A stretch of DNA of 64,000 bases, taken from contig NZ_CP016279.1 in assembly GCF_001542625.1 (NCBI RefSeq), positions 4,898,001-4,962,000 on the forward strand, written 5' to 3'. This DNA comes from Streptomyces griseochromogenes. GTDB taxonomy: Bacteria; Actinomycetota; Actinomycetes; Streptomycetales; Streptomycetaceae. The position numbers and the translations under genes are program-made. The notes under the pieces were generated by a model. It was given only the letters and a program-made list of their open reading frames with translations, was not told the origin of the DNA and made no database searches. Shown in pieces: positions 1 to 64,000 of the stretch (its first letter is position 1; each line of letters begins with the position of its first letter).

Positions 1-25
1 AGCTCGTGCGGAACGCCAGGGCCGG

Positions 26-454
26 TCATGCCGAGCACCTCAGGCAGGCGCGGACTTCGCGGCCGCTGCGCGTCTGGTGGACCTCGGTCGACTGTGCGAG
101 GTACTGGACGATGCCAGTGCCGCGGCCGTGTTCGTCCGGATCGATGTCGGGGCGAGGGCGTTCCACGGCCGTTCCGGAGTCACTGACCACTATGTGCAAG
201 GTGTCGTGGTCGAGGACGAGGAGCAGGGTCATGCGCTCGCGCCCGTACTGGGCTGCGTTGGCGGCGAGTTCGTCGATGATGAGAACGGCGGAGTCCCGTT
301 CGCTCGCGGGAACGCTCCAGGTCTCCAGCAGATCGGCCGCGAAGTGACGAGCGGCGGAGACGTGCGCCTCCTGCGCGGGCAGGGTGAGCAGCGCCTGGTG
401 GCTGCAGTGTTGGGACAGCCCCGCGCTCGGGTGGGGGGAATCGGTCACAAACAT
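26..454 (-). CDS. ATP-binding protein, RsbW/anti-sigma kinase-like
   Basis: The product (142 aa) is a single histidine-kinase-type ATPase domain (HATPase_c) with no sensor or dimerisation region. The N-box is visible as IIDELAANAAQYG around residues 60-72, followed by a DSGTAV-type G1 stretch and a GRGTGIVQ G2-like stretch. In streptomycetes such stand-alone domains act as serine kinases or anti-sigma factors of the RsbW/SpoIIAB class, usually binding a sigma-B-like factor or an STAS anti-anti-sigma protein; neither partner lies nearby, so the target is unknown. I chose the ATG at 454 because the conserved domain follows it. An upstream in-frame TTG at 508 would add 18 weakly conserved residues. 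Confidence 0.8.
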   Translation of the reverse strand: MFVTDSPHPSAGLSQHCSHQALLTLPAQEAHVSAARHFAADLLETWSVPASERDSAVLIIDELAANAAQYGRERMTLLLVLDHDTLHIVVSDSGTAVERPRPDIDPDEHGRGTGIVQYLAQSTEVHQTRSGREVRACLRCSA

Positions 455-1050
455 GGTCTTCTTGCTCTTCTGTGGATGTGCGGAGACCGGATCATGGGGG
501 ACCGCCAACGACTTCGAGGGCTGGTCGCTACGCCGGATCCTGCATGGGAGCGCTCATTGAGTTCCACGGGCGGCGCATGCCGAACGGTTCGAGTTATTCA
601 CGTCTTTTGCTCGACTTCTCGCGGGTCAGGTCAAAGCCGATGGCCGGGCCGGGCTCACTTGCCGCCGTCAGAGCGCGGTGCTGTTCCTGTCGGGCCGGGC
701 ACCGGCGGCTCGGCCCCCGTGCGTGGTCTTTCTGGCGGCCTTGAGGGAATGTCGCTCCGTAGAGCTGGACGAACGTCCCTGCCCCGTGCTCGGCCCGCTC
801 GTGGTGGCCTCGGCGTGCAGCGCAGGGATCCCCTTCTTCGCGCAGTGGGGAGGGCTCGCCATTCGCCAACTGCCCGGCTCCCTTTCCGCGAGCGGCGCCG
901 ACCCTGCGTAGCGCGGCGTCTTGGCCCCTTGAGCTGCTCGCCGGTCACGGCAGGTGGACGCACGCTCGGGAGTGCGTCAGAGCCCGCACTGTCGCGACCG
1001 GCGCGCCTTTTCCTCCGGAGCGCAGCGTGAGGAGGCGGTCGGATACGGGA
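455..1050. other. Gap with no convincing gene
   Basis: About 600 bp between the RsbW-like gene and the terminator of the anti-sigma operon. Frames are open on both strands because of GC content, but none has a recognisable domain, a good ribosome-binding site or steady third-position GC bias. I see only upstream sequence of the ATPase gene here. Confidence 0.5.
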
Positions 1051-1085
1051 GGGAGCCCGCCCGACGCGGCATCGGGCGGGCTCCC
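1051..1085 (-). terminator. Strong hairpin terminator after the anti-sigma gene
   Basis: A perfect 14-bp inverted repeat, GGGAGCCCGCCCGA (1051-1064) against its complement at 1072-1085, with a 7-nt loop. It starts 7 bp past the stop codon of the anti-sigma gene on the minus strand. No T-tract follows, which is normal for streptomycete terminators. Confidence 0.8.
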
Positions 1086-1091
1086 CGCCCC

Positions 1092-1880
1092 TCACGCCAG
1101 CATGGTGACCAGCTTCTGACCGTTGCCTGCGAGGATCTCGAAGTGCTCGATGGCACCCGGAGACATGGCAACCGCCCCTGGGACCGTGGTGCCGGGAGGG
1201 TACTCTCCTGCCCGCCACGTAGCGCCGTCCGCCCTGGCCCCGCCGGGCCCGACCGCCTGTAGCCGGCAAGTGATTCCGGCGGGAGCCCCCCTGGCGGAGA
1301 CTTGCAGGATACTGCCCCAGGCAGAGGGCGAGACCTTCACCGAGGCGGAGACGCCGGTGGCGGCATCACTTCCGGAGAAGGTGCGCCAGGCAGTCGGCGC
1401 GGTGGGCCCGGGCTGCGTCGCCTGACTTCCCACCGATCCGACAGCCGCCAGCCATGTGCCGCCGGCCGCTGCCGCGATGAACACAAGGGAGGATGCGGCG
1501 CCGGCCAGTTGCAGCCGCCAGGTCCGGCGGCGCCGAGCCGCGGCCTGCTGGAGCAGCCTCTCCAGCACACCCGCCTGTGGCACCGGCGGCACCTGCGGCA
1601 CCGCAGGCCGTGCGGGCGAGGAGTCCTGAGCGCGCTCGGTGGCCCGCGCCACCAACTGGTCGGCCAGGTCCTCGCCGGCCGTCGGCACGGTCTGGCCCGC
1701 GGCTTCGGCTTCGGTCACCGTCGCCAGCAACGCGGGCAGTCCCGCCAGCTGGGCGTGCTCTGCCCGGCACTCGGCGCATCCCGCGAGGTGGGCCGCCACC
1801 TGTTCCATTTCCGCCGGGGGCAGTGTGCCCAGGACGTATCCTCCCAGCGCCAGCCGGAGGGCGTCGTGCTCCGCACTCAT
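1092..1880 (-). CDS. Zinc-finger anti-sigma factor (RskA/ZAS-like), membrane anchored
   Basis: A 262-aa protein. The N-terminal 60 residues form a zf-HC2/ZAS domain with the H-x3-C-x2-C arrangement (HLAGCAEC) that binds the sigma factor. A single hydrophobic transmembrane segment follows near residues 130-155, then an extracytoplasmic domain like the RskA C-terminal domain (anti-sigma-K type). The start at 1880 is preceded by AGGAGG 8 nt upstream. It lies 25 bp behind the ECF sigma gene, so the two are co-transcribed, and the cognate pair should sense an envelope signal. A strong hairpin ends the operon. It is probably released by regulated proteolysis, as known for RskA-type proteins; that part is inference. 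Confidence 0.88.
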   Translation of the reverse strand: MSAEHDALRLALGGYVLGTLPPAEMEQVAAHLAGCAECRAEHAQLAGLPALLATVTEAEAAGQTVPTAGEDLADQLVARATERAQDSSPARPAVPQVPPVPQAGVLERLLQQAAARRRRTWRLQLAGAASSLVFIAAAAGGTWLAAVGSVGSQATQPGPTAPTAWRTFSGSDAATGVSASVKVSPSAWGSILQVSARGAPAGITCRLQAVGPGGARADGATWRAGEYPPGTTVPGAVAMSPGAIEHFEILAGNGQKLVTMLA

Positions 1881-1905
1881 GGTCGCCACCTCCTGCACGC
1901 CACGG

Positions 1906-2526
1906 TCATGGCTCGATGCCCCGTTCCTGCAGCGCCAGCCGAAGGGCGTGCAGGGCGTAGTACGTCCGCGACTTCACGGTGCCCAGCGGGATGCCCAGGA
2001 CCCGTGCGGCCTCCGACATGGTCCGGCCCCGGTAGTAGGTCTCCAGCAGGACCGCGCGGTGGTCCGGGGACAGCGTCCGGACGGCGTCGGCCACCGCCCA
2101 GCTCTGCAGCGCTTGCTCGATCTCGTCCTCGCCCTGTGCCTGCTCGGCGGCTCGCTCCAGCGCCTCGCCGCCTGTCTCGGCCGGCCTGGCCTGCCGGGCT
2201 CGGTGAGCGTCGATGACCAGGTGCCGGGCGACCGTATACAGCCACGCCCGGGCCGGGCCGCGTGCCGGGTCGAACGCGGCGGGATGCTGCCACGCTCGCA
2301 GCAGCGTCTCCTGTACGACATCCTCCGCCCATTGCCAGTCTCCTGAGGTCAGTCGCAGCACGTAGTGAAACAGGGGTCCTGCGTGCTCCGCATACAGAGT
2401 GCGCAGTAGTTCCTCGTCCGTGGTCGAAAGGGTCCCTCTACCAGAGACACGGTGCGCGGAGCGATCCGGACCGGTCTTTGGATCACGTTTTCGGGAACTC
2501 CAGGGCATAAGTCGATCATCGCGCAT
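1906..2526 (-). CDS. ECF-family RNA polymerase sigma factor
   Basis: About 206 aa. Region 2 is seen as LYAEHAGPLFHYVL with the DVVQETLLRAW helix that binds core polymerase and the -10 element. Region 4 is seen near the C-terminus as LSPDHRAVLLETYY followed by the helix-turn-helix AARVLGIPLGTVKSR. The size and the partner anti-sigma gene place it near the SigK/SigL-type ECF groups. Two starts are possible, 2526 (MRDDRL) and 2508 (MPWSS); neither has a clear Shine-Dalgarno, and I take the longer. It diverges from the cupredoxin operon at 3127, which is the obvious candidate regulon. I could not find a convincing ECF promoter by eye. Confidence 0.9.
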   Translation of the reverse strand: MRDDRLMPWSSRKRDPKTGPDRSAHRVSGRGTLSTTDEELLRTLYAEHAGPLFHYVLRLTSGDWQWAEDVVQETLLRAWQHPAAFDPARGPARAWLYTVARHLVIDAHRARQARPAETGGEALERAAEQAQGEDEIEQALQSWAVADAVRTLSPDHRAVLLETYYRGRTMSEAARVLGIPLGTVKSRTYYALHALRLALQERGIEP

Positions 2527-3126
2527 ATGTATTGCTTTGTCGTGTAACGCACGGCGTGGTGCAGGTGACGCTCCGCGAGCGCTGCGGGCGGAGTGCCGGG
2601 GGGCTGACTGGCCTGCAGTGATCACCAGGAAGAAGCGTAAAAGGCGCATATCTTCTGAACCGAACGCCCTCGCCGCCCGTGAAACCAGGCAAAAGCCGAC
2701 TGGCACGGCATTTCTCTTCTTGCCTCTATCTCCCATGCGACAAGGACGGATCAGAGGTGACCGAGATACACAACGCGGCGCACATGCTCATGGCGCCCGC
2801 CACGCTCGCCCCGCCCCCGTGCATCGAACTCGGCGCCACCAGGCAGCCTCCGCGCACGCTACGGCGACGGCCCTGCGGAGCGCTCGACGCATACAGCGAT
2901 ACGACGATCGAGGGCTGCGCAACCACCAGAGCAGAACACCTCCCCGGTGTGCGCAGCGTGGGGCATGTCGAGCCGATCGGTCGACACAAAGGCAGCATCA
3001 GCGCCTATGCACAAGCTCCGGCAGGGGCGGTCGGCCGTGACGCGGCACCCACCACACATCACCGCGGTTGCGTGCGCCCAGCCGGCACATTCCCCGTCTC
3101 TGCCTGATCAGTGAGGAACGAACACC
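2527..3126. other. Divergent promoter region between sigma and cupredoxin operons
   Basis: 600 bp separating the divergent ECF operon and the cupredoxin operon. Frames such as those over 2679-3107 have no domain and no ribosome-binding site. The 3' end carries GTGAGGAACGAACACC directly before the cupredoxin ATG. The promoters of both operons must lie here, but I cannot place -35/-10 elements with confidence. Confidence 0.5.
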
Positions 3127-3672
3127 ATGTACCTGAACCTTCGTAGACCAGGCCGACGATCACGCGCCGCGGCCGGGCTCGCCGTCGCCACCGTCGGCGC
3201 CTTGGGGCTCCTCAGCTCATGCGGCCAGTCGTCGCACTCCCCGTCCGGTGGAGTGGGCACCATCAAACCCGGTCCGGGCCAGCACCAGGCGGCCGGAATG
3301 CCGGGTGCCGCCGGACCGAAGAACACGGCAGGCTCCGCTCCTGGCGCCTCGCCGATGCCCAGCATGAGCATGCCCATGAGTCCCTCGAGTACGGGTGCGT
3401 CGGCCGCGCCGGTGACCGGGGATGCTGTGGCGATCAAGAACTTCGCATTCTCCCCGGCCACGCTCAAGGTCACCATGGGCACGACGGTGACCTGGATCAA
3501 TCAGGACACCGACGCCCACACCGTCACCAGCGCCGGATCGGGCGGCCCGTTGCATTCGGCAGCCCTGAACACCCACGCAACCTACAGCTACACGTTCACC
3601 AAGCCCGGGACCTACTCCTACCTCTGCACCATCCATCCGTTCATGACCGCCACCGTGGAGGTGACCCGATGA
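3127..3672 (+). CDS. Secreted cupredoxin-domain lipoprotein
   Basis: 181 aa. The N-terminus has an Arg-rich start, a hydrophobic core and a lipobox (GLLSSC, Cys at about 32), so the protein should be lipid-anchored outside the membrane. A Ser/Pro/Met-rich linker follows (PSMSMPMSPS), then a plastocyanin/azurin-like domain over about residues 95-181. Type 1 copper ligands are visible: His in DTDAHTV, then Cys-His-Met in CTIHPFM. Copper binding is therefore likely, perhaps for electron transfer or copper buffering. The gene overlaps the next one by ATGA (stop at 3670-3672), so the two are translationally coupled. SD: AGGAA 9 nt upstream. Confidence 0.9.
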   Translation: MYLNLRRPGRRSRAAAGLAVATVGALGLLSSCGQSSHSPSGGVGTIKPGPGQHQAAGMPGAAGPKNTAGSAPGASPMPSMSMPMSPSSTGASAAPVTGDAVAIKNFAFSPATLKVTMGTTVTWINQDTDAHTVTSAGSGGPLHSAALNTHATYSYTFTKPGTYSYLCTIHPFMTATVEVTR

Positions 3673-4682
3673 CCGGCTACCACGACAGTCACGACGGTGT
3701 ACCGGCCGGCCATGCCGAGCAGCCTGCCACGGAACACGGCATGTCCCGCCGCCAACTCCTTCGTCACGCGGGGTGGTTCGGCGGAGCCGTGGTGCTGACC
3801 GTGGCCAGTGGAGAAGTGATCAGCCACATCGCCGACTCCCGGGAGACCAGCTCCGGAACCAGCTCCGGAACCGCCGTCGGCGCCGCCGCAGCGGCAAACG
3901 GCGCGCTGCGGTTCGTGCAGGTCTCCGACAGCCATATCGGGTTCCAGGGCCCGGCGAACATGGACGTGGCGGGCTCATTCACCGAAGCGATCAACCAGGT
4001 CAACTCACTCGGATTCAGACCGGACTTCGTCATGCACAGCGGCGACCTGACCCACCTGTCCACGGTCGGACAGTTCGACCAGGTCAAGCAGATGATGACC
4101 GGTATGCAGACAGACCGTGTCTTCACCGTACCGGGCGAACACGACTCCATCGGCGATGCGGGCCGCGCCTACCGGAAGACCTTCGGCATGGGCACGCTCG
4201 GCGACGGCTGGTACAGCTTCGACACCCACGGCGTCCACTTCATCGCCTTGGTCAACACCGTAAGCCTGGAGAAGCTCGGCCATCTCGGCAACGACCAGAT
4301 CGACTTCGTCCGCAAGGACATCGCCGCACTGTCGTCGGACACCCCCATCGTGGTGTTCAGCCACATCCCGCTGTTCGCCATGTACCCGCAGTGGGGCTGG
4401 AGCACCGATGACGCCCTCAAAGTGATCGCCCTCCTGCGCCGCTTCTCCTCCGTCACCTGTCTCAACGGGCATGTCCACCAGCTGTTCACCAAGACAGAGG
4501 GCAACATCACCTTTCACTCCGCCACCACCACCGCCTACCCCCTGCCCAAGCCAGGCCGTGCGCCCGCGCCCACACCGCAAGTCGTCCCCGCCCGGCAGCT
4601 CAAGGACGCACTCGGCATCCGCACGGTCGGCTTCCGCCAAGGCGACCGCGAACTGGCCATCAAGGACCAGAGGCTCGCATGA
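3669..4682 (+). CDS. Tat-exported calcineurin-like metallophosphoesterase
   Basis: 337 aa. A twin-arginine signal is clear at residues 25-45 (SRRQLLRHAGWFGGAVV). The phosphoesterase fold shows the expected metal-binding blocks in order: VSDSH, HSGDLTH, PGEHD (a GNHD variant with Glu for Asn), FSHIP and NGHVH. The dinuclear metal centre is therefore largely intact, with one unusual residue in the GNHD block. The substrate is unknown. The start at 3669 makes the 4-bp ATGA overlap with the cupredoxin gene, and the stop overlaps the next gene in the same way. Folding before Tat export fits a protein that loads its metals in the cytoplasm. Confidence 0.9.
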   Translation: MTGYHDSHDGVPAGHAEQPATEHGMSRRQLLRHAGWFGGAVVLTVASGEVISHIADSRETSSGTSSGTAVGAAAAANGALRFVQVSDSHIGFQGPANMDVAGSFTEAINQVNSLGFRPDFVMHSGDLTHLSTVGQFDQVKQMMTGMQTDRVFTVPGEHDSIGDAGRAYRKTFGMGTLGDGWYSFDTHGVHFIALVNTVSLEKLGHLGNDQIDFVRKDIAALSSDTPIVVFSHIPLFAMYPQWGWSTDDALKVIALLRRFSSVTCLNGHVHQLFTKTEGNITFHSATTTAYPLPKPGRAPAPTPQVVPARQLKDALGIRTVGFRQGDRELAIKDQRLA

Positions 4683-5134
4683 ACACCCGAAGACTCCTCG
4701 CCACCACCCTGCGGTCGGCGAGCGCCGTCACCCTGGCCGCCGGTGGATACATCCACGCCCAGCTCTACGTCGACGAGTACCGCTTCATCCGCGTGATCGG
4801 CAGCCTGTTCCTGCTCCAGGCCAGCGCCTCCTTCGCCCTCGCCGCCCTGCTGCTGATGGGAACGCCGCCCCTGCTGTTGAGGGCCGCCGCAGCCGGCGTT
4901 ACGCTCGGCGCCCTCGCCGGATTCACCGCCTCGCGTACGGTGGGAGTGTTCGGATTCACCGAACACGGCCTGCAACCCACCCCACAAGCGGTCCTCAGCC
5001 TCCTCACCGAGACCGGCACGCTACTGCTCCTCGCGATCTGGCAGATGACCGTGACAAGCCAACACCGCGCGCCCCGATCACCCGGCAGGACACTCAGCAG
5101 GGTCAGGGTCACCACCCGTACACCACCAAGCTGA
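4679..5134 (+). CDS. Four-helix integral membrane protein of unknown function
   Basis: 151 aa, with hydrophobic segments at about residues 12-28, 40-62, 68-90 and 105-125 and a basic cytoplasmic tail. I recognise no named domain. The ATGA overlap at 4679 couples it to the phosphoesterase, so it probably works with the cupredoxin/phosphoesterase pair at the membrane, for example as an anchor or electron-transfer partner (inference). It is the last gene of the operon. Confidence 0.78.
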   Translation: MNTRRLLATTLRSASAVTLAAGGYIHAQLYVDEYRFIRVIGSLFLLQASASFALAALLLMGTPPLLLRAAAAGVTLGALAGFTASRTVGVFGFTEHGLQPTPQAVLSLLTETGTLLLLAIWQMTVTSQHRAPRSPGRTLSRVRVTTRTPPS

Positions 5135-5698
5135 ACCCACCACCGCCAAGCCGCCCGGGATGACAGCGTCCTGGCTCGGGACGCCGGGGGAACCGGCCAT
5201 GCCACACGCCCCACCCGTTGATGCACACAAGGCCATCCGAAGCCCCGCCGACCCACCACTCACCCAACACCACGTGCTGCGTGACGACTGGGCAGTGACA
5301 TCGGCCCGCGCCGTCTACGGAAGGCCGGTCCGCGTCGCTCCTCCTTGCGCGAGACCCGGACCAGGCACGGGCCGAGGCACTGCTGTGGGACTTGGGCCTT
5401 TTCCGTGTCACAGGCAGCCGCCCGTTCCGCGTGCACACGCCGTTCGGCGCCGGCCGGTTCGCGGCGGAAGGCTGCGGTCTCGGGCGCCGTCCAGGCCGTG
5501 AGCGCTCCGCGCGCACCATGCGCTCCGCTCCGGTCCGGCGACGCCAGACGCCCGACTTGGTGAGTTCGTTGGCGTACAACACGCCGCCTAGGCGGTCGAG
5601 GGCCGCCTGCACGGGGTCGGCGAGCCGTATCTTGCCCGCTTCGGCCGGCCTGCCACGGTCACCAGAACACTAGCGGCTGCTGACGCACCGCGTTGTCT
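5135..5698. other. Gap, possibly holding a decayed gene fragment
   Basis: About 560 bp. On the minus strand near 5520-5660 a short coherent stretch reads ADPVQAALDRLGGVLYANEL, which looks like a gene fragment, but I cannot assign it and the frame degenerates towards 5400. Nothing else is supportable. Confidence 0.35.
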
Positions 5699-6574
5699 TC
5701 AGCTGATGCGAGTTCCTGTGCCGCTGACACGGACGCGCTGGTCACCCGCGCGCAGCGTCACCGTGAGCTCGCCAGGGCGTCCCATGTCCTCGCCCTGATG
5801 CAGGGTGAGGACGGCGTCCTCGGGGACCAGGCCGAGCTCACGGGCGTACGCACCGAACGCGGCGGCCGCGGCGCCGGTCGCCGGGTCCTCGACGACGCCG
5901 CCGACAGGGAACGGATCACGGACGTGGAAGACGGTGGCCGACTCTCGCCACACCAATTGGACCGTGGTCAGGTCCAAGCGGTGCATCAGGGCTTCGAGGC
6001 GCGCGAAGTCGTACGCGAGATCTGCGAGGCGCGTGCGTGTCGCCGCCGCGAGAACGAGATGGCGGGCACCGGCGAAGGCGATGCGGGGCGGGAAGGCCGG
6101 GTCGAGATCGGCGGGCGGCCAGGCGAGCGCGGCGAGCGCCTCCGTGAGGTCGGCGTCGGCGATCTCCTCGATGTGCGGCTCGACACTGGTGAGTGTGGCC
6201 CTGACCGTCCCGGCCTCCTCGGCCACCTCCACCGGCACGGTGCCGGCGCGCGTCGCGAATACCAGTTCCCCGGGGCCTATGCGCTCGGCGAGCGCGAGGG
6301 CGGTCGCGACCGTGGCGTGCCCGCAGAACGGCACCTCCGCCTTGGGGCTGAAGTAACGGATGCTGTACGCCCGGCCCTCCTGGCCACCGAGGCCCTCCGG
6401 GGGCGCGGTCAGGAACGCGGACTCCGAGTATCCGAGGTCGGCGGCGATAGCCAGCATGTCGCTGTCGTCCAGGGTGGTGGCATCCAGAACGATGCCGGCG
6501 GGGTTTCCGCCGTCGGGGGTGCCGGAGAAGGCGGTGTATCGCAGCACCTCGGGCCGCAGCGCATTCGTCGTCAT
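5699..6574 (-). CDS. PhzF-family isomerase/epimerase-like protein
   Basis: 291 aa, the usual length of the PhzF/diaminopimelate-epimerase-like fold. The N-terminal half has FSGTPDGGNPAGIVLD, the family's GNPA block, then SESAFL containing the conserved catalytic-type Glu, and later FCGHATVATA. The C-terminal half repeats the fold and has EDPATGAAAAAFGAY, the second conserved block. Family members catalyse isomerisations such as the DHHA step of phenazine synthesis, but no phenazine genes are nearby, so the substrate is unknown. The start at 6574 (MTTNALRP) matches the family N-terminus; a longer frame upstream is unlikely. Confidence 0.9.
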   Translation of the reverse strand: MTTNALRPEVLRYTAFSGTPDGGNPAGIVLDATTLDDSDMLAIAADLGYSESAFLTAPPEGLGGQEGRAYSIRYFSPKAEVPFCGHATVATALALAERIGPGELVFATRAGTVPVEVAEEAGTVRATLTSVEPHIEEIADADLTEALAALAWPPADLDPAFPPRIAFAGARHLVLAAATRTRLADLAYDFARLEALMHRLDLTTVQLVWRESATVFHVRDPFPVGGVVEDPATGAAAAAFGAYARELGLVPEDAVLTLHQGEDMGRPGELTVTLRAGDQRVRVSGTGTRIS

Positions 6575-6705
6575 GTTTGCGGCAACCCCGGGCGGGCCCA
6601 CGGCTATTCCCGGACGCGGGTGGAGGCGGGGACGGGCCCCCGTGGCGAGCCGTATATCTCGACGTCCAGCCCACCACTGGCATCCCGCTTGCCTCCACGA
6701 TGAAC

Positions 6706-6891
6706 GGCGGCCGCGACACCGGGCACGGCTCCGGACTTGGCACCCAACGCTGTGTCGTGGAAGGCGCGTTCGCCCATCTGCACTGGTTCCGCCGCCTGCG
6801 GATCCGCCGGGAGATACGCGACGACATCCACGAAGCCTTCCCCACCCTCGGATGCGCGCTCATCTGCTGGGGAAGGCTCCGTACTGCGATG
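6706..6891 (+). pseudogene. IS5-family transposase C-terminal remnant
   Basis: A plus-strand frame encodes the typical end of an IS5-type DDE transposase: VVEGAFAHLHWFRRLRIRRE followed by RDDIHEAFPTLGCALICWGR. This is the helix containing the catalytic Glu region. Everything upstream of it is lost and there is no start codon. It lies between the PhzF and ArsR genes. Confidence 0.8.
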
Positions 6892-6914
6892 GGCCGAGAC
6901 GGCGCTGTGCGGGT

Positions 6915-7259
6915 TCAGGGCCCGGTGGCCCCTTCCGCCAGATCCTTGATCGCGTTGAGGCGGTGTTCCCACTGGGTGGCGAGGGTGTCCATCCACCGCG
7001 TTGTCCGCTTCAGCGGCTGCAGGTCGGCTTGGTAGCGGACCTCGCGACCGGCCCGGTGGGCGCGTACCAGTCCGGCGCGGTCGAGGACGGCCAGGTGTTT
7101 GGCCACCGCCTGGCGGGTGATGGGGAGGCTTGCTGCCAGGGATGTCGAGGTCGCGCCGCCGTCGCGGGCAAGGACGGCCAGGACCTCACGGCGGATCGGG
7201 TCGGCCAGGGCCACCAGGACGTCATCGGGGGCCTGTTCGCCCTCGGTTGTGCGGGTCAT
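6915..7259 (-). CDS. ArsR-family winged-helix repressor
   Basis: 114 aa, typical for ArsR/SmtB. The N-terminal region LADPIRREVLAVLARDGGAT leads into the winged helix with the recognition-helix stretch ITRQAVAKHLAVLDRAGLV. No metal-binding ELCV(C)D motif is present, so this belongs to the non-metal subgroup that usually accompanies SRPBCC/AHSA1 proteins. It overlaps the upstream SRPBCC gene by 4 bp (7256-7259), so the two are co-translated. A palindrome at 7771-7790 upstream of the pair is the likely autoregulatory operator. Confidence 0.9.
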   Translation of the reverse strand: MTRTTEGEQAPDDVLVALADPIRREVLAVLARDGGATSTSLAASLPITRQAVAKHLAVLDRAGLVRAHRAGREVRYQADLQPLKRTTRWMDTLATQWEHRLNAIKDLAEGATGP

Positions 7260-7714
7260 GCTGTGGTCTGTTCGCAGTCCGCGCGCAGTTGGTCGAGCTT
7301 GCCGGGCCAGTTCTGGCTGTTGGCGCGGTGCCGGAGGGCGGCCTCGTTGGTGGGCAGGCCGAGGTGCGCGAAGCCGCTCTCGACCATGGTGAGCCGGGTG
7401 CCTCCTGTGGAGTCGTCTTCGGTCAGGGTGAACTCGACCAGGGTGGCGTTGGAGTCATCCGGCTCCTCGCCGGCGGCGCCTTGGGACCACCGCCAGGACA
7501 GGACGCGCGGCGGCTCGACTGTCTGGATACGGGCGGGAATGACGCCGTGGACGCCGTGGTCGAAGACCAGGAGACCGCCGGGGCGCAGGTCGATCTTGAC
7601 CGGCTCGCCGTTGCCGAACCAGCGGCCGAGGAAAGCGGGCTCGCTCAGCACGGACCAGACCCGTTCCCTGGAGGCATTGATCAAGATGGCGCGTTCGATC
7701 GTGTTGGTGGTCAT
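7256..7714 (-). CDS. SRPBCC (AHSA1/START-like) domain protein
   Basis: 152 aa. It has the helix-grip fold signature of the AHSA1/CalC-like family: IERAILINASRERVWSVLSE at the N-terminus, then FLGRWFG, and a C-terminal SGFAHLGLP region leading into the long helix that closes the hydrophobic pocket. These proteins bind hydrophobic ligands. The ArsR-SRPBCC pairing is common in actinobacteria and the regulator is thought to respond to the same ligand. The ATG at 7714 begins the family-typical N-terminus. First gene of a two-gene operon. Confidence 0.88.
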   Translation of the reverse strand: MTTNTIERAILINASRERVWSVLSEPAFLGRWFGNGEPVKIDLRPGGLLVFDHGVHGVIPARIQTVEPPRVLSWRWSQGAAGEEPDDSNATLVEFTLTEDDSTGGTRLTMVESGFAHLGLPTNEAALRHRANSQNWPGKLDQLRADCEQTTA

Positions 7715-7770
7715 TGCAACCTCATCTCATTCGGATGCGCTACCCAAAGGTTGCACATTCAGGAGCCCGT

Positions 7771-7790
7771 GCGCAACCGATTGGTTGCGC
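7771..7790. promoter_or_regulatory. Palindromic operator candidate for the ArsR gene
   Basis: GCGCAACC-GATT-GGTTGCGC, a perfect 8-bp dyad 57 bp upstream of the SRPBCC start codon. Additional half sites (GGTTGC) occur at about 7749 and 7801. Position and symmetry suit an ArsR dimer site. Confidence 0.55.
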
Positions 7791-7869
7791 ATGGGTTGAG
7801 TGGTTGCTTGGGTCCCGCCAAGCTTCGAGCACCCGCTGCTCATTCCGTAAGGAGTTCTTAGAAGTCATC

Positions 7870-8304
7870 TCATTTGGTGAGTCTGCGGTAGCAGATGAGG
7901 GTGCAGGCGATGCTGGTGAAGGCCAGGAAGTGTTCGGCTTTGCGTTCGTAGCGGCGGTGGAGGCGGCGGCATCCGGCGAGCCAGGCCATGGTGCGTTCGA
8001 TCGTCCAGCGGTGGCGGCCCAGCCGTGTGGAGGGCTCGATGCCTTTACGGGCGATGCGATGTCGGATGCCGCGGCTGCGTAACCATCGGCGCAGGTGGTT
8101 GTAGTCGTAGCCTTTGTCGCCGTGGAGTTTGGCGGGCCGTCGTCGGCGCGGTCCGCGCCGGGAGCGAATGGGTGGGATGCCTCGCACGAGCGGTTCGAGG
8201 GCCTGGCTGTCGTGCAGGTTGGCACCGGATATCCCGACGGACAGGGGCAGCCCGGTACGCTCGGTGATCAAGTGGATCTTTGAACCGTACTTGCCGCGAT
8301 CCAC
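7870..8304 (-). CDS. IS5-family transposase, OrfB (DDE catalytic part)
   Basis: 144 aa, the C-terminal catalytic half. Visible are KIHLITERTGLPLSVGISGA, then HGDKGYDYNHLRRWLRSRGI with the second acidic residue of the DDE triad, and the final RHRWTIERTMAWLAGCRRL with the catalytic Glu. The conserved sequence LTGPNPVDRGKYGS begins in this frame before the nominal ATG at 8304, so OrfB is almost certainly made as a fusion with OrfA and not from its own start. Confidence 0.85.
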   Translation of the reverse strand: MDRGKYGSKIHLITERTGLPLSVGISGANLHDSQALEPLVRGIPPIRSRRGPRRRRPAKLHGDKGYDYNHLRRWLRSRGIRHRIARKGIEPSTRLGRHRWTIERTMAWLAGCRRLHRRYERKAEHFLAFTSIACTLICYRRLTK

Positions 8305-8318
8305 CGGATTCGGACCTG

Positions 8319-8675
8319 TCAGGTCCCCTTTTTCAGGGCTCGCATGTTCACCGAGTCGATCGCGCAGCGAGACCAGTCCAGTTCACCGCGAGAGCCGAGT
8401 TCGTCGAGGACCAGGCGATGGAGCTTCGCCCACACCCGGGCCTTCGACCACTCGGCGAAGCGCCGGTGAGCCGTGGGCCCTGAAAGCCCGAACGAGGCGG
8501 ACGGCAGTTGCTGCCACGTGCAGCCCGACGTGGCCACGAACACGATCGCAGCCAACACCTCCCGGTCGCCGTGCCGGCGCCGGCCACCACCCTGAGGCCG
8601 ACTCGGCGCCTCCGGAACCACTCGCTGGAACAACTCCCACAGCTCATCCGGCACAAGCCGCTCAACGATCCCCAC
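8319..8675 (-). CDS. IS5-family transposase, OrfA (N-terminal part) with -1 slip site
   Basis: 118 aa. The N-terminus MGIVERLVPDELWELFQRVV is the usual helical DNA-binding region, followed by CTWQQLPSASFGLSGPTAHR and the first catalytic-domain strand WSRCAIDSVNMRA. The frame ends 5 codons after a slippery run: minus strand CTG AAA AAG GGG at about 8337-8325. Slipping back one base there joins the frame to LTGPNPVDRGKYG of OrfB, the programmed frameshift known in this group. Confidence 0.82.
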   Translation of the reverse strand: MGIVERLVPDELWELFQRVVPEAPSRPQGGGRRRHGDREVLAAIVFVATSGCTWQQLPSASFGLSGPTAHRRFAEWSKARVWAKLHRLVLDELGSRGELDWSRCAIDSVNMRALKKGT

Positions 8676-8885
8676 ATCTGGAGCCTATCGAACACCCCAA
8701 ATGAGATGACCTCTTAAGGGCTTGCCCGGTTCAACCTGCATGCCGAGGCACTCCGCCCCGACGTCCTGGCCCTCGCCCGCCACCTCCTGACCCTGCCGCC
8801 CTCAGCGGCGGCCTCGGTCACGAAGTCGGTCGACCGTCCCGGTCGACACGCCGAACCCGGCACCCACCTGCTGCAACGGCTCTGT

Positions 8886-9190
8886 TCATGAACCTCGAGG
8901 CGAACCCCGGCGACGGGGTGCAGGCCGGCATACGACCCGTTCCGGGTGCAGGACGCACGGGTCGGGCAGGCAGTTCTCCTCAGCGCCGTCCGGCCGGGGG
9001 TGCGCGGCGAGTTCCCCCGCCACACGTGGAACTGTCCCGCCAATACAGCTTCGGCTGGGGAATGTAGCCGTGATCGAAGGGACACCACAGGATTTGCAGG
9101 AGGGGACCACCCGGCGAGCTGTCCCCGGGACCGGGATTCCCCACTCGTGGATGCAACCGGACGGTGTCCTTGCAATAGGCAGTGACCTCG
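8886..9190 (-). pseudogene. Frameshifted remnant of an unrecognised hypothetical gene
   Basis: Minus-strand frames at about 9190-9030 read LLQILWCPFDHGYIPQPKLY and continue in another frame with ELAAHPRPDGAEENCLPDPC and LHPERVV down to about 8920. The pieces join into one sensible protein sequence with Streptomyces-like codon use, so I infer a broken gene with at least one frameshift. I cannot name the family. Confidence 0.4.
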
Positions 9191-9235
9191 GGAAACAGCA
9201 TCTCCACGTCGACGGGACGCGGCGGGGTGGTACGA

Positions 9236-9633
9236 GCCACGGCAGCGTGCATGGACGTGCAGGTCATAACCGACCCGTTGGGCCGCTCGCTGTGGGCCTC
9301 GCCCGCCCTGCCTGGCGCCGTCCACGGCGTCAAGGCCGCCCGCGTCCACGGCGTCATCTACGCCCTGAACGCAATGGCCTGGCTTGCTGGACGGACAAGG
9401 GCTATCAGGGTGCCGGCGGTACCGTCCGGGTGCCCTTCCGCGACAGATGGGAGCGGCTTTCCGCCGGTCGGCAGGACGTCAACCGGGCCCACGCGCACCT
9501 CCGAGCTCTGGGCGAGCAGGCCATGGCCACCCTCAGGACCTGGCACCTCTTGCGGAAACTTCGCTGCGGCACCACCAGACTCACCAGCCTCGTTCAAGCC
9601 GTCCTCACCCTCAACCTGACCTACTCAAAATGA
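9236..9633 (+). pseudogene. IS5-type (DDE_Tnp_4-like) transposase remnant with frameshift
   Basis: The first part reads VQVITDPLGRSLWASPALPG around 9256-9316, then after a frameshift near 9380 the sequence continues as TDKGYQGAGGTVRVPFRDRW and VNRAHAHLRALGEQAMATLR, ending at the stop at 9633. These are the second Asp block (DKGYQG) and the catalytic Glu helix of the family. The N-terminal third is missing and no terminal repeats were found, so the copy is dead. Confidence 0.8.
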
Positions 9634-9646
9634 GGTTGGAAAAGGT

Positions 9647-10633
9647 TCACTGTGTTGGGATCTTGCGGGCCGCTGACAGGGAACGGAGAAGCCGCTGAAT
9701 GTCCGCCGCCTCGACTACGCGTTGCTTCTTGATGTCGGCCATCTTTTCGCGGTTCTCCTTGATTTCGGACTTCTGGTACGCGGATTCCACCGCGAACCAC
9801 ACTCCGACCACATTCACCTTTCCCTTGCAAGCCACGTCGGTCTCTGCTTGCGCGATCTCGGCGGATGTCGGCTCGGGTGCGCTCATGGAGGGCAGGTCAG
9901 CCGCCTTCAAGGGATCAGCGAGATGGTATCCATGCGCCTTCATGCAGGCGGACCAGCGGGAGAAGACAGCTTTGACGCGTGAGTCGGCCAGGGAATCATC
10001 GAAGCTGTTTCCCTTGATCGTGCTTGTGGTTTTGTCCGCAGCGGATTCCGAGCCCCGTACGCTGCCGCTGTAATAGCGGATTGATGAGTTCGACCTTCCC
10101 ACGCAACCGCCGGATGGGATGGGTCGGCCGGCGTAATCGGTAGCGGGCCTGTGGGTAGAAGGGTCCGCTCCGGTAAGTACGCGTACCTCATCCGGAGAGG
10201 GAATCCGCTTCCTTGGCGTACTTCCAAGTGACTTCATGGTGATGGCGGACCGACCCGGGACATGGTAGCCCCAGATGTGCACGCTTTGCGCCTCTGTCAC
10301 GCCGTATCGCCGGAACATGACCGTGTAGGAATTAGCGGCTAGGCCGTTCGCCGTTGGGCGTACGCCGGCAGGGTACGCAAATCCGAATTGACGCATGCAT
10401 GAGCTGACGATAACGCTCCGAACCCAATCCGCTTCAACCGCCTGCAGAGGGGTCAACAGGTATTTCTCGATGGGCAGGTGCAGCCCAGTCACACTGGTCG
10501 CCACCGGCGTGGCAGTGACTGTAGGTGGTACTGCCGGGGCGTCATGTGATGGTGACGCACATGCGCCGGTTGCCAGGGCGAGTGCCACAGTGAAGGTGGT
10601 CAGAGCCCAGTGAGTTCTGCTCGCGGCAGTCAT
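9647..10633 (-). CDS. Secreted lipoprotein of unknown function
   Basis: 328 aa. The signal peptide ends in a lipobox (LALATGACAS, Cys near residue 24). Two regions look alike: CMRQFGFAYP near the start of the mature part and CMKAHGYHLAD near the end, the paired CM-x2-(F/H)G-(F/Y) pattern seen in many actinobacterial lipoproteins of unknown role. Each copy carries nearby Cys residues (SGGCVG and DVACKG) that may form disulphides outside the cell. The C-terminus is a charged helix. I start at the ATG at 10633, 7 nt after a GCGAGG ribosome-binding site. Monocistronic. Confidence 0.78.
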   Translation of the reverse strand: MTAASRTHWALTTFTVALALATGACASPSHDAPAVPPTVTATPVATSVTGLHLPIEKYLLTPLQAVEADWVRSVIVSSCMRQFGFAYPAGVRPTANGLAANSYTVMFRRYGVTEAQSVHIWGYHVPGRSAITMKSLGSTPRKRIPSPDEVRVLTGADPSTHRPATDYAGRPIPSGGCVGRSNSSIRYYSGSVRGSESAADKTTSTIKGNSFDDSLADSRVKAVFSRWSACMKAHGYHLADPLKAADLPSMSAPEPTSAEIAQAETDVACKGKVNVVGVWFAVESAYQKSEIKENREKMADIKKQRVVEAADIQRLLRSLSAARKIPTQ

Positions 10634-10684
10634 TTGAGCCTCGCAGGAGTGTCGCGTTCCGCCAGCTATAGGATTCTCATTACT

Positions 10685-10757
10685 CGTTTCCGAACCTCCC
10701 GGCAGAGTCGCCCGCCGGGGCAACTCATCGTTGACCTGACCGTTCGGTTCGGAAACG
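10685..10757. repeat. Perfect 11-bp inverted repeat with nested hairpin
   Basis: CGTTTCCGAAC (10685-10695) is complemented exactly by GTTCGGAAACG (10747-10757). A second dyad, CCCGGC (10698-10703) with GCCGGG (10714-10719), is nested inside. The structure lies downstream of the I36-inhibitor gene and 52 bp upstream of the lipoprotein start. It could act as a terminator or as an operator. Confidence 0.55.
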
Positions 10758-10800
10758 GGTACTGGACTGGCGGGCAGGCCCCGCCTGGTGTGTTCGGACC

Positions 10801-11265
10801 TCAGCCGATGCCTTCGCCGGGGCAGTTGGTGGAGTCGTCGACGGCGATGGAGGCCTCGTTGTTACGCAGGGCGGATGTGAGGTTTCCACCCCTGTTTCCG
10901 TTGTTCAACCAGTTGGAATTCCCCGTGTAGCCGGGGGATACCCAGATGCCCACGTGACAACCGCTGCCGTTGTCGGCCGATGCGGCATTATTGCGCACCA
11001 ATTCAGTAGTGCCGGGGAAGTAGTCGCTGATGGTGGGCACTTTGGTGACTGCGTAGTGCTTGACGGCGCCGCCATGGTTCGGGGAGTAGTAGAGGCAGAA
11101 GTAGTTCGGGCTCCCCAGGTCGCAGCCGGACTGGCTCGCCCAGCCGCCGGTCCCGTCGATGACCGCGCTTGAGGCATTGGCCTGCGCGGCGAGTCCGCCG
11201 AGGCTCAGGGCTGTGGCTGCGACAACAACTCCCGCACGCGAAGCGAGCCTTTTTGTGAACGTCAC
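10801..11265 (-). CDS. Secreted peptidase-inhibitor family I36-like protein
   Basis: 154 aa. A Sec signal peptide is clear (LSLGGLAAQANA, cleavage near residue 31). The mature part has CDLGSPNYFCLYYSPNHGG, the beta/gamma-crystallin-like opening of inhibitor family I36, and later RNNAASADN and CHVGIWVSPGYTGNSN. Four cysteines suggest two disulphides. Streptomyces SMI-type I36 proteins inhibit metalloproteinases. Two M6 metalloproteases lie a few kb away, but a target cannot be read from sequence. The start is GTG at 11265 with GGAGG 6 nt upstream. Confidence 0.8.
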   Translation of the reverse strand: MTFTKRLASRAGVVVAATALSLGGLAAQANASSAVIDGTGGWASQSGCDLGSPNYFCLYYSPNHGGAVKHYAVTKVPTISDYFPGTTELVRNNAASADNGSGCHVGIWVSPGYTGNSNWLNNGNRGGNLTSALRNNEASIAVDDSTNCPGEGIG

Positions 11266-11267
11266 AT

Positions 11268-11813
11268 CGTCCTCCGAGTCGAGCTGCCGAATTCAGAAGG
11301 CCCCGCATTGTCGATGACCTCCGCCGGTGATTCTTGCCGAGGGGCACGGGTGTTTCATTGACGGAAAATGCAAAGTCGTTGACGGACAGTGCACCGCGGC
11401 GGCGGGTTCGGCGCCCCTCACGCTCGTGGTGAAGGCGGTGATGCCCCTCAGTGCACTGCACCGAGCTGCGCGACGGGCGCAAGGTGGCGGTGAAGCTTGT
11501 CACCGACCGGATGCTCGTCATGGACTTGCCCGCCCCTGGGCCCGTAAACGAACGGATGGTAGGCGATGGGTGGTGGCCGAGAATCCGCGAACGCTGAGCT
11601 ACGAACCGGCTTCCTCGGTAGCGACGGCGGAGCGTCCGCCGACGCGGCCGCAGGCGCGGGCGGCGGCAAACCGCCGGGCGAACACGACTGGCCCTCGGCA
11701 CCGTCGAGGGCCGGCGTTGCAGGTGCACCCTCGGAGTTCTCAGGTTCACGCCCGAGCACTGGTGCTCTTCACTGACCACAAGAAGACAGCCGCTCGACAT
11801 CACGGGGGTACGC
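11268..11813. other. Gap between divergent secreted-protein genes
   Basis: About 545 bp between the I36-like gene and the small secreted protein. A short plus-strand stretch near 11455-11530 reads CTELRDGRKVAVKLVTDRML and looks coding, but it has no start, ends soon after and is not assignable. It is probably a gene fragment. The rest should hold the two divergent promoters. Confidence 0.35.
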
Positions 11814-12152
11814 ATGCACAGCAGGAAGCACATCGTTGCAGCCGGCCTGGCCACCGCAGTCTCTGTCGTGGCCCTCACCGTCGCCGGTGTGGCGGTTCCG
11901 GCGCAGGCCGCTGCCCAGGGGACCGTCGACTGCGACGGCTGGGTGCACAACAATGATCCGGACGTCGGCATCGCGGGCTGCCAGAACAACACCGACCACA
12001 CCGTCACGTTCCGCGCCGAAATCGTCTGCGGCACGGCCCCTGACGTCTCTGGCGACTGGGTGACGCTGAATCCAGGGCAGTACAGCGAGTCCACGGGCTC
12101 CTGCGCGTTCTACAGCACGGGTGTCGGCAGCGTGGGCTGGACCATCCAGTGA
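11814..12152 (+). CDS. Small secreted protein of unknown function
   Basis: 112 aa. A Sec signal peptide runs to about residue 33 (VAGVAVPAQAAA). The mature domain of about 79 residues contains four cysteines (VDCDGW, IAGCQN, IVCGTA, GSCAFY) that could form two disulphides, and a beta-rich pattern ending in GSVGWTIQ. No family is recognised. The gene diverges from the I36-like inhibitor. A GC-rich hairpin about 70 bp downstream probably ends the transcript. Confidence 0.7.
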   Translation: MHSRKHIVAAGLATAVSVVALTVAGVAVPAQAAAQGTVDCDGWVHNNDPDVGIAGCQNNTDHTVTFRAEIVCGTAPDVSGDWVTLNPGQYSESTGSCAFYSTGVGSVGWTIQ

Positions 12153-12220
12153 CGCATGGGTGTTCAGGCGCCGTCAGCCAGCGCCACACATTGCGAGTGG
12201 CATGAACGATCCCACCGTCT

Positions 12221-12242
12221 CGCGGCCGCTGCGGCGGCCGCG
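12221..12242 (+). terminator. GC hairpin downstream of the small secreted protein
   Basis: CGCGGCCGC-TGCG-GCGGCCGCG, a perfect 9-bp stem with a 4-nt loop made wholly of G/C, 68 bp after the stop codon at 12152. No T-tract. Confidence 0.55.
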
Positions 12243-12473
12243 GGCGGCGGGGGCCGTGGAGGGGAAGAAGCGGCATCTGCCGTCAAGCCCATCCATTGAA
12301 GAGGAGTGTCAGTCGCAGTCCTGAGGGCTGTCGAGGCAAGAGATGAGCGTCGAACATCGGCATGGTGTTCGCCGGGGACGGCATCGCGGCCACGGTCGGC
12401 ATCGGCGGTTTCGGCAGTGCCGTGGCCGCCGGCGCACGCCTGGAGGCCGTGACCATGCCCCTACGATGGCCGG

Positions 12474-13088
12474 ATGCGCCAAGCCGACCTGAGGCCGTAC
12501 TGGAACACCAACGTTGCCCGACACCCCGGCATTTTGCGCGCCGTGCCCGAGGACAGCGACGAGGCATTGGACGTCGGCTGCGGGGACGGGCTGCTGGCAC
12601 GGAAACTTGCCGGGCGGGTGAAGCGCGTCGTCGGGATCGACAAGTCGCCGGAGATGATCGCCTGCGCGCGCGGGCTCGCTGCCGATTCCCCGGATCTCAC
12701 CTTCGTTGAGGGCGACTTCCTCACCGCTGACTTGCCCGCCGAAGGCTACGACTTCATCTGTTCAGTGACCACGATCCATCACATGGACTTCGAGGCGGCC
12801 CTCATCCGCATGCGTGAGCTGCTGCGGCCTGGCGGCACGCTGGTGGTCGTCGGTCTGGCTCGTGAGGCGAGCCTGTCGGAGTGGGCAGCGATGATCGCGG
12901 CTGCCCCAATCGTTCGGATCACGAAGTTGCTGCGTCGCGCGCGGGGACCGGAGGGCATGCCAGTCGCTGTCCCGCATATGAGCTACGGGCAGGTCCGGAC
13001 CGCGGCACTGCGGCTTCTGCCTGGTATGCGATACCGCCGACATGTGCTCCGTCGGTACTCACTGATCTGGGCAAAGCCCGTCCGCTGA
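12474..13088 (+). CDS. Class I SAM-dependent methyltransferase
   Basis: 204 aa, a Rossmann methyltransferase of the UbiE/Methyltransf_11/25 type. Motif I is ALDVGCGDGLLARKL (residues about 31-45), the acidic end of strand 2 is VVGIDKSPEM, motif II/III is FVEGDFLTAD, and LLRPGGTLVVVGL marks post-motif III. The C-terminal RYSLIWAKPVR is the usual last strand. The acceptor is unknown and no biosynthetic partner is adjacent. The Shine-Dalgarno is weak; the ATG at 12474 is chosen because the family core begins about 30 residues later. Confidence 0.88.
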   Translation: MRQADLRPYWNTNVARHPGILRAVPEDSDEALDVGCGDGLLARKLAGRVKRVVGIDKSPEMIACARGLAADSPDLTFVEGDFLTADLPAEGYDFICSVTTIHHMDFEAALIRMRELLRPGGTLVVVGLAREASLSEWAAMIAAAPIVRITKLLRRARGPEGMPVAVPHMSYGQVRTAALRLLPGMRYRRHVLRRYSLIWAKPVR

Positions 13089-13891
13089 TCTGGCGGCACA
13101 ACGGCGAGTTCACCCTGGAAGGCCGCCATCCGTCTCACTCGTTGGCAGGTCGGCCGCGGTGTGAGGCAGGTACCCGACGTCGTCGCCGTCGAGACCTGAC
13201 CCCGATCACCTGGCCCCGCAGGAACGGCTACTGTGCACGGACGATCCCACCGACTGGATCGAGTACGGCAAACGGTCGCTCCGGCATGTCCTCGGCCGCC
13301 TCACCCGGGTGAATCACGGGCACACTCGATCCGCATCTGGCCCGCTACCCACGGCGCTGGGCCCAACTCGCCACCGGGGGCCATGAGGGATCCTTGCCGG
13401 ACCAGCACGAGTGCGCCCCCTTCCGGCTGGACGCCCTTCGACCGTCATGTCGGCGGCACCGGATCAGACCGCGTTCGCCCTGTAGACCGCGTATCCGTTC
13501 GTCTTCGGCGTGCTTGTTCCGCCAGGTGATGCAGCGGCCGCACTGCCGAGTGCTCGACGCATAGCTCATAACGCCGAGTTATGGATTTCTGATGTCTCCC
13601 CAATGACACATGTATGGCCGAATACTCGTTCTTGCGTGAACCAAGTGCTGGACGTGCACGGCCTGCCACGCCATGGGGCCGCGGCCGTTCCAGCCTTGAC
13701 CGTCTCCGCGACCGGGTGAGCGCTTCCCCACGTAAGCTGCCGCGCCGCCCTCCACACCCAACACAGCCGCGAACGACCGGCGCGCCGGGCCGACCGCACT
13801 GGCCTCTGATGCCTTCCGATGGCCGCCCGCCGGATGCTGCCGCGGTTCGAGGCTGTCCCGGGCCACCCCGAACGCCTGCCCCGGAGGCACC
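13089..13891. other. 800-bp gap with decayed coding fragments
   Basis: No intact gene. A short plus-strand stretch near 13225-13310 reads TDDPTDWIEYGKRSLRHVLG and LTRVNHGHTR and looks like a gene fragment without start or end. An imperfect dyad (CATAGCTC / GAGTTATG, 13561-13584) is also present. The final 150 bp should contain the promoter of the M6 protease gene. Confidence 0.4.
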
Positions 13892-15112
13892 ATGCGTTTT
13901 CCAGCCACAACGAGACGGCCGTTGCACGCGGCGTCGCTCCTGATCGTCCTGTCCGCCCTGCACGCCTCGGTCATCCTCCCCTCCCACCCCGCGCACGCGT
14001 ACAACGGGAGCACTTCGGCGTGCGCGCTCCGGGGGACAACGGGATACTCCGACGAGGGCCGACAGACCGACTACACACGGTTCCAGAACCCTGCCGGCAC
14101 CAAGCACGTGGCCGTGATCTACGTGGACTTCCCCGACGCCGCCGGCACGGCCCTGCCCCTGACCCCGTACTACAACCAGCTGTCGGGAGCCGCCGACTGG
14201 ATGTGGAACGCGTCCAACGGTAAGACGTGGCTCGACCTGAGGGCCCCGTACGGCAATTGGGTGCGCATGCCGAAGAACTCCACCGACTATGACTGGGAGC
14301 GTGGGTTCACCTGGGCCACGCACCAGACCTATGTGGAGGACGCGCTCACCGGCGCCGCCGGCGCGGGCGTCGACCTCTCCCAGTACGACATGTTCTATAT
14401 CGTGCCGACCGGCACCGCGGCCGCGATCGGTCACTCCCCGACCTTCGTCCAGGACCCGGCCCAGCCGACCCAGGTGTGGAACGGCGCGACCCGGAGCTGG
14501 GTGACGATCCACTGGGCGGTGACGTTCGGTCAGGACATGTGGCGCTGGGGCCACAAGGTCGCCGACCATGAGACCAGCCACACCTTCGGCCTGCCCGACC
14601 TCTACTCCTTCAGCGGCGATCAGAACCAATACGTCGGTGGTTGGGACCTCATGGGCCTGATCTCGGGTCCGGCGCCTCAGTATTTCGGCTGGGAGGCGTG
14701 GAAGTTCGGCTGGATCAGCGACTCCCAGGTCTCGTGCCTCTCTACGCCGGACACGTACTCCACGATCCTGAATGGTGTGGAATACGGAGGTAGCGGCTTC
14801 AAGCTGGCCGTGATCAAGACCAGCGGCACGACTGCCTATGTCGCCGAGTCCCGCAAGGCCGCGGGCAACGACTCCGGCGGCTGTGCCACCGGCGTCGTCA
14901 TCTACAAGGTCGACACCTCGACCGTCAGCGGCAGCGGGCCGATCCGGTTGGTCACCAACCCCGACGCAGCCGCCCCCACCGGGAACTGCACCTCACTGGA
15001 CATGCAGACCTGGAAGCCCGGCCAGTGGTTCGAGGACAGTGCTGCCCGCATCCGGATCTACGTGAACAGCTCCGACGCGTATACCGACACCGTCTGGACC
15101 TACAAGTGGTGA
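13892..15112 (+). CDS. Secreted M6-family zinc metalloprotease, copy 1
   Basis: 406 aa. A Sec signal peptide ends near residue 36 (SHPAHA). The zinc site is HETSH at residues 226-230 inside VADHETSHTFGLPDLY, followed by the GGWDLMG block at about 249-255 that marks immune-inhibitor-A/M6 domain proteins. Four conserved cysteines may form disulphides in the mature enzyme. The C-terminal half carries a beta-rich domain with YVAESRKA and CATGVVIYKVDTS, shared with the paralogue at 22135. The product should be an extracellular endopeptidase. It sits just upstream of an oligopeptide ABC importer, 235 bp away, which suggests a peptide-feeding role. Confidence 0.9.
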   Translation: MRFPATTRRPLHAASLLIVLSALHASVILPSHPAHAYNGSTSACALRGTTGYSDEGRQTDYTRFQNPAGTKHVAVIYVDFPDAAGTALPLTPYYNQLSGAADWMWNASNGKTWLDLRAPYGNWVRMPKNSTDYDWERGFTWATHQTYVEDALTGAAGAGVDLSQYDMFYIVPTGTAAAIGHSPTFVQDPAQPTQVWNGATRSWVTIHWAVTFGQDMWRWGHKVADHETSHTFGLPDLYSFSGDQNQYVGGWDLMGLISGPAPQYFGWEAWKFGWISDSQVSCLSTPDTYSTILNGVEYGGSGFKLAVIKTSGTTAYVAESRKAAGNDSGGCATGVVIYKVDTSTVSGSGPIRLVTNPDAAAPTGNCTSLDMQTWKPGQWFEDSAARIRIYVNSSDAYTDTVWTYKW

Positions 15113-15347
15113 CTGCGTAGCGCCGGCGCCTCCGGTCGGAAGGCGGTGTGGTCTGCGGGCCATGCGCCGGCCGCACCGCCCCTGCGTTCCTTCAACCGGC
15201 CTGAGCGGACGGCTTCATGCTGCCGGGATCAGCCTCCATAACCCGATGTTCTGGGGATCCAAGAGCTGGCCCTGAGGATCCACCGCCTTCACCCTTGACC
15301 CGACCCCAGTGAAATGTCACATCGTATAGCTAGCCAGAGGAGTCAGC

Positions 15348-17030
15348 GTGAGAGCACGACGTTCCAGGATGGTCATGGTCGCCGCCCTCGGGCTCGTCAC
15401 CGCCGCCGGCTGCGGGGGAGCCGGCGACGGCGATGCGCAGGGCGGACCCGCGAGCAAAGGGGGCACCCTTCACGTGCTCTCCAGCCTCGACCTGGAACAC
15501 CTCGACCCGGCCCGCAACTACGTCACCTCCTCCGAGGACGTCGGCCGCCTCATCTACCGGACGCTGACGACGTACGCGGCGGCACCCGGGGCTGCCGGAG
15601 GAAGGATCGTGCCGGATCTGGCGACGGACACCGGCCGCCCGAGCGATGGCGCCCGGACCTGGACCTTCACGCTCAAGGCGGGGGTGAAGTTCGAGGATGG
15701 GCGGCCCGTCACCAGCCGGGACGTCAGGTATGGGGTCGAGCGGTCGTTCGCCGCGGAACTTCCCGAAGGGCCGCCGTACGCGCGGATATGGCTTGCGGGG
15801 GGCCGGAGTTACAAGGGTCCCTACAAGGACGAGCACGGGCTGGCTTCGATCGAGACCCCGGACGACAGGACCATCGTCTTCAAGCTCAACCGCCCGGTGG
15901 CCGACTTCGGTTCCGCGGTGTCGCTGCCGATCTCCGCCCCGGTTCCGCAGGACAAGGACACCGGTGTCCGCTACGACAGCAGGCCCTTCTCTTCCGGTCC
16001 GTACAAGATCGGTACCTTCGAGCCCAAGAAGCGGCTCACCCTGGTCCGCAACACTCACTGGAATCCGGCCACCGACACGGTGCGCAAGGGCCTTCCGGAC
16101 AAGATCGTGATCGATCTCGACCTCGACCCGGCCGTCGTCGACCAGCGGCTCATCGCCGCGCAGGGAGCGGACGCGGACGCGGTCGCCTTCGAGCCGGTCG
16201 GGCCGGCTTCGGTCGGGCCGGTGATGGCCAACCCCGCGGTGCGCAAGCGGCTGGTCAACGGCGAGTCGATCAACACGCGGTACCTGAGCATCAACACCCG
16301 GCACAAGCCGCTCGACGACGTGCGGGTGCGGCAGGCGATCGCCTATGCGCTGGACAAGGAAGCCCTGCGCACCGCTCGGGGCGGCCCGATCGCCGGCCGA
16401 CTGGCCACCGCCCTGCTGCCGCCGTCGCTGCCCGGTTCCGTTTCCGACGATCCCTTCCCGAGCCCGGGAGGCAAGGGCGCTCCGGCCAAGGCCCAGGCGC
16501 TGCTGGCCCAGGCGGGCCACGCCTCGGGACTTGCCCTCACGCTCGACACCCCGGCCACCGCGGGCGGCCAGGCGCAGGGCGAGGCGGTGCAGGCGTCCCT
16601 GGCCAAGGCCGGGATCAAGGTGAAGATCAACGCGATCAGCTCGTCGGCGTTCTACAGCACAGTGGGGAACACCGCGCAGGAGCACGACTTGGTGATCGAC
16701 GGCTGGACACCCGACTGGCCGGGCGCCTCCACCTATCTGCCGCTCGTGTTCGACGGCCGGTTGATCACCCCCGAGGGCAACAACAACCATGCCCAGTACA
16801 ACTCCGCCAAGGTCAACGCCCGCATCGACGCGATCGCCAGGATGAAGGCCCCGACGGCCGCCGCGACCGCCTACGGCCAACTGGCCGGGCAGATCATGCG
16901 GGACGCGCCGGTCGTGCCGTTCCTGTGGGACAAGGCGGCCGTCCTCGTAGGGGCTCATGTCACCGGCGCCTACGGGCACATCGCCTACGTCGGACGACTG
17001 GATCTGGTCTCTCTGGGGCTGCGCAAGTGA
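15348..17030 (+). CDS. Oligopeptide/dipeptide ABC transporter substrate-binding lipoprotein
   Basis: 560 aa, SBP_bac_5 family. The lipobox is VTAAGC (Cys22), so the protein is anchored outside the membrane. Family landmarks follow: the N-terminal LDLEHLDPARNY, then WTFTLKAGVKFEDGRPVTSR near residue 105, FSSGPYKIGTFEPKKRLTLV near 215-235, RVRQAIAYALDKEAL near 325, and the C-terminal APVVPFLWDK. It captures peptides for the permeases encoded next. The start is GTG at 15348 with AGAGGA 8 nt upstream. The stop overlaps the next start (GTGA). Confidence 0.93.
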   Translation: MRARRSRMVMVAALGLVTAAGCGGAGDGDAQGGPASKGGTLHVLSSLDLEHLDPARNYVTSSEDVGRLIYRTLTTYAAAPGAAGGRIVPDLATDTGRPSDGARTWTFTLKAGVKFEDGRPVTSRDVRYGVERSFAAELPEGPPYARIWLAGGRSYKGPYKDEHGLASIETPDDRTIVFKLNRPVADFGSAVSLPISAPVPQDKDTGVRYDSRPFSSGPYKIGTFEPKKRLTLVRNTHWNPATDTVRKGLPDKIVIDLDLDPAVVDQRLIAAQGADADAVAFEPVGPASVGPVMANPAVRKRLVNGESINTRYLSINTRHKPLDDVRVRQAIAYALDKEALRTARGGPIAGRLATALLPPSLPGSVSDDPFPSPGGKGAPAKAQALLAQAGHASGLALTLDTPATAGGQAQGEAVQASLAKAGIKVKINAISSSAFYSTVGNTAQEHDLVIDGWTPDWPGASTYLPLVFDGRLITPEGNNNHAQYNSAKVNARIDAIARMKAPTAAATAYGQLAGQIMRDAPVVPFLWDKAAVLVGAHVTGAYGHIAYVGRLDLVSLGLRK

Positions 17031-17971
17031 CCGCCACCCTTCCCACCTCCCTGCCGTCCGAAGCGCCGGGCCGCGGCGGACCCCAAGAGACGTCTGTGCT
17101 GCGCCGACTGCTCGCCCAGCGCTCCGCCACGGTGGCGCTGGCGATGGTTGTGCTCCTGGTGCTCATCGCCCTCGCGGCCCCGCTGATCACCTGGGCCGCC
17201 GGCACGTCCCCGACCGAATTCCACTCCGAAGCGGTGGACTCGGCGCTCGGCGGGCTCCCGCGCGGCACCGCGGGCGGGATCAGCACCGCACACTGGCTGG
17301 GCGTCGAGCCCGGCAACGGCCGGGACATCCTCGCCCGCGTCGTCTACGGCGCCCGGATCTCGCTGCTGATCGCCCTGCTCGCCACCGCCCTGTCAGTGGC
17401 GCTCGGCACCGCGCTCGGGCTGGCCGCCGGGTTCTTCGGCGGCTGGACCGACATGGTCGTCGGCAGGCTGATGGACCTGCTCATGTCCTTTCCCGCCCTC
17501 ATCTTCATGATCGCGCTGATCTCCGCGGCACCGGGTGTGAACCGGCAGCTGCTGCTGGTGATCGTGCTCGGCTTCTTCGGCTGGCCGTACGTCGGGCGGA
17601 TCGTGCGCGGGCAGGCGATGGTGCTGGCCCGGGGCGAGTTCGTGGCCGCGGCCCGGGTACTGGGTGCCTCCCGGCGCGCACTGCTGGTGCGGGAGGTGCT
17701 GCCCAACCTGAGCGGGCCCATCCTCGTGGTGGCGACCATGTCGATCCCCGGCTATGTCGCGACCGAGGCGGGCCTGTCCTTCCTCGGCATCGGAGTTCGC
17801 CCGCCGACCCCCTCCTGGGGCCAGATGATCGCCACCGCGGTGCCGTGGTACGCCGCCGACCCCGTCTACTTCCTCGTCCCCGGCGCCTTCCTGTTCGTCA
17901 CCGTGCTCGCCTTCAACGTGCTCGGTGACGCGGTACGGGACGCGCTCGACCCCCGGAGCCGTCACCGATGA
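17027..17971 (+). CDS. Peptide ABC transporter permease, DppC/OppC type
   Basis: 314 aa. After a short cytoplasmic N-terminus there is a first transmembrane helix (VALAMVVLLVLIALAAPLI), a periplasmic loop containing HWLGVEPGNGRDILARVVYG, then five more helices. The EAA loop that docks on the ATPase reads FVAAARVLGASRRALLVREV, followed by LPN. The order of loops and the GTDxxGRD-like block are typical of the OppC subunit. The GTG at 17027 overlaps the stop of the binding-protein gene by 4 bp, giving translational coupling. In this operon OppC precedes OppB, the reverse of the common order. Confidence 0.93.
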   Translation: MTATLPTSLPSEAPGRGGPQETSVLRRLLAQRSATVALAMVVLLVLIALAAPLITWAAGTSPTEFHSEAVDSALGGLPRGTAGGISTAHWLGVEPGNGRDILARVVYGARISLLIALLATALSVALGTALGLAAGFFGGWTDMVVGRLMDLLMSFPALIFMIALISAAPGVNRQLLLVIVLGFFGWPYVGRIVRGQAMVLARGEFVAAARVLGASRRALLVREVLPNLSGPILVVATMSIPGYVATEAGLSFLGIGVRPPTPSWGQMIATAVPWYAADPVYFLVPGAFLFVTVLAFNVLGDAVRDALDPRSRHR

Positions 17972-18960
17972 TCCTCTATGTCCTGCGCAGACTGGCCGCG
18001 ACGACGGCGATCCTGCTGGTGATCTGCGCAGCCACCTTCGCGATCTTCTATCTGATGCCCGCCGACCCCGCGCAGGGTGCCTGCGGCAAGGCATGCAGCC
18101 CGGAGCGGATCGCCCAGATCCGCACCACGCTCGGCCTGAACCACTCGGTGTTCGTGCAGTTTCGCGACTATCTCGTCGGCATCGTGGCCGGCCGCAGCTA
18201 CGGCACGGGAGCGCGGGCCGTGCACTGCCCCGCCCCGTGCCTGGGATTCAGCTTTCAGACCGATCAGCCGGTGTGGCGGATGCTCACGGACCGGCTGCCG
18301 GTCAGCGTCTCCATTGCCATGGGCGCGGCAGCGCTGTGGCTGATCGTCGGCGTCACGGCCGGGGCGATCTCCGCTCTGCGCCGCGGCAGCCTGTGGGACC
18401 GGGCGGCGATGACGGCGGCGCTGGGGGGCGTCTCGCTCCCGGTGTACTTCACCGCCCTCGTGCTGCAGTACCTGCTCGTCGTCAAGCTCGGACTGCTGCC
18501 CTATCCGCAGGCGATCGCGCTCACTGCGGACCCGGTCGGCTGGGCTCAGTCCATGGTCATGCCGTGGATCACGCTGGCGATGCTCTACGCCGGGATCTAC
18601 GCGCGGATGACCCGGGGCGAGATGCTCGACAGTCTCGGCCAGAACTATGTCCGCACCGCCCGCGCCAAGGGGCTGCCCGAGTCGGCTGTGCTGCGCCGCC
18701 ATGCGCTGCGGCCGGCGCTGATGCCCATCGTGACGATCTTCGGCATGGACCTCGGCGCGCTGCTCGGCGGCGCCCTCATCACCGAGTCGGTCTTCGGCCT
18801 GCCCGGCGTGGGCAAGCTCGCGGCCGACGCGATCAACAGCGCCGACCAGCCGGTGATCCTCGGCGTGACGCTCTTCGCCGCGGCGTTCGTCGTGCTCGCC
18901 AACGTCGCGGTGGACCTGGTCTACGCACTCCTGGACCCGAGAGTGAGGGCCGTGGGATGA
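17968..18960 (+). CDS. Peptide ABC transporter permease, DppB/OppB type
   Basis: 330 aa. The N-terminus has the OppB pattern: ILYVLRRLAATTAILLVICA, then LMPADPAQ and the LGLNHSVFVQFRDYL segment, before the core helices. The EAA loop is VRTARAKGLPESAVLRRHAL. The periplasmic first loop is longer than usual and holds four cysteines (GACGKAC and CPAPC), which may form disulphides; I have not seen this in typical DppB. It overlaps the upstream OppC gene (ATGA at 17968) and the downstream ATPase gene (ATGA at 18957). Confidence 0.92.
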   Translation: MILYVLRRLAATTAILLVICAATFAIFYLMPADPAQGACGKACSPERIAQIRTTLGLNHSVFVQFRDYLVGIVAGRSYGTGARAVHCPAPCLGFSFQTDQPVWRMLTDRLPVSVSIAMGAAALWLIVGVTAGAISALRRGSLWDRAAMTAALGGVSLPVYFTALVLQYLLVVKLGLLPYPQAIALTADPVGWAQSMVMPWITLAMLYAGIYARMTRGEMLDSLGQNYVRTARAKGLPESAVLRRHALRPALMPIVTIFGMDLGALLGGALITESVFGLPGVGKLAADAINSADQPVILGVTLFAAAFVVLANVAVDLVYALLDPRVRAVG

Positions 18961-19778
18961 CCCTGCTGACCGTACGCGACCTGACCGTGGACTTCTCGGG
19001 CGGCATACGCGCCGTCGACAGCATGGACCTGGACCTGGCCGCCGGGACGGTGCTCGGCGTGGTGGGTGAGTCGGGCAGCGGCAAGTCCGTGACGAGCCTG
19101 GCCATCATGGGCCTGTTGCCGGATGCTCGGATCACGGGTGAAGTCCGGTTCGACGGGCATCAGTTGATCGGCCTGGACGGGCGGGCGCTGCGCCGGCTGC
19201 GCGGAGACCGGATCGCGATGATCTTCCAGGATCCGCTGTCCTCCCTGAACCCCTACTACTCGGTGGGCTTCCAGATCGCCGAAGCCTATCGCGCGCACCG
19301 CCGGGCGGGGCGTCACGAGGGGCACCGGATCGCGGTGAGCATGCTGGACCGGGTCGGCATTCCCGAACCCGAACGGCGCGCCCGCGCGTACCCGCACGAG
19401 TTCTCCGGCGGTATGCGCCAGCGCGTGATGATCGCGATGGCCCTGTGTCTGGAGCCCGACCTGCTCATCGCCGACGAACCGACCACCGCGCTCGACGTCA
19501 CCGTGCAGGCCCAGATCCTGGACCTGCTGCGAGAGCTACGGGAGCGGTCCGGCACCGCCATCATGCTCATCACCCACGACATGGGCGTGGTCGCGGGACT
19601 GGCCGACGACGTCGTCGTGATGTACGGCGGCCGCGCGGTCGAGCGGGGCACGGTCCGCGAGGTGTTCTATCGCCCGCGCGACACCTACACCAAGGGCCTG
19701 CTCGCCTGCGTACCACGCGTCGACGGGCCATTGCCCGACCGTCTGCCCACCTTGTCGGCACCGGAGGAGACGGTGTGA
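18957..19778 (+). CDS. Peptide ABC transporter ATPase, DppD/OppD type
   Basis: 273 aa. Walker A GESGSGKS at about residues 36-43, Q-loop [14 protein letters not shown], signature FSGGMRQR, Walker [13 protein letters not shown] and the H-loop ITHDMGVV are all intact. The C-terminal oligopeptide extension is short: it ends soon after [12 protein letters not shown] and lacks the Cys-rich segment, which is present in the next ATPase. It should form a heterodimer with that subunit under the two permeases. ATGA overlap with OppB; the stop overlaps the GTG of the next gene. Confidence 0.93.
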
Positions 19779-20812
19779 GTCCCATGAATTCGGCGAGTCC
19801 CGTGAATCCACCGCTGCTCGAAGCACGCGACCTGGTCAAGCAGTTCCCCGTACGGCACGGCCTGACCCGGCGGCTCGCCGGACGCGTCAGGGCAGTTGAC
19901 GGTGTGTCGCTACGGGTGGACGCGGGGGAGACGCTGGGCCTGGTCGGCGAGTCCGGCTGCGGCAAGTCCACGGTGGCCCGGCTGCTGACCCGGCTCATCG
20001 AGCCCACCTCGGGCACGATCTGCGTGGCAGGAAGGGAACTGTCCTCACTGAGTGAGCAGTTGATGCGGCCGGTACGCCGCGACCTGCAAATGATCTTCCA
20101 GGATCCCTTCTCCTCGCTCAACCCCCGCCAGACCGTCCGCCAGATCCTGACGGCCCCCTACCGCTACCAGGGGCTGACCCCCGACGAACCGGTGGAGCAG
20201 CTGCTGGAGCGAGTGGGCCTGCGGCCGGAGCACGCCGCCCGCTACCCCTACGAGTTCTCCGGCGGCCAGGCTCAGCGCATCGGGATCGCCCGGGCGCTGG
20301 CGCTGCGGCCGAGACTGGTGGTGTGCGACGAGCCCGTCACGGCGCTCGACGTGCGGGTCCAGGCGCAGATCCTCAACCTGCTCAAGGATCTGCAGCAGGA
20401 GTACGGGCTCGCCTACGTGTTCATCGCGCACGACCTCGGCGCGGTCCGCCAGATCAGCACGCGCGTCGCCGTGATGTACCTGGGCACGGTCGTGGAAACG
20501 GCCGACCGCGACACCCTCTACGGCCGGGCCGCCCACCCCTATACCCACGCCCTGCTCTCCGCCGTACCGCTGCCCGACCCGGACACCGAACGGACCCGCG
20601 AGCGGATCGTCCTCCACGGCGACCTGCCCAGTCCGCTCGCCCCGCCCAGCGGCTGCCCGTTCCGCACCCGCTGTCCCAAGGCGGCCGACCGCTGTGCCGC
20701 CGAACGGCCCGCGCTGCACGCGATCGCCGCGGGCCACGAGGTCGCCTGCCACTACCCGGAGCCGCTGACCCGGCCGTGTGCCGCGCCGGTCGCCGAGGAA
20801 AGGACCTCATGA
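19775..20812 (+). CDS. Peptide ABC transporter ATPase, DppF/OppF type
   Basis: 345 aa. It has Walker A GESGCGKS, Q-loop MIFQDPFSSLNPRQ, signature FSGGQAQR, Walker B LVVCDEPVTALD and H-loop IAHDLGAV. The oligopeptide-transporter C-terminal extension is complete, with PSGCPFRTRCPKAADRC, the Cys motif that binds an iron-sulphur cluster in some OppD/F proteins. The GTG at 19775 lies 6 nt after GGAGGA and overlaps the previous stop. Its own stop overlaps the aminopeptidase start by ATGA, which ties uptake directly to peptide cleavage. Confidence 0.93.
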   Translation: MSPMNSASPVNPPLLEARDLVKQFPVRHGLTRRLAGRVRAVDGVSLRVDAGETLGLVGESGCGKSTVARLLTRLIEPTSGTICVAGRELSSLSEQLMRPVRRDLQMIFQDPFSSLNPRQTVRQILTAPYRYQGLTPDEPVEQLLERVGLRPEHAARYPYEFSGGQAQRIGIARALALRPRLVVCDEPVTALDVRVQAQILNLLKDLQQEYGLAYVFIAHDLGAVRQISTRVAVMYLGTVVETADRDTLYGRAAHPYTHALLSAVPLPDPDTERTRERIVLHGDLPSPLAPPSGCPFRTRCPKAADRCAAERPALHAIAAGHEVACHYPEPLTRPCAAPVAEERTS

Positions 20813-22089
20813 GCCGCAGCTACCGCCTGCCCGGACTCGCCGTCACCGACCACACCTTCACCGCGCCGCTCGACCACACCGACCCCGCGGGTACCTCGAT
20901 CCAGGTCTTCGCCCGGGAGGTGTCCGACCCGGCCCGCGCCGGCGAACGACTGCCCTGGCTGCTGTACCTGCAGGGCGGACCCGGAGGCAAGTCGCCGAGG
21001 CCACCGAACGCGACCACCGGGTGGCTCGCCCATGCCATCAAGACCCATCGGGTGCTGCTGCTGGACCAACGTGGCACCGGCCGCAGCACCCCGGTCACGG
21101 CCCGGTCGGTCGGCCAGTTCCCCGATGCCGGGGAACTGGCCGACCGCCTCGCCCTCTTGCGCGCGGACTCGATCGTCGCCGACGCTGAGCTGATCCGGCG
21201 TCAGCTGTGCGGTGACGAGCCCTGGGAGACGGTCGGCCAGAGCTATGGCGGCTTCATCACCCTCACCTACCTGTCCCAGGCCCCCGAAGGACTGCGTGCC
21301 TGCTACATCACCGGCGGCCTGCCCGGCCTGGACGCCACCGCCGATGACGTCTACGCGGCCACATATCCCCGGGTCAGAGAGAAGGTGAGCGCCTTCTACG
21401 CCCGTTACCCCGGTGACCGCGAACTGGTCCGGCGGATCGCCGGCCTGCTTGATCGCCAGTCGGTACGGCTGCCCGACGGTGACCGGCTCACCGTCCGGCG
21501 GCTGCGTACGCTCGGCTTGATGCTGGGCATGGGCGACGGAGCCGAGCGGCTGCACTGGCTGCTGGATGAAGCCCTCGGCGCCGACGGTCATCTCTCGGCG
21601 ACCTTCCTGTATCAGCTGATGAACGTGACCGGGTTCGTCGACAACCCGCTCTTCGCCGTGCTGCAGGAATCGATCTTCGCGCAGGGCGGCAGGCCCACCG
21701 GCTGGGCCGCCGCCCGCGCGATCGCCGGACGCCCGGAGTTCGCCGAGGACGCCGACCCGCTGCAGTTCACCGGCGAGATGTTCTATCCCTGGATGTTCGA
21801 GGAGATCGCAGGACTGCGGCCGTTCCGCGAAGCTGTGCAGCTGCTGGCCGAGCGAGCCGACTGGCCCGCGCTGTACGACCCGTCGCGGCTGGCGGCCAAC
21901 CAGGTTCCGGTGGCCGCGGCGGTCTACCACGACGACATGTACGTGCCCACGGAGTTGTCCCTGGCGACCGCGCGCTCGGTCGGTGCGCTGCGCGCCTGGG
22001 TCACCAACGAGTGGGAGCACGACGGGGTGACTGCGTCCGGCGCGGGTGTGCTGTCCCGCCTGATGGACATGGCCGCCGGACGGGCCTGA
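20809..22089 (+). CDS. S33-family alpha/beta-hydrolase, proline iminopeptidase-like
   Basis: 426 aa with no signal peptide, so cytoplasmic. The oxyanion-hole motif is LYLQGGPGG (residues about 52-60), followed by LLLDQRGTGRST, and the nucleophile elbow GQSYGG places the catalytic Ser at about 145. A large helical cap domain follows, and the C-terminal VAAAVYHDDMYVP and NEWEHDG supply the candidate Asp and His. This is the length and pattern of the large S33 prolyl aminopeptidases/tripeptidyl-type enzymes of actinobacteria. Translationally coupled to the ABC ATPase, it should trim imported peptides. Confidence 0.9.
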   Translation: MSRSYRLPGLAVTDHTFTAPLDHTDPAGTSIQVFAREVSDPARAGERLPWLLYLQGGPGGKSPRPPNATTGWLAHAIKTHRVLLLDQRGTGRSTPVTARSVGQFPDAGELADRLALLRADSIVADAELIRRQLCGDEPWETVGQSYGGFITLTYLSQAPEGLRACYITGGLPGLDATADDVYAATYPRVREKVSAFYARYPGDRELVRRIAGLLDRQSVRLPDGDRLTVRRLRTLGLMLGMGDGAERLHWLLDEALGADGHLSATFLYQLMNVTGFVDNPLFAVLQESIFAQGGRPTGWAAARAIAGRPEFAEDADPLQFTGEMFYPWMFEEIAGLRPFREAVQLLAERADWPALYDPSRLAANQVPVAAAVYHDDMYVPTELSLATARSVGALRAWVTNEWEHDGVTASGAGVLSRLMDMAAGRA

Positions 22090-22134
22090 CGTTCCCGCGC
22101 CAACCCGACCCGATCGAAGAAGAGTTGAGGAGAC

Positions 22135-23337
22135 ATGTCCGGATCCATCAAGAGTCTCAGAGCCCTTGCCGCGGGTGCCGCCGCGACGGCGTTGCTGTCG
22201 CTCACCGCCACGGCCCCGAGCGCGCACGCCGCACCGGAAGCGGCGCACGAACCCGCTCCGCCCACCGACTGCGCCCTGCCCGGCAGGACCGGCTGGACGG
22301 ACGAGGGTCACGCCACCGACTACACCCAGTTCCAGCGACCCCTTGGCACCAAGCACGTGCTCATGCTGTTCGTCGACTTCCCCGACGCCCAAGCCTCCGG
22401 TTCCACGTCCGGCTACTACCGGCAACTGGCCCCGGCCGCCGACTGGATGAAGCGCGACTCCTACGGACGGACCCGGCTGGACATCACCCCGCTCAACCGG
22501 TGGATACGGATGCCGCAGGATTCGACCGGCTACGGCTTCCAGCGCGGGATCACCTTCGAGCAGCATGAGTTGTACGTCCGGCAGGCGGTGGCAGCGTCGG
22601 ACCCGTACGCCGACTTCTCCCGGTACGACATGATCTACATCGTCCCGGCGAAGTCCGCGTCCGCGATCAGCTTCTCGCCGACGTACCTGTACGACCCCAC
22701 CACCGCAGGCATCACCGCCGACGGCAAGCGCGTCAAATGGGCGGTGACCTTCGGCCAGGACATGTGGCACTGGGGCTACAAGGTCGCCGACCATGAGACC
22801 AGCCACACCTTCGGCCTGCCCGATCTCTACGCGTTCACCGGCACCGACTACCACCACTTCGTCCGCGGCTGGGACCTCATGGGCAACATCGCCGGGCCCG
22901 CCCCGCAGCACGTCGGCTGGGAGCGGTGGAAGTTCGGCTGGATCGACGACCGCCAGGTCGCCTGCCTGCCCTCGACAGGAAGCCGCACGGTCCGCCTCAA
23001 GGCGGTCGAAAGCCCTGGCGGAACGAAGATCGCGGTGGTCCGCACCGGCGAGACCACCGCCTACGTCGCCGAGTCCCGCAAGGCCGTCGGCGCGGACAGC
23101 CACGCCTGTTCCACCGGCGTACTCATCTACAAGGTGGACTCCTCCGTCCAGACCGGCGACGGCCCGATCCAGATCGTGAACGGCAACCCCGGCGCCATCC
23201 CGCCCTCGGGCTGCCAGGACCTGGACATGGCGGCTTTCCGTACCGGGCAGTCCTTCAGCGACCCCGCCACAGGAGTCCGGATCGACGTCGACAGCAGCGG
23301 TCCTCTCCACGACGAGGTCACGATCACCAAGCACTGA
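22135..23337 (+). CDS. Secreted M6-family zinc metalloprotease, copy 2
   Basis: 400 aa, clearly paralogous to the gene at 13892. The signal peptide ends near residue 32 (APSAHA). The zinc motif HETSH lies at residues 220-224 in VADHETSHTFGLPDLY, then RGWDLMG, WKFGWIDD and the C-terminal YVAESRKA and CSTGVLIYKVDSS blocks also match copy 1. The pre-domain loops differ from copy 1, so cleavage preference may differ. It starts 45 bp after the aminopeptidase with GAGGAG about 6 nt before the ATG, and a perfect hairpin spans its stop codon. It is therefore the last gene of the peptide-utilisation operon. Confidence 0.92.
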   Translation: MSGSIKSLRALAAGAAATALLSLTATAPSAHAAPEAAHEPAPPTDCALPGRTGWTDEGHATDYTQFQRPLGTKHVLMLFVDFPDAQASGSTSGYYRQLAPAADWMKRDSYGRTRLDITPLNRWIRMPQDSTGYGFQRGITFEQHELYVRQAVAASDPYADFSRYDMIYIVPAKSASAISFSPTYLYDPTTAGITADGKRVKWAVTFGQDMWHWGYKVADHETSHTFGLPDLYAFTGTDYHHFVRGWDLMGNIAGPAPQHVGWERWKFGWIDDRQVACLPSTGSRTVRLKAVESPGGTKIAVVRTGETTAYVAESRKAVGADSHACSTGVLIYKVDSSVQTGDGPIQIVNGNPGAIPPSGCQDLDMAAFRTGQSFSDPATGVRIDVDSSGPLHDEVTITKH

Positions 23338-23354
23338 CCGCCCCCCGGCGGTCA
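23335..23354. terminator. Terminator of the M6/ABC/aminopeptidase operon
   Basis: TGACCGCC-CCCC-GGCGGTCA, a perfect 8-bp stem whose left arm includes the stop codon of the second M6 gene. It lies between convergent genes and can serve both directions. Confidence 0.75.
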
Positions 23355-23467
23355 CGACGCCCTGCGGGCAAGCACATCCCAGACGCCTTCCTCGGTGACA
23401 CCGAAGGCGGTGTCAGCGCCCGCAGAGCGGGGATCGTCCGTCGGCGCAGCCGGTTCCGCCGGGCGGC

Positions 23468-24433
23468 TCACTCCGGCAGGCGCGGCGACTCCGGATGGCG
23501 TTCGCGCCACCGCGCGTAGGCGGGAATGGCGGCGCAGGTGGCACGGTACCCCTGCGCGACCCTGCGGACGATCTCCTCGCCGTGTGCGGCCACCGGTCCG
23601 TCCCGCCGCCAGCCGAGCACGTGCCGGTACCAGAGCGGATCGCCGGCGAGCGGACGCACCGTGACGCCGGGCACCTCGATGAAGGTCGCCTGGCAGAGGC
23701 TGACGGCCAGGCCCGCCCGGATGATGTCGATCAGCTGTCGGCCTTCCGCCTCGTAGGGGGTGCACGGCTGCCGGCCCATCAAGGAGAAGACGGACGCCCA
23801 GTACTCCCGGGTGCGGTCGCTGTCCGGGTGGGGCATGGCCCAGTCCTCTTCGATGAGGTCCGTCAGGTTCGCTTCCTCGTGATCGGCCAGCGGGTGCGTG
23901 GACGGGAGCAGGGCGAACACGGGCTCGGTGACGACCGGTCGCAGTACGACTCCTTCGCGCGGCGGGAGCTCGTGGCCGGGGTTGTCGCCGAGGACCGCCG
24001 CCTCCAGGCGTCCCGCCGCGAGGTCGTCCAGCAGCGGCGACGGGGAGTACTGGCATCGTGTCGTCACCTCCGAGCCGGGGACCAGCTCCCGTGTCGCCAC
24101 GATGAGGTCGGCCAGCAGCGGCGCGCCCACCGATCCGAGGCGGACGCGGCCGGGTGCGGTGCCACAGCGGGCGGCGCGGGCGGTGTCGGCCAGCAGATCG
24201 TCGATGCCCGGCAGGATGGCCCGCGCCCGGGTGAGCACCAGCTCGCCCAATACGGTTGGCACGGCACCGGCCTGTCCACGGTCGAAGATCGGTCCGCCCA
24301 GCAGGGCCTCGATGCGCCGTAGCTGGGCGCTGAGTCCGGGCTGGGTCATGCACAGCGATGCGGCGGCGCGGGTCAGACTTCCGGCCTCCGCGATCGCGCA
24401 GATCACTCGCAGGTGCCGTACCTCCAGATCCAT
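23468..24433 (-). CDS. LysR-family transcriptional regulator
   Basis: 321 aa. The N-terminal winged helix is canonical: MDLEVRHLRVICAIAEAGSL, then RAAASLCMTQPGLSAQLRRI with the recognition helix, followed by the linker helix and a periplasmic-binding-protein-like effector domain from about residue 95. The C-terminus is longer than average, by about 20 residues. It faces away from a truncated aldehyde dehydrogenase across a 99-bp gap that holds a dyad, so its original target was probably that gene. It is convergent with the M6/ABC operon and could have acquired another role, but nothing shows that. Confidence 0.9.
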   Translation of the reverse strand: MDLEVRHLRVICAIAEAGSLTRAAASLCMTQPGLSAQLRRIEALLGGPIFDRGQAGAVPTVLGELVLTRARAILPGIDDLLADTARAARCGTAPGRVRLGSVGAPLLADLIVATRELVPGSEVTTRCQYSPSPLLDDLAAGRLEAAVLGDNPGHELPPREGVVLRPVVTEPVFALLPSTHPLADHEEANLTDLIEEDWAMPHPDSDRTREYWASVFSLMGRQPCTPYEAEGRQLIDIIRAGLAVSLCQATFIEVPGVTVRPLAGDPLWYRHVLGWRRDGPVAAHGEEIVRRVAQGYRATCAAIPAYARWRERHPESPRLPE

Positions 24434-24477
24434 GGCGCGGATCGTAAAGAGCGTCGGGGCCGTCCGGCAGACGATGG

Positions 24478-24503
24478 GACATCACAGTCCTATATGAAAT
24501 GTC
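24478..24503. promoter_or_regulatory. LysR operator candidate
   Basis: GACAT (24478-24482) and ATGTC (24499-24503) form an interrupted dyad in the 99-bp gap between the divergent LysR and aldehyde dehydrogenase genes. The AT-rich centre (TATATGAA) is unusual here and may overlap a -10 box. Confidence 0.4.
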
Positions 24504-24532
24504 ACACGTGATCTGAGATCGCGCTCGTTACG

Positions 24533-24892
24533 GTGCCGGCCGTCGTCCCCACCGTCAGTAATCCGGCAGACCTTTCCGATGTCCTGGTGCGGATCCCGGC
24601 CCCCGGCACCACCACCGCGATCCACGCGGTGGAACGAGCCCGTGCTGCCCAGCCCGGCTGGCTCACCGGCGGTGCGACCGCACGCTCTGCGGCACTCACC
24701 GCGATCGTCCAGGCCGTCGAGGCCGCCGCCGAAGAGCTGTCGGTACTCGCCGTACGTGAAGTGGGCAAGCCGCTCGCCGAAGCGCGGGCCGAGGCGGCAC
24801 GCACCGCCGCGATCTGGCGCTACTACGCCCAGACTCCCTTCGAGCCCTCCGGCGCGGTACACGAAACGGCAGGCGGCCCGGTGCTGTTGCTG
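24533..24892 (+). pseudogene. Aldehyde dehydrogenase N-terminal fragment
   Basis: The first 120 codons read like the N-terminus of an NAD-dependent aldehyde dehydrogenase: VRIPAPGTTTAIHAVERARA, AAQPGWLTGGATARSAALTA, then VREVGKPLAEARAEAARTAA. The frame then loses homology near 24895, well before the NAD-binding and catalytic Cys regions of a protein normally about 480 aa long. The catalytic domain is missing, so the gene is dead. It diverges from the LysR gene, the usual arrangement for a regulator and its target. Confidence 0.75.
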
Positions 24893-24895
24893 ACC

Positions 24896-25862
24896 CGGCG
24901 CCGCCCTCGACCCGCTGCGCGAGGCCCTGGCCGAGTCCCTGCGCCCGCGACCGAGTGGACGAGGCGCGCCCTTGTACGGGCGCGAAGTCGGCCGTCCCCC
25001 TCATCGGCAATGCACGTCTGCCAGGCTCGCGCGCTGAACGCGATGGGAACAGCGAGTCCTGCGGCGTGGGCGACCGGAGCTGGTACGTCAGCTTGTCGTG
25101 CGCCGTCAGGTTTGCAGCCTGCGGCCCGTGATGACGGCGGCAGCGACCATCAGGGAATAGCCGGTCAGCTCGCCGACCGCGCAGATGTGACGGGCGTTCC
25201 CTCTGGGTGCGGCAGGCGCCGCCGGACGGCAGTTGATCGACATTGCCGTCGGGGTGGACGTAGCACTTCAAGTACGTGCCGTGGCTGCCCTGTTGGCGGT
25301 CCTGGTAGGCGATGGAGCCGACACCCTCCTTGCCGAAGGCGACCAGCCTGGCGGGTGACGCGTAGACGGCGCTTACGGCGAGCGCGATCGACGCCAACGT
25401 GTAGCAGTCAGGGCAGCCGGCAGCAAGACCAGGAGCCACCCGATGATCATGCGGCTCCGGGCGGAGCCGGCGGTCCGCTCAAATCGCCGGAATGCGTTGT
25501 CGCCACACCACGAGGGCCTCATCCGGGCCACCGCCTGCGGGTCGTGACCCACCGGCTCACCACCGATCGAACCCATCGGCACCGGCGGGTTCGGCCAGGT
25601 CCGGAAGGCACACGACCCCAACGTCGGTGGCAACGACGGGTGGTTCGGCGCACTCGGCAGACTGGTGGGACGTCAGGCTGAACACCAATCACAACGTGGG
25701 GCTCTACCGGACGCCGTGGACCAACGACAAGGACATCCACAACGACCTTCACCACGTACCGTCGCTATTTCACCGATCTGCTGGAACATCCGGCTGCTTG
25801 CGCTGGCGAGAGCGATGTGTGGGTATAGGTCAAGCTGACGATGTGTGGAGAGAGGTGACGGG
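24896..25862. other. About 970 bp of decayed sequence
   Basis: Follows the break in the aldehyde dehydrogenase fragment. On the minus strand two neighbouring frames look like one broken membrane-protein gene: MIIGWLLVLLPAALTATRWR near 25445-25390, then in another frame LASIALAVSAVYASPARLVA and YQDRQQGSHGTYLKCYVHPD down to about 25240. I cannot name it. The remainder up to 25850 has no supportable gene. Confidence 0.4.
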
Positions 25863-26060
25863 ATGCAGGCCAGCGTAGGCGACAGGCTCCTTGTCCACGG
25901 CAGGATCGTGGGCCAGCACGATCGGACCGCCGAGATCATCGAAGTCCTGGGGGAAAACGGCTCGCCTCCCTACCGAGTGCGCTTCGAAGACGGGCACGAA
26001 ACACTCATGTCGCCGGGCCCGGACACCGTCGTCCGGCAATTTACCGCTGAGCAGGAGTAG
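25863..26060 (+). CDS. DUF1918-domain small protein
   Basis: 65 aa, the full size of DUF1918. The family pattern is intact: VGDRLLVHGRIVGQHDRTAE, then EIIEVLGENGSPPYRVRFED and GHETLMSPGPD. It is a small SH3-like beta-barrel protein of unknown function, common in actinobacteria, sometimes near stress genes. The ATG at 25863 is preceded by GAGAGG with 7 nt spacing, which decides against the ATG at 25845. No operon partner. Confidence 0.88.
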   Translation: MQASVGDRLLVHGRIVGQHDRTAEIIEVLGENGSPPYRVRFEDGHETLMSPGPDTVVRQFTAEQE

Positions 26061-26296
26061 GTGACTGGCCGCCTCTTCCGGATGGCAGCGGTGGCACCCT
26101 GCCGAACGGCGCCGCTCCTGCGACCGAGGCTGCCAGAATGAGCAGCACCCCCTCCGCATCCGGCGCCGCCGCCAATGGCTCGCAGTACGGGCAGGTCCGC
26201 GTGGCCACGGCCTCGCCGAACCCCGTGGCGGCTCTCCTGAACCGTTGCCCGTGGCTGCGGCCTGGATCGCCACAAGGGCACTCAGCTGTGAGCGAG

Positions 26297-26836
26297 TCAT
26301 CCTTCTTCGTCGTCCAGGTCAGCCACGTCTCCAATGGCGATCCGCAGGTCATGCATGCCCTGCAGAATGTCGATGAGGGCTTCCTCCGCCCCGCCCAGAG
26401 CCCGTCGGGTTCCCTCGATGTCGCCGCGCTCCGCATGCAGATGGGCGCTGAGCGCATACACCGCTGTCATGGCGGCGGCAAAGGAAGCCTCCCGGCCAGG
26501 TGGAAGCTCCTCCGCGTCGGGCGCCACCTGCATCGCAGTGCGGTGCAGTCTGTTCGTCAGGATGTTGGCCGCAAGGCCGGGATCCGGGCCTACCTGCTCT
26601 GACCAGCCGACCACTGTGTTGAGGACGTCCTCGATCTCCTCCTCTTCGGTCAAACGCGTCGCGGCGGTGATTTCCAGCTCTGCCTTCGCCAGCAGACTCC
26701 CCAGAAGATGCAGACGGTCCTCTTCCCGCGGACCCTCGGGGCGCACCTCCGGATCGGCCACCGGCTCGGCCCCGAGAGCGGCCAGCGCGGCATGGACCTG
26801 TTCAGCGGTCACGGGACTCTCGCTACTGATGCTCAC
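26297..26836 (-). CDS. Hypothetical acidic helical protein
   Basis: About 179 aa, strongly acidic (C-terminus IGDVADLDDEEG) and predicted mostly helical, with no signal peptide or membrane segment. I recognise no domain. Codon use is typical of the host and there is no frame break, so the gene looks real. The GTG at 26836 has GAAGG 4 nt upstream; an ATG at 26878 would add 14 residues. Stand-alone gene on the minus strand between DUF1918 and an integrase remnant. Confidence 0.6.
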   Translation of the reverse strand: MSISSESPVTAEQVHAALAALGAEPVADPEVRPEGPREEDRLHLLGSLLAKAELEITAATRLTEEEEIEDVLNTVVGWSEQVGPDPGLAANILTNRLHRTAMQVAPDAEELPPGREASFAAAMTAVYALSAHLHAERGDIEGTRRALGGAEEALIDILQGMHDLRIAIGDVADLDDEEG

Positions 26837-26879
26837 GCCTTCAGCTTCACCCCACCGAGGCGCAACCGCCGCCCGCACA

Positions 26880-27214
26880 CACCGACGGGCTCAAGAAAAA
26901 TGCTCCCACTGTGCAGTGCGCAGGTAATCACAGCTGTTGCGGGCGAGGCTGTCGCTGCGGACGGCGCGATGGACGCGGAGGTGCTCGCGATCTGGCAGCC
27001 GCTGAAGTTCCAGCCAGCCTGGCCTTCACAGATGATGTCGCGGTTGTTCGTCAAATCCAAGATCTGGCGTTTGGGTGATTCTGCTGGTCAGAGCCGTGAT
27101 TTCCGCGTCCGGGTCAGCAAGTGGTCAGCATCGGTCCGGACGGTGTCCCGCGTTGCTGACCTGCGGCCCGCGGCAGGCCCTGCTGCGCCGCCCAGCGCCC
27201 GCTATGAAGGCTAG
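26880..27214. other. Gap holding one copy of a 20-bp direct repeat
   Basis: No gene. The notable sequence is GGTCAGCAAGTGGTCAGCAT at 27112-27131, which recurs with one mismatch at 43232-43251. It lies about 85 bp upstream of a degenerate tyrosine-recombinase remnant. Confidence 0.5.
27112..27131 (+). repeat. Direct-repeat copy A (att-like candidate)
   Basis: A 20-bp sequence matching 43232-43251 at 19 of 20 positions in the same orientation, with an internal GGTCAGCA/GGTCAGCA near-tandem. Its position beside an integrase remnant makes an attachment-site origin possible but unproven. Confidence 0.35.
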
Positions 27215-27427
27215 AACCTCCCTGCGGAGGACGGCGTCGGCATGTACTGCTTCCGGCACTATTCTGCCTCGAACGCGCCCGGGAAGGGGATACCGATCAC
27301 CGACGTGGCGGAATGGATGGGGCACAAGTCCATCGAGGAGACGTATCGCACTCACCGGCATCTGATGCCGGGCAGCATCACCAAGGCGGCCGGCATCTTG
27401 GACGCCGGCCTCTGGGAAGCGGCGTGA
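27215..27427 (+). pseudogene. Tyrosine recombinase (integrase) C-terminal remnant
   Basis: About 70 codons remain. NLPAEDGVGMYCFRHYSAS contains the Arg of the R-H-x-Y block, and DVAEWMGHKSIEETYRTHRH then LMPGSI is the C-terminal block. In functional relatives the last block reads with a tyrosine (RTYRHLMP type); here that position is His, so the catalytic nucleophile is lost. A stop codon precedes the fragment at 27212. It marks an old integration event. Confidence 0.75.
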
Positions 27428-27522
27428 TCGTCGGTGACGCGCGCTCGCCCGCGATGCCCCCGCCTGGAGCGATGGCAGCCTCGTCTCCATTGGCCATGAC
27501 GCCAGGCTGGTGGCAACAGGCG

Positions 27523-27889
27523 TTACGCCAGGTCGAGCAGCCCCTTGTACGAGCCGCCGAAGCCCTGGTGTTCGTCGGCCAGGTGGATTTCCAGGATCCA
27601 GTGGGCCCGCCACCTTCCTTGGACCGTGCGGCGGAGCGGTTGGTCGTTGTCCGGGCAGAGGAACGAACCCGCCTGCGCTGACCGGGCGTTCGTGGTCGGT
27701 GTCGTACCGACCAGGCGGCCGACGTGCCATCCGCTCGGCGTCCAGCCCGCCTTGGCGGCGACGTTCGCTGTGGCCCGGCGCGACCAGGTCGCGGGCCATG
27801 GCGTGGGCGAACATGGCCTGCGCCATCCGCTGTGCCTCCACCAGCCCCAGGGCGCGCAGCCGCTCGTCCATCCGGTCGGGTCCCGCCAT
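27523..27889 (-). pseudogene. M24 (aminopeptidase P-like) gene remnant, copy 1
   Basis: The start MAGPDRMDERLRALGLVEAQ and the following ARDLVAPGHSE are in one frame. The sequence then jumps to another frame that gives AAKAGWTPSGWHVGRLVG and WILEIHLADEHQGFGGSYKG down to the stop at 27523. These end blocks match the M24-like gene at 32908 ([38 protein letters not shown]). The middle of the gene, including the metal-ligand Asp residues, is deleted. Non-functional. Confidence 0.75.
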
Positions 27890-27920
27890 CGTGCCGTACC
27901 TCTTCTTCCGCTTGCTCTGC

Positions 27921-28697
27921 TTACGGGGTCGCGCGCACGATCACGAGCGAGCCTTCGTACGTCGGCTGACCGCGCAGGCGGCCGAACTCCTCGTCCCAGG
28001 CGCCGGATTCCAGGTCGTGGCGCAGGGTGTCGTCGAAGAGCTCGCGGACCCGGTCGTCGACGAAGCTCCAAGCCGAACACGCCTGGCGTGCGGCCGGGTT
28101 GAGGAGCATCTCGGGGCGGCCGTAGTACGCCTCGTTGAAGCCGTCCGTGCAGTCCAGGGGGATGGGCACACTCTGGACGGTCCAGGTGCCGCCCAACGCC
28201 TCGGTCAGCTCCTCGACGAGTGGGTAGCGGCGGGCTTCGGTGTCCAGCACCTCAGGTGCGTACCGGTACAGCCAGAAGTCCCGGACCAGCGCGGGATCGC
28301 AGGTCAGAATGACCACGGGCCCGCGAGTCACACGCCGCATCTCGCGCAGGCCGGCCCGGACGTCGGACCACTGATGCACGCTGAACAGCGTCATGGCCGC
28401 CTCGAACTCACCGTCGGCGAAGGGCAGCTCCTCGGCCACGGCATCGACCGCAGGAGCTAGGTGGGTCGGCCGCTGGGCACGCATCGACTCCGAGGGCTCG
28501 ACCGCCGTCACCGCACGCGCCGCGCTCTCGTACGAGCCGGCGCCGGCGCCGACGTTGAGCACTTTCCGGGCGTCGCCCAGGGCCTCGGCGATGAAGCGGG
28601 CGATCCGTTCGTCCGGCCGACGGTAGGAGGAGTATCCGGAGCCGATGGCGCCGTAGTCGACGTCGCCGGCGCTGCCGTCCTGGGTGCGTGTGGTCAT
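27921..28697 (-). CDS. Class I SAM-dependent methyltransferase
   Basis: 258 aa. Motif I reads KVLNVGAGAGSYESAARAVT (residues about 45-64), next to AVEPSESMRAQRP, then ELPFADGEFEAAMTLFSVHQ and MRRVTRGPVVILTCDP. The Methyltransf_11-type core is complete, with a C-terminal substrate domain rich in aromatic residues (GFNEAYYGRPEMLL). The acceptor is unknown. It lies downstream of the pyridoxamine-oxidase-like gene on the same strand with a gap of about 90 bp, so it may be co-transcribed. Weak Shine-Dalgarno before the ATG at 28697. Confidence 0.88.
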   Translation of the reverse strand: MTTRTQDGSAGDVDYGAIGSGYSSYRRPDERIARFIAEALGDARKVLNVGAGAGSYESAARAVTAVEPSESMRAQRPTHLAPAVDAVAEELPFADGEFEAAMTLFSVHQWSDVRAGLREMRRVTRGPVVILTCDPALVRDFWLYRYAPEVLDTEARRYPLVEELTEALGGTWTVQSVPIPLDCTDGFNEAYYGRPEMLLNPAARQACSAWSFVDDRVRELFDDTLRHDLESGAWDEEFGRLRGQPTYEGSLVIVRATP

Positions 28698-28787
28698 GGG
28701 GGGTACCTCGCCTCGTGAGCAGGGACAGGGGAAGGGATCCCCGCACGCCGGTCGGTTGTGCCGGTCGGAGTGTGGGGCATGGGCGAG

Positions 28788-29459
28788 CTACGACCAGAGC
28801 CGGAACCGCTGCCAACTGTCCCCGGCCCGCTCATAGCGCAACCGGGTGTGCACACGGCTCTTCGCCGCCTGCCAGAACTCCACCTCGGCCGGTGCGAGGG
28901 TGTAGCGAGTCCAGGCGGGGTCGACGAGTGAGGGCTCCTTGTCGATCAGGGCCAGGGACTCCACCAGAGCATGGTCGCGTTCAGCGGTGTCCGTGAGGTA
29001 CTGGCTCTGACGGCCCGACAGGGACTCGGCACGGGCGGTCGCCGACCGATCGAGGAAGTCGGCTGCGCTGTCGTGGGCGGAGCAGGGAGCCACGGTCCCG
29101 CGCAGGCGCACCTGTCGGCCGTGCTCGGGCCAGTAGAAGGTGAGCGCGGCCCGCGGATGGACAGCCAGCTGGCGTCCCTTGGGACTGAAGCCGTGCCCGG
29201 CGAACTGCCATCCCGAGGCGTCCACCCCTTTGAGGATCAGTACGCGTGCGTCTGGGTCGCCGGCCTCGTCGACGGTGGACAGGACCATCGCGTGCGGATC
29301 GCGCAGACCGCCCGTCACGGCCTCGGACAGCCAGGACAGAAACAGGCTCACGGGATCTGCCGGAGCCCGCTCGGGAACGAACTCCGGAAGCGGTCCGGCG
29401 AACACCTCGATGCCTCGCAGCCATCCACGGACTGCAGTGCCGTGATCTCCGTCCCTCAC
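28788..29459 (-). CDS. Pyridoxamine 5'-phosphate oxidase-family flavoenzyme
   Basis: 223 aa. The PNPOx-like split-barrel carries PHAMVLSTVDEAGDPDARVL, then LILKGVDASGWQFAGHG and LTFYWPEHGRQVRLRGTVA, the blocks that bind FMN in PdxH. The C-terminal dimerisation part ends RLRYERAGDSWQRFRLWS, close to the PdxH ending RL-x-P, but the arginines that bind PLP are not all evident. It may be a PdxH homologue with another substrate, such as the PhzG-type oxidases. The GTG at 29459 is chosen for the GGAGGAGG 7 nt upstream; the ATG at 29489 lacks a site. Confidence 0.85.
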   Translation of the reverse strand: MRDGDHGTAVRGWLRGIEVFAGPLPEFVPERAPADPVSLFLSWLSEAVTGGLRDPHAMVLSTVDEAGDPDARVLILKGVDASGWQFAGHGFSPKGRQLAVHPRAALTFYWPEHGRQVRLRGTVAPCSAHDSAADFLDRSATARAESLSGRQSQYLTDTAERDHALVESLALIDKEPSLVDPAWTRYTLAPAEVEFWQAAKSRVHTRLRYERAGDSWQRFRLWS

Positions 29460-29624
29460 CGGGCCGCCTCCTCCGCAGGACACCTTCATTGCCCCATCCT
29501 GCATCTGCGGATGATATTCGACAATCACCTGGCAAATGCTTATCTGAAGCCACAAGACGCATCGCTTGTAAGCGGTGGATGTTGGAGGTAGTGACGATGT
29601 GCATCTGTAGATCCCCGGTGCTCT

Positions 29625-29821
29625 GAAGCGGGCTCGCCGACCAGGGCGGCGATCACCTGGCCGCCGACGCGGCCGGCAAGCCACGTCTCGGCAGGCTCCT
29701 CGAAGCCGGGTTCGCAGTCGGTGCGGGGGACGGGGCAGGTGGCGCCGAGTGCTTCGAGGCGTTTGTCGGGCCGGCGACCGTGGCCGCAGAAGTCGTCGTA
29801 GCGGGAGTAGTGCCGCCATTT
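29625..29821 (-). pseudogene. Flavodoxin-domain fragment of a flavoprotein reductase
   Basis: A minus-strand frame with host-like codon use reads YSRYDDFCGHGRRPDKRLEA, LGATCPVPRTDCEPGFEEPA, then ETWLAG. This matches the C-terminal part of the flavodoxin domain of sulphite/nitrate-reductase-type flavoproteins (family pattern DFC-x-G-x2-LD-x2-L-x-LGA). There is no start codon and the NADPH/FAD domains are absent, so this is a relic. Confidence 0.5.
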
Positions 29822-29843
29822 CTGCCCGATTCCGGGCAGAAAT
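29818..29843. promoter_or_regulatory. Perfect 11-bp palindrome upstream of the LysE-type gene
   Basis: ATTTCTGCCCG-ATTC-CGGGCAGAAAT, 38 bp before the ATG at 29882. The short loop and AT-rich ends suit either a regulator site, such as that of an Lrp/AsnC-type protein often paired with LysE transporters, or a transcription stop. Confidence 0.5.
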
Positions 29844-29881
29844 ATGGACGTTCTCCAGCCGCCGACCTAGGGTGACCGGTC

Positions 29882-30231
29882 ATGATCACCTTGGATGCGA
29901 TAGGGACGTTCACCCTGATAGTGGGACTCCTTACGCTCACTCCCGGACTGGATACCGCACTCATCCTGCGCACCGCCTCAACCCGAAGATGGGCGCCTTC
30001 TACGTTGCGGTGCTTCCGCAGTTCATCCCCACCGGCGCCCCGCACATCGCTCTGGGCGTGCTCCTGGCCGGTGTGCACGTTTTCCTGGCCGTCGTCTGGT
30101 CCTGCGCACTGATCGCCCTCGCGCACGTGCTCCGGGACCGCCTGCAACGGCCTTCGGCCCGCCGCTACCTCGACCGCATCACCGGCACGGTCATCACCGC
30201 CTTCGGCATCCGGCTCGCGCTCGGACAGTGA
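29882..30231 (+). pseudogene. LysE-family amino-acid exporter, internally deleted
   Basis: The N-terminal helix MITLDAIGTFTLIVGLLTLT with PGLDTALILRTA is in one frame. From about 29980 another frame reads NPKMGAFYVAVLPQFIPTGA and ends RYLDRITGTVITAFGIRLAL at 30231. These are the two ends of a LysE/RhtB transporter, normally about 205-210 aa. About 90 central codons are missing and the halves are out of frame, so it cannot work. Confidence 0.8.
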
Positions 30232-30312
30232 GGCGCCGGTCGACCAACCGCAAGACGCCGACAGCTGCCGCGCGGGCAACCCGCCCATCACCCGAAACGA
30301 GAGGGCATCTGC

Positions 30313-30987
30313 ATGTACTCGCTCCCCACCAGCGCCGACGCCGTGGTCTTCGACTGCGACGGCCTGCTGGTCGATACCGAAGCGTGCTGGACCGTTGCAG
30401 AGGCGGCCATCTTCGCGGCGCACGGCCATCCCTTCGGTCCCGAACAGAAAGCACTCGTCATCGGCCGGACCGTTGAGGCCGCTGGAGAGGCCATGGCCCA
30501 ATACCTCGGGCGCCTCGGCGACGGTGCCGAACTCGCCTCCGAACTCCTCGAAGGAGTCCGCAAGGAGCTGGCCCGAGGCGCCGCAGCCCTCCCCGGGGCG
30601 GCGGAACTGGTGCGCGTCTGCCGGGCAGCCGTACCCGTCGCCGTAGCCAGCAACAGCCCTCGGGAGCTGCTGGACGCGGCACTGTGGTCGGCCGGCCTCG
30701 CCGACTGCTTCATCCACTCGTTCGCCGCTGACGAAGTACGTTCCCCCAAACCCGCACCAGAGCTCTACCTCACGGCATGCGAGACACTCGGTGTGGACCC
30801 GAAGCGTTCCGTCGCCTTCGAGGACTCGGCCACAGGCATCGCCTCGGCGCGTGCCGCCGGACTCTACATCGCGGTCGTACCGTCCCTTCCCGGAGCCGAC
30901 CTCGACCACGACTGGCTGGGCACCAGCCTGGCCGAGCCCGCATTGCAGGAGTGGGCCAGGGAACTCGGATGTGGCACTGCCTGCTGA
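30313..30987 (+). CDS. HAD-superfamily hydrolase (phosphatase/phosphomutase-like)
   Basis: 224 aa, subfamily I with a helical cap. Motif I is VVFDCDGLLVDTE with the nucleophile Asp and general acid Asp (residues about 13 and 15), motif II is VAVASNS, motif III contributes the Lys in RSPKPAPELY, and motif IV is VAFEDSATGIASARAAGL. This arrangement fits beta-phosphoglucomutase-like and GPP-type phosphatases. The substrate is unknown. It follows the LysE pseudogene by 82 bp and is convergent with the AraC gene. Confidence 0.9.
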   Translation: MYSLPTSADAVVFDCDGLLVDTEACWTVAEAAIFAAHGHPFGPEQKALVIGRTVEAAGEAMAQYLGRLGDGAELASELLEGVRKELARGAAALPGAAELVRVCRAAVPVAVASNSPRELLDAALWSAGLADCFIHSFAADEVRSPKPAPELYLTACETLGVDPKRSVAFEDSATGIASARAAGLYIAVVPSLPGADLDHDWLGTSLAEPALQEWARELGCGTAC

Positions 30988-31017
30988 CCTACCTTCTTCG
31001 ACTGCGGGGCAGGCTCA

Positions 31018-31836
31018 TCAGCGAGGTGAAGCGTGCCTCTCACGCCGCGCTGTTGGGTCGAGCCAAAAAGCATCGGGGCTCTTGTGTGCCGTTGGCGGTC
31101 GGCCGAGGAGCCTTTTGAACGCGGCAGTGTAGGCGGCCGGGTTGTCGTAGCCCAGCATGGCCGCGACGCGCGTCACGGGCATCCCCGCGGTGAGGTGCTG
31201 CAGGGAGTGCAGGATGCAGGCGCGTTGCCGCCATTGCGAGAAGCTCAAGCCGGTGCCGCGCTGGAACAGCCGGGCGAGAGTGCGTTCGCTGACGTTGAGG
31301 ACTGCGCACCAGCGTCCGGGCGGGTCGTGGATGTCGGGCTTCCGCAGAAACTCCTCGCACAGGTTGCGCAGCTGCGGATCGGATGGCAGCGGCACGTCGA
31401 GGGGCAGCGGGGTGAGGCTCTTGAGCTCGTGGAGGATGAGGGTGGCGACCGCTGCGTCACGGCTGTGCTCGGGATACCGGGGCTCCATCTCAACGGCCTC
31501 CAGGATCAGCTCTCGTAGCAGAGCGGAGACGTCAACGGCCTGGCATCGCGTGGGAAACCACGGCACGGCAGCGGGTTCGATGTAGAGGCTGCGGGTGCTG
31601 ACGCCTGTCATCTTGACCTGATGCCTGGTCATGGGCGGGATCATCACCGCGCGGGCGGTGGGAACCGTCCAGCTGCCGTCCGCTGTCTCGACCCGCATGA
31701 TGCCGGTGGCCGCGTAGAGGATTTGGGCACGGCGGTGCTCGTGCCGGACCAGCAGGTGGTCATCGGGATAGTCGGTGCCGATGGCCAGCACGGCACGATC
31801 GAGGCCGTCCACCTCCGCGACCAGGATGTTGCGCAT
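31018..31836 (-). CDS. AraC-family regulator with cupin-type sensor domain
   Basis: 272 aa. The N-terminal half is a cupin-like beta-barrel (VRHEHRRAQILYAATGIMRV, then WTVPTARAVMIPPMTRHQVK) that should bind a small ligand. The C-terminal half contains two helix-turn-helix units: LNVSERTLARLFQRGTGLSF and VTRVAAMLGYDNPAAYTAAF, ending in the family LLGRPP. It diverges from the TSUP transporter gene across 80 bp, so control of that exporter is the simplest inference. Confidence 0.9.
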   Translation of the reverse strand: MRNILVAEVDGLDRAVLAIGTDYPDDHLLVRHEHRRAQILYAATGIMRVETADGSWTVPTARAVMIPPMTRHQVKMTGVSTRSLYIEPAAVPWFPTRCQAVDVSALLRELILEAVEMEPRYPEHSRDAAVATLILHELKSLTPLPLDVPLPSDPQLRNLCEEFLRKPDIHDPPGRWCAVLNVSERTLARLFQRGTGLSFSQWRQRACILHSLQHLTAGMPVTRVAAMLGYDNPAAYTAAFKRLLGRPPTAHKSPDAFWLDPTARRERHASPR

Positions 31837-31916
31837 GCCATGAGGCTACGAGGGACCCTGCGATCTGTCTGCTCCGCGTAGGAAGCTGGCAAGTCATCGA
31901 TTGCCCGCCAGGCCGC

Positions 31917-32744
31917 GTGATCCCTAGCGTCTTGCCGGTGCCTACCTCGTTCTCCACTCTGTTGCTTTTCGGGTGCCTGACCGGCATCACGACGGTGCTC
32001 TTCGGCTTCGGCGGCGGTTTCATCACCGTCCCCGTCGTCTATGGCTTCCTGACGGTGACGGCGCGTTCCGGAGCGGACGCCATGCACGTCGCCGTCGCGA
32101 CCTCGGCAGCGGTCATGGTCGTCAATGCCACCGTGGCGGCGCTCGCGCATCGGCGTCAGGGCCGATTGCGCCGCGACTATGTCTGGCCGCTGGCAGTGTT
32201 CATCACGATCGGCGCCACCGCAGGATCCTTCGCAGCCACCTTGATCGGCGGTACAGCGCTGCGCCTGCTCTTCGGCGCCTACCTTGTGGTGACGATTGCC
32301 GACAGTCTGGTGCGGAAGGGCTTCCTGTCCGTGGCGCACCAGACCTGCCCGAAGCCCCTGGGCCGGGGCACGACCACCTTCGGTGGAATCGGCATCGGCT
32401 TGGTGGCCGCCGTGCTGGGCGTCGGCGGCAGTGTCATGACGGTCCCACTGCTCCGGCGTAAGGGTCTTCCCATGGCCGAAGCCACCGCCATGGCCAACCC
32501 CCTCAGTGTCCCTGTTGCCGTGGCCGCGACACTCGTCTACGCCCTTGCCCCCACCGCACCCGTCGGCACAGGTCAGTTCGGTTACGTCGATCTCACCGCA
32601 GGCGCCGCTCTACTCATCGGATCGCTGCCCGCCATCGCCGTGACGAGGCGAGTCACCAGCCGTGTCCCGGACCGCGTCCACTCCGCCGCCTACATCGTCC
32701 TTCTCATGATCGTACTGATCGTGATGGTGGCCGTAGGAGTCTGA
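31917..32744 (+). CDS. TauE/SafE (TSUP)-family membrane transporter
   Basis: 275 aa, with about eight hydrophobic segments in two repeats. The repeats begin GITTVLFGFGGGFITVPVVY and IGLVAAVLGVGGSVMTVPLL, the duplicated G-x-GGG-x3-VP signature of the TSUP family. Members export sulphite, sulphoacetate and other organic acids. It is divergent from the AraC regulator; the 80-bp gap contains a GGCAA/TTGCC dyad (31888-31905). The start is GTG at 31917, though GTG at 31938 is equally plausible. Confidence 0.87.
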   Translation: MIPSVLPVPTSFSTLLLFGCLTGITTVLFGFGGGFITVPVVYGFLTVTARSGADAMHVAVATSAAVMVVNATVAALAHRRQGRLRRDYVWPLAVFITIGATAGSFAATLIGGTALRLLFGAYLVVTIADSLVRKGFLSVAHQTCPKPLGRGTTTFGGIGIGLVAAVLGVGGSVMTVPLLRRKGLPMAEATAMANPLSVPVAVAATLVYALAPTAPVGTGQFGYVDLTAGAALLIGSLPAIAVTRRVTSRVPDRVHSAAYIVLLMIVLIVMVAVGV

Positions 32745-32907
32745 CTCGGTCGGCTATCGAACCCCTCGATTTACCGTGCCTGCGTCGATCGTCAGCCTTC
32801 TCTCTCGCTCGATCGCCCGGGGAGGGTACCCGGCACGTGCCAAGCCGTCGGAGTCCGGCCACTGGAATCCCGTTGCCGCTAGCGATCTGGCTGGCTACGT
32901 TCGGCCC

Positions 32908-33595
32908 ATGGCGGATGACGAACCGACACGTGCCGCACGCTTGCTGGATGCCCAGGCGAAGGCGGCGCGGCTGTTCGCGGAGATCGAGGCGCGGCCTGGT
33001 GGCGCCGGGCCAAGGGGAGCGGGCAGTCAGCGACCGCGTCCGGGACCTGGCGAACGAGCTGTTCGGGACGACCCGGCACTGGCACAAGCGGATCGTGCGG
33101 TCCGGGCCGAACACCCTCCTGCCGTACAAGGAGAACCCGCCGGACCGGGTGATCGGCGCGGACGACATCGTGTTCGCTGACTTCGGGCCGATTTTCGAGG
33201 AGTACGAGGCCGATTTCGGCCGGACCTTCGTCCTCGGCGAGGACCCGGTCAAGCACCGGCTGCGCGAGGACCTGCCTGAGGTCTTCAAGGCCGGCAAACG
33301 GTTCTTCGAGGCCGATCCGGAGATCACGGGTGCCGCCCTGCACGCCGAAGTCGCCCGGCTCGCCGCCGAGGCCGGCTGGGAGCCGGGCGGCTGGCACGCC
33401 GGGCATCTGGTCGGCGAATTCCCGCACGAGACGATCGACGGAGCGGACGTCGAGTCGTACATCACCCCTGCCAACGACACCCCGCTGCGGCGCACCGACA
33501 AGACCGGGCGCCGCTGTCACTGGATCCTGGAGATCCATCTCGTGGACCGTGAGCGGGGCTTCGGCGGGTTCTACGAGGAGTTGCTCACCCTCTGA
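32908..33595 (+). pseudogene. M24 (aminopeptidase P-like) peptidase gene, copy 2, frameshifted
   Basis: The ATG at 32908 opens MADDEPTRAARLLDAQAKAA and RLFAEIEAR. Near 32995 the expected continuation (GLVAPGQGERAVSDRVRDLA) is in another frame, which then runs intact to 33595. The catalytic domain is complete there: DDIVFADFGPIFEEYEADFG supplies Asp residues, GGWHAGHLVG the His and WILEIHLVD a Glu. A single indel separates the halves, so this could be a recent mutation or a sequence error. The 3' end overlaps the convergent molybdenum hydroxylase gene by 25 bp. Confidence 0.75.
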
Positions 33596-36318
33596 TCCGT
33601 GGCGCCCGCGTCGCGCATCGCCCGCCACACCCGGTCGCGAGTGAAGGGCAGTTCGGTGAAGCGGACGCCGGTCGCATCACGAAGGGCGTTGGCGAAGGCG
33701 GGGGCGACCGGGTTGAAGGGGCTCTCGCTCATCGACTTGGCGCCCAGGGGGCCGATGGCGTCCGCCGTGTCCATGAAGTGGACCTCGGTGCGCGGAATGT
33801 CGGCGTACTGCGGGAGCCGGTACTGGCGGAAGGCGAACGTCTCGACCTTGCCGTGTGCGTCGATGCGGACGTTCTCGAAGAGCGTGGAGCCGAGAGCCTG
33901 CGCGACCCCACCCTCGACCTGGCCCCGGCACTGCATCGGGTTCATCACCTTGCCCGCGTCGGCCGCGTGCACGCTGCGCAGGATGCGGATCTCGCCGGTG
34001 CCGGGGTCGACGGCCACTTTGAACCACTGGGCGTTGAAGGCGACCGAGCGCGGAGTACCGCCGAAGTTGCCGTCCGCGGTGACCTCGGCGCCGACCGCAC
34101 GGGCGGCCGCGTACAGGTCCTTGAGTGTCAGGCGCCCAGTGGGATGCAGGACGGCCTCCTCCGCGAGCCGACAGTCGGCGCGCGGGACGTGCAGGTGGGC
34201 GGCGGCGAAGTCGAGGAGCATGTCGGCGAGGGCGCGTGAGGCGCGCAGGGTGGCCTTGCCCGCGACGACGGTGCCGGTGGAGGCGAAGGCGCCGGTGTCG
34301 TGGCGTACGACGTCGGTGTCGGACTGGCGGATGGTGATCCGGTCGACGGTGGTGGCGAGTTCGCCGGCCGCGATCTGCTTGTGCACGGTCGTGGTGCCGT
34401 TGCCGAACTCGGCGGTGCCGACGGCCAGATCGAAGGTGCCGTCGGGCAGCAGCGTGGCCTTGGCGTCGGCGATGTGGCCGCCGGGCGGTCCGGTGGCGAT
34501 CATCGCCAGGGCCGCGCCCTCGCCGACCAGCCAGCCCTCCGGTGCGGGAAGGCCCGCATCGGTCTCCGCCTGTGCCCGGCGCACGATCCCGATGCACTGG
34601 TCCAGGCCGTAGCTCGCGATGTGCAGGTCCTCCTCGTGGCCGCCCGGAGTGACCATCGGTTCATCGGCGCCGATGACATTACGAGCTTTGAACTCCAGGG
34701 GGTCCAGGTCGAGTCGTCGGGCCAGTTCGTCGAAGGCGGACTCGACGGCGAACATCACCTGGCCGAGGCCGTAGCCGCGGAAGGCGCCCGCGGGGACGGT
34801 GTGCGTGTACACCGAGTAGGCGTCGACCTTCTTGTTCAGGGCGCGGTAGATCGCCATGGACTCGCCGACGCTGTGGAACATCACGGCCGGGCCGTGATTG
34901 CCGTACGCGCCCGTGTTCGCCACGACCCGCAACTGGAGGGCCGTGAGCACGCCGTCGCGGCGGGCGCCCGCCTTCACGTGGATGGTGAAGGGGTGCCGGG
35001 TGGTGGCGCCGTAGAACTGCTCGGCGCGTGTGTACTCCAGCTTCACCGGCTTGCGCAGTTTCAGGACGGCCAGCGCCACGATGTCCTCGACCAGCATCTC
35101 CTGCTTGCCGCCGAACCCGCCGCCGACCCGGCCCGCCACCACCCGCACCTGCTCCAGAGGCAGGTCGTACAGGGCGCACAGGGCGCGACGGGTGAGGAAC
35201 GGGGTCTGGGAACTGGTACGTACAGTGAGCCGGCCGTCCTCGTCGAACCAGGCGACGGCTCCATGAGTCTCCAGGCTGGCGTGTTGCCCGCGCTGGGTGC
35301 GGAAGGTGTCCTCGTAGACCGCGTCGGCCTCGGCGAAGCCGGCCTCGATGTCACCGATCTCGCCGTGGGCCTCGCCCACCACATTGTTCTCGGGGCGGGA
35401 GATGCGGTGAGTCTTCGCGTCCTTGTCGTGCACGATCGGCGCGCCCGGCCGCATGGCTTCCTCGGGGTCGACGACGGCGGGCAGCACCTCGTACGTCACC
35501 TCGATGCGGCGGCAGCCCTCCTCGGCGGCACCTTCGCTGTCGGCGACGACGGCGGCGACGCGCTGGCCGATGTAGCGGACGGTGTCGTCCAGGACTCGAG
35601 TGTCGTTCGGATCTTCCTCGGGGTGCTCATGCCGGGCGGTGGAGAAGTGCCGTTCCGGCGCGTCGTAGTGAGTGAACACGGCGTGCACGCCGTGTACGCG
35701 CAGGGCGGCGGAGGTGTCGATGGCGAGGATGCGGGCATGGGCGTGCGGTGAGCGCAGCAGCTTCATGTGCAGCAGCCCGGGCACGTCGACGTCGAACGTG
35801 TAGCGAGCGGTGCCTGTGACGACCTGCGGTCCGGCCGGGGCGGGCAGGCTTCGCCCGACGGACTCGCCGGGCGCCGGCTCCTCGGTGTTCTTCACGCCAC
35901 GTACGGCGTCCTCGATGGCCCGGTAACCGGTGCAGCGGCACAGGTTGCCCTTGAACGCCCGTGCCAGGTCGGCCAGTTCGTCTTCGTCGAGCGCCGCCGT
36001 GGTCATCAGGAAGCCGGCCGTGCAGAAGCCGCACTGGAAGCCCTGTGCGTCGAGGAACTTCTGCTGGACGGGATGGAGGTCGCCTTCGGGCGAGGCCAGA
36101 CCCTCGACCGTGGTGACCCGGTGGCCGTCGGCGCGGAAGGCCGGGTACAGACAGCTGTGGACCGGCTTGCCGTCGACGTGAACCGTGCAGGCGCCGCAGT
36201 CTCCCTGGTCGCAGCCCTTCTTCACACCGAACCAGCCGCGTTCGCGCAGGTAAGTGCGCAGACACTGACCGGGGCGTGGCTCTTCCTCATGAGACCGTCC
36301 GTTGACCTCGACCTTCAT
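33571..36318 (-). CDS. Molybdenum hydroxylase: fused 2Fe-2S and molybdopterin subunits
   Basis: 915 aa, xanthine-oxidase family. Residues 1-150 are the small-subunit iron-sulphur domains: Cys36, 41, 44 and 56 (CDQGDCGAC...SC) for the plant-type cluster and Cys96, 99, 127 and 129 (CGFC...CRC) for the second. From about 170 the molybdopterin subunit follows, with [11 protein letters not shown], the RGYG block and the C-terminal [12 protein letters not shown] that carries the active-site Glu. Small and large subunits are usually separate genes, so this is a fusion. FAD comes from the upstream gene, which it overlaps by ATGA. The PucR neighbour suggests purine or another N-heterocycle as substrate. 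Confidence 0.92.
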
Positions 36319-37136
36319 CGTGCCGCCTCTCCCAGCTCCCGGCGGATCTCCTCCGCGTACCGGAACGTCATGTGCCGCCGCCACTCGGGCAGCCCGTGAA
36401 TGTCGTCGAACCACTCGTCGTCGGCGACGGCTGCCTCGATCGCCGACCTCAGGGCCTCGCTGGTAGGCGGCAGAGGGAACCACAGCCGGAACGGGCGGAC
36501 CGTCGACGCGGTGATGGTGATCGCGAGGGAGCCGTCCAGCGGATCCAGCGTGCCGATGATCAGCACACCGGAGCGGCCGAGGCCGTAGAGCGACGCCTGT
36601 CGGAAGGCCGTTCGGCAGGTCAGGGCGCGGGCCGGAAGGGTCACCGAACGTATCAACTCGCCCTCGGTGAGGACCTTGCGGCCCGCTCCGGTGATGAAGT
36701 CGACAACCCGGACCCGGCGGCGGGCGCCGGTCTGGGCGATCAGCAGGCACTCCCCGTCGAGACCGGCCGTGAGGGAGATCATCGGGCCGGCCGGCAGGCC
36801 ATTGCCCAGGTTCCCGCCGACCGTGGCCATGTTCCAGATTTTGAACGAGGCGAGGAAAGCCCGGCAGCACTGCTCGAAGAGCGGCGCCGCCTCGGCCACG
36901 AGTGCCTTCGCGAACCCGGACAGCTCGGCGATGGTGCAGGTGGCCGCGATCTCCAGCGAGCCGTCCGGGTGCCGCTGGACGGGGGTCCAGCCCATCCGGC
37001 TCAGGTCCACCAGGCGGCGCAGGTGCGGCTGCGGCTCCGAGAACAGATACGTGCCGCCGCCGAGCCAGCCGTCGCCCGGTCGCCAGGGAGCCGGGTGGCG
37101 TGCGTCCCGGATCTCCACCACCGTGTTGAGGTCCAT
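36315..37136 (-). CDS. FAD-binding subunit of the molybdenum hydroxylase
   Basis: 273 aa, CoxM/XdhB-like. The N-terminal FAD-binding half has [20 protein letters not shown], and the family block appears as [20 protein letters not shown] (the TIGGNL loop that contacts FAD). The C-terminal CO_deh_flav_C part holds [19 protein letters not shown] and [16 protein letters not shown]. It passes electrons from the iron-sulphur domains to NAD or another acceptor. The ATG at 37136 begins the family N-terminus. First gene of the operon, translationally coupled to the fused subunit. Confidence 0.9.
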
Positions 37137-37214
37137 GACCGTCAGTGAAGCAACGAGAACCGGCCAGAACGACTGGTTCACAGCACGGAAACGACGGCTT
37201 TTCCAGCCCGATAC

Positions 37215-37230
37215 TTGGTGAATCAACCAA
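37215..37230. promoter_or_regulatory. Dyad operator candidate between xdh-like operon and pucR-like gene
   Basis: TTGGT-GAATCA-ACCAA, a perfect 5-bp dyad in the 212-bp divergent region. The TTGGT core recalls the PucR box described in Bacillus. It lies 79 bp from the FAD-subunit start and 119 bp from the regulator start. Confidence 0.45.
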
Positions 37231-37348
37231 CAGGCATACCGCTCACCTCTTCTGGCACTTACGACGTGATGACTCGCATGCACCTGGGGAATGTGAGATA
37301 CCGAGTGTCAGGCACCGCCCCCGGCAGCCGTACGAGGAGCCGGAACGC

Positions 37349-38580
37349 ATGCACGTCGAACATCTCCTTCAGGACGAGTCCCTCGGCGTGCGTCTGCTCT
37401 GGGCCGAGGACGCACTGCTGAAGCGCGAGATCAGCGGAGTCACCGTTACCGACCTGGAGGACCCGGCCCGCTTCGTCCGGCCCGACGAGGTCGTGCTCAG
37501 CGGTCTTGTCTGGTGGAGCGCGGGCGGGGGGAAGGACAAGGCGGAACGCTTCGTCTCCGGCCTGAAGGACGCGGGCGCCGTCGCATTGCTCGCCGGTGAG
37601 GAGACGCATGGCGCGGTGTCGGACGATCTGGTCGAGGCGTGCTTGCGGCATGGCGTTCCGGTCGCGGGCGTGCCGGCCCATGTGATGTTCCGTGCGATCA
37701 CGGACGCCGTGTACCTGCGGCAGTGGGGCGGGCTGAGCCGCCACCATGCGCTGCCCGAGCATGTGCGCGTCCGGCTGAACCGGCTGGTGTCGCAGGACGC
37801 CGACCCGGCCCTGATCCTCGCCACCGCCTTCACGCATCCCGACGCCGACCCGGCCTACGTCCTGACGCCGCCACCTCGCCTGCTGCAAGAGATCAGCGCC
37901 GTCCTTGCCCGCTGCCAGGATGGGCTGGCTCACCGTCGGGCCACCGAACAGCGGACGGCGGACGAGCTCGGCAGGCTGCCGGCCGCTCCCGAAGCCCGTG
38001 ACCTGGCCGGCGCGCTGCGCGCCTGCGGTCTGCCGGCGGACGGTCCGTACCCCGTGATCGTGGCCGACACCGGCGTACGGCGCGAGGGACCGTCGCAGGG
38101 CGCACTGACGGAAGCGGTAGCGCACACGACCCCGGCGTTCTCGGCGGTGGGGCGCCTGCCCGACGGAAGCGCCTTCGCAGTGGTACCCGAGGACGCCGCC
38201 GCGGCTCTGGTACGGATCTGGCCGCTGGTAGCCGCCTGCGAGCCGGACGTCCTGCCGCACGGCGGGCTCGCCTCACCGGCTACCGAAGCGACCGGGTTGC
38301 CGGGGCCCTGGCCGAGGCCTGTTGCGCCCTGACGTCCGCCCGGGGGACCGGGCCGGGCACCTCGGCCCTGACCGACGCCACCACCCTGACCACCCTGGAG
38401 GTCTTCCTCGCCCACGACGGCTCCTGGGTCCGTACAGCCGAGGCGCTGCACCTGCACGTCGGCACGGTTCACTGCCGGATCCAGCGCATCGAGGACTTCA
38501 CGGGCCACAACGTGTCCCGCCTCCGTGACCGCCTCGATCTGTGGGCGGCCCTGCTGTGCCGCACGGACGCGAGCGGCACA
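37349..38580 (+). pseudogene. PucR-family regulator, frameshifted before its DNA-binding domain
   Basis: The ATG at 37349 (SD GAGGAG) opens a PucR N-terminal domain: VRLLWAEDALLKREISGVTV, VTDLEDPARFVRPDEVVLSG and so on, continuing to about 38275. The frame then ends at TGA 38330-38332. One frame away the sequence continues properly: RVAGALAEACCALTSA, then TTLEVFLAHDGSWVRTAEAL and TVHCRIQRIEDFTG, the C-terminal helix-turn-helix, and RLRDRLDLWAALL. So one indel near 38270-38290 separates sensor from DNA-binding domain. Unless it is a read error, the regulator is inactive. It diverges from the molybdenum hydroxylase operon, its likely target. Confidence 0.75.
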
Positions 38581-38588
38581 GCAGGGCG

Positions 38589-38987
38589 CTACGACCGCTC
38601 GACGTTCACGCTCGTCGATTTCACCCGCGCGACGACCGTGACCCCGACGTCCAGAGCCAGCTCCTCCACTGCCTCCCGGGTCACCAGGGACACGATCTGG
38701 TGCGGACCTGCCTGGATCTCCACCCGGGCCACGACATCGTCCATGGCCAGGGCCGTGACGATGCCCGTGAGCGCGTTGCGCACGGAGGTCGGCGGCCCGG
38801 CCACCCCGCCCCGCTCGCTCTCGGCCGCCCGCTCCCGCACGAACCGCGCCAGCCCCGCACCGTCGATCACCCGGTTCCCGGAGCCGTCCCGCCCCATCGG
38901 CAGCCGACCCGCGTCCGCCCACCGCCGGACGGTCTCCGGACTCACTCTCAACAGGCGCGCGGCCTGGCCAATGCTGTACGTCGGCAC
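38589..38987 (-). CDS. Molbindin-like protein: MerR/excisionase-type HTH plus TOBE domain
   Basis: 132 aa. Residues 1-55 are a helix-turn-helix (YSIGQAARLLRVSPETVRRW) and 65-132 a molybdate-binding TOBE domain (SVRNALTGIVTALAMDDVVA, then HQIVSLVTREAVEELALDVG). Such HTH-TOBE proteins store molybdate or sense it to control molybdenum genes. Its place beside a molybdenum hydroxylase operon supports that role. Convergent with the pucR-like gene; the two ends are only about 10 bp apart. Start at ATG 38987. Confidence 0.88.
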   Translation of the reverse strand: MPTYSIGQAARLLRVSPETVRRWADAGRLPMGRDGSGNRVIDGAGLARFVRERAAESERGGVAGPPTSVRNALTGIVTALAMDDVVARVEIQAGPHQIVSLVTREAVEELALDVGVTVVARVKSTSVNVERS

Positions 38988-39028
38988 GCTCGAACCCTAG
39001 CCGTCCCCTCTCCTCGCGGAGGCCGCAC

Positions 39029-39415
39029 ATGCTGCTGCGCCAGCTGGAGTACCTCGTCGCACCCGCCAGGGAACTCCACTTCGCCCGCGCCGCAGCCGCC
39101 TGCTAGTACGAGGGCCTGACCCCCGAGGGCGAAGTGGCCCTGGCCTGGGCGCACCGGATGCTCGCCGAACAGGACGCGCTCCGGCAGGAACTGTCGGCAC
39201 CGCGCGGTGGCCTGACCGGAACGCTCCGGCTGGGTGGCGTACCCACGGCCGTGCCCGTGATGTCCCCGCTGACCACCCCTTTCTGCGACCGCCATCCGCG
39301 TGCGGGAGTGACCCTGGAGGCGCTGTCCTCAGCAGAGATCAGACACGGCCTGGCGGAGTTCGAGCTGGACGCGGCGATGACCTACCTGGACGACGACGCG
39401 CTGCGCCACGTTCCT
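39029..39415 (+). pseudogene. LysR-family regulator remnant
   Basis: MLLRQLEYLVAPARELHFAR begins a LysR DNA-binding domain, but after AAAAC a TAG stop (39104-39106) follows and the rest of the helix-turn-helix is deleted. The sequence resumes as YEGLTPEGEVALAWAHRMLA, then GGLTGTLRLGGVPTAV, the linker and effector-domain start, and breaks off after EFELDAAMTYLDDDALRHV. Both the recognition helix and most of the effector domain are gone. Confidence 0.82.
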
Positions 39416-39509
39416 CACGCTATTGGGGAGGGCGGTGCACAACACCGCCCTCCCCGGACTGTTGCCGCTCCGCCGGCATGGCCTCCCTGACGGGGCGCTG
39501 CCAGGTACG

Positions 39510-41333
39510 TCATCGGCACTGTCCGGACCGGGGCCCGCTCACGGTGTTGTCGCTCTGGTGCAGCTCCGGTTCGTTGCCGTCGCAGGACAGCGGGCCCTCG
39601 ACGTGGTTGCCCTCGAACGCGGGTGCGGACTCGTCGGGCAGCAGGCCGCTGCCGCTGTTGCCGGTGATCCGCACGGGCCCGGTCACCGAGTTGCCGCTGA
39701 CCGCGATGCCGCCGGTGTTGGCGTCGATGGTCAACGCGCCCCGAACGAGGTTGCCCTGGCAGGTCGTCGGCTCGCCACCGATCCGTACGTAGCCACTGCT
39801 GTGTTCGACGGTGAGAGGACCGGTGAGCGTCGACCCGCACACGGTGAGGGCGAGCGCTCCGTCGGCGGTGACGGGTCCGGTGATCCGCGCGTCGGATACG
39901 GCGAGCGATCCGCCGGGCTGCACCGTGACCTTGCCGTCCTGGCTGCCGCCGGAGCCGATGCAGATCGCCTCGTCGGCGGCGACGGTCAGGACGCCGTGGT
40001 GGGCGGCGGCGATGCAGGGCCGGCTGAAGCCGACCGTGATTTCCGTGGGGCTGTCGGTCGCGCCCGGGGTGAAGCCGGGGTCGCCGCTGAAGGTGGCTGT
40101 GAGCGCGTGGGAGCCGGGTCGGAGGCCGCCGGTGGTGAAGCGGGCCCGGCCGCCTTCGAGTGGGACGGTGGCGAGCGGTGTCGTGCCGTCCGAGATGGTC
40201 ACCGTCCCGCTCGGGGTGCCCGCGGCGGGGTTCGCCGCGTGGACGGCGGCGGTGAAGGTGACGGGGTGGCCGAACAGGGGGGTGGACGTGTCCGGGGTGA
40301 GGGAGACGGTGGTCCTGTAGCGGAAGGAGACGATCGCCCTGCCGCTGCCGTGGTTGACTCCTTGGAGCAGCGAGACCTGGGACGCGGCCGGTGTCGCGTA
40401 GCTGCTTCCCCCGCCACCGCCGGCGCCGTAGAGGTTGCCCGGGTTGCCGCCACCGGAGCCGCCTCCGCCGCCGAAGTAGCCACCGCCGCCTCCACCGCCC
40501 CCGTTGCCGCCTCGGGCACCGTTGCCGCCGGGGCCGCCGCTGCCGGGGTTGGGCAGGCCGGTGTTGGGGTCGGTGTCGCTCGCGGGGCCTCCGGGGCCGC
40601 CGAGGGCGGAGTTGGGGCTGCCGGTGCCGGGCGTGGTCTGGCTTCCGCCGCCGCCGGCGACACCAGAGCCGTCGGGGCCGCCGCCCTGGCCGCCGTCCTG
40701 GCCGGCAGGGCCGCCTCCGTCCCCTCCGTGCAGGAGCGGTCCGCCGTTGCCCGCTCCTCCTCCGCCGCCGGCCACCAGGACCCGGTCGGCGGCGCCGAAG
40801 TCATCAAGCCGCACGTCGGAGGCGCCGCCCCCGGAACCTCCGCCGCCATGGGCGCCCCCGCCGCCGGATCCGTGACCGAATCCGCCGGGCCGGGCGAACT
40901 CGCCGTGCCGTGAGCTGCCCGGGACACCGGCGGCCCCCACGGTGATCTGGAGTTTCTGGCCCGGGGTGACGGCCAGTCGGGCCCGGGTCTCGCCGCCGAG
41001 TCCGCCCGGTGCTCCGGTGTTCGGCGGGTTGGGGGCGACGAAGCCGGCCGCGCTGCCGCCCTCGGCGCCGTACAGGTCGACGGTGACGGCGTCCACCCCG
41101 TCGGGCACCGTGAAGGTGTCCGTGCCGGTAGTGCCGTACGTGCAGGTGGGCGGGGAGGCGGTGAACACGCCGCCGACGCCGCAGGGTGACGCGGTGGCGG
41201 AATCAGCCGGAACGTCGGCGTTCGCCGGCAGCGGTGCGAGTATCGCCGTAACGAGGCCGGCCGCTCCGACAGCGGGCAGGAGCTTGGTTCTGAGGAGGCT
41301 CAACGGGGTTCCCTGAGGCAGGAGTTGGATCAT
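39510..41333 (-). CDS. Large secreted glycine-rich protein with Ig-like domain
   Basis: 607 aa. A signal peptide precedes PLPANADVPA (cleavage near residue 40). The domain at about 55-105 resembles the start of receptor-type glycine-rich proteins (FTVPDGVDAVTVDLYGAEGG). Residues about 110-310 are over half glycine, with GGGGSGGGASDV-like runs and GNLYGAGGGGGSSYA at the end. A bacterial Ig-like repeat follows (VTFTAAVHAANPAAGTPSGT, then LTATFSGDPGF), and a beta-helix-like tail with right-handed-repeat character (ITGPVTADGALALTVCGSTL, VSGNSVTGPVRITGN). It is probably cell-surface or matrix. Start ATG 41333; a TTG 24 nt or so further in is possible. Confidence 0.78.
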   Translation of the reverse strand: MIQLLPQGTPLSLLRTKLLPAVGAAGLVTAILAPLPANADVPADSATASPCGVGGVFTASPPTCTYGTTGTDTFTVPDGVDAVTVDLYGAEGGSAAGFVAPNPPNTGAPGGLGGETRARLAVTPGQKLQITVGAAGVPGSSRHGEFARPGGFGHGSGGGGAHGGGGSGGGASDVRLDDFGAADRVLVAGGGGGAGNGGPLLHGGDGGGPAGQDGGQGGGPDGSGVAGGGGSQTTPGTGSPNSALGGPGGPASDTDPNTGLPNPGSGGPGGNGARGGNGGGGGGGGYFGGGGGSGGGNPGNLYGAGGGGGSSYATPAASQVSLLQGVNHGSGRAIVSFRYRTTVSLTPDTSTPLFGHPVTFTAAVHAANPAAGTPSGTVTISDGTTPLATVPLEGGRARFTTGGLRPGSHALTATFSGDPGFTPGATDSPTEITVGFSRPCIAAAHHGVLTVAADEAICIGSGGSQDGKVTVQPGGSLAVSDARITGPVTADGALALTVCGSTLTGPLTVEHSSGYVRIGGEPTTCQGNLVRGALTIDANTGGIAVSGNSVTGPVRITGNSGSGLLPDESAPAFEGNHVEGPLSCDGNEPELHQSDNTVSGPRSGQCR

Positions 41334-41377
41334 CGGCGGGGAGCTGACGCCGTGGCGGCGTCGGCTCACGCGGTGAC

Positions 41378-42457
41378 TCAGACGCCGTCGTCGGCGCAGA
41401 GCGCCCAGACGTCGGAGGAGGTGCTCGGTGAGCTGGTGCCGCCGGTGTGGGTGGAGGCGGTCCAGTACGCGGCTGTGGTGGTGCCGTCCGTGACCGGGGT
41501 GCCGCCGGAGTCGCTGGGGTAGCTGCCGTTGAGGTGGTCGCCGGCGGAGCCGGGACCGGTGAAGTCGGTGGTGGTGACGCTGCCTCCGCTGATCGCGGCG
41601 CCGCCGCTGACGAGCTTGCCGTCGTTGCCGCCGCAGCCGACGGTGGCGGTCTGCCCGCTGGTGGCGGAGGTGGGGCCACTGACCTCGCTGAAGCGCACCT
41701 TGACCGTCGTACCGCTGATGTTGATGTTGTTGCCGCTGCAGATGGCATAGGCGTACGTGGTGTTGTTGCTGTTGCCGCCGCCGCCGTTCCAGCCGACCGC
41801 GGTCCAGGAGTCGGGGTTGGTCTCGCCGTCGGCCGCGGCCTTCTGTCCGTAGTCGTGCGCCGAGTTGTTGAAGGTGGGGAAGCTCGCGATCGGCTTGAGG
41901 CTGCCGACGCTCGCGGGTGTGATGCGGGCGCCGCCGCCGAGCAGGCGGGTGTTCGCGGGGCAAGTGGCGGTGACGAGTCCGACCGTGCCGCTGGTGGTCG
42001 GTCCGGCGAGCTTGTTCATCACCACCTGGGTGTGGTTGATGAGGTTGCTGGTGAAGCACAGGGCGTACGGGGTGCTGGAGAAGTCGGCGTTGACCGCTCC
42101 TCCGCTGCCGCCGATGCCGAGCCAGTAGGTGACGTCGGTGCCGACCACGCCGGTGGAGCCGGTGTACTCGGTGCTGCCGTCGGGGCTGGGCGAGGTGCCG
42201 TTGATCTTGTTGCCGTTGGACGAAGTACCGGTGCCGATGGCCTGGTTGATACCGCCGCCGGAGAGCAGGCCGCTTGTGCAGTGCGCGTTGGTGGTGATCT
42301 CGGAGAAGGTGGAGGCCGGGCCGGCTGTGGCACCGGGGGTCTTCACCGTGACCCCCACGGTGTTGGCGTACGCGACGCCTGGCACTGCCAGGGCGATTGC
42401 TGCGCCTATGACCAGTGTTTTTCCTGCGACGAGTTGCCGCAGACGTCTTGTCTTCAT
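41378..42457 (-). CDS. Secreted internally repeated protein of unknown function
   Basis: 359 aa. The Sec signal peptide ends at about residue 31 (AVPGVAYA). The mature part consists of three similar units of about 105 residues. Each starts with a Cys and a glycine-rich turn (CTSGLLSGGGI, CPANTRLLGGGARITPA, CGGNDGKLVSGGAAISGG) and ends with a YALC-type strand (TPYALCF, YAYAICS, DVWALCA). One disulphide per unit is likely. The function is unknown; the repeats and secretion suggest a surface or matrix protein. SD GAGAGGAC precedes the ATG at 42457. It lies 44 bp upstream of the glycine-rich protein gene, so they form an operon. Confidence 0.82.
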   Translation of the reverse strand: MKTRRLRQLVAGKTLVIGAAIALAVPGVAYANTVGVTVKTPGATAGPASTFSEITTNAHCTSGLLSGGGINQAIGTGTSSNGNKINGTSPSPDGSTEYTGSTGVVGTDVTYWLGIGGSGGAVNADFSSTPYALCFTSNLINHTQVVMNKLAGPTTSGTVGLVTATCPANTRLLGGGARITPASVGSLKPIASFPTFNNSAHDYGQKAAADGETNPDSWTAVGWNGGGGNSNNTTYAYAICSGNNINISGTTVKVRFSEVSGPTSATSGQTATVGCGGNDGKLVSGGAAISGGSVTTTDFTGPGSAGDHLNGSYPSDSGGTPVTDGTTTAAYWTASTHTGGTSSPSTSSDVWALCADDGV

Positions 42458-43362
42458 CGAGTCCTCTCACGTGCGCGGGGCGACCGGCCGTGTGGCCGTC
42501 GCGTAACGCGCAGGGGGCGATGTCCGAGTCGCTTGCTGAACAGGGAGTGGTGGCTGTGCATGAGCCGATCGCTCCCTGTGGGGAGCTCGCTCAGGAGCTG
42601 CGGCAGCGGCGTCTCCAGGGTGTTCCGAGGAGCCCGCTGTCCGCTTGGAGCATGCGGACTCTAACAGCGACTCAAGCACGCATGTACAGACTCTTCGTGT
42701 AGAAAATCCTTGCGGATGCGGCTCTCATCCCTCGATCCGGGTCGCACCTAAGACGACCACACATATAACGGCTGCCGGTACTGGGCCTGGCTTGTGCAAT
42801 GCTCCAGGCTCCAGCGCGGGAAAGTGCTCAGCGTTCAGCCCGGATGGATGACCTCCGGTGCTCACCCACGGGGACTGCGGGCCGGCCGGGTGGCTCCCCT
42901 CTGGTACCGGTGAGGTTCCCTTTGCGCGGGGAAACTCCCCTTTGCGGACCGTGAGGTCGCCTGCGGAAAGGTGCTGCACGGTCGGCATCGACGGAGGGTA
43001 CGAGGACCGGATGCCGGTAAGGCCCACGGGAGGCGCGAGCGAGGTACCGCTCTTCCACCCACGCCGGCGACAAACGTCGTAGACCGCCGCAATCTCACCG
43101 AAGAGCTTCAAGCGTGTCGCAAGTGACGAGGATCTCGATGCGCCTGCAGGGCCTGATCCCTACCCTGCTTCCGTTCGTCTGTCGAGCCTGGGCGTGGAGC
43201 CGGAACGGTCTTCATTCGTTTACTGGCGTGCGGTCAGCAAGTGTTCAGCATAATCAGCATAAAGCGCGCATCTGTTGGTGAATGTCCGCGACGCGATGCG
43301 CCACCAGACGCCTACAACAGTGGCAGCCCACTCCCGAGCAGGCGCAATCGCCCGGACAGCTC
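42458..43362. other. 905-bp gap with one att-like repeat
   Basis: No supportable gene. Open frames on both strands lack domains and ribosome-binding sites. A C/G-rich patch at 42858-42960 has a short direct repeat (CCCTTTGCG twice) but no regular array. The second copy of the 20-bp repeat found at 27112 lies at 43232-43251. Confidence 0.5.
43232..43251 (+). repeat. Direct-repeat copy B (att-like candidate)
   Basis: GGTCAGCAAGTGTTCAGCAT, identical to 27112-27131 except for one G-to-T change, in the same orientation and 16.1 kb away. It is followed by a further ATCAGCAT at 43253-43260. Confidence 0.35.
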
Positions 43363-43773
43363 CTAGCCGTTGCACCCCGCCGCTGACGGCATGTCACGGC
43401 AGGACCTGTCCTGGTGGGACTGTGCCGTAGCCCCGCCGAAGACGATGAGGAGGATCAGGGTGGCCATGATGCCCTGGCTGACAACCGTCACGACAGCCCC
43501 GGCCCGCGCGGCGATCGCGCTCGCGGCGATGGCGAAAACTCCTACTCCACCAGCGGCTACCAGATACCCCCACAACGAGTCGGCGTGCACGGTCTTGGCC
43601 GGGTCGAGGTTGAACCCGGACAGGAACCAGAGCCCAAAGACCGACATCAAGGTGATCAGCTCCAGGAAGACCAGACCGCACCCGGCTCCGATGTCGGCGC
43701 CCAGGTCGGCACGGTGGCGCGGCCGCGGGCCGGTGGTGGCGTCGAAGGCCGGAGGGGCGACAGGCAGGTCCAT
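43363..43773 (-). CDS. Small integral membrane protein (possibly DUF6234-like)
   Basis: 136 aa. The N-terminus MDLPVAPPAFDATTGPRPR is followed by three hydrophobic helices (about residues 30-52, 65-85 and 90-112) separated by short loops, and a polar tail. I tentatively link it to the Streptomyces DUF6234 family from the N-terminal pattern and helix spacing. The function is unknown. Start ATG 43773; a GTG 9 nt upstream is possible. Monocistronic. Confidence 0.65.
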   Translation of the reverse strand: MDLPVAPPAFDATTGPRPRHRADLGADIGAGCGLVFLELITLMSVFGLWFLSGFNLDPAKTVHADSLWGYLVAAGGVGVFAIAASAIAARAGAVVTVVSQGIMATLILLIVFGGATAQSHQDRSCRDMPSAAGCNG

Positions 43774-44100
43774 GCCCGCCACCTTGCCTGCGTGGGCGAG
43801 GCAGGCGCATGAGTACCCATACTCAGCTCCACATCAGGTAGATCCTTCGCTCCGCCGGGCGAGGGCTGCCACAGCGTGGGTACGTGACGCGCTCGTGGTG
43901 AGGAGCGCTCCCTAAATGCACATGCGTGCGGAAGGGAAGGGAGAGAGGACACCATGAACCAGGTGTCACCACCGACCACGACGGCCACGGCAAGTGTCTG
44001 TAGGTGTGCGGCGACTGTCACGCATGAAGGACGCGAGCAACAGCCCCGAAAAGCAGCTGGACCAGGTCCTCGGCGCCGCCAAGAGGCCCTGGCAAAGGCG
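43774..44100. other. Gap with a possible truncated gene start
   Basis: A strong ribosome-binding site (GGAGAGAGGACACC) precedes an ATG at 43954 that opens MNQVSPPTTTATASVCR and more. The frame runs into the antisense of the transposase remnant, so any gene was cut off by that insertion. Nothing else seen. Confidence 0.35.
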
Positions 44101-44544
44101 TTACACGTGGCAGTGGGCGATCAGGCGGACGGTGAGGCCGAGGAAGGCCTCGTGGATGTCGTCGCGCCGTTCCCAGCGGATGCGCAGGCGTCGGAAGCCG
44201 TGGAGCCTGGAGATGGTGCGTTCGACGACTCAGCGGAAGATGCCCAGGCCGGAGCCGTGCGGCTGGCCTCGCTCGGCGTTCACCAGACGGATGCCCCGTT
44301 GCCATAGCAGGCGCCGGTACTTGTCGTGGTCGTAGCCGCGCTCGGCGAGCAGCGCGTCGGGCCTGGGTCTGGGGCGGCCGACGCGGCCGGCCACCGGCGG
44401 GATCTTGTCGAGCAGGGGCAGGAGCTGGGTGATGTCGTTGCGGTTGCCGCCGGTCAGCGACACCGCGAGCGGGATGCCCTGCGCGTCGGTGATGACGTGG
44501 TGTTTGCTGCCCGGCCGTGCGTGGTCGACCGAGCCGGGACCGGG
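44101..44544 (-). pseudogene. IS5-family transposase remnant with nonsense codon
   Basis: The minus-strand frame reads PGSKHHVITDAQGIPLAVSL, TGGNRNDITQLLPLLDKIPP, then ERGYDHDKYRRLLWQRGIRL and up to GSGLGIFR. A TGA at about 44230 replaces the expected Trp codon; the same frame then continues VVERTISRLHGFRRLRIRWE and ends at TAA 44101-44103. The N-terminal third is missing. The intact C-terminal reading except for one nonsense codon indicates moderate age. Confidence 0.85.
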
Positions 44545-44680
44545 GGTACAGGATGAACAGGGTCCCGCAGCACGCGTAGCTCTCTTCCCGGCAAGCGCCG
44601 AGGAACGAGTTCGGATCACAGGCGCCGCCCTCTGGGCCCGGGCAGCCCAGGATCACAAGACCGACTCTCCTTGGACCGAG

Positions 44681-44717
44681 AGGTCCCGGCAAGTATGCAG
44701 TCTTGCCGGGACCTTTT
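44681..44717. terminator. Canonical intrinsic terminator, T-tract on the plus strand
   Basis: AGGTCCCGGCAAG (44681-44693) pairs exactly with 44702-44714 over 13 bp, with an 8-nt loop, and is followed on the plus strand by TTTT. The nearest gene that needs a stop is the minus-strand small secreted protein ending at 44773; in that direction there is no T-tract. Confidence 0.7.
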
Positions 44718-44772
44718 ACGCTCTCACAACTTCCCGGGGCGCGCCCCCGCCCCCTTCCGCAGGAGAATAGCG

Positions 44773-45003
44773 TTACAGGAGTTGCCTCGTGAAATCGCTC
44801 AAGAGACCTTCATCCTGTTCGTCATCGGTAGGCTGTTTACCATCGCCGTCTACGCGATCAGCGGTAGGTTTAGGCTTCGACTGGGCGATTGATCCCTCGA
44901 TGCTGGACTCTTTCGGAGGGGCTGCGGACGTACCAATCATTCCCATCGTGGCGAGCAGGACAGGGGTGGCGATCGCGATGGCCAGGGCTCTACGTGCACG
45001 CAT
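44773..45003 (-). CDS. Small secreted acidic peptide/protein
   Basis: 76 aa. MRARRALAIAIATPVLLATM is a good Sec signal peptide with cleavage near GTSAA (residue about 29). The mature 47 residues are polar and acidic (DGDGKQPTDDEQDEG) with no cysteine. No family is recognised. The ATG at 45003 follows GAGGCGGAAAGC; an upstream ATG at 45069 would hide the signal peptide and is unlikely. A hairpin terminator lies 56 bp downstream. Confidence 0.6.
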   Translation of the reverse strand: MRARRALAIAIATPVLLATMGMIGTSAAPPKESSIEGSIAQSKPKPTADRVDGDGKQPTDDEQDEGLLSDFTRQLL

Positions 45004-45199
45004 GCTTTCCGCCTCATCTAGGACTACGGGCCGCCGCCAAGCTACCCCAGTATTCATTCTGAAAAACAACTCATCGAACTAACCACTCATACGGCCGAGT
45101 GAGCCTTCCGCTCTTCCGCTTAGCTTCAAGACGCCGAAGCAGGAAGTTCAATTGATGGCAGATCAAAGAGGACCGTTAGGATTGTCCGCGTCTTGAATT

Positions 45200-45455
45200 C
45201 CATCGACTTGAGTGCCAACCTGTGCCTTTCGGCCCGTCGACCACGTCGAAAAGCCGGCGGCCGAGGACGACGGCGGGTGAGAGGGCGGTCCCCTCGCGCA
45301 GGACCCAGCGGTTGTCAAGGCCTTCGGACAACGCCCAGGTGTGCAGGGCCTCGCCGCCGGAGCCCAGACCGTTGTCCGGGCCGGGGTGGGCCCGGTGAGG
45401 AAGTCCTAGTGGGAGACCGAGATGTCGGCGATGATGCGTGTCAAACCAGGGCAGA
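45200..45455 (-). pseudogene. RibD/dihydrofolate-reductase-family gene remnant
   Basis: A minus-strand frame reads TRIIADISVSH, stop, DFLTGPTPGPDN, the opening strand and substrate loop of the RibD C-terminal/DHFR-like family. A neighbouring frame continues GLGSGGEALHTWALSEG and VVLGRRLFDVVDGPKGTGW, another family block. A nonsense codon, at least one frameshift and loss of the last two thirds show decay. Confidence 0.5.
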
Positions 45456-45478
45456 GCCAATCCGCCGCCCGAACTCAT

Positions 45479-45819
45479 CGCTGAGCATCAAGCGTGTGCA
45501 GGATGCGACCACGCTGGACCCATCACGGCGTACTCATCGACCTTCGACTGCGACCTCCTCATGGGACCCCTGAAACAGACCGGCTGAACCCGCAGACCAA
45601 CAGACCAGCAGGATGGTATGCCGTACCCGGCATGGGCACGGGTCCTGGCCCGGTCACTCGCGTGTCTCGCCACCTGGGGCTTTCTCGGTCGGATGCTGGG
45701 TTTGGCTACGCTGCGTTGGGGCTGCGGCCAGTGCGTGGACCAGGGCGGTGGTCTGCGGCGGGACCACCGACGGAGGCACTGCGGGACTGCTCGCACTTGC
45801 CATGGGTGACAATGCCGCC
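45479..45819. other. Upstream region of the cupin gene
   Basis: About 340 bp. No gene is supported. The only open plus-strand frames run into the cupin gene or stop without a domain. Confidence 0.4.
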
Positions 45820-46311
45820 ATGACCGATGATCAGTTCCGGATACCCGCCCGCCCGTTGTTGCGCCGCCCTGAGGACGGTGAGCTCATAGATGTCGCCGGT
45901 GTTGCGCACTACTTTCGGCTCACCGCCGAGCACACGGGAGGCCGTTTCGCCTTCGAAGAGTTCAGCCTCGCCCCGGGCACCATCGGTGCCAGACCTCATG
46001 TGCACGAAGGACATGATGAATACTTCTACGTCCTGGAGGGTGAGTTGACCCTCCACACCGGGGAAGGCGAGGTGTCGGCCGGCCCCGGGTGTCTGCTCGC
46101 CGCGACCCGGGGCACCCCGCACGGCTTTCGCAATGCGGGCTCGGTCCCGGCACGCGCTCTGTGCCTCTACACCCCCGCCGGTTACGAGAACTACTTCCGC
46201 GACGTCCACGCCGCCGTGAGCGTCGGCGCCGAAGCCACCGATGAGCTGCTGGCTGAATTCCGCAGCCGTTATCGGACCACTGCCTACGAGAATCCCCAGG
46301 AGCAGCCTTAG
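45820..46311 (+). CDS. Cupin-domain protein
   Basis: 163 aa, one cupin barrel. Motif 1 is ARPHVHEGHDEYFYVLEGEL (G-x5-HxH-x3,4-E-x6-G type, with the His-His-Glu metal ligands) and motif 2 is GTPHGFRNAGS with the final His. A short helical C-terminus follows (DELLAEFRSRYRTT). Metal binding is therefore likely, as in small dioxygenases, isomerases or sensors; the substrate is unknown. The start at ATG 45820 (MTDDQF) is preferred to 45802; neither has a strong ribosome-binding site. Monocistronic, with an IS5 remnant 75 bp behind it. Confidence 0.85.
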   Translation: MTDDQFRIPARPLLRRPEDGELIDVAGVAHYFRLTAEHTGGRFAFEEFSLAPGTIGARPHVHEGHDEYFYVLEGELTLHTGEGEVSAGPGCLLAATRGTPHGFRNAGSVPARALCLYTPAGYENYFRDVHAAVSVGAEATDELLAEFRSRYRTTAYENPQEQP

Positions 46312-46386
46312 AGGGCATCTGATCTAGGTAGTTGGTGTTCTGGGATGTTTTTGTGACTGGCACTGTTGGTGGTCGTTGCATGAGGC

Positions 46387-46851
46387 GTGAGTGTTCGTCG
46401 TCCGTATCGCAGTGACGTGTCCGACGCCCGCTGGGTCTTGATCGAACCGGTGTTCACCGCCTGGCGGGCGAGACGAACCGGACCCGGCACGGCGGCCCGG
46501 GTGCACGATCTGCGAGAGATCGTCAACGCGATCCTCTACGTCAACCGCACCGGCATTCCCTGGGAGTACCTGCCGCACGACTTCCCGCCGCACAAGAGCG
46601 TCTACGACTACTGCGCGAAGTGGGAAGCGGACGGCACCGCCCAGCAGGTCCACGACCTGTTACGCGACAAGACCCGGCGGGCTCACGGCCGCAGCGCGGA
46701 GCCCACCGCGGCCGTGGTGGACGCGCAGAGCGTGAAGACCTCGGCAAACGTCGCCGAGACCAGCCAGGGCATCGACGCCGGCAAGAAGATCAAAGGACGC
46801 AAGCGCCACCTGATCACGGACACGCTCGGTCTGGTGCTGGCCGTCCGCTGA
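46387..46851 (+). pseudogene. IS5-family transposase, C-terminally truncated
   Basis: 154 codons remain. The N-terminal domain is intact (RPYRSDVSDARWVLIEPVFT, LREIVNAILYVNRTGIPWEY, PHDFPPHKSVYDYCAKWEAD) and the first catalytic strand AAVVDAQSVKTSANV is present. The reading ends in a stop just after RKRHLITDTLGLVLAVR, so the second Asp and the Glu of the DDE triad are lost. It is a different subgroup from the element at 7861. Confidence 0.85.
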
Positions 46852-47412
46852 GAACGACGCCTCCACCCGCACGACGCCCTTGCAGTGCCGCGTGAACACG
46901 GTGTGCACGGGGTGGTGCAAGCGAGCCGATCATCTGGCCGCAGCCGAGACATCTGCCAACCCGTTTGTGCGGTACGGACCGCAGCTGGTCGAGATTTTGA
47001 TGATCAGTCAGGGTGTCCGCTGGGCAGTCCGGTCGCGCTGGGACGGGGACGGTACCCAATCCGGGCGCGGCCGGTTGCTGGACCGGCAGCGTTCGCGCCC
47101 GGGCAAGCGTTGTCCGCTCCGCCCGGCGTGTGAGCCGCAGGCCGCGTGCGAAGGTGGGTCGGGGCTGGAGACGGCGGTGTGAAGGTGGTTGGGGCGGAGA
47201 GTCCGACGGCGTTGCTAGGCCGAAACCTTGGCTGCGCACTCGGTGAAGAGCGCGGCCAAGGGGCGTGAGACCGTGCAGGGTGCTTCCCGTTCCGGGGCGC
47301 CGGTTGTTGCTCACGCCGCCATGTTCGGCCCCGATGCCAGGCCGCGGGCAGCCGAGGAGGAGAACGTCTCCTTCGAATCCCGCGTGTCCTGGCCCAGGGC
47401 GCGTCGGTGAGG
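46852..47412. other. 560-bp gap after the truncated transposase
   Basis: I see no gene. The sequence after the transposase stop does not continue the family in any frame, which suggests a deletion junction at about 46850. The remainder is compositionally mixed with no domain. Confidence 0.45.
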
Positions 47413-47850
47413 TCAGAAGCTGAAGAGGCTGTTCTGCTCGACCGCGTGGTTCATTTCGCACGCGTTCGCAAAGGTGTGTTTCCAGGAGGTGCGGGTTCCC
47501 TGCCAGACGCCGTCGACCGTGATGGTCACGGGGGACCAGAGGTGCATGCAGACCTGACCGGGCGTCGTGGACAGCAGGGAGTCGAGCCGGCCCTCGACCT
47601 TGCGCAGATCCGCGCAGGCCGCGGCGGGGGAGGGGTGGGTGCCGGAGGCGCCGGGCGCGCAGCTCAGTGTGACGGCGCGAGCTGCGGTGTCGGTCGATCC
47701 GCCGGGGTAGGACACGGTCAGGACCAGTGCCGACGGTGCGTAGAGGCTGGCCGGCGCCGCGGTGGCTGTGGCCGAGGTCGCGGCGAGTGCTGTACCGATC
47801 ACGCAGAGGGCGGCTGCGGCGGTGCCGGCGAGGCGCAGGTTCGTGCGCAT
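47413..47850 (-). CDS. Subtilisin-inhibitor-like (SSI family, I16) secreted protein
   Basis: 145 aa. The signal peptide ends near residue 32 (TATAA). The mature domain follows the SSI pattern: SLYAPSALVLTVSYPGG, LSCAPGASGTHPSPAAACAD with the first disulphide, then the reactive-loop strand QVCMHLWSPVTITVDGVWQG and the second disulphide partner NACEMN. In SSI the loop reads C-P-M-V-Y-D-P with Met at P1; here it reads C-M-H-L-W-S-P, putting His at P1. The fold is clear but the target may not be subtilisin-like. AAGGAG 5-6 nt before the ATG at 47850. Confidence 0.9.
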   Translation of the reverse strand: MRTNLRLAGTAAAALCVIGTALAATSATATAAPASLYAPSALVLTVSYPGGSTDTAARAVTLSCAPGASGTHPSPAAACADLRKVEGRLDSLLSTTPGQVCMHLWSPVTITVDGVWQGTRTSWKHTFANACEMNHAVEQNSLFSF

Positions 47851-48146
47851 GGAAGCTCCTTCAAGAGGGTCGGGGGCCTTGTGGGCCGGGAGAAGCTTCG
47901 CCGGAGCAACGGGGCAAGGCCAGTTGACGGGATGTGTTTCAGACGTGCTCGACATGTGTGCATGATGTGAATCCCATGTGTGCAGGTAGCAAGGATTTCC
48001 ATCTCTTCGAAGATCTTCATTCACTGTGAAAGTGAATGAATCCAACTAGTCTTGCGGGGGGAAAGAGCAGGTCGGCGCTGTTGCCGCGCTGGACAGAATG
48101 GCTGGAAGTCAGGGCGTTTCGCCATCTTGGCCCGGCGCCCCGCCAG

Positions 48147-48317
48147 GGCCTGTCTTCAAAGTCCCGCCTGCCCTTCGACGCCTGGCACGCACGCTCGCCG
48201 CGTTGTCGGGACCCCAGTACGTCCAGTAAGGGGGCGACCCTCCTCCTTGCGATCGCACGCACCAGACGCCGCAGGCCCCACCCTCCGGGCGGACGGCGCC
48301 ACTCTGAAGGCAGGCCC
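48147..48317. mobile_element. 171-bp MITE-like element
   Basis: Terminal inverted repeats of 23 bp (48147-48169 and 48295-48317) match at 19 positions; the outer ten bases are GGGCCTGYCT. The interior has no coding capacity. The left end contains TGTCTTCAAA, also found at the start of the IS5-type element at 50073, so the element may be mobilised by that family. It abuts the stop codon of the SDR gene (48318-48320). No clear target duplication. Confidence 0.5.
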
Positions 48318-49064
48318 CTAGAGCTGCGAAGCCCCTCCGTCGACAGGGAACTCCGTTCCCGTCGAGAAGGTCGCACCGAACGCCAAGTACGCCACCGCGG
48401 CGGCCACTTCCTCGGGCGTCCCCAGCCGCTGCATCGGGTTGGTGCTCCGGTAGGTGTCCTTCATCGCCTCGACGTCGGCGGCGGGCAGCAAGGAGCGGTC
48501 CAGGATGCCCGAGTCGATCGGGCCGGGGCTCACGGCATTGACGCGCACCTTGCGCGGAAGCAGCTCGCGGGCCAGGGTGCGCGTCATCGACCGCAGGGCT
48601 GCCTTGCTCGCCGAGTAGACACTGAGCGCGTCGAGGCCCAGGACGTTCACCACCGACGTGGTGAGGACCACGCCGCTTCCCTCGCGCAAAAGCGGCGCCA
48701 ACGCCTGCACTGTGAAGTACGGGCCCTTGGCGTTGATGCCGAACAGCTCGTCGTACATCTCCTCCGTCGTCGAGTCGAACGGCGCGGACGCAGTGACGCC
48801 GGCGTTGACGAACAGCGCGTCCACCGCGCCGAACCGCTCCTGGACCATGCCGGCCAGCGCCTTGATGTCCTTCAGGGACGCGGCGTCGCTACGGACGGCG
48901 ATCGCCTTGTTCCCCAACTGCTCCAGCGCGGCGTCCAGGGTGGATCGGGTGCGGCCGGTGATCAGTACGTGCGCCCCGCCGTCCGCGAACAACCGGGCCG
49001 TAGTCAGGCCAATACCGCTGCTTCCGCCCGTGATCACGATCTTCTTGCCGTCATAAGTGGTCAT
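48318..49064 (-). CDS. Short-chain dehydrogenase/reductase
   Basis: 248 aa, classical SDR. The cofactor site is VITGGSSGIGLTTARLF (Gly motif TGxxxGxG at about residues 11-18), with FVNAGVTA, the catalytic Ser in LTTSVVN and the YSASK motif (Tyr-x3-Lys) all in place, and the C-terminal FPVDGGASQL typical of the family. The basic residue after strand 2 (ITGRTRS) suggests NADP preference. The ATG at 49064 is 4 nt after GGAGGAC. It diverges from the LysR gene, a common regulator-target pair. Its 3' end abuts a MITE-like repeat. Confidence 0.92.
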   Translation of the reverse strand: MTTYDGKKIVITGGSSGIGLTTARLFADGGAHVLITGRTRSTLDAALEQLGNKAIAVRSDAASLKDIKALAGMVQERFGAVDALFVNAGVTASAPFDSTTEEMYDELFGINAKGPYFTVQALAPLLREGSGVVLTTSVVNVLGLDALSVYSASKAALRSMTRTLARELLPRKVRVNAVSPGPIDSGILDRSLLPAADVEAMKDTYRSTNPMQRLGTPEEVAAAVAYLAFGATFSTGTEFPVDGGASQL

Positions 49065-49163
49065 GTCCTCCAGCCAAATATCCACCCGCACTCCCTGTCC
49101 AAGACCTGATCCGTATGCCGTCATGTCCCAGGCGTATGGCGGCGCGCGACGTACGCTGGGCGG

Positions 49164-50066
49164 ATGGACTTTGATCTGCGGCTCGTGCGCTATTTCACGG
49201 TCGTGGCGGAGTACGGCAACTTCGGCCGGGCCGCCACCAGGCTGCACCTGGCGCAGCCGTCGCTGAGCCGTCAGATCCAGCGACTGGAGGCTCAGCTCGG
49301 TGCCCGGCTGTTCGACCGCTCACCACAGGGCACCAGCCTCACCGACGCCGGTCAGGCATTCCTTCCCAGGGCCCGGATACTGCTCCAAGAGGCCGAACAA
49401 GCCGCTCGCACGGCCAGAGCAGCCGCCCAGCCCCGCACCGTCACCATCGGCTGCGGCGAAGGACTGGTCATCACCGCCTGTGTGCAGGAACTGCGCCGCC
49501 GGCACCCTGACGGCCAGGTCCGCACCCGGCACCTCGACTGGCGGGACACGCGCGCTCTCTCCGAGGGGCGGGTCGACGCCCTCGTCGTGTACAGGCCCCT
49601 GCCCTTCCCCACGGACGGCTTCCGGGTGACCAAGCTCCATGAGGAACCGCGAGTGCTCGTCACGTCGGTGAGTCATCCTCTGGCGAACGAGGAAGCAGTC
49701 AGCCTGCGGGCTCTGTCGGACGAGGAACTGGTGGCCTGCGTCAGCACTCCGGTTGTCTGGAGCACCCCCAAGCCGGTCGGCGACCGCCCGCCACCACCCC
49801 CGCCCGCGATCGACGACAGCTACGAGGACAAGCTGGAGCTCATCGCCACCGGCCACTGTGTCGCGATCTTCCCTGCCGGCGATCGACGCGCCGCTGTGCG
49901 CGAGGACATCGCCCTGGTGCCCGTCATCGACACCGATCCCTGCGAGGTCGTACTCGTCACGCGCGCCGGCGACCCGAACCCGCTGCTCGGACCACTGGAA
50001 GACGTCGCACGTACATTGCTCGGCACAGCCTCCCGGCGGGAGAACAGCGCGCTGCCGGTCAGCTGA
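49164..50066 (+). CDS. LysR-family transcriptional regulator
   Basis: 300 aa, normal for the family. The N-terminal helix-turn-helix reads FTVVAEYGNFGRAATRLHLA, then QPSLSRQIQRLEAQLGARLF. The effector-binding domain starts near residue 90 (VTIGCGEGLVITACVQELRR). A proline-rich loop (GDRPPPPPPAI) interrupts the second subdomain, which is odd. It diverges from the SDR gene across 99 bp and probably regulates it. A truncated IS5-type element begins 7 bp after its stop codon. Confidence 0.9.
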   Translation: MDFDLRLVRYFTVVAEYGNFGRAATRLHLAQPSLSRQIQRLEAQLGARLFDRSPQGTSLTDAGQAFLPRARILLQEAEQAARTARAAAQPRTVTIGCGEGLVITACVQELRRRHPDGQVRTRHLDWRDTRALSEGRVDALVVYRPLPFPTDGFRVTKLHEEPRVLVTSVSHPLANEEAVSLRALSDEELVACVSTPVVWSTPKPVGDRPPPPPPAIDDSYEDKLELIATGHCVAIFPAGDRRAAVREDIALVPVIDTDPCEVVLVTRAGDPNPLLGPLEDVARTLLGTASRRENSALPVS

Positions 50067-50072
50067 CCCCCA

Positions 50073-50845
50073 GGCGGTGTCTTCAAACGATCTTGCCTGG
50101 TGGATCATGGTCCGGTGATACGTCGACATGAACTGTCGGATGCGGAGTGGGAGTTCCTTCTGCCACTTCTGCCCGTGTCGTTGCGGGGCAGGAGGCGGTT
50201 GGACGACCGCACGGTGCTCAACGGGATCGTGTGGAAGTTCCGTACCGGGACGGCTTGGCGGGATGTTCCCGAGCGATATGGCCCATGGGCCACGCTGCAC
50301 ACCCGTTTCCGTCGCTGGGCTCTGGACGGGACGTTCGAGCGGATGCTCCGGTCCGCCCAGGCCGGGGCGGACGCGGCCGGCGATATCGACTGGCTCGTAT
50401 CGGTCGACTCCACCGTGGTCCGGGCCCACCAGCACGCCGCCGGGGCCCGAAAAAAAAGGGGGGCCGCGGCCCCGGACTCGGACGGTCGCGGGGCGGCCTG
50501 ACCAGCAAGATCCACCTCGCCTGCGACGCCTTGGGCCGCCCGCTCGCCTTCACCATCACGGGCGGCAACACAACCGACTGCACCCAGTTCACCACCGTGA
50601 TGGAGTCCATATGGGTGCCCCGGACCGGTCCCGGACGACCACGCATGAGGCCCGATCACGTCCTGGGCGACAAGGGCTACAGTTCCAGGGCCATCCGGAC
50701 CTGGCTCAGACGACGCGGCATCGCCCACACCATCCCCGAACGAGCCGACCAGCTCCGCAACCGCCTCCGGCGCGGCAGCCGCGGCGGACGCCCGCCGACC
50801 TTCGACAAACAGCGCAACACCGTCCGCCGCCTTGCTCACGCACCA
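50073..50845 (+). pseudogene. IS5-type transposase with A8 frameshift site, 3' truncated
   Basis: The GTG at about 50100 opens ELSDAEWEFLLPLLPVSLRG, then NGIVWKFRTGTAWRDVPERY and WLVSVDSTVVRAHQHAAG. At 50450-50457 a run of eight A followed by six G allows a -1 slip into the frame that continues RGGLTSKIHLACDALGRPLA, DHVLGDKGYSSRAIRTWLRR and GGRPPTFDKQRN. The normal end (the catalytic Glu helix) is absent, replaced by ISL3-type sequence. The left end near 50080 has TGTCTTCAAA. So the frameshift is probably original and the truncation later. Confidence 0.82.
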
Positions 50846-51230
50846 GCCCGGACGAGTTGCCGGTCGGCCGGCCGCACGAGCATTCTCGACCCGCACAAGC
50901 CCCACCTCCACCAGCGGTGGAACGAGGGCTGCACGAACCGCCGCCCGCCTCTTCACCGAACTGCGCGGCCGCGGCTACACCCGGGCGTCACCACCGTCCG
51001 CCAGTACACCCGACGGCTCCGCGAAGCCGCCCCCACGACGGCGCGCCCCGCAGACAGCCCTCGGCGCGGGACGTCACCAGCTGGACACCCGCCGCCCCGA
51101 CAGCCCCAACGCCGACCAGACCCAGCAGCTCAAGGACATCCTCGCCCGCTGCCCCGAACTCGACCGGACGGTCACGCACGTGCGGGGCCTTCGCGGACCT
51201 GATGAACAACCGCACGGCCGGTGACCTCGT
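50846..51230 (+). pseudogene. ISL3-family transposase C-terminal remnant
   Basis: Pieces in three frames give ILDPHKPHLHQRWNEGCTN, AARLFTELRGRGYT, VRQYTRRLREA, QLKDILARCPELD and FADLMNNR, in order. These are the successive C-terminal blocks of ISL3-family transposases. Several frameshifts and a missing N-terminus show a dead copy, joined directly to the IS5-type gene. Confidence 0.75.
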
Positions 51231-51528
51231 TGTGTGCAGTCGGGCGGACCTGCGGCTGCGGGCCGGAGCCCAGGTGCCGCTCCTGGTGGACCTGGCGCAC
51301 CTGTAGTTGTATCTGCTGGCCCGCGGACGTCTGTACTCCAACAAGGGAGCGAAGACGCGCCGGGTCAACCGGGACGGCGGCTTCGGCTCCTGGGACGATG
51401 GCAGGTGCGCGCGCCAAGAGGGCGACACAGCTGAATCGGCCCGGCGTCAGGACAGGTCTTCGGTGGCGAAGGGCAACCGCTGACGGCCGATGCCCCAGCC
51501 CTGGAGGGTTGCGGCGCTCAGCCTGGCC

Positions 51529-54528
51529 TCAGCGGAGGAGGAGCTGGGGTGGTTCGGTCGGCTGACCTTTGAAGACGGGGTCGGAGCGGTCGCTGATGAC
51601 GGCCGCGACCCGGTTCGAGGCGTCCAGCGCGTTCTTGCGCGCGGTCAGGAGCTCGAGCATGGACTTCTCGAAGGCTTTGACGTCCTTCTTGTCGACGGCC
51701 TGCATGCAGTCCCGGCTCCCGCTCCACGCGGTGACGCCGTACTGGTGCCAAGACTTCTCCGCGGTGAGGTCGGGGACTTGGAAGTAGGCGCCGGGTTCCC
51801 AACTGGCGACGTTCCTGATGTCCTGACACACCGGCCGCATCCGGGTCATCGAAGTGGCGGTGATGTAGAGCCGGTTGTTCCGCATCGTGGAGCGCAGCTG
51901 CGTCACCATGGAGTTGGCGTCATTGATTGCGTGCTTGAGGAGGTACCGGCCCCCGAGCCGGTACCAGGCGTGGACCTGCTGCCGGCGCAGGTACGGGGAA
52001 GCCGGTAGGTCCTGCAGGCCGCTGGTCTGCCGGAAGTTGGCCTCCACACTGGGGGTGATCCCCCGCGACATCGGGGTGACGAACGCCTTGGCATCTCCGG
52101 CGATCAGTACACTCGCGGTAGCGAGGGCCACGGCGGATATGCCGACCGCTGACACGGCGCTGCCCGCGAGCCGGCTTCTGCTCTCCGTGGACGGCGGGCC
52201 CGCGGTGGGCCGAGGCGCTGACATGGCGCCGTTCGCGCGGATCGCTCGCCAGGCCGGGCGGAGCAACGCTGCCACGACGGTCACCGCCGCGGCGGTTACC
52301 GGGGCCATCAGCAGTGTGCTGTGCGCGACCAGACTGAACGTGTTGCCGGGCTGCAACTGCTGCCAGGCGGGCCGCCACGCGCAGCCGGTGTTGAGAACGT
52401 CCAGCGGCTGGATGCAGCCGTCGATGGAGATCAGCGCGGTTGCGCCGGCCAGGCCCAGCAGGGAGCTCATACCTGCGGCGACCAGGGCCGCCGGCAGCCG
52501 GAATTGGGCTGACGCGGCCGCAAGCGCGGCGGCGACGGCGGTGCCGGCGACGATCGCCCACAGCGACCAGATCGCGTAGCTGAAGGCGTACATGCCGCCG
52601 CGCTGTCCCGGCCCGGCGTGGAAGGTGTGCAGCCACGCCTGGACGCCGACGACACCGAGGACCGCGATCGCACCGCCGACCAGTGCGGACACGATCGCCT
52701 GACGGGCTACGCGCACCTGCCATCGCCCGGCCGCGGAGGTATCCGCTGCCGGGTGGCCAGGTGCGGTGGTGCCGAGCGGGCGGAGCCACCCCGGTCCCGG
52801 GCCGGCAGTGCCCGCAGCCCATAAGGCAAGAGGCGTGATCCATGCCGCGACACCGGCGGCGGGCATCAGCGGCCTGAATGCCGCATACCGCAGCGCAGGG
52901 ATCGTCTCGGCCATGACGGCGACCGCATCGGGGTGGACGGTGCCCGGACCGGGGAACCAGTGAGCGATGCCCTGGCGCATGCCTGCCTGGTCGGACCAGA
53001 ATCCGGTGGCGTACTGCGCCGCGTTGTTATCCCACCAGCCGAACCACGCGGACAGGAGCAGCCAACCGGCGGTCAGGCACGCGGCCAGCGGCCAGCGCAG
53101 CGACCGGCCCGGCCACGATGCGGTGGCCAGGCGCGCACATTGACAGGTCCAGCATGTGAACGCGACCGCCGCCGCCGCGACGAGGGCCAGCACCCACATC
53201 CGGCGGGGCAGCCAAAGACCCCCGGTGGTCTGGCCGCTGAGCAGTGATCCGGCGATCAAGCCCAGGCCCAGCCAAATCCCGGCGCGCACACCCGTGGGCG
53301 CCGGCCGGCCGAGCGTCGCGGCACGGGCCGTGGCCCGCCACAGCACCGTCGTGGTGACCGCAGTCGTCACGGCGGCGGGAACGGCGGCAAGGCCCTCTGA
53401 GAGCCAGAGGCTCAGCACAGCCGGGTGAGCCGAGGTGTAGTTCGACAAGTCGAAGCCCAACAGCATGGCGACGGCGCCGGTCAGGAACATCAGCAACGCG
53501 CTTACCGCGAACAACGGCGCGGGATCGTCGAGCGCGTCACGGCGGATGTCCCACCTCGGGTGGGCACGTAACCGGTCCAGCAGGACGGTCGTTGACCGGT
53601 GCCTGTGGGACCGCTCGGCCGTCGCGGGCATCGCGGCCCAGATGTGCTGCAGCGGCGCGCCCCACCGATAGGCCGTCAGGTCGGCATACAGCTCCCTGCT
53701 GCGCAGCACGTCCGCACGGGCGAAGTACATGATGGCGGTGGTGACCACTGGCAGCGCCAGACCCCGCACGGTCAGGGCTGTCAAACCGTGGCCATGCGCG
53801 ATGGCGATGGACGTCTCCTTGCCCAGCCACAGCAGGTAGGGGGTGATGACCACCACGATGAAGGTCCGCCACAAGGCGACGGTGCCGTAGGTGACCGTCA
53901 GATCCCGGTTGGCGATGTGCGCGAGCTCATGGAGGACGACGGCGTCGAACGTCTTCGGGTCGGTGGTGCGGGAGGCTGCCAGTCCGCCGTCCAGAACCAG
54001 CCTGGGGCTGCTGTTGGTACCGAACACCGAGGCGCTCTTGGTCGCTGCGCCGGGCACCACGAACAGCCTCGGCACCTGCGGGACACGGCCCTCGGCCAAA
54101 TCCTTGACGCGTGCGGCTACCTCGGCGCCGCCCGGGATGCGGTCCAAACGGATACAGCGACCGGGGCGCTGCTTCCACAGTGGCAGCAGTGCCGTGGTCA
54201 CCGCGGCGACGGCTACGACAACGACAGGACCGGCCAGGATCTGCCACCACGGTGGGAACGGCGCGTACCAGTCCACGCAGGGCAGGAACGCCAACACCTG
54301 TCCGGTTGTACGCAGCACCGACGGAAGCTCGGCGCCGTGAGAGGGATCGGCGCCCGCCGCCAGCTCACATCCCGTGTAGTCGCCGGGATGCAAGGCCGAC
54401 AACACCGACAGCAGCATGGAGCCGCTGGCAGTGATGAGCAGCAACGTAAGCAGAGCGAAGCGGGCGTTCGTCCCGGCGCCCAGCACCCGTTCGTCCAGCC
54501 TGGCCCGAATGGATGCGGCGGTGGTCAC
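51529..54528 (-). CDS. Large membrane M48-family metallopeptidase
   Basis: 999 aa, far longer than HtpX-type M48 enzymes (about 300 aa). The zinc site is VVLHELAHIANRD at residues 198-209, with the third ligand Glu likely in RSRELYADL near 276. Two helices precede it (about 22-45 and 97-117), and a dozen or so more follow up to residue 800. The C-terminal 170 residues (GLQDLPASPYLRRQQVHAWY onward) are soluble and probably extracytoplasmic. The protein could act in membrane-protein quality control or in processing a specific substrate; a link to the coupled partner gene is inferred. It overlaps that gene by 4 bp. Confidence 0.85.
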   Translation of the reverse strand: MTTAASIRARLDERVLGAGTNARFALLTLLLITASGSMLLSVLSALHPGDYTGCELAAGADPSHGAELPSVLRTTGQVLAFLPCVDWYAPFPPWWQILAGPVVVVAVAAVTTALLPLWKQRPGRCIRLDRIPGGAEVAARVKDLAEGRVPQVPRLFVVPGAATKSASVFGTNSSPRLVLDGGLAASRTTDPKTFDAVVLHELAHIANRDLTVTYGTVALWRTFIVVVITPYLLWLGKETSIAIAHGHGLTALTVRGLALPVVTTAIMYFARADVLRSRELYADLTAYRWGAPLQHIWAAMPATAERSHRHRSTTVLLDRLRAHPRWDIRRDALDDPAPLFAVSALLMFLTGAVAMLLGFDLSNYTSAHPAVLSLWLSEGLAAVPAAVTTAVTTTVLWRATARAATLGRPAPTGVRAGIWLGLGLIAGSLLSGQTTGGLWLPRRMWVLALVAAAAVAFTCWTCQCARLATASWPGRSLRWPLAACLTAGWLLLSAWFGWWDNNAAQYATGFWSDQAGMRQGIAHWFPGPGTVHPDAVAVMAETIPALRYAAFRPLMPAAGVAAWITPLALWAAGTAGPGPGWLRPLGTTAPGHPAADTSAAGRWQVRVARQAIVSALVGGAIAVLGVVGVQAWLHTFHAGPGQRGGMYAFSYAIWSLWAIVAGTAVAAALAAASAQFRLPAALVAAGMSSLLGLAGATALISIDGCIQPLDVLNTGCAWRPAWQQLQPGNTFSLVAHSTLLMAPVTAAAVTVVAALLRPAWRAIRANGAMSAPRPTAGPPSTESRSRLAGSAVSAVGISAVALATASVLIAGDAKAFVTPMSRGITPSVEANFRQTSGLQDLPASPYLRRQQVHAWYRLGGRYLLKHAINDANSMVTQLRSTMRNNRLYITATSMTRMRPVCQDIRNVASWEPGAYFQVPDLTAEKSWHQYGVTAWSGSRDCMQAVDKKDVKAFEKSMLELLTARKNALDASNRVAAVISDRSDPVFKGQPTEPPQLLLR

Positions 54529-55037
54529 CGGGCTTCCCCCGCGTCACTTTCATCACGCACCTCGCCGGGCTCGGCCAGAGCCAAACCGGCAACGACACCG
54601 TCAGCGATCCGCTTGGCCCGCTGCTGCGACAGCCCAGCCTCGACCGCCGCGTCGAGGACCATCTCCTTCACCAACGCCTGCTGCGCGCGCGTGAGAACGG
54701 GGATCACCTCCGGCTTCGATCTCCGGCGCAGGATGCGCTGCCACAGTGACGCCGAGCCGTGCGCCGCACTGTCCACGACCGCGTCCGCCACCCTCTTGCG
54801 GGCGCCGTCCAGCGCCAGCCACAGCACCGGGGTCACCAGCGGAGCGACCTCGGAAAATCCGAAGCCGAGCGGGTCGCGACGTTGCCTGCGCCGTCGCAGC
54901 CGGGCCAGCACCTCGGCGTCGCTGTAGCGCAGCAGCCCCTCGACCACGACCGCTTCCTCCGGCGCACAGTCCCTCACAACCGCCCGTACGACATCACGGA
55001 CGAGTACCCCAGCGCCGAGTTCGGATGGTGCACTCAA
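54525..55037 (-). CDS. Hypothetical partner of the M48 peptidase
   Basis: 170 aa, soluble, with basic patches (RLRRRRQRRD) and helical character throughout. One hydrophobic stretch (SEVAPLVTPVLWLALDG) may touch the membrane. No named domain. The stop codon overlaps the M48 start (54525-54528), so the two proteins are made together. The best start is TTG at 55037, next to a G-rich ribosome-binding region; no ATG or GTG fits the 5' end well. Confidence 0.6.
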   Translation of the reverse strand: MSAPSELGAGVLVRDVVRAVVRDCAPEEAVVVEGLLRYSDAEVLARLRRRRQRRDPLGFGFSEVAPLVTPVLWLALDGARKRVADAVVDSAAHGSASLWQRILRRRSKPEVIPVLTRAQQALVKEMVLDAAVEAGLSQQRAKRIADGVVAGLALAEPGEVRDESDAGEAR

Positions 55038-55777
55038 CTCCCCACCCCCCAGTGGAAGTTCGCCGCCTCACCGGGCGGCAGCTCGGGCGGCGATGCTACA
55101 ACCGTCGGCCGTCATACGGAGCCGCGATCACAATGTCCACGCATCGCCATGCGCGGTGAGGGGGTGCCGGCCGCCGGCTGCCACCCCCTCGCCTGCACTC
55201 GCAAACGGCAGAGTCGACTATGCCCGCCGGTCGGGCCGCTACGCTTGCCGGGCGAGAATCAGTTCGGAACTCGTTGAGCGTGCCGGACACCTTGCGGTCC
55301 CATGGCAGGTCTGCACGCTGCCGAACGCCGACCGCTCCAAGACCTCCGGTGGCTCGCCTTCGGATGACTGTTCGTGCTGGAGCCGGCCCGTCGTTCGCGA
55401 CCGAGGTGTTTCGCGCGGACATCGGTGAGGACCTCGCACGACCCGGTGGCTTGAAAGAACCAAGGCCTCCACCGTCGGCGAGCGCCACAGCGCCTGGCGC
55501 TCGCTGGGGTAGTAGTGCATGCCGGACCAGACTCAAGATCGCCAGGGGCGCCACCAGAGGCGAGGACGACGGCACCGTTCCTGCTCGACGGGTTGGTCGA
55601 GGTCCATCCAGTTTCTCTGAACTAACGGTTGCTGAGCCGACCTTGGGGGTAGGGTCCGAGCAGTCTCTGGATGTCGGCTCTGGCCGGAGATTCCATGCGC
55701 TCACGCGCTTGGGGTGCCCAGTTCGCGTCGCCATCCAGCACAGTTCCCTTCGCGGGAAGAACCCTGGAGGTTGACGC
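55038..55777. other. 740-bp gap
   Basis: Promoter region of the M48 operon followed by sequence without a supportable gene. A short plus-strand stretch near 55255-55370 (SSELVERAGHLAVPWQVCTL) looks coding-like but has no start or family. Confidence 0.4.
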
Positions 55778-55987
55778 ATGCCCGTGTGGCTGCCGCGCCC
55801 GTTTCTCGTCGCGTTGTCTCTCTTGCCTCTCCTGGCAGTCGTGCTGTTGTCCACTCCTGCATGGTTGACCTGGCCCTTTCTTCCGTCTCGGCGCCAAGAG
55901 GTCGTGTTGGAAGTTCTCGACCGACTTGTCCTATGGACTCGGGCAGCGGTGCCCGGTGCGGGGCGTGGCCGATCCCGGGCGAACTGA
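55778..55987 (+). CDS. Small single-pass membrane protein
   Basis: 69 aa. The first 33 residues (PRPFLVALSLLPLLAVVLLS, then TPAWLTWPF) form one long hydrophobic segment, followed by a basic tail (SRRQEVVLEVLDRLVLW). GGAGG lies 7 nt before the ATG, which supports translation despite the small size. No family is recognised, and it could be the start of a truncated gene. Confidence 0.45.
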   Translation: MPVWLPRPFLVALSLLPLLAVVLLSTPAWLTWPFLPSRRQEVVLEVLDRLVLWTRAAVPGAGRGRSRAN

Positions 55988-56186
55988 CGCCCCGCCCGCA
56001 GGGTGAGTGGTTCGGGAGGAGCCTGGCGACGCTGTCGGCGGTCCGGGTGGTCAAGGCCGGTTCCCAGATTGGGAACTGGCTGGTGGCGAAGACTTCGAGT
56101 GTGGTGAGGAAGACCGCGAAGGCCGCCGGCCAGCCCCGTCCGAAGCGTCCGCCGATCCGCCTCGGGGCGATCACATCGGTCGGATC

Positions 56187-56809
56187 GTGAGCCGTCTGAG
56201 GGAGCTCCACCGGCTGGGCGGGGACCCGGCGTACGAACGGTTCCCGGCCTCGGAGGAGCTGTTCCTCCTGCTGGAGCATGCGCAGACGTGGGCGGGCAAG
56301 CTGAAACAGGCGAAGGACAGCCTGATCGACGTGGTTGGCGAGGCGGCGGTGCTGCGGGCGACGTTGTCGCAGTACCTGCGGGAGCAGGCCAACGCCGGGC
56401 AACTGAAGGCGGACTCTCGGGGGCGGTGCTGGAGGAGCGGGAAGGGGAGATCGCCGCGCAGGCCGAGGCGACGAGGGAGCAGATCGCGCAGCTGACCGCG
56501 CGGCTGGACGAGCTCGGCCGGGCCGCCGAGGAGGTCCGGATCACCCGCAAGACGCTGCTGGAGCTGCCCGCTCCTCCGCCGCCCGTTCCGCCGGCCCCGA
56601 AGCTGCCGGACCATCTGGCCTACCAGCAGATCATGGCGGTGTTCGCCGCGGCCGACGCGCCGCTGCGGGCGCGGCAGGTGTGCGACGCGATGAACCTGGA
56701 GATCGCGCCCAACAACATCAACAACACCCGCCTGAAACTCAAGCGGCTGACCGAGCGCGGAATCCCGGTCGAGACCGTGCAGGGCTTGTTCACCCAGCCA
56801 CGGCCGTAG
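56187..56809 (+). pseudogene. Coiled-coil/winged-helix hypothetical gene, frameshifted
   Basis: The GTG at 56187 opens RELHRLGGDPAYERFPASEE, then FLLLEHAQTWAGKLKQAKDS and LIDVVGEAAVLRATLSQYLR. At about 56415-56425 the good reading shifts back one frame and continues VLEEREGEIAAQAEATREQI, LTARLDELGRAAEEV and a C-terminal winged-helix-like part (HLAYQQIMAVFAAADAPLRA, ending GLFTQPRP). Together they make one protein of about 205 aa. The break lies in a G5 run, so a single lost base, a read error or programmed slippage are all possible. Function unknown. Confidence 0.6.
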
Positions 56810-56899
56810 CCGCCCGGCGACGCCCCAGCCAGCGCGCTTACCCCTCCCGAAAGGGCGAAACAGATATCAAATCACGTACCGCCCTCTGAAAGACCTCAA

Positions 56900-57304
56900 T
56901 CAGTCCTGCACTATTCGCGCGATGTCGGCCATTTCACGCTGCCGACCCACCCGGTATGTCCCTGGAACAATGGCCAGGCCGCCGTGCTCAGGATGCAGCA
57001 GTATCGCAGTCGAACCTTCCGGGACGGTGAGGGTTCCCGGCATCAGGCCGGTGTCGGACGGTGCGGCCTGGTCCCACATGATCGGACCGTCGCCGTGCAG
57101 GGAGTGCGTGTTGCCACCGTTCTCGCCTCGCACGACTGCGACTCCGGCTTCCGGAACGATGGTGGTGGCGCCCGCAGTGGTGACGCGGAGGACGGACATA
57201 TCGCCCTGGCAGGCGGCGCGGGTGACGATGGGGAGTGCGGCGTCGTGGTCAAGGTGGTCGAGGACCTCGACGTCGAAGCGTGTGGTGGCGTCTCGCAGGA
57301 TCAT
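56900..57304 (-). CDS. Hypothetical protein, beta-rich
   Basis: 134 aa with no signal peptide or membrane segment. The middle (TIVPEAGVAVVRGENGGNTH) and the end (IVPGTYRVGRQREMADIARI) suggest a compact beta-sandwich; Streptomyces carries many homologues next to DUF6745 genes, which agrees with its neighbour here. Codon use is normal and the frame is intact. Function unknown. Confidence 0.65.
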   Translation of the reverse strand: MILRDATTRFDVEVLDHLDHDAALPIVTRAACQGDMSVLRVTTAGATTIVPEAGVAVVRGENGGNTHSLHGDGPIMWDQAAPSDTGLMPGTLTVPEGSTAILLHPEHGGLAIVPGTYRVGRQREMADIARIVQD

Positions 57305-57373
57305 GTCGGTGTTCCGTTTCTCGTGTCGGGTTGTCGCAACTGCCGGGGCGGAGTCGTGAGTTGTCGCTCAGCG

Positions 57374-58860
57374 CTACCGTCGGACCTCCAGGTCGCGGTA
57401 CTCAGCCACGGGCCAGCCGAACGTCCAGGCGGCCGCATGGATCGGATCGTCGATGCTGGCGGGCACGGTCAGGCCGAACTTGCGTCGCGTCCCATCGCGT
57501 TCGACGCTGCCATTGGTGCACAGCAGCACCCGCACCGGTTCGTCGTAGAGGGCTTCAGGGGCGTCGTACAGGGCGAGGGTGTGTCCCGGGTTCCCGGGAT
57601 CGGGGACGGATTCGCCGATCTGGGTGAGGCCGGCGTCCGCGATGAACTGGTCCCAGCCGACGCGTTCGATGGCGCAGCGGCGGACTTCGGCGTTGGGTTC
57701 GGTGAGGATCCGCTGGGTGTCCCAGCCGCATTCGACCAGGTCGGCGGGAACGCGGGTTCCGTGCCAGGCGTGGATGGAGAAGCCGTCGGGGTAGGCGAGT
57801 GCCGGTCCGGTTTCGTGGTGGAGGCGGCCATCGCGGTCGCGGTGGAGGATGGTGGGGCGTTCCGTGAGGACGGCGGTGTGCGGCATGGCCCACCACCAGC
57901 CTGCGTTGCGGGCCACGTCCATAAGGCCGGTGACAGGTTCGATTCCGGTTGCGCCCATGCTTGCGAACGCGTCGTGGTAGGCAAACGGAGCGGCGTCATA
58001 GTGTCCGAGGAATGCCCTGCCGACCTGAGGCTGGACGCTGGTGACCAGGGGCCAGAAGTAGGACCAGACCTGCTCCTAGACGTGGGACCTGATCTGGTCC
58101 TCTACCTGAAACCTGACCTGAGAGCCGACGCGGAAGTTGACCTGGCTTTCGACCTGGGCCTGGACGTGGGACCTGACCTGGTCCTCGAACTGGTCCCGGA
58201 TCTGGGACCTGGCCTGGTCCAGGACCTGTTCCCCGACTTGGGACCTGACCTGGCCCAGGACGTGCCTCTCGGCCTCGTACCAGTCCGAGGACCGGCTGAC
58301 CTGGGCCATGGCCTGGAACCTGCCCTGGAACCTGACGTGGGCCTTGAGCTGCTCCTTGACCTGGGCCTCGATCTGGTCGCGGATCTGGTCCCGGACAAGA
58401 TCGAGGCGGGCCCAGGCCAGCGCCCGGGCATGCGCCCATACCCGCGCCCAGTCCTGGTCCTGGTCCTGCGCTTCGAGCAGTACCTGGATCTGGGTCTCGA
58501 TCTGGGCCAGCATCCACGATCCGATGCACCCGGCCAGCGGGCTATCGAGCCACACGAAGATCTTTGGGGCTCCAGCCCGGCCGCCTCGTATGCCAGCCGC
58601 ACGGCGGCCTCGGCCGCTGGACGGTCGGCCGGTCGGGTGGACAAGCCGTGTTGGATCCAATCGTCGCGGATGGGGTGAAGGATGGATTCTTGTTCGGGGG
58701 TGAGTTCGGTGATGCGAGGTACGTGAGCGGGGCGGCCGAGAGGGTTCCCGAAGCGCCTGCTGATTCTCATGCGGGCGAAGGCGGTGACGACCACGATGAC
58801 GGACAGCAGTCCACCGCCCCACGCCACCCACGCAACGGGGTGATTCAGCGGCTCCGGCAT
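57374..58860 (-). pseudogene. DUF6745-type protein gene, frameshift plus amber codon
   Basis: The ATG at 58860 opens a membrane segment (WVAWGGGLLSVIVVVTAF) and ELTPEQESILHPIRDDWIQH, RPAAEAAVRLAYEAAGLEP. Near 58565 the frame shifts (probably one base lost in a C run) and continues KIFVWLDSPLAGCIGSWML. A long QV/DQ-rich repeat follows (for example QVRSQVGEQVLDQARSQI). A TAG at 58076-58078 replaces a Gln codon, and the same frame runs on through WSYFWPLVTSVQPQ and WWWAMPHTAVLTERPTILHR to the stop at 57374. So two lesions inactivate it. The encoded family is unknown in function. Confidence 0.75.
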
Positions 58861-59414
58861 CTCATCCCTTCCCGGCGGCAGGGCAGCTACGTGTGGCCGG
58901 GGCTCCCATGGCAGCAGCCATTCGCCCGCGTTCACCGAACCTGTCCGCTTGGGCCGTTAGAAATGCCCACTCGGCGGCCTGAGTTCGGTGATCTCCAGCT
59001 CCGCACCACTCGCTAGGCGTCGAACAGCCCATCCATGTCCGTCGTCAGACCGACTTCGCCCTCATCCTGTGGTCGCACCCGTCTTCGCCAGTTGGTTGCG
59101 GCGACACTTGAAGGACGACGTCCTCGGTCCTGGCGGATCAAGAGGCAGATCGGGGTCTCCACGGGAACCCGCCAGTTCGCATTTGTCGTGTGGGGGATCC
59201 CGGCGCTGATGGCCGCGATCGAACGCCTCCGCCAGCACTGGAGCCCCGACCAGGTGGTGTGGCTTGCCGAAACCGCGACGGCGGAATACGCCGAGCTGGG
59301 CGAAGGACTCGTCCCACGCCCCGGTCAGGCACTCAGATCGGACATGAGCCCCATCGAGTTCGTGGGGGCGATGGGGCTCATGGAACTTCAGGAGCTCGCC
59401 CGCGGGGGTCGCGA
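58861..59414 (+). other. Gap with a possible gene fragment on the plus strand
   Basis: From about 59150 to the stop at 59436 a plus-strand frame has strongly host-like codon use: FAFVVWGIPALMAAIERLRQ, HWSPDQVVWLAETATAEYAE, then SPIEFVGAMGLMELQELA. It has no clear start and no recognised domain, so it is probably the 3' end of a lost gene. The upstream 280 bp have nothing supportable. Confidence 0.35.
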
Positions 59415-59490
59415 TGATCGTGCCGTTGAAGGTTAGGCGGTCAACGATGGCCGCGCAGAGCCGGGGACCTGTGAAGGTCTTCGTCCACCC
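59415..59490 (-). pseudogene. IS21-type helper ATPase (IstB-like) C-terminal scrap
   Basis: The minus-strand frame reads TKTFTGPRLCAAIVDRLTFN, GTII, the characteristic near-C-terminal segment of IstB-type ATPases. Only about 25 codons remain, and flanking sequence in this frame is unrelated. Confidence 0.45.
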
Positions 59491-59961
59491 ATCTGGGGCT
59501 GGCACTTGAACCGGTGGTCCGAGCAGGACTGGCACCGTGCCGCCCCTGCGTGCGCACGCCGCCCTGGGGCAGGAGTGGGCCCACGGGCCGCGCAGGGACC
59601 GTGCGGTACTGATCGGCGTTCTGCGGCAGGGGCTGCGCCTGGCCCGCGACTTAAACCTCGTCGAGCTGGGCTGGCTCACCGAAGCCGCCTTCTCCTACGT
59701 CGGGGACTCCGTGTGGGGGCCGCTTCTTCCAACAGCTGGGCGAGCTGACCGTCACGCACTAGAAGATCTCGCCGGGCCTGAGCCAGATCGCCGGCTGCGG
59801 CTTGCGCCCACCGTCACCCCGCACGGAATTGCGCAGCAGAGTCTCCTCCACTCGTAAAGCGGGAGTTAAGTAGGTATCCGTGGTTCGACATCACGGATGG
59901 GTAACACCCCAGTCTCGGGCCTAAGTTCGAAGCACGGCCAAGCGTGCTGTGTCCCCGAGGT

Positions 59962-59995
59962 CGTACGGTGCCAGAACAAGCTTCCGCACCGTACG
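59962..59995. repeat. Inverted repeat 1 upstream of the subtilase gene
   Basis: CGTACGGTGC (59962-59971) and its exact complement at 59986-59995, with a 14-nt loop. Possible operator or hairpin. Confidence 0.45.
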
Positions 59996-60019
59996 GCCGC
60001 GGCACGCAGGGCGCGGCTC

Positions 60020-60059
60020 GCGTGTTCATCGTCTCTGGCGACGCGGGGCATGAACACGC
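60020..60059. repeat. Inverted repeat 2 upstream of the subtilase gene
   Basis: GCGTGTTCAT (60020-60029) and its exact complement ATGAACACGC (60050-60059), with a 20-nt spacer, 150 bp before the start codon. Confidence 0.45.
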
Positions 60060-60208
60060 CCACTCGGTGGGGTCACGGTCATCCCTGTCCGCCGGCAACG
60101 GCGGAGGCCCAACCGAACCGAGGCGGCAGGAGTCGTCCCAGGCTCGACAGCACCGTCAGTCAACCCGGCTTCGGCATGCCCGGAGCCGATCCGCTCGAAA
60201 GGCAGACA

Positions 60209-62122
60209 GTGAATCCGCATCGCAAATCCCGGCGGGGTCGAATACTCGTCGCCACGGCGCTCGGCACCACGCTCCTTGTCGGCGCCGTGACCACCGCCAT
60301 GGCCGGGCAGGGCTCCTCCGGGTCCGGCAATTCCGCCTCCCCCGTGTTGCCGAAGTCAGCGCCGACGGCCTCAGAGCCGGTGTCCGACCTGGTCATCGGT
60401 TACAAGTCGAAGGCGCAGGAGGCGCATTCTGAGACGGCGGTACGCGCGGGAATCAGCGCAGCGGCCGCGAAGACCGGCCTGAAGCTGTCGTACGAGCGCC
60501 GTCTGAGCGTCGGTGCGGCTCTGGTGAGCCTGGGCGGAGCACAACCCGCCAAGGACGTCACCAAGCTCATGGACCATTTCCGCGCCGATCCGGACGTGGC
60601 CTACGCCGTTCCGAACGGCCACATGCAGGCGCAGTCCGTCACGTCGCCCAATGACCCGCGCTTTGCCGAACAGTGGGACCTGACCGAACCCACGGCAGGC
60701 ATGAACGTGCAGGATGCCTGGGGCACCACCACGGGCAAGGGTGTGACGGTCGCAGTGCTGGACGACGGCATCGCCAAGCATTCCGACTTGGATGCCAACG
60801 TCATCCAAGGGGCCGACCTCGTCTCTAACACGTTCACGGCGAACGACGGCGACGGCCGCGACGACGACCCCTCCGACCCGGGTGACGGGGTCAAGAAGGG
60901 TGAGTGCGGCAAGGACCTCGGCGGGAAACCGTTGCGGCCCGAGGACGAGCCCTCCAGCTGGCACGGTACCCACATGGCGGGCATCATCGCCGCCCCGTCC
61001 GACAACGGCAACGGGATCGCGGGCGTCGCACCCGGGGCCAAGCTGGAGCCTGTACGGGTGCTCGGGCGTTGCGGCGGGAACGACGCCGACATCAGCGACG
61101 GAATCATGTGGGCCGCGGGCGAACACGTCGACGGCGTCTCCGACAACCAGACTCCCGCCAACGTCATCAACATGAGTCTGGGGAGTAAAGGCGATTGCAG
61201 CCCAATCGTGCAGTCCGCCATCGACAAGGCCGTCCAGCTCGGTAGCACGGTCGTCGTTGCCGCTGGTAACCGCGGCAAGGAGCCCGCGCCGGTGGACGCC
61301 AGCCAGTTCACCCCGGCCAACTGCAAGAACATCATCACCGTGGCCGCCGCCGATCGCGAGGGCAACAGGGCCGAGTACTCCAACTTCGGCCAGGTGGACA
61401 TCACGGCTCCCGGAGGTGACATCAGGAAGAACGACGGGGACGGCATCCTCTCCACGTTCAACTCCGGCACCGGCGCCCCCGCTGCCGAGAACTTCGCGTT
61501 CGAAGTGGGCACCAGCCAGGCCACCGCGCACGTCTCCGGGCTCGTCGCCCTGATGCTCTCGGCGAACCCCGAGCTGACGCCCGCAGAGATCAAGACGGCC
61601 ATCCAGGCCAACGCGCGACCGATTCCCGGCAAGTGCGACGGTGGTTGCGGCGCAGGGCTTGCCGACGCCGCCAAGACGGTCGCGGCCGCCGCGAAGGGCG
61701 TCCCGGGGTCTGGCTCGCCCTCGGACTCCGCCTCGGGCTCCCCGTCGGACTCTCCGTCGGACTCCGCGTCGGATTCCCCGTCGGACGCGCCCGCGTCGCC
61801 TGACGCCCCGCCCACTACGTCCGCGCCGTCGGACGGGTCCGGATCCGAAGGGGCGGGGGCCGGCACGGACCTCAGCGCCTGCCTCCACGACTCCTGCCAG
61901 GTCGAGGTGACCGGCGGGGACACGATCCAGCTCGACGGCGCCGACGGAGTGGACGAGCTCGAGATCAACAGCGTCTCCGCCAACGCGGTGGACATGACGG
62001 GTGCGTCCGGCAGCGGCTCTCAGAGCGCCAAGCAGTCCGCCCCAGGCACCTCACAGCTCAACAACCTCGTGGTCGACATCATCAAGGTCGACGGCGACCG
62101 GGCGACCATCCGCCTTTCCTGA
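60209..62122 (+). CDS. Secreted S8 (subtilisin-like) serine protease
   Basis: 637 aa. The Sec signal ends near residue 32 (TTAMA). An I9-type inhibitor prodomain lies at about 58-140 (LVIGYKSKAQ to AYAVPNG). The triad is Asp185 (VAVLDDG), His252 (WHGTHMAG) and Ser436 (GTSQATAHVSG), with oxyanion Asn354 (AAGN). The Ser motif is odd: families read GTSMA-x-PHV, here GTSQATAHV, so Met and Pro are replaced. A low-complexity Ser/Pro/Asp linker (about 500-550) leads to a 90-residue C-terminal domain with one Cys pair (CLHDSC). Start GTG 60209 with GAAAGG upstream. The FHA gene follows 27 bp later. Confidence 0.9.
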   Translation: MNPHRKSRRGRILVATALGTTLLVGAVTTAMAGQGSSGSGNSASPVLPKSAPTASEPVSDLVIGYKSKAQEAHSETAVRAGISAAAAKTGLKLSYERRLSVGAALVSLGGAQPAKDVTKLMDHFRADPDVAYAVPNGHMQAQSVTSPNDPRFAEQWDLTEPTAGMNVQDAWGTTTGKGVTVAVLDDGIAKHSDLDANVIQGADLVSNTFTANDGDGRDDDPSDPGDGVKKGECGKDLGGKPLRPEDEPSSWHGTHMAGIIAAPSDNGNGIAGVAPGAKLEPVRVLGRCGGNDADISDGIMWAAGEHVDGVSDNQTPANVINMSLGSKGDCSPIVQSAIDKAVQLGSTVVVAAGNRGKEPAPVDASQFTPANCKNIITVAAADREGNRAEYSNFGQVDITAPGGDIRKNDGDGILSTFNSGTGAPAAENFAFEVGTSQATAHVSGLVALMLSANPELTPAEIKTAIQANARPIPGKCDGGCGAGLADAAKTVAAAAKGVPGSGSPSDSASGSPSDSPSDSASDSPSDAPASPDAPPTTSAPSDGSGSEGAGAGTDLSACLHDSCQVEVTGGDTIQLDGADGVDELEINSVSANAVDMTGASGSGSQSAKQSAPGTSQLNNLVVDIIKVDGDRATIRLS

Positions 62123-62149
62123 TTCGGCTCGCTGCGGGAGACATCATCT

Positions 62150-62938
62150 GTGGAGTACGGAAATCCGCCCCTGTTCTTGGCGATCGAGGGAAGCTTCCTG
62201 AAGCTCGATCCCGTCAGGACGTACACCATGGGTCGTGATCCGCAGTCGGACGTGGTGTTCCAGGAGACCGCCATCTCCCGGAACCATGCCCAAATCTACT
62301 GGGGCGGTACGAGTTGGGTCCTGGAGGACCTGAACAGCACCAACGGCACCTACGGCCTCGGCCAGCGCATCTCGCTGGCCGAGGCCGGCCATGGTTCAGT
62401 GTTCCGCCTCGGCGACGAAGCCGAGGGCCCGCAGCTTCGCTTCACCGGTCAGCCGGGGCCGCAGGACGGCGCCAAGGCGGCCTCCCTCACCCGTATCGGC
62501 CGTTCGTCCGACAACGATCTGGTCGTCCGCGGGACCGAAGTCGCTTCATATCACGGCGAATTCCGATGCACTCCATCCATCCACGAGGTCGTCGACCTGG
62601 GCACGCCCCACGGAACCTACGTCAACGGCCGTCGCGTCGAGAGGGCTCGGTTGCAGCCCGACGACACCATCACGGTGGGCCACCGCAGCTTCCGACTGAT
62701 AGGAGATCAACTCAGACCCTCTGCCGATGCACAGGAGTCATCTCTGATGGTCCGTCAACCAGGGGCTGCCCTGACTGGGGTCCGGGAAGCAGTAGGCCAC
62801 CACCCCGCCACGGGCCGCGAAGAGTCCTTCCCTCGCCTGGATCCCAGTGTCACAGTGGGGACCTGCGGACGGGGAGGCATGAATGAACGCAGGGGGCCAT
62901 GGGGGCGGAGGCCACGGAGGCGTGGGCCGGTGAACTGA
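62150..62938 (+). pseudogene. FHA-domain gene cut off by an IS701-family element
   Basis: The frame has two forkhead-associated domains: TYTMGRDPQSDVVF with ISRNHAQIY and LNSTNGTYG, then LTRIGRSSDNDLVVRG with SYHGEF and GTPHGTYVNG. Both keep the Gly-Arg, Ser/His and Asn residues that recognise phosphothreonine, though HGEF replaces the usual SRxH in the second. Homology ends near 62710 (FRLIGDQL), where family members normally continue into a transporter or other domain; the last 75 codons derive from the IS end. It is 27 bp after the subtilase gene in an operon. GTG start. Confidence 0.8.
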
Positions 62939-64000
62939 CCGCTCTGCACGAGCGGTTCGTGCACCGGTTCAACCGGACGGAGCCGCGTGAGTCGGCGCTG
63001 CCCTATATGCGCGGGCTGATCGCTCCGTTGGGGCGGAAGAACGGCTGGACGCTGGCCGAGCAGGCCGGACATGCAGGCCCGGACGGCATCCACCGGATGC
63101 TGAACCGGATCGAGTGGGAAGCCGATGAAGTACTCGATGACGTGCGCGACTACGTCGCCGAGCACCTCGGAGACCCCGAGGCCGTCCTGATCGTGGACGA
63201 CACCGGCTTCCTGAAGAAGGGACTGCGGTCGGCCGGAGTCCAGCGGCAGTACTCCGGCACCGCCGGGCGGACGGAGAACTGCCAGATCGGCGTCTTCCTC
63301 GCCTACGCGACTCCGCGTGGACGGACGCTGATCGACCGACGGTTGTATCTGCCCACGTCCTGGATGGAGGACCGCGAGCGGTGCCGCCGGGCCGGCATTG
63401 GTGACGAAGTCGGCTTCGAGACGAAGGTGGCCATGGCGAAGGCGATGGTCCGCCGCGCGATCGCGGACCGGACCCCGTTCCGGTGGGTGACCACGGATGC
63501 CGCCTACGGCTTTTCCAAGGGCTGGCGTTTCGAGCTGGAGCAGGCCGATGTCTTCCACGTCATGGCCACCACCCGGCACGACACCGTCGTGACCCGCTGG
63601 GCGATCGATCACCCCGTCCACGACCTGTTCAACGGCCTGCCTCGGCAGAAGTGGAAGCGCCGATCGTGCGGCACCGGGGCTCACGGCCGGCGGATCTACG
63701 ACTGGGCTCGCATCGAGGTCCGGCCCTGGCACCGGCCCGATCGCCGCCACTGGGTGATCGCCCGCCGCAGCGTCAGCCGGCCCGGGGAGGTTTCCTCCTA
63801 CATCGCCTACTGCCCCGCCGAAACCACGCTTGATGGCCTGATCCGCATCGCGGGCAGCAGGTGGGCCATCGAGGAATGCTTCCAGAGCGCGAAGCAGGAG
63901 TGCGGCCTGGACGACTACCAGGTCCGACGCTACCCCGGCTGGCACCGCCACATGACCCTGGCCATGGCCGCCCACGCCTGCCTGACCGTCCTGCGAGCCC
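62740..64000 (+). mobile_element. IS701-family insertion sequence, running out of the window
   Basis: The element starts somewhere between the end of FHA homology (about 62710) and the transposase start at 62899; I could not fix the terminal repeat by eye. Its transposase reads past the end of the window. It has split the FHA gene. Confidence 0.65.
62899..64000 (+). CDS. IS701-family transposase, incomplete at the window edge
   Basis: 367 codons are visible with no interruption. MGAEATEAWAGELTALHERF opens the protein, then DTVVTRWAI-type and DRTPFRWVTTDAAYG blocks. The DDE elements are visible: VLIVDDTGFLKKGLRSAGVQ with the first Asp, VTTDAAYGFSKGWR with the second, and RWAIEECFQSAKQECGLDDY with the Glu. 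All are present, so the enzyme may be functional. The stop codon lies beyond position 64000. The start is ATG 62899, fixed by the family N-terminus; no stronger start is in frame. Confidence 0.9.
   Translation, partial: MGAEATEAWAGELTALHERFVHRFNRTEPRESALPYMRGLIAPLGRKNGWTLAEQAGHAGPDGIHRMLNRIEWEADEVLDDVRDYVAEHLGDPEAVLIVDDTGFLKKGLRSAGVQRQYSGTAGRTENCQIGVFLAYATPRGRTLIDRRLYLPTSWMEDRERCRRAGIGDEVGFETKVAMAKAMVRRAIADRTPFRWVTTDAAYGFSKGWRFELEQADVFHVMATTRHDTVVTRWAIDHPVHDLFNGLPRQKWKRRSCGTGAHGRRIYDWARIEVRPWHRPDRRHWVIARRSVSRPGEVSSYIAYCPAETTLDGLIRIAGSRWAIEECFQSAKQECGLDDYQVRRYPGWHRHMTLAMAAHACLTVLRA

Follow-up and report, generated by a model that had tools for sequence, protein, structure and literature searches.

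The window, a 64,000-nucleotide stretch of the Streptomyces griseochromogenes genome, carries a locus of secreted M6 peptidases, an Opp-type importer and an S33 hydrolase that, at roughly four chances in five, forms the acquisition arm of a regulon for collagen and hydroxyproline (Hyp) peptides under HypR control. This reading is built on observed gene content, protein families, linkage in relatives, operator-like sites and a separate Hyp cluster with a GntR gene. The Hyp pathway itself is known, and free Hyp use is described in Streptomyces. We found no published account of its protein-cutting and peptide-import arm; for Hyp from protein in Streptomyces, the published account found reaches only a putative M9 collagenase. 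The locus outlines a route from protein to alpha-ketoglutarate that can be put to the test, points to possible substrates for an M6 subfamily not yet characterised and for a particular Opp importer, and supplies operator-like sites open to assay with a known regulator.

Organization of the locus and its proteins

The features are as follows.

13892–15112 (+): M6a, secreted M6-family zinc peptidase, paralogue of M6b, accessory part
15237–15253 (no strand assigned): LysR-type box CATAAC-N5-GTTCTG, a T-N11-A dyad
15310–15320 (+): candidate HypR-type operator TGAAATGTCAC, 27 bp 5' of the SBP start codon
15348–17030 (+): SBP, family-5 peptide-binding lipoprotein (PF00496, 3e-70; lipobox by eye)
17027–17971 (+): OppC-type permease (PF00528, PF12911)
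17968–18960 (+): OppB-type permease (PF19300, PF00528; trees)
18957–19778 (+): OppD-type ATPase (PF00005; best NCBIfam model OppD, 3.6e-100, under its cut-off)
19775–20812 (+): OppF-type ATPase (PF00005, PF08352)
20809–22089 (+): S33 alpha/beta hydrolase, prolyl-aminopeptidase-like (similarity to the solved 8jgn)
22135–23337 (+): M6b, secreted M6-family zinc peptidase, the conserved S33-linked copy (TIGR03296)
23328–23362 (+): hairpin 3' of M6b, possible terminator, no T run
23468–24433 (−): LysR-family regulator, a gene absent from the earlier note
24495–24505 (+): second candidate HypR-type site TGAAATGTCAC, between LysR and the aldehyde dehydrogenase remnant
24560–24895 (+): truncated aldehyde dehydrogenase (ALDH), residues 11–122 of 459

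The earlier note described seven genes running together through 4-bp overlaps; all five overlaps are present where it placed them, but they join six genes, and M6b is set off from S33 by 45 bp without overlap. M6a lies 235 bp upstream of SBP, as had been reported, and its paralogy with M6b is borne out by 53% identity. The hairpin proposed as a terminator after M6b is real (−15.1 kcal/mol, z −3.5) but lacks the T run. Like the LysR gene, the ALDH remnant and the two operator-like sites went unmentioned in the earlier note. Family matches likewise support the set of protease, peptide importer and aminopeptidase, with SBP_bac_5, BPD_transp_1, ABC_tran and Abhydrolase_1 assigned to SBP, the permeases, the ATPases and S33, respectively.

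The importer combines an SBP_bac_5 receptor, two BPD_transp_1 permeases and two ATPases with oligo_HPY (that of OppD below cut-off), while its proteins score under the NCBIfam equivalog cut-offs. Like the OppABCDF importers and BldK, it thus has one SBP, two permeases and two ATPases; unlike them, its operon ends in S33 and M6 and bears a HypR-type candidate site in the promoter. The four extra OppB cysteines singled out earlier are present yet ordinary: across six OppB paralogues of this genome, the first 110 aligned residues contain four cysteines in L097, L098 and L099, two in L096 and L100 and none in L101, and we rejected them as a special feature.

Both M6 proteins belong to peptidase family M6, narrowly passing TIGR03296 (111.3 and 118.3 against a cut-off of 110.8 bits) and carrying the HExxHxxGxxD motif, which is invariant in alignments of 14 and of 32 sequences, both window copies included. 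A Pfam search of the two proteins gives no match, the M9 domain included, and the single M9 match of the genome lies elsewhere; searches of the PDB, profile search included, return no sequence match, and the structure model of M6b has a pLDDT of 87. Immune inhibitor A and PrtV share with them the motif, a signal peptide (by eye) and TIGR03296, whereas the locus proteins are short (400 and 406 aa) and adjoin an importer. PrtV, a studied M6 peptidase, degrades gelatin and leaves FALGPA, a substrate of collagenase, uncut (PMC2613228).

The S33 protein aligns with 8jgn (E 2.9e-109), placing GQSxGG and a Glu, Asp and His at the presumed cap and triad positions, yet prolyl aminopeptidase (PAP) models score far below cut-off. 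It is taken as cytoplasmic because no signal peptide is seen by eye. With the MEROPS S33 prolyl aminopeptidases (Serratia PAP; At3g61540, structure 8jgn) it shares the alpha/beta hydrolase fold, GxSxG and an aligned Glu, and it differs in sitting in an import operon, with its activity predicted. One review connects Serratia PAP with peptides rich in Pro and Hyp, collagen for example, and quotes a high activity for acetylated Hyp (PMC9147577). S33 as such is not tied to Hyp: the nearest S33 relatives outside the locus (L083, L084) have no Opp, M6 or Hyp gene within 16 kb, and L088–L090, L093 and L094 have no Hyp genes beside S33.

Conservation and linkage to hydroxyproline catabolism

The order SBP-C-B-D-F-S33-M6 extends well beyond close strains, so that the first refuting condition of the earlier note does not hold; it recurs in 17 of the 75 M6 loci fetched (arrangement I, that of the window), from Streptomyces, Streptantibioticus, Kitasatospora, Nonomuraea and a Saccharothrix MAG. 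Just 7 of these 17 have a gene or fragment of the M6a type, so M6a is not a fixed part and the idea of two M6 genes as a fixed pair was rejected for this arrangement; the S33–M6 pair, by comparison, is retained in arrangements I and II. Neither M6a nor the OppB cysteines define the locus. Eight of the 75 loci lack a partner gene, among them L035, L039 and L067 on short or cut contigs.

Contrary to the earlier claim, the locus is not self-contained: in relatives it is accompanied by genes of Hyp catabolism and by operators of the HypR type. Two or more of DAO, SOXA, DHDPS and HypE adjoin it in 43 of 75 loci, with 33/38 in arrangement II and 3/17 in arrangement I; the 75 loci lie on 67 contigs, and the 38 of arrangement II therefore count some genomes twice. 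LysR at ≥44% identity accompanies 42/75 loci, and an M24 Xaa-Pro peptidase gene many. For two proteins of L009, the NCBIfam models that score best are those of 4-Hyp epimerase and alpha-KGSA dehydrogenase, neither of them reaching its cut-off.

The window ALDH, which matches only the N-terminus of PF00171, is 76% identical to the ALDH of L009; judged by sequence, it is a remnant of a Hyp cluster. DAO and ALDH remnants also occur in L012 and L014. This truncated gene is the only trace of Hyp catabolism in the window, which contains no intact Hyp catabolic gene, and no cluster of Hyp epimerase, D-Hyp dehydrogenase and deaminase is found at the locus; the Hyp cluster of the genome lies away from it, at 3.68 Mb, with its own GntR gene. 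The remnant suggests that the acquisition arm can retain operator-like sites after the catabolic genes leave.

In the family sample, M6 is patchy (29/297 genomes), and a Hyp epimerase accompanies it in 29/29 genomes as against 231/297 overall (P 4.5e-4, kinship ignored; the 29/29 count was made by comparing two listings by reading). In the other direction, 12 Hyp stretches were hand-picked from the strongest Hyp-epimerase matches, L137 and L140 on account of an M6 gene also present, and are therefore a non-random sample. Among the ten without M6, all five Opp genes stand beside Hyp genes in L135 and L136, SBP in L134 and only an OppF fragment in L133, while L131, L132, L138, L141 and L142 have neither a close Opp nor S33. 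Opp genes also stand beside Hyp genes, again without M6, in other families (L086, L087).

These observations bear on general scavenging, in which M6 would cut any protein and the importer take up any peptide, unconnected with Hyp. A broad substrate range is possible for Opp importers, and the window holds neither an intact Hyp gene nor an exact published operator. By spectral counts, an M6 peptidase ranks first in abundance in the secretome of a feather-grown Streptomyces (PMC7693968). Against this stand the linkage to Hyp genes and the operators of HypR type seen in relatives, and two other Opp paralogues of the same genome (L113, L114), beside which no S33 or Hyp genes were found, leaving this explanation improbable. 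The earlier formulation of general peptide scavenging, with its supported set of protease, importer and aminopeptidase, was too vague and missed the Hyp link in relatives.

The same linkage, together with the operators and the patchy presence (29/297), makes two further functions very unlikely. Family M6 includes Bacillus immune inhibitor A, which might suggest defence, with M6 destroying antimicrobial peptides ahead of import and final degradation; no immunity or resistance gene is seen, by eye, in the 30 most shared ORF clusters. Uptake of developmental or signal peptides as by BldK, with M6 maturing the signal, has a precedent in S. coelicolor Opp importers that take up signals (PMC10067837) and carries equally slight odds.

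HypR-type operators and regulators

HypR is the Hyp-utilisation repressor of S. coelicolor, with published operators TACAATGTCAC and TGC(A/C)ATGTCAC established by footprint and EMSA; two candidate sites with one mismatch were found unbound in the same study (PMC6608401). Neither published pattern is matched exactly anywhere in the window. Both TGAAATGTCAC sites lie one base off the published TGCAATGTCAC and are treated as candidate operators; the pattern TGNMATGTCAC, widened after the window sequence had been seen, occurs twice against 0.16 expected, and the window scan places no HypR-type site upstream of M6a. L010 carries the published TGCAATGTCAC at the place aligned with the SBP site of the window, and the second site occupies the same place upstream of LysR in L008–L012.

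Across the 75 loci, such sites concentrate upstream of genes. Exact TACAATGTCAC yields 18 matches, 18/18 upstream of the locus GntR gene (permuted mean 0.02, maximum 2), and exact TGCMATGTCAC yields 15, of which 14 are upstream (S33 11, SBP 2, DHDPS 1), with a permuted mean of 0.41 and one permuted pattern reaching 15. The wider TGMMATGTCAC gives 60 strand matches, 57 of them upstream (permuted mean 0.53, maximum 9); with four palindromic positions doubled and one shared by L042 and L070, these reduce to 55 places, 52 upstream. Two of the three remaining places fall at the N-terminal end of the DHDPS match and one is unrelated. In Embleya no TGMMATGTCAC was found, and the single TACAATGTCAC there lies at a distance from both S33 and M6; no operator site is found in L056, L069, L085 or L087, and the one in L086 is distant from the operon. 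TACAATGTCAC also occurs in 8/10 M6-less Hyp clusters.

Genome-wide, the operator pattern of the window has 12 matches, as against 0 for the reversed-pattern control, and 4/12 can be placed near Hyp-related or locus genes (the two window sites, hypR and, weakly, L127), the remaining ones having been inspected at a glance only. The L127 site lies upstream of a secreted protein gene (2005–4077) with Ig and InhA-like MAM matches; this protein has no peptidase-domain match and is sedolisin-like by eye only. Family, position and operator mark the GntR/FCD protein beside the Hyp cluster of the genome as the probable HypR orthologue: it is 67% identical to the locus GntR of L009, with an exact TGCCATGTCAC beside it.

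The HypR regulon of S. coelicolor (SCO6289–SCO6294 and the M9 collagenase SCO5912) shares with these loci the kinds of Hyp catabolic genes, a GntR regulator and operators, and it also places an extracellular peptidase under the same repressor, as proposed here (PMC6608401). That account, in its available part, features no M6, S33 or LysR and a transporter, SCO6295, of unstated kind, whereas the relatives described here have M6, Opp, S33 and LysR genes with Hyp genes and sites.

The LysR-type box has one mismatch in its right arm. The full dyad pattern occurs in 8/75 loci; in five of these (L015, L019, L020, L056 and L069) it covers the position where a divergently oriented LysR gene starts translation, and the box would be the LysR operator. 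The Streptomyces snapalysin gene, which has a divergent LysR regulator, offers a parallel to arrangement II as a secreted metalloprotease gene beside such a regulator; snapalysin is M7, not M6, and is not known to go with an importer or Hyp genes.

Proposed route and lineages of the importer

From these elements we infer the substrates, the direction of import, regulator binding and the role of LysR. Protein rich in Hyp and Pro would be the target of the secreted M6 peptidases: in all likelihood gelatin, or fragments of collagen released by the M9 collagenase of the genome, with plant Hyp-rich glycoproteins possible. SBP and OppBCDF would take up the resulting peptides, from which cytoplasmic S33, joined in many relatives by the M24 Xaa-Pro peptidase, would release N-terminal Pro or Hyp. 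The known pathway, encoded elsewhere in the genome, would then take Hyp through epimerisation, oxidation, deamination and a further oxidation to alpha-ketoglutarate. As long as Hyp is not in use, a HypR-type GntR repressor would silence both the SBP operon and the promoter of LysR; acting on the box at 15237–15253, LysR would add another input, probably an activating one.

Plant cell-wall extensin in place of collagen is a less likely variant, at perhaps one chance in four, within the odds of the main reading. Plant and algal cell walls do contain Hyp, but the M9 collagenase promoter of S. coelicolor is HypR-bound and derepressed in a hypR mutant (PMC6608401), and the present M9 gene has a one-mismatch site 90 bp before its ATG, although a quarter of shuffles would be expected to yield such a match.

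A broader proposal is more tentative than the acquisition-arm reading and rather doubtful: the short M6 peptidases would form an unrecognised class specialised for Hyp-rich protein (gelatin, collagen or extensin) and work with a dedicated importer of Hyp peptides. Actinobacteria would have put this importer together on two or more occasions, drawing on distinct Opp lineages, and HypR repression would act on the system jointly with control by LysR. For arrangements I and II, a shared single origin of their importer is not rejected (AU p 0.19 for OppB, 0.26 for OppC). The OppB tree alone suggests exchange between the two arrangements (support 99/95 in one run, 96/93 in another), and the OppC data favour neither exchange nor its absence. 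One Opp clade is rejected only when Embleya, whose row is flagged as long-branched, is included (AU p 9.5e-6); on these trees, an unrelated Opp lineage has joined the same neighbourhood there. Plasmid-borne loci are represented by one record, a 3.1-Mb Embleya replicon.

Gene content and arrangement of the M6/Opp/S33 locus

The eight genes that the earlier note had assigned to a self-contained peptide-scavenging locus are all found in the window, on the single 10.76-Mb contig of this genome. SBP, OppC, OppB, OppD, OppF and S33 are joined by five 4-bp overlaps, M6b starts 45 bp after S33, and M6a lies 235 bp before SBP. Family scans confirm an importer of the Opp type, an S33-type hydrolase and two M6-domain proteins, both of which only just pass the TIGR03296 cut-off. 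The two share 53% identity and retain HExxHxxGxxD, and the whole genome yields seven M6-domain matches, five of them above the cut-off. The closest PDB relative of S33 is Arabidopsis At3g61540 (E 2.9e-109), with which its motifs align. In the closely related locus L008, M6a persists as a C-terminal piece only (2710-2979) and may be on its way to loss. The window also carries a large subtilase-family (S8) gene at 59897-62122.

Further features of the window
23468-24433, minus strand: LysR gene, tail to tail with M6b
24560-24895: aldehyde dehydrogenase (ALDH) remnant, first quarter only, 76% identical to the ALDH of the related locus L009
15310-15320: candidate HypR-type site, TGAAATGTCAC, one base off the published form
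24495-24505: candidate HypR-type site, also TGAAATGTCAC, one base off the published form

Scanning genome contigs with M6b, a word-pattern search that reaches close relatives only, gave 75 loci on 67 contigs, the nearest named ones mostly from Streptomyces. When these were queried by tblastn with the genes of the locus, two arrangements emerged. Arrangement I (17/75) runs SBP-C-B-D-F-S33-M6 in a single direction and occurs in Streptomyces, Streptantibioticus, Kitasatospora, Nonomuraea and a Saccharothrix MAG; its LysR lies upstream of SBP and divergent from it in eight loci (in two pieces in L078) and downstream in nine. Arrangement II, defined by having SBP or a close OppF on the other strand from M6, comprises 38 loci, a figure that includes pairs of overlapping loci representing both halves on seven contigs. 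Its order is LysR(-), M6(+), an F-D-B-C-SBP block on the opposite strand, and then hydroxyproline (Hyp) genes and S33-M6. Of the 75 loci, 42 contain S33, 55 contain an Opp gene at 45% identity or above and 42 contain LysR; eight M6 loci lack any partner. M6 itself is patchy, with matches in 29 of 297 whole genomes of the family (E <= 1e-85) and in 26 of 246 genomes of the class sample (E <= 1e-40), of which only two, one being the window's own genome, reach 47% identity.

Linkage to hydroxyproline catabolism

Clustering the ORFs of the loci revealed Hyp partner genes beyond the stretch covered by the earlier note. Beside the relatives' loci lie a ThiO/DadA-like oxidoreductase (DAO), a 2Fe-2S protein, a SoxA-like oxidoreductase (SOXA) and a DHDPS-like protein, with a GntR regulator and an M24 Xaa-Pro peptidase as further neighbours. 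The best model for the proline-racemase-family protein is 4-hydroxyproline epimerase (354.9 bits, below the cut-off of 376), and that for the ALDH is alpha-ketoglutaric semialdehyde dehydrogenase (359 bits, below the cut-off of 770). Apart from ALDH and M24, the same set occurs in S. coelicolor SCO6289-6294, where, according to PMC6608401, deletion of the epimerase gene abolished growth on L-Hyp.

At least two of DAO, SOXA, DHDPS and the epimerase gene HypE adjoin M6 in 43/75 loci, specifically 33/38 of arrangement II, 3/17 of arrangement I and 7/20 of the others. In the window, an open frame at 24533-25681 begins as an aldehyde dehydrogenase and continues into unrelated sequence; it is a remnant of a lost Hyp cluster. 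Relatives also carry remnants, of DAO in L012 and of ALDH in L014. The window's own genome holds the Hyp set in order, with its GntR gene, at 3.68 Mb. An epimerase (E <= 1e-90) is present in 29/29 M6-positive genomes versus 231/297 overall (hypergeometric P 4.5e-4, which ignores kinship, two genera supplying 27 of the 29, and with 29/29 obtained by comparing two listings). It is listed within 13 kb of M6 in 8/29, and in genus g116 it lies, where listed, away from M6. A second epimerase-like match, 38-39% identical, stands beside the first in L135 (8405), L136 (8590) and L056, possibly another proline-racemase-family enzyme.

Candidate HypR-type operators and a LysR-type box

PMC6608401 gives TACAATGTCAC, TGCAATGTCAC and TGCCATGTCAC as S. 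coelicolor targets of the repressor HypR, reports that two candidates with one mismatch were not bound, and describes the M9 collagenase promoter as HypR-bound and derepressed in a hypR mutant. Exact TACAATGTCAC matches 18 times in the 75 loci, and every match lies upstream of the GntR gene at the locus (permuted controls, mean 0.02, maximum 2), which marks this regulator as HypR-like; the sequence also occurs in 8/10 Hyp clusters without M6. Exact TGCMATGTCAC gives 15 matches, and all but one lie upstream of S33 (11), SBP (2) or DHDPS (1), against a permuted mean of 0.41, one permuted pattern being as high as 15.

The wider pattern was chosen after the window's TGAAATGTCAC sites had been seen. 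As TGNMATGTCAC, it matches twice in the window (0.16 expected; two reached in 2/100 shuffles) and 12 times genome-wide (reversed-pattern control, 0), one of the 12 being an exact TGCCATGTCAC between the genome's own epimerase and GntR genes. As TGMMATGTCAC, it is matched 60 times across the loci, some places being counted twice, and 57 of these matches lie upstream of LysR (25), S33 (13), SBP (11), DHDPS (7) and M6b (1), against a mean of 0.53 and a maximum of 9 for 300 permuted patterns. In L010, a relative's locus, published TGCAATGTCAC stands where the window has its first site. TNNMATGTCAC gives 22 matches across 19 scanned stretches (L131-L142, L085-L087, L130, and L046, L056 and L069 of the 75; permuted mean 0.9, maximum 18), with none in L056, L069, L085, L087, L132 or L134.

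The genome's own M9 gene (L129) carries TGCTATGTCAC, with one mismatch, 90 bp before its ATG, which is suggestive only, since a quarter of shuffles would be expected to yield one match. Elsewhere in this genome, L127 encodes (2005-4077, minus strand) a protein of 690 aa that looks secreted and gives Ig and InhA-like MAM matches, sedolisin-like by eye only; a HypR-like site, TGACATGTCAC, lies ~125 bp upstream of its start.

A dyad, CATAAC-N5-GTTATG with one mismatch, lies at 15237-15253 in the window and has the T-N11-A form known for LysR boxes. The full pattern occurs in 8/75 loci; in five of these it overlaps the start codon of LysR. For its core, GATGTTMTGG, there are 25 matches, of which 21 fall no more than 120 bp from TGMMATGTCA (permuted controls, 1.06 and 0.03, maxima 22 and 2). 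The window's LysR is ~8 kb from the box; LysR has apparently moved, and the box stayed at SBP. The TGAAATGTCAC sites may also be used by LysR rather than HypR.

Proposed route and lineages of its components

Earlier work has established the Hyp pathway, HypR and the M9 link, whereas no published description of the M6/Opp/S33 arm was found in the open-licence literature. In the proposed route, secreted M6 would cut, SBP/OppBCDF would import, S33 would trim N-terminal Pro/Hyp, and the Hyp pathway, encoded elsewhere in the genome, would complete the process, with HypR as repressor and LysR probably as activator. Family membership suggests the protein roles; linkage and operator-like sites point to the substrate. 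PrtV, a studied M6, digested gelatin and not FALGPA (PMC2613228), so the modest reading is an M6 gelatinase acting after M9 collagenase. The title of a reference cited in PMC9147577 attributes high activity for acetylated Hyp to Serratia PAP.

Three loci (L085-L087) carry Opp-S33-M24 without M6, with four Hyp genes in L086, one in L087 and, within the L085 stretch, nothing but a GntR gene. Among the ten fetched Hyp clusters without M6, all five Opp genes are adjacent in L135 and L136, and there is an SBP near a contig end in L134, an OppF fragment only in L133 and S33 in L139; five have none of these close by. S33 alone is no marker of Hyp use, because none of the seven S33 loci without such an Opp (L083, L084, L088-L090, L093, L094) contains a Hyp gene; L083 and L084 are the nearest S33 relatives outside the locus.

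In the OppB tree, arrangement I clusters with Opp-S33 loci from other families (support 99/95), and the AU test does not reject one clade uniting I and II (p 0.19); the S33 tree places I and II in one group (92/90). The fetched Embleya stretch, L130, lacks LysR; in it, the genes from DAO through GntR, together with S33 and M6b, are linked to an Opp of different gene order and lineage. Single clades of I, II and Embleya (AU p 9.5e-6) and of II and Embleya (0.0017) are rejected.
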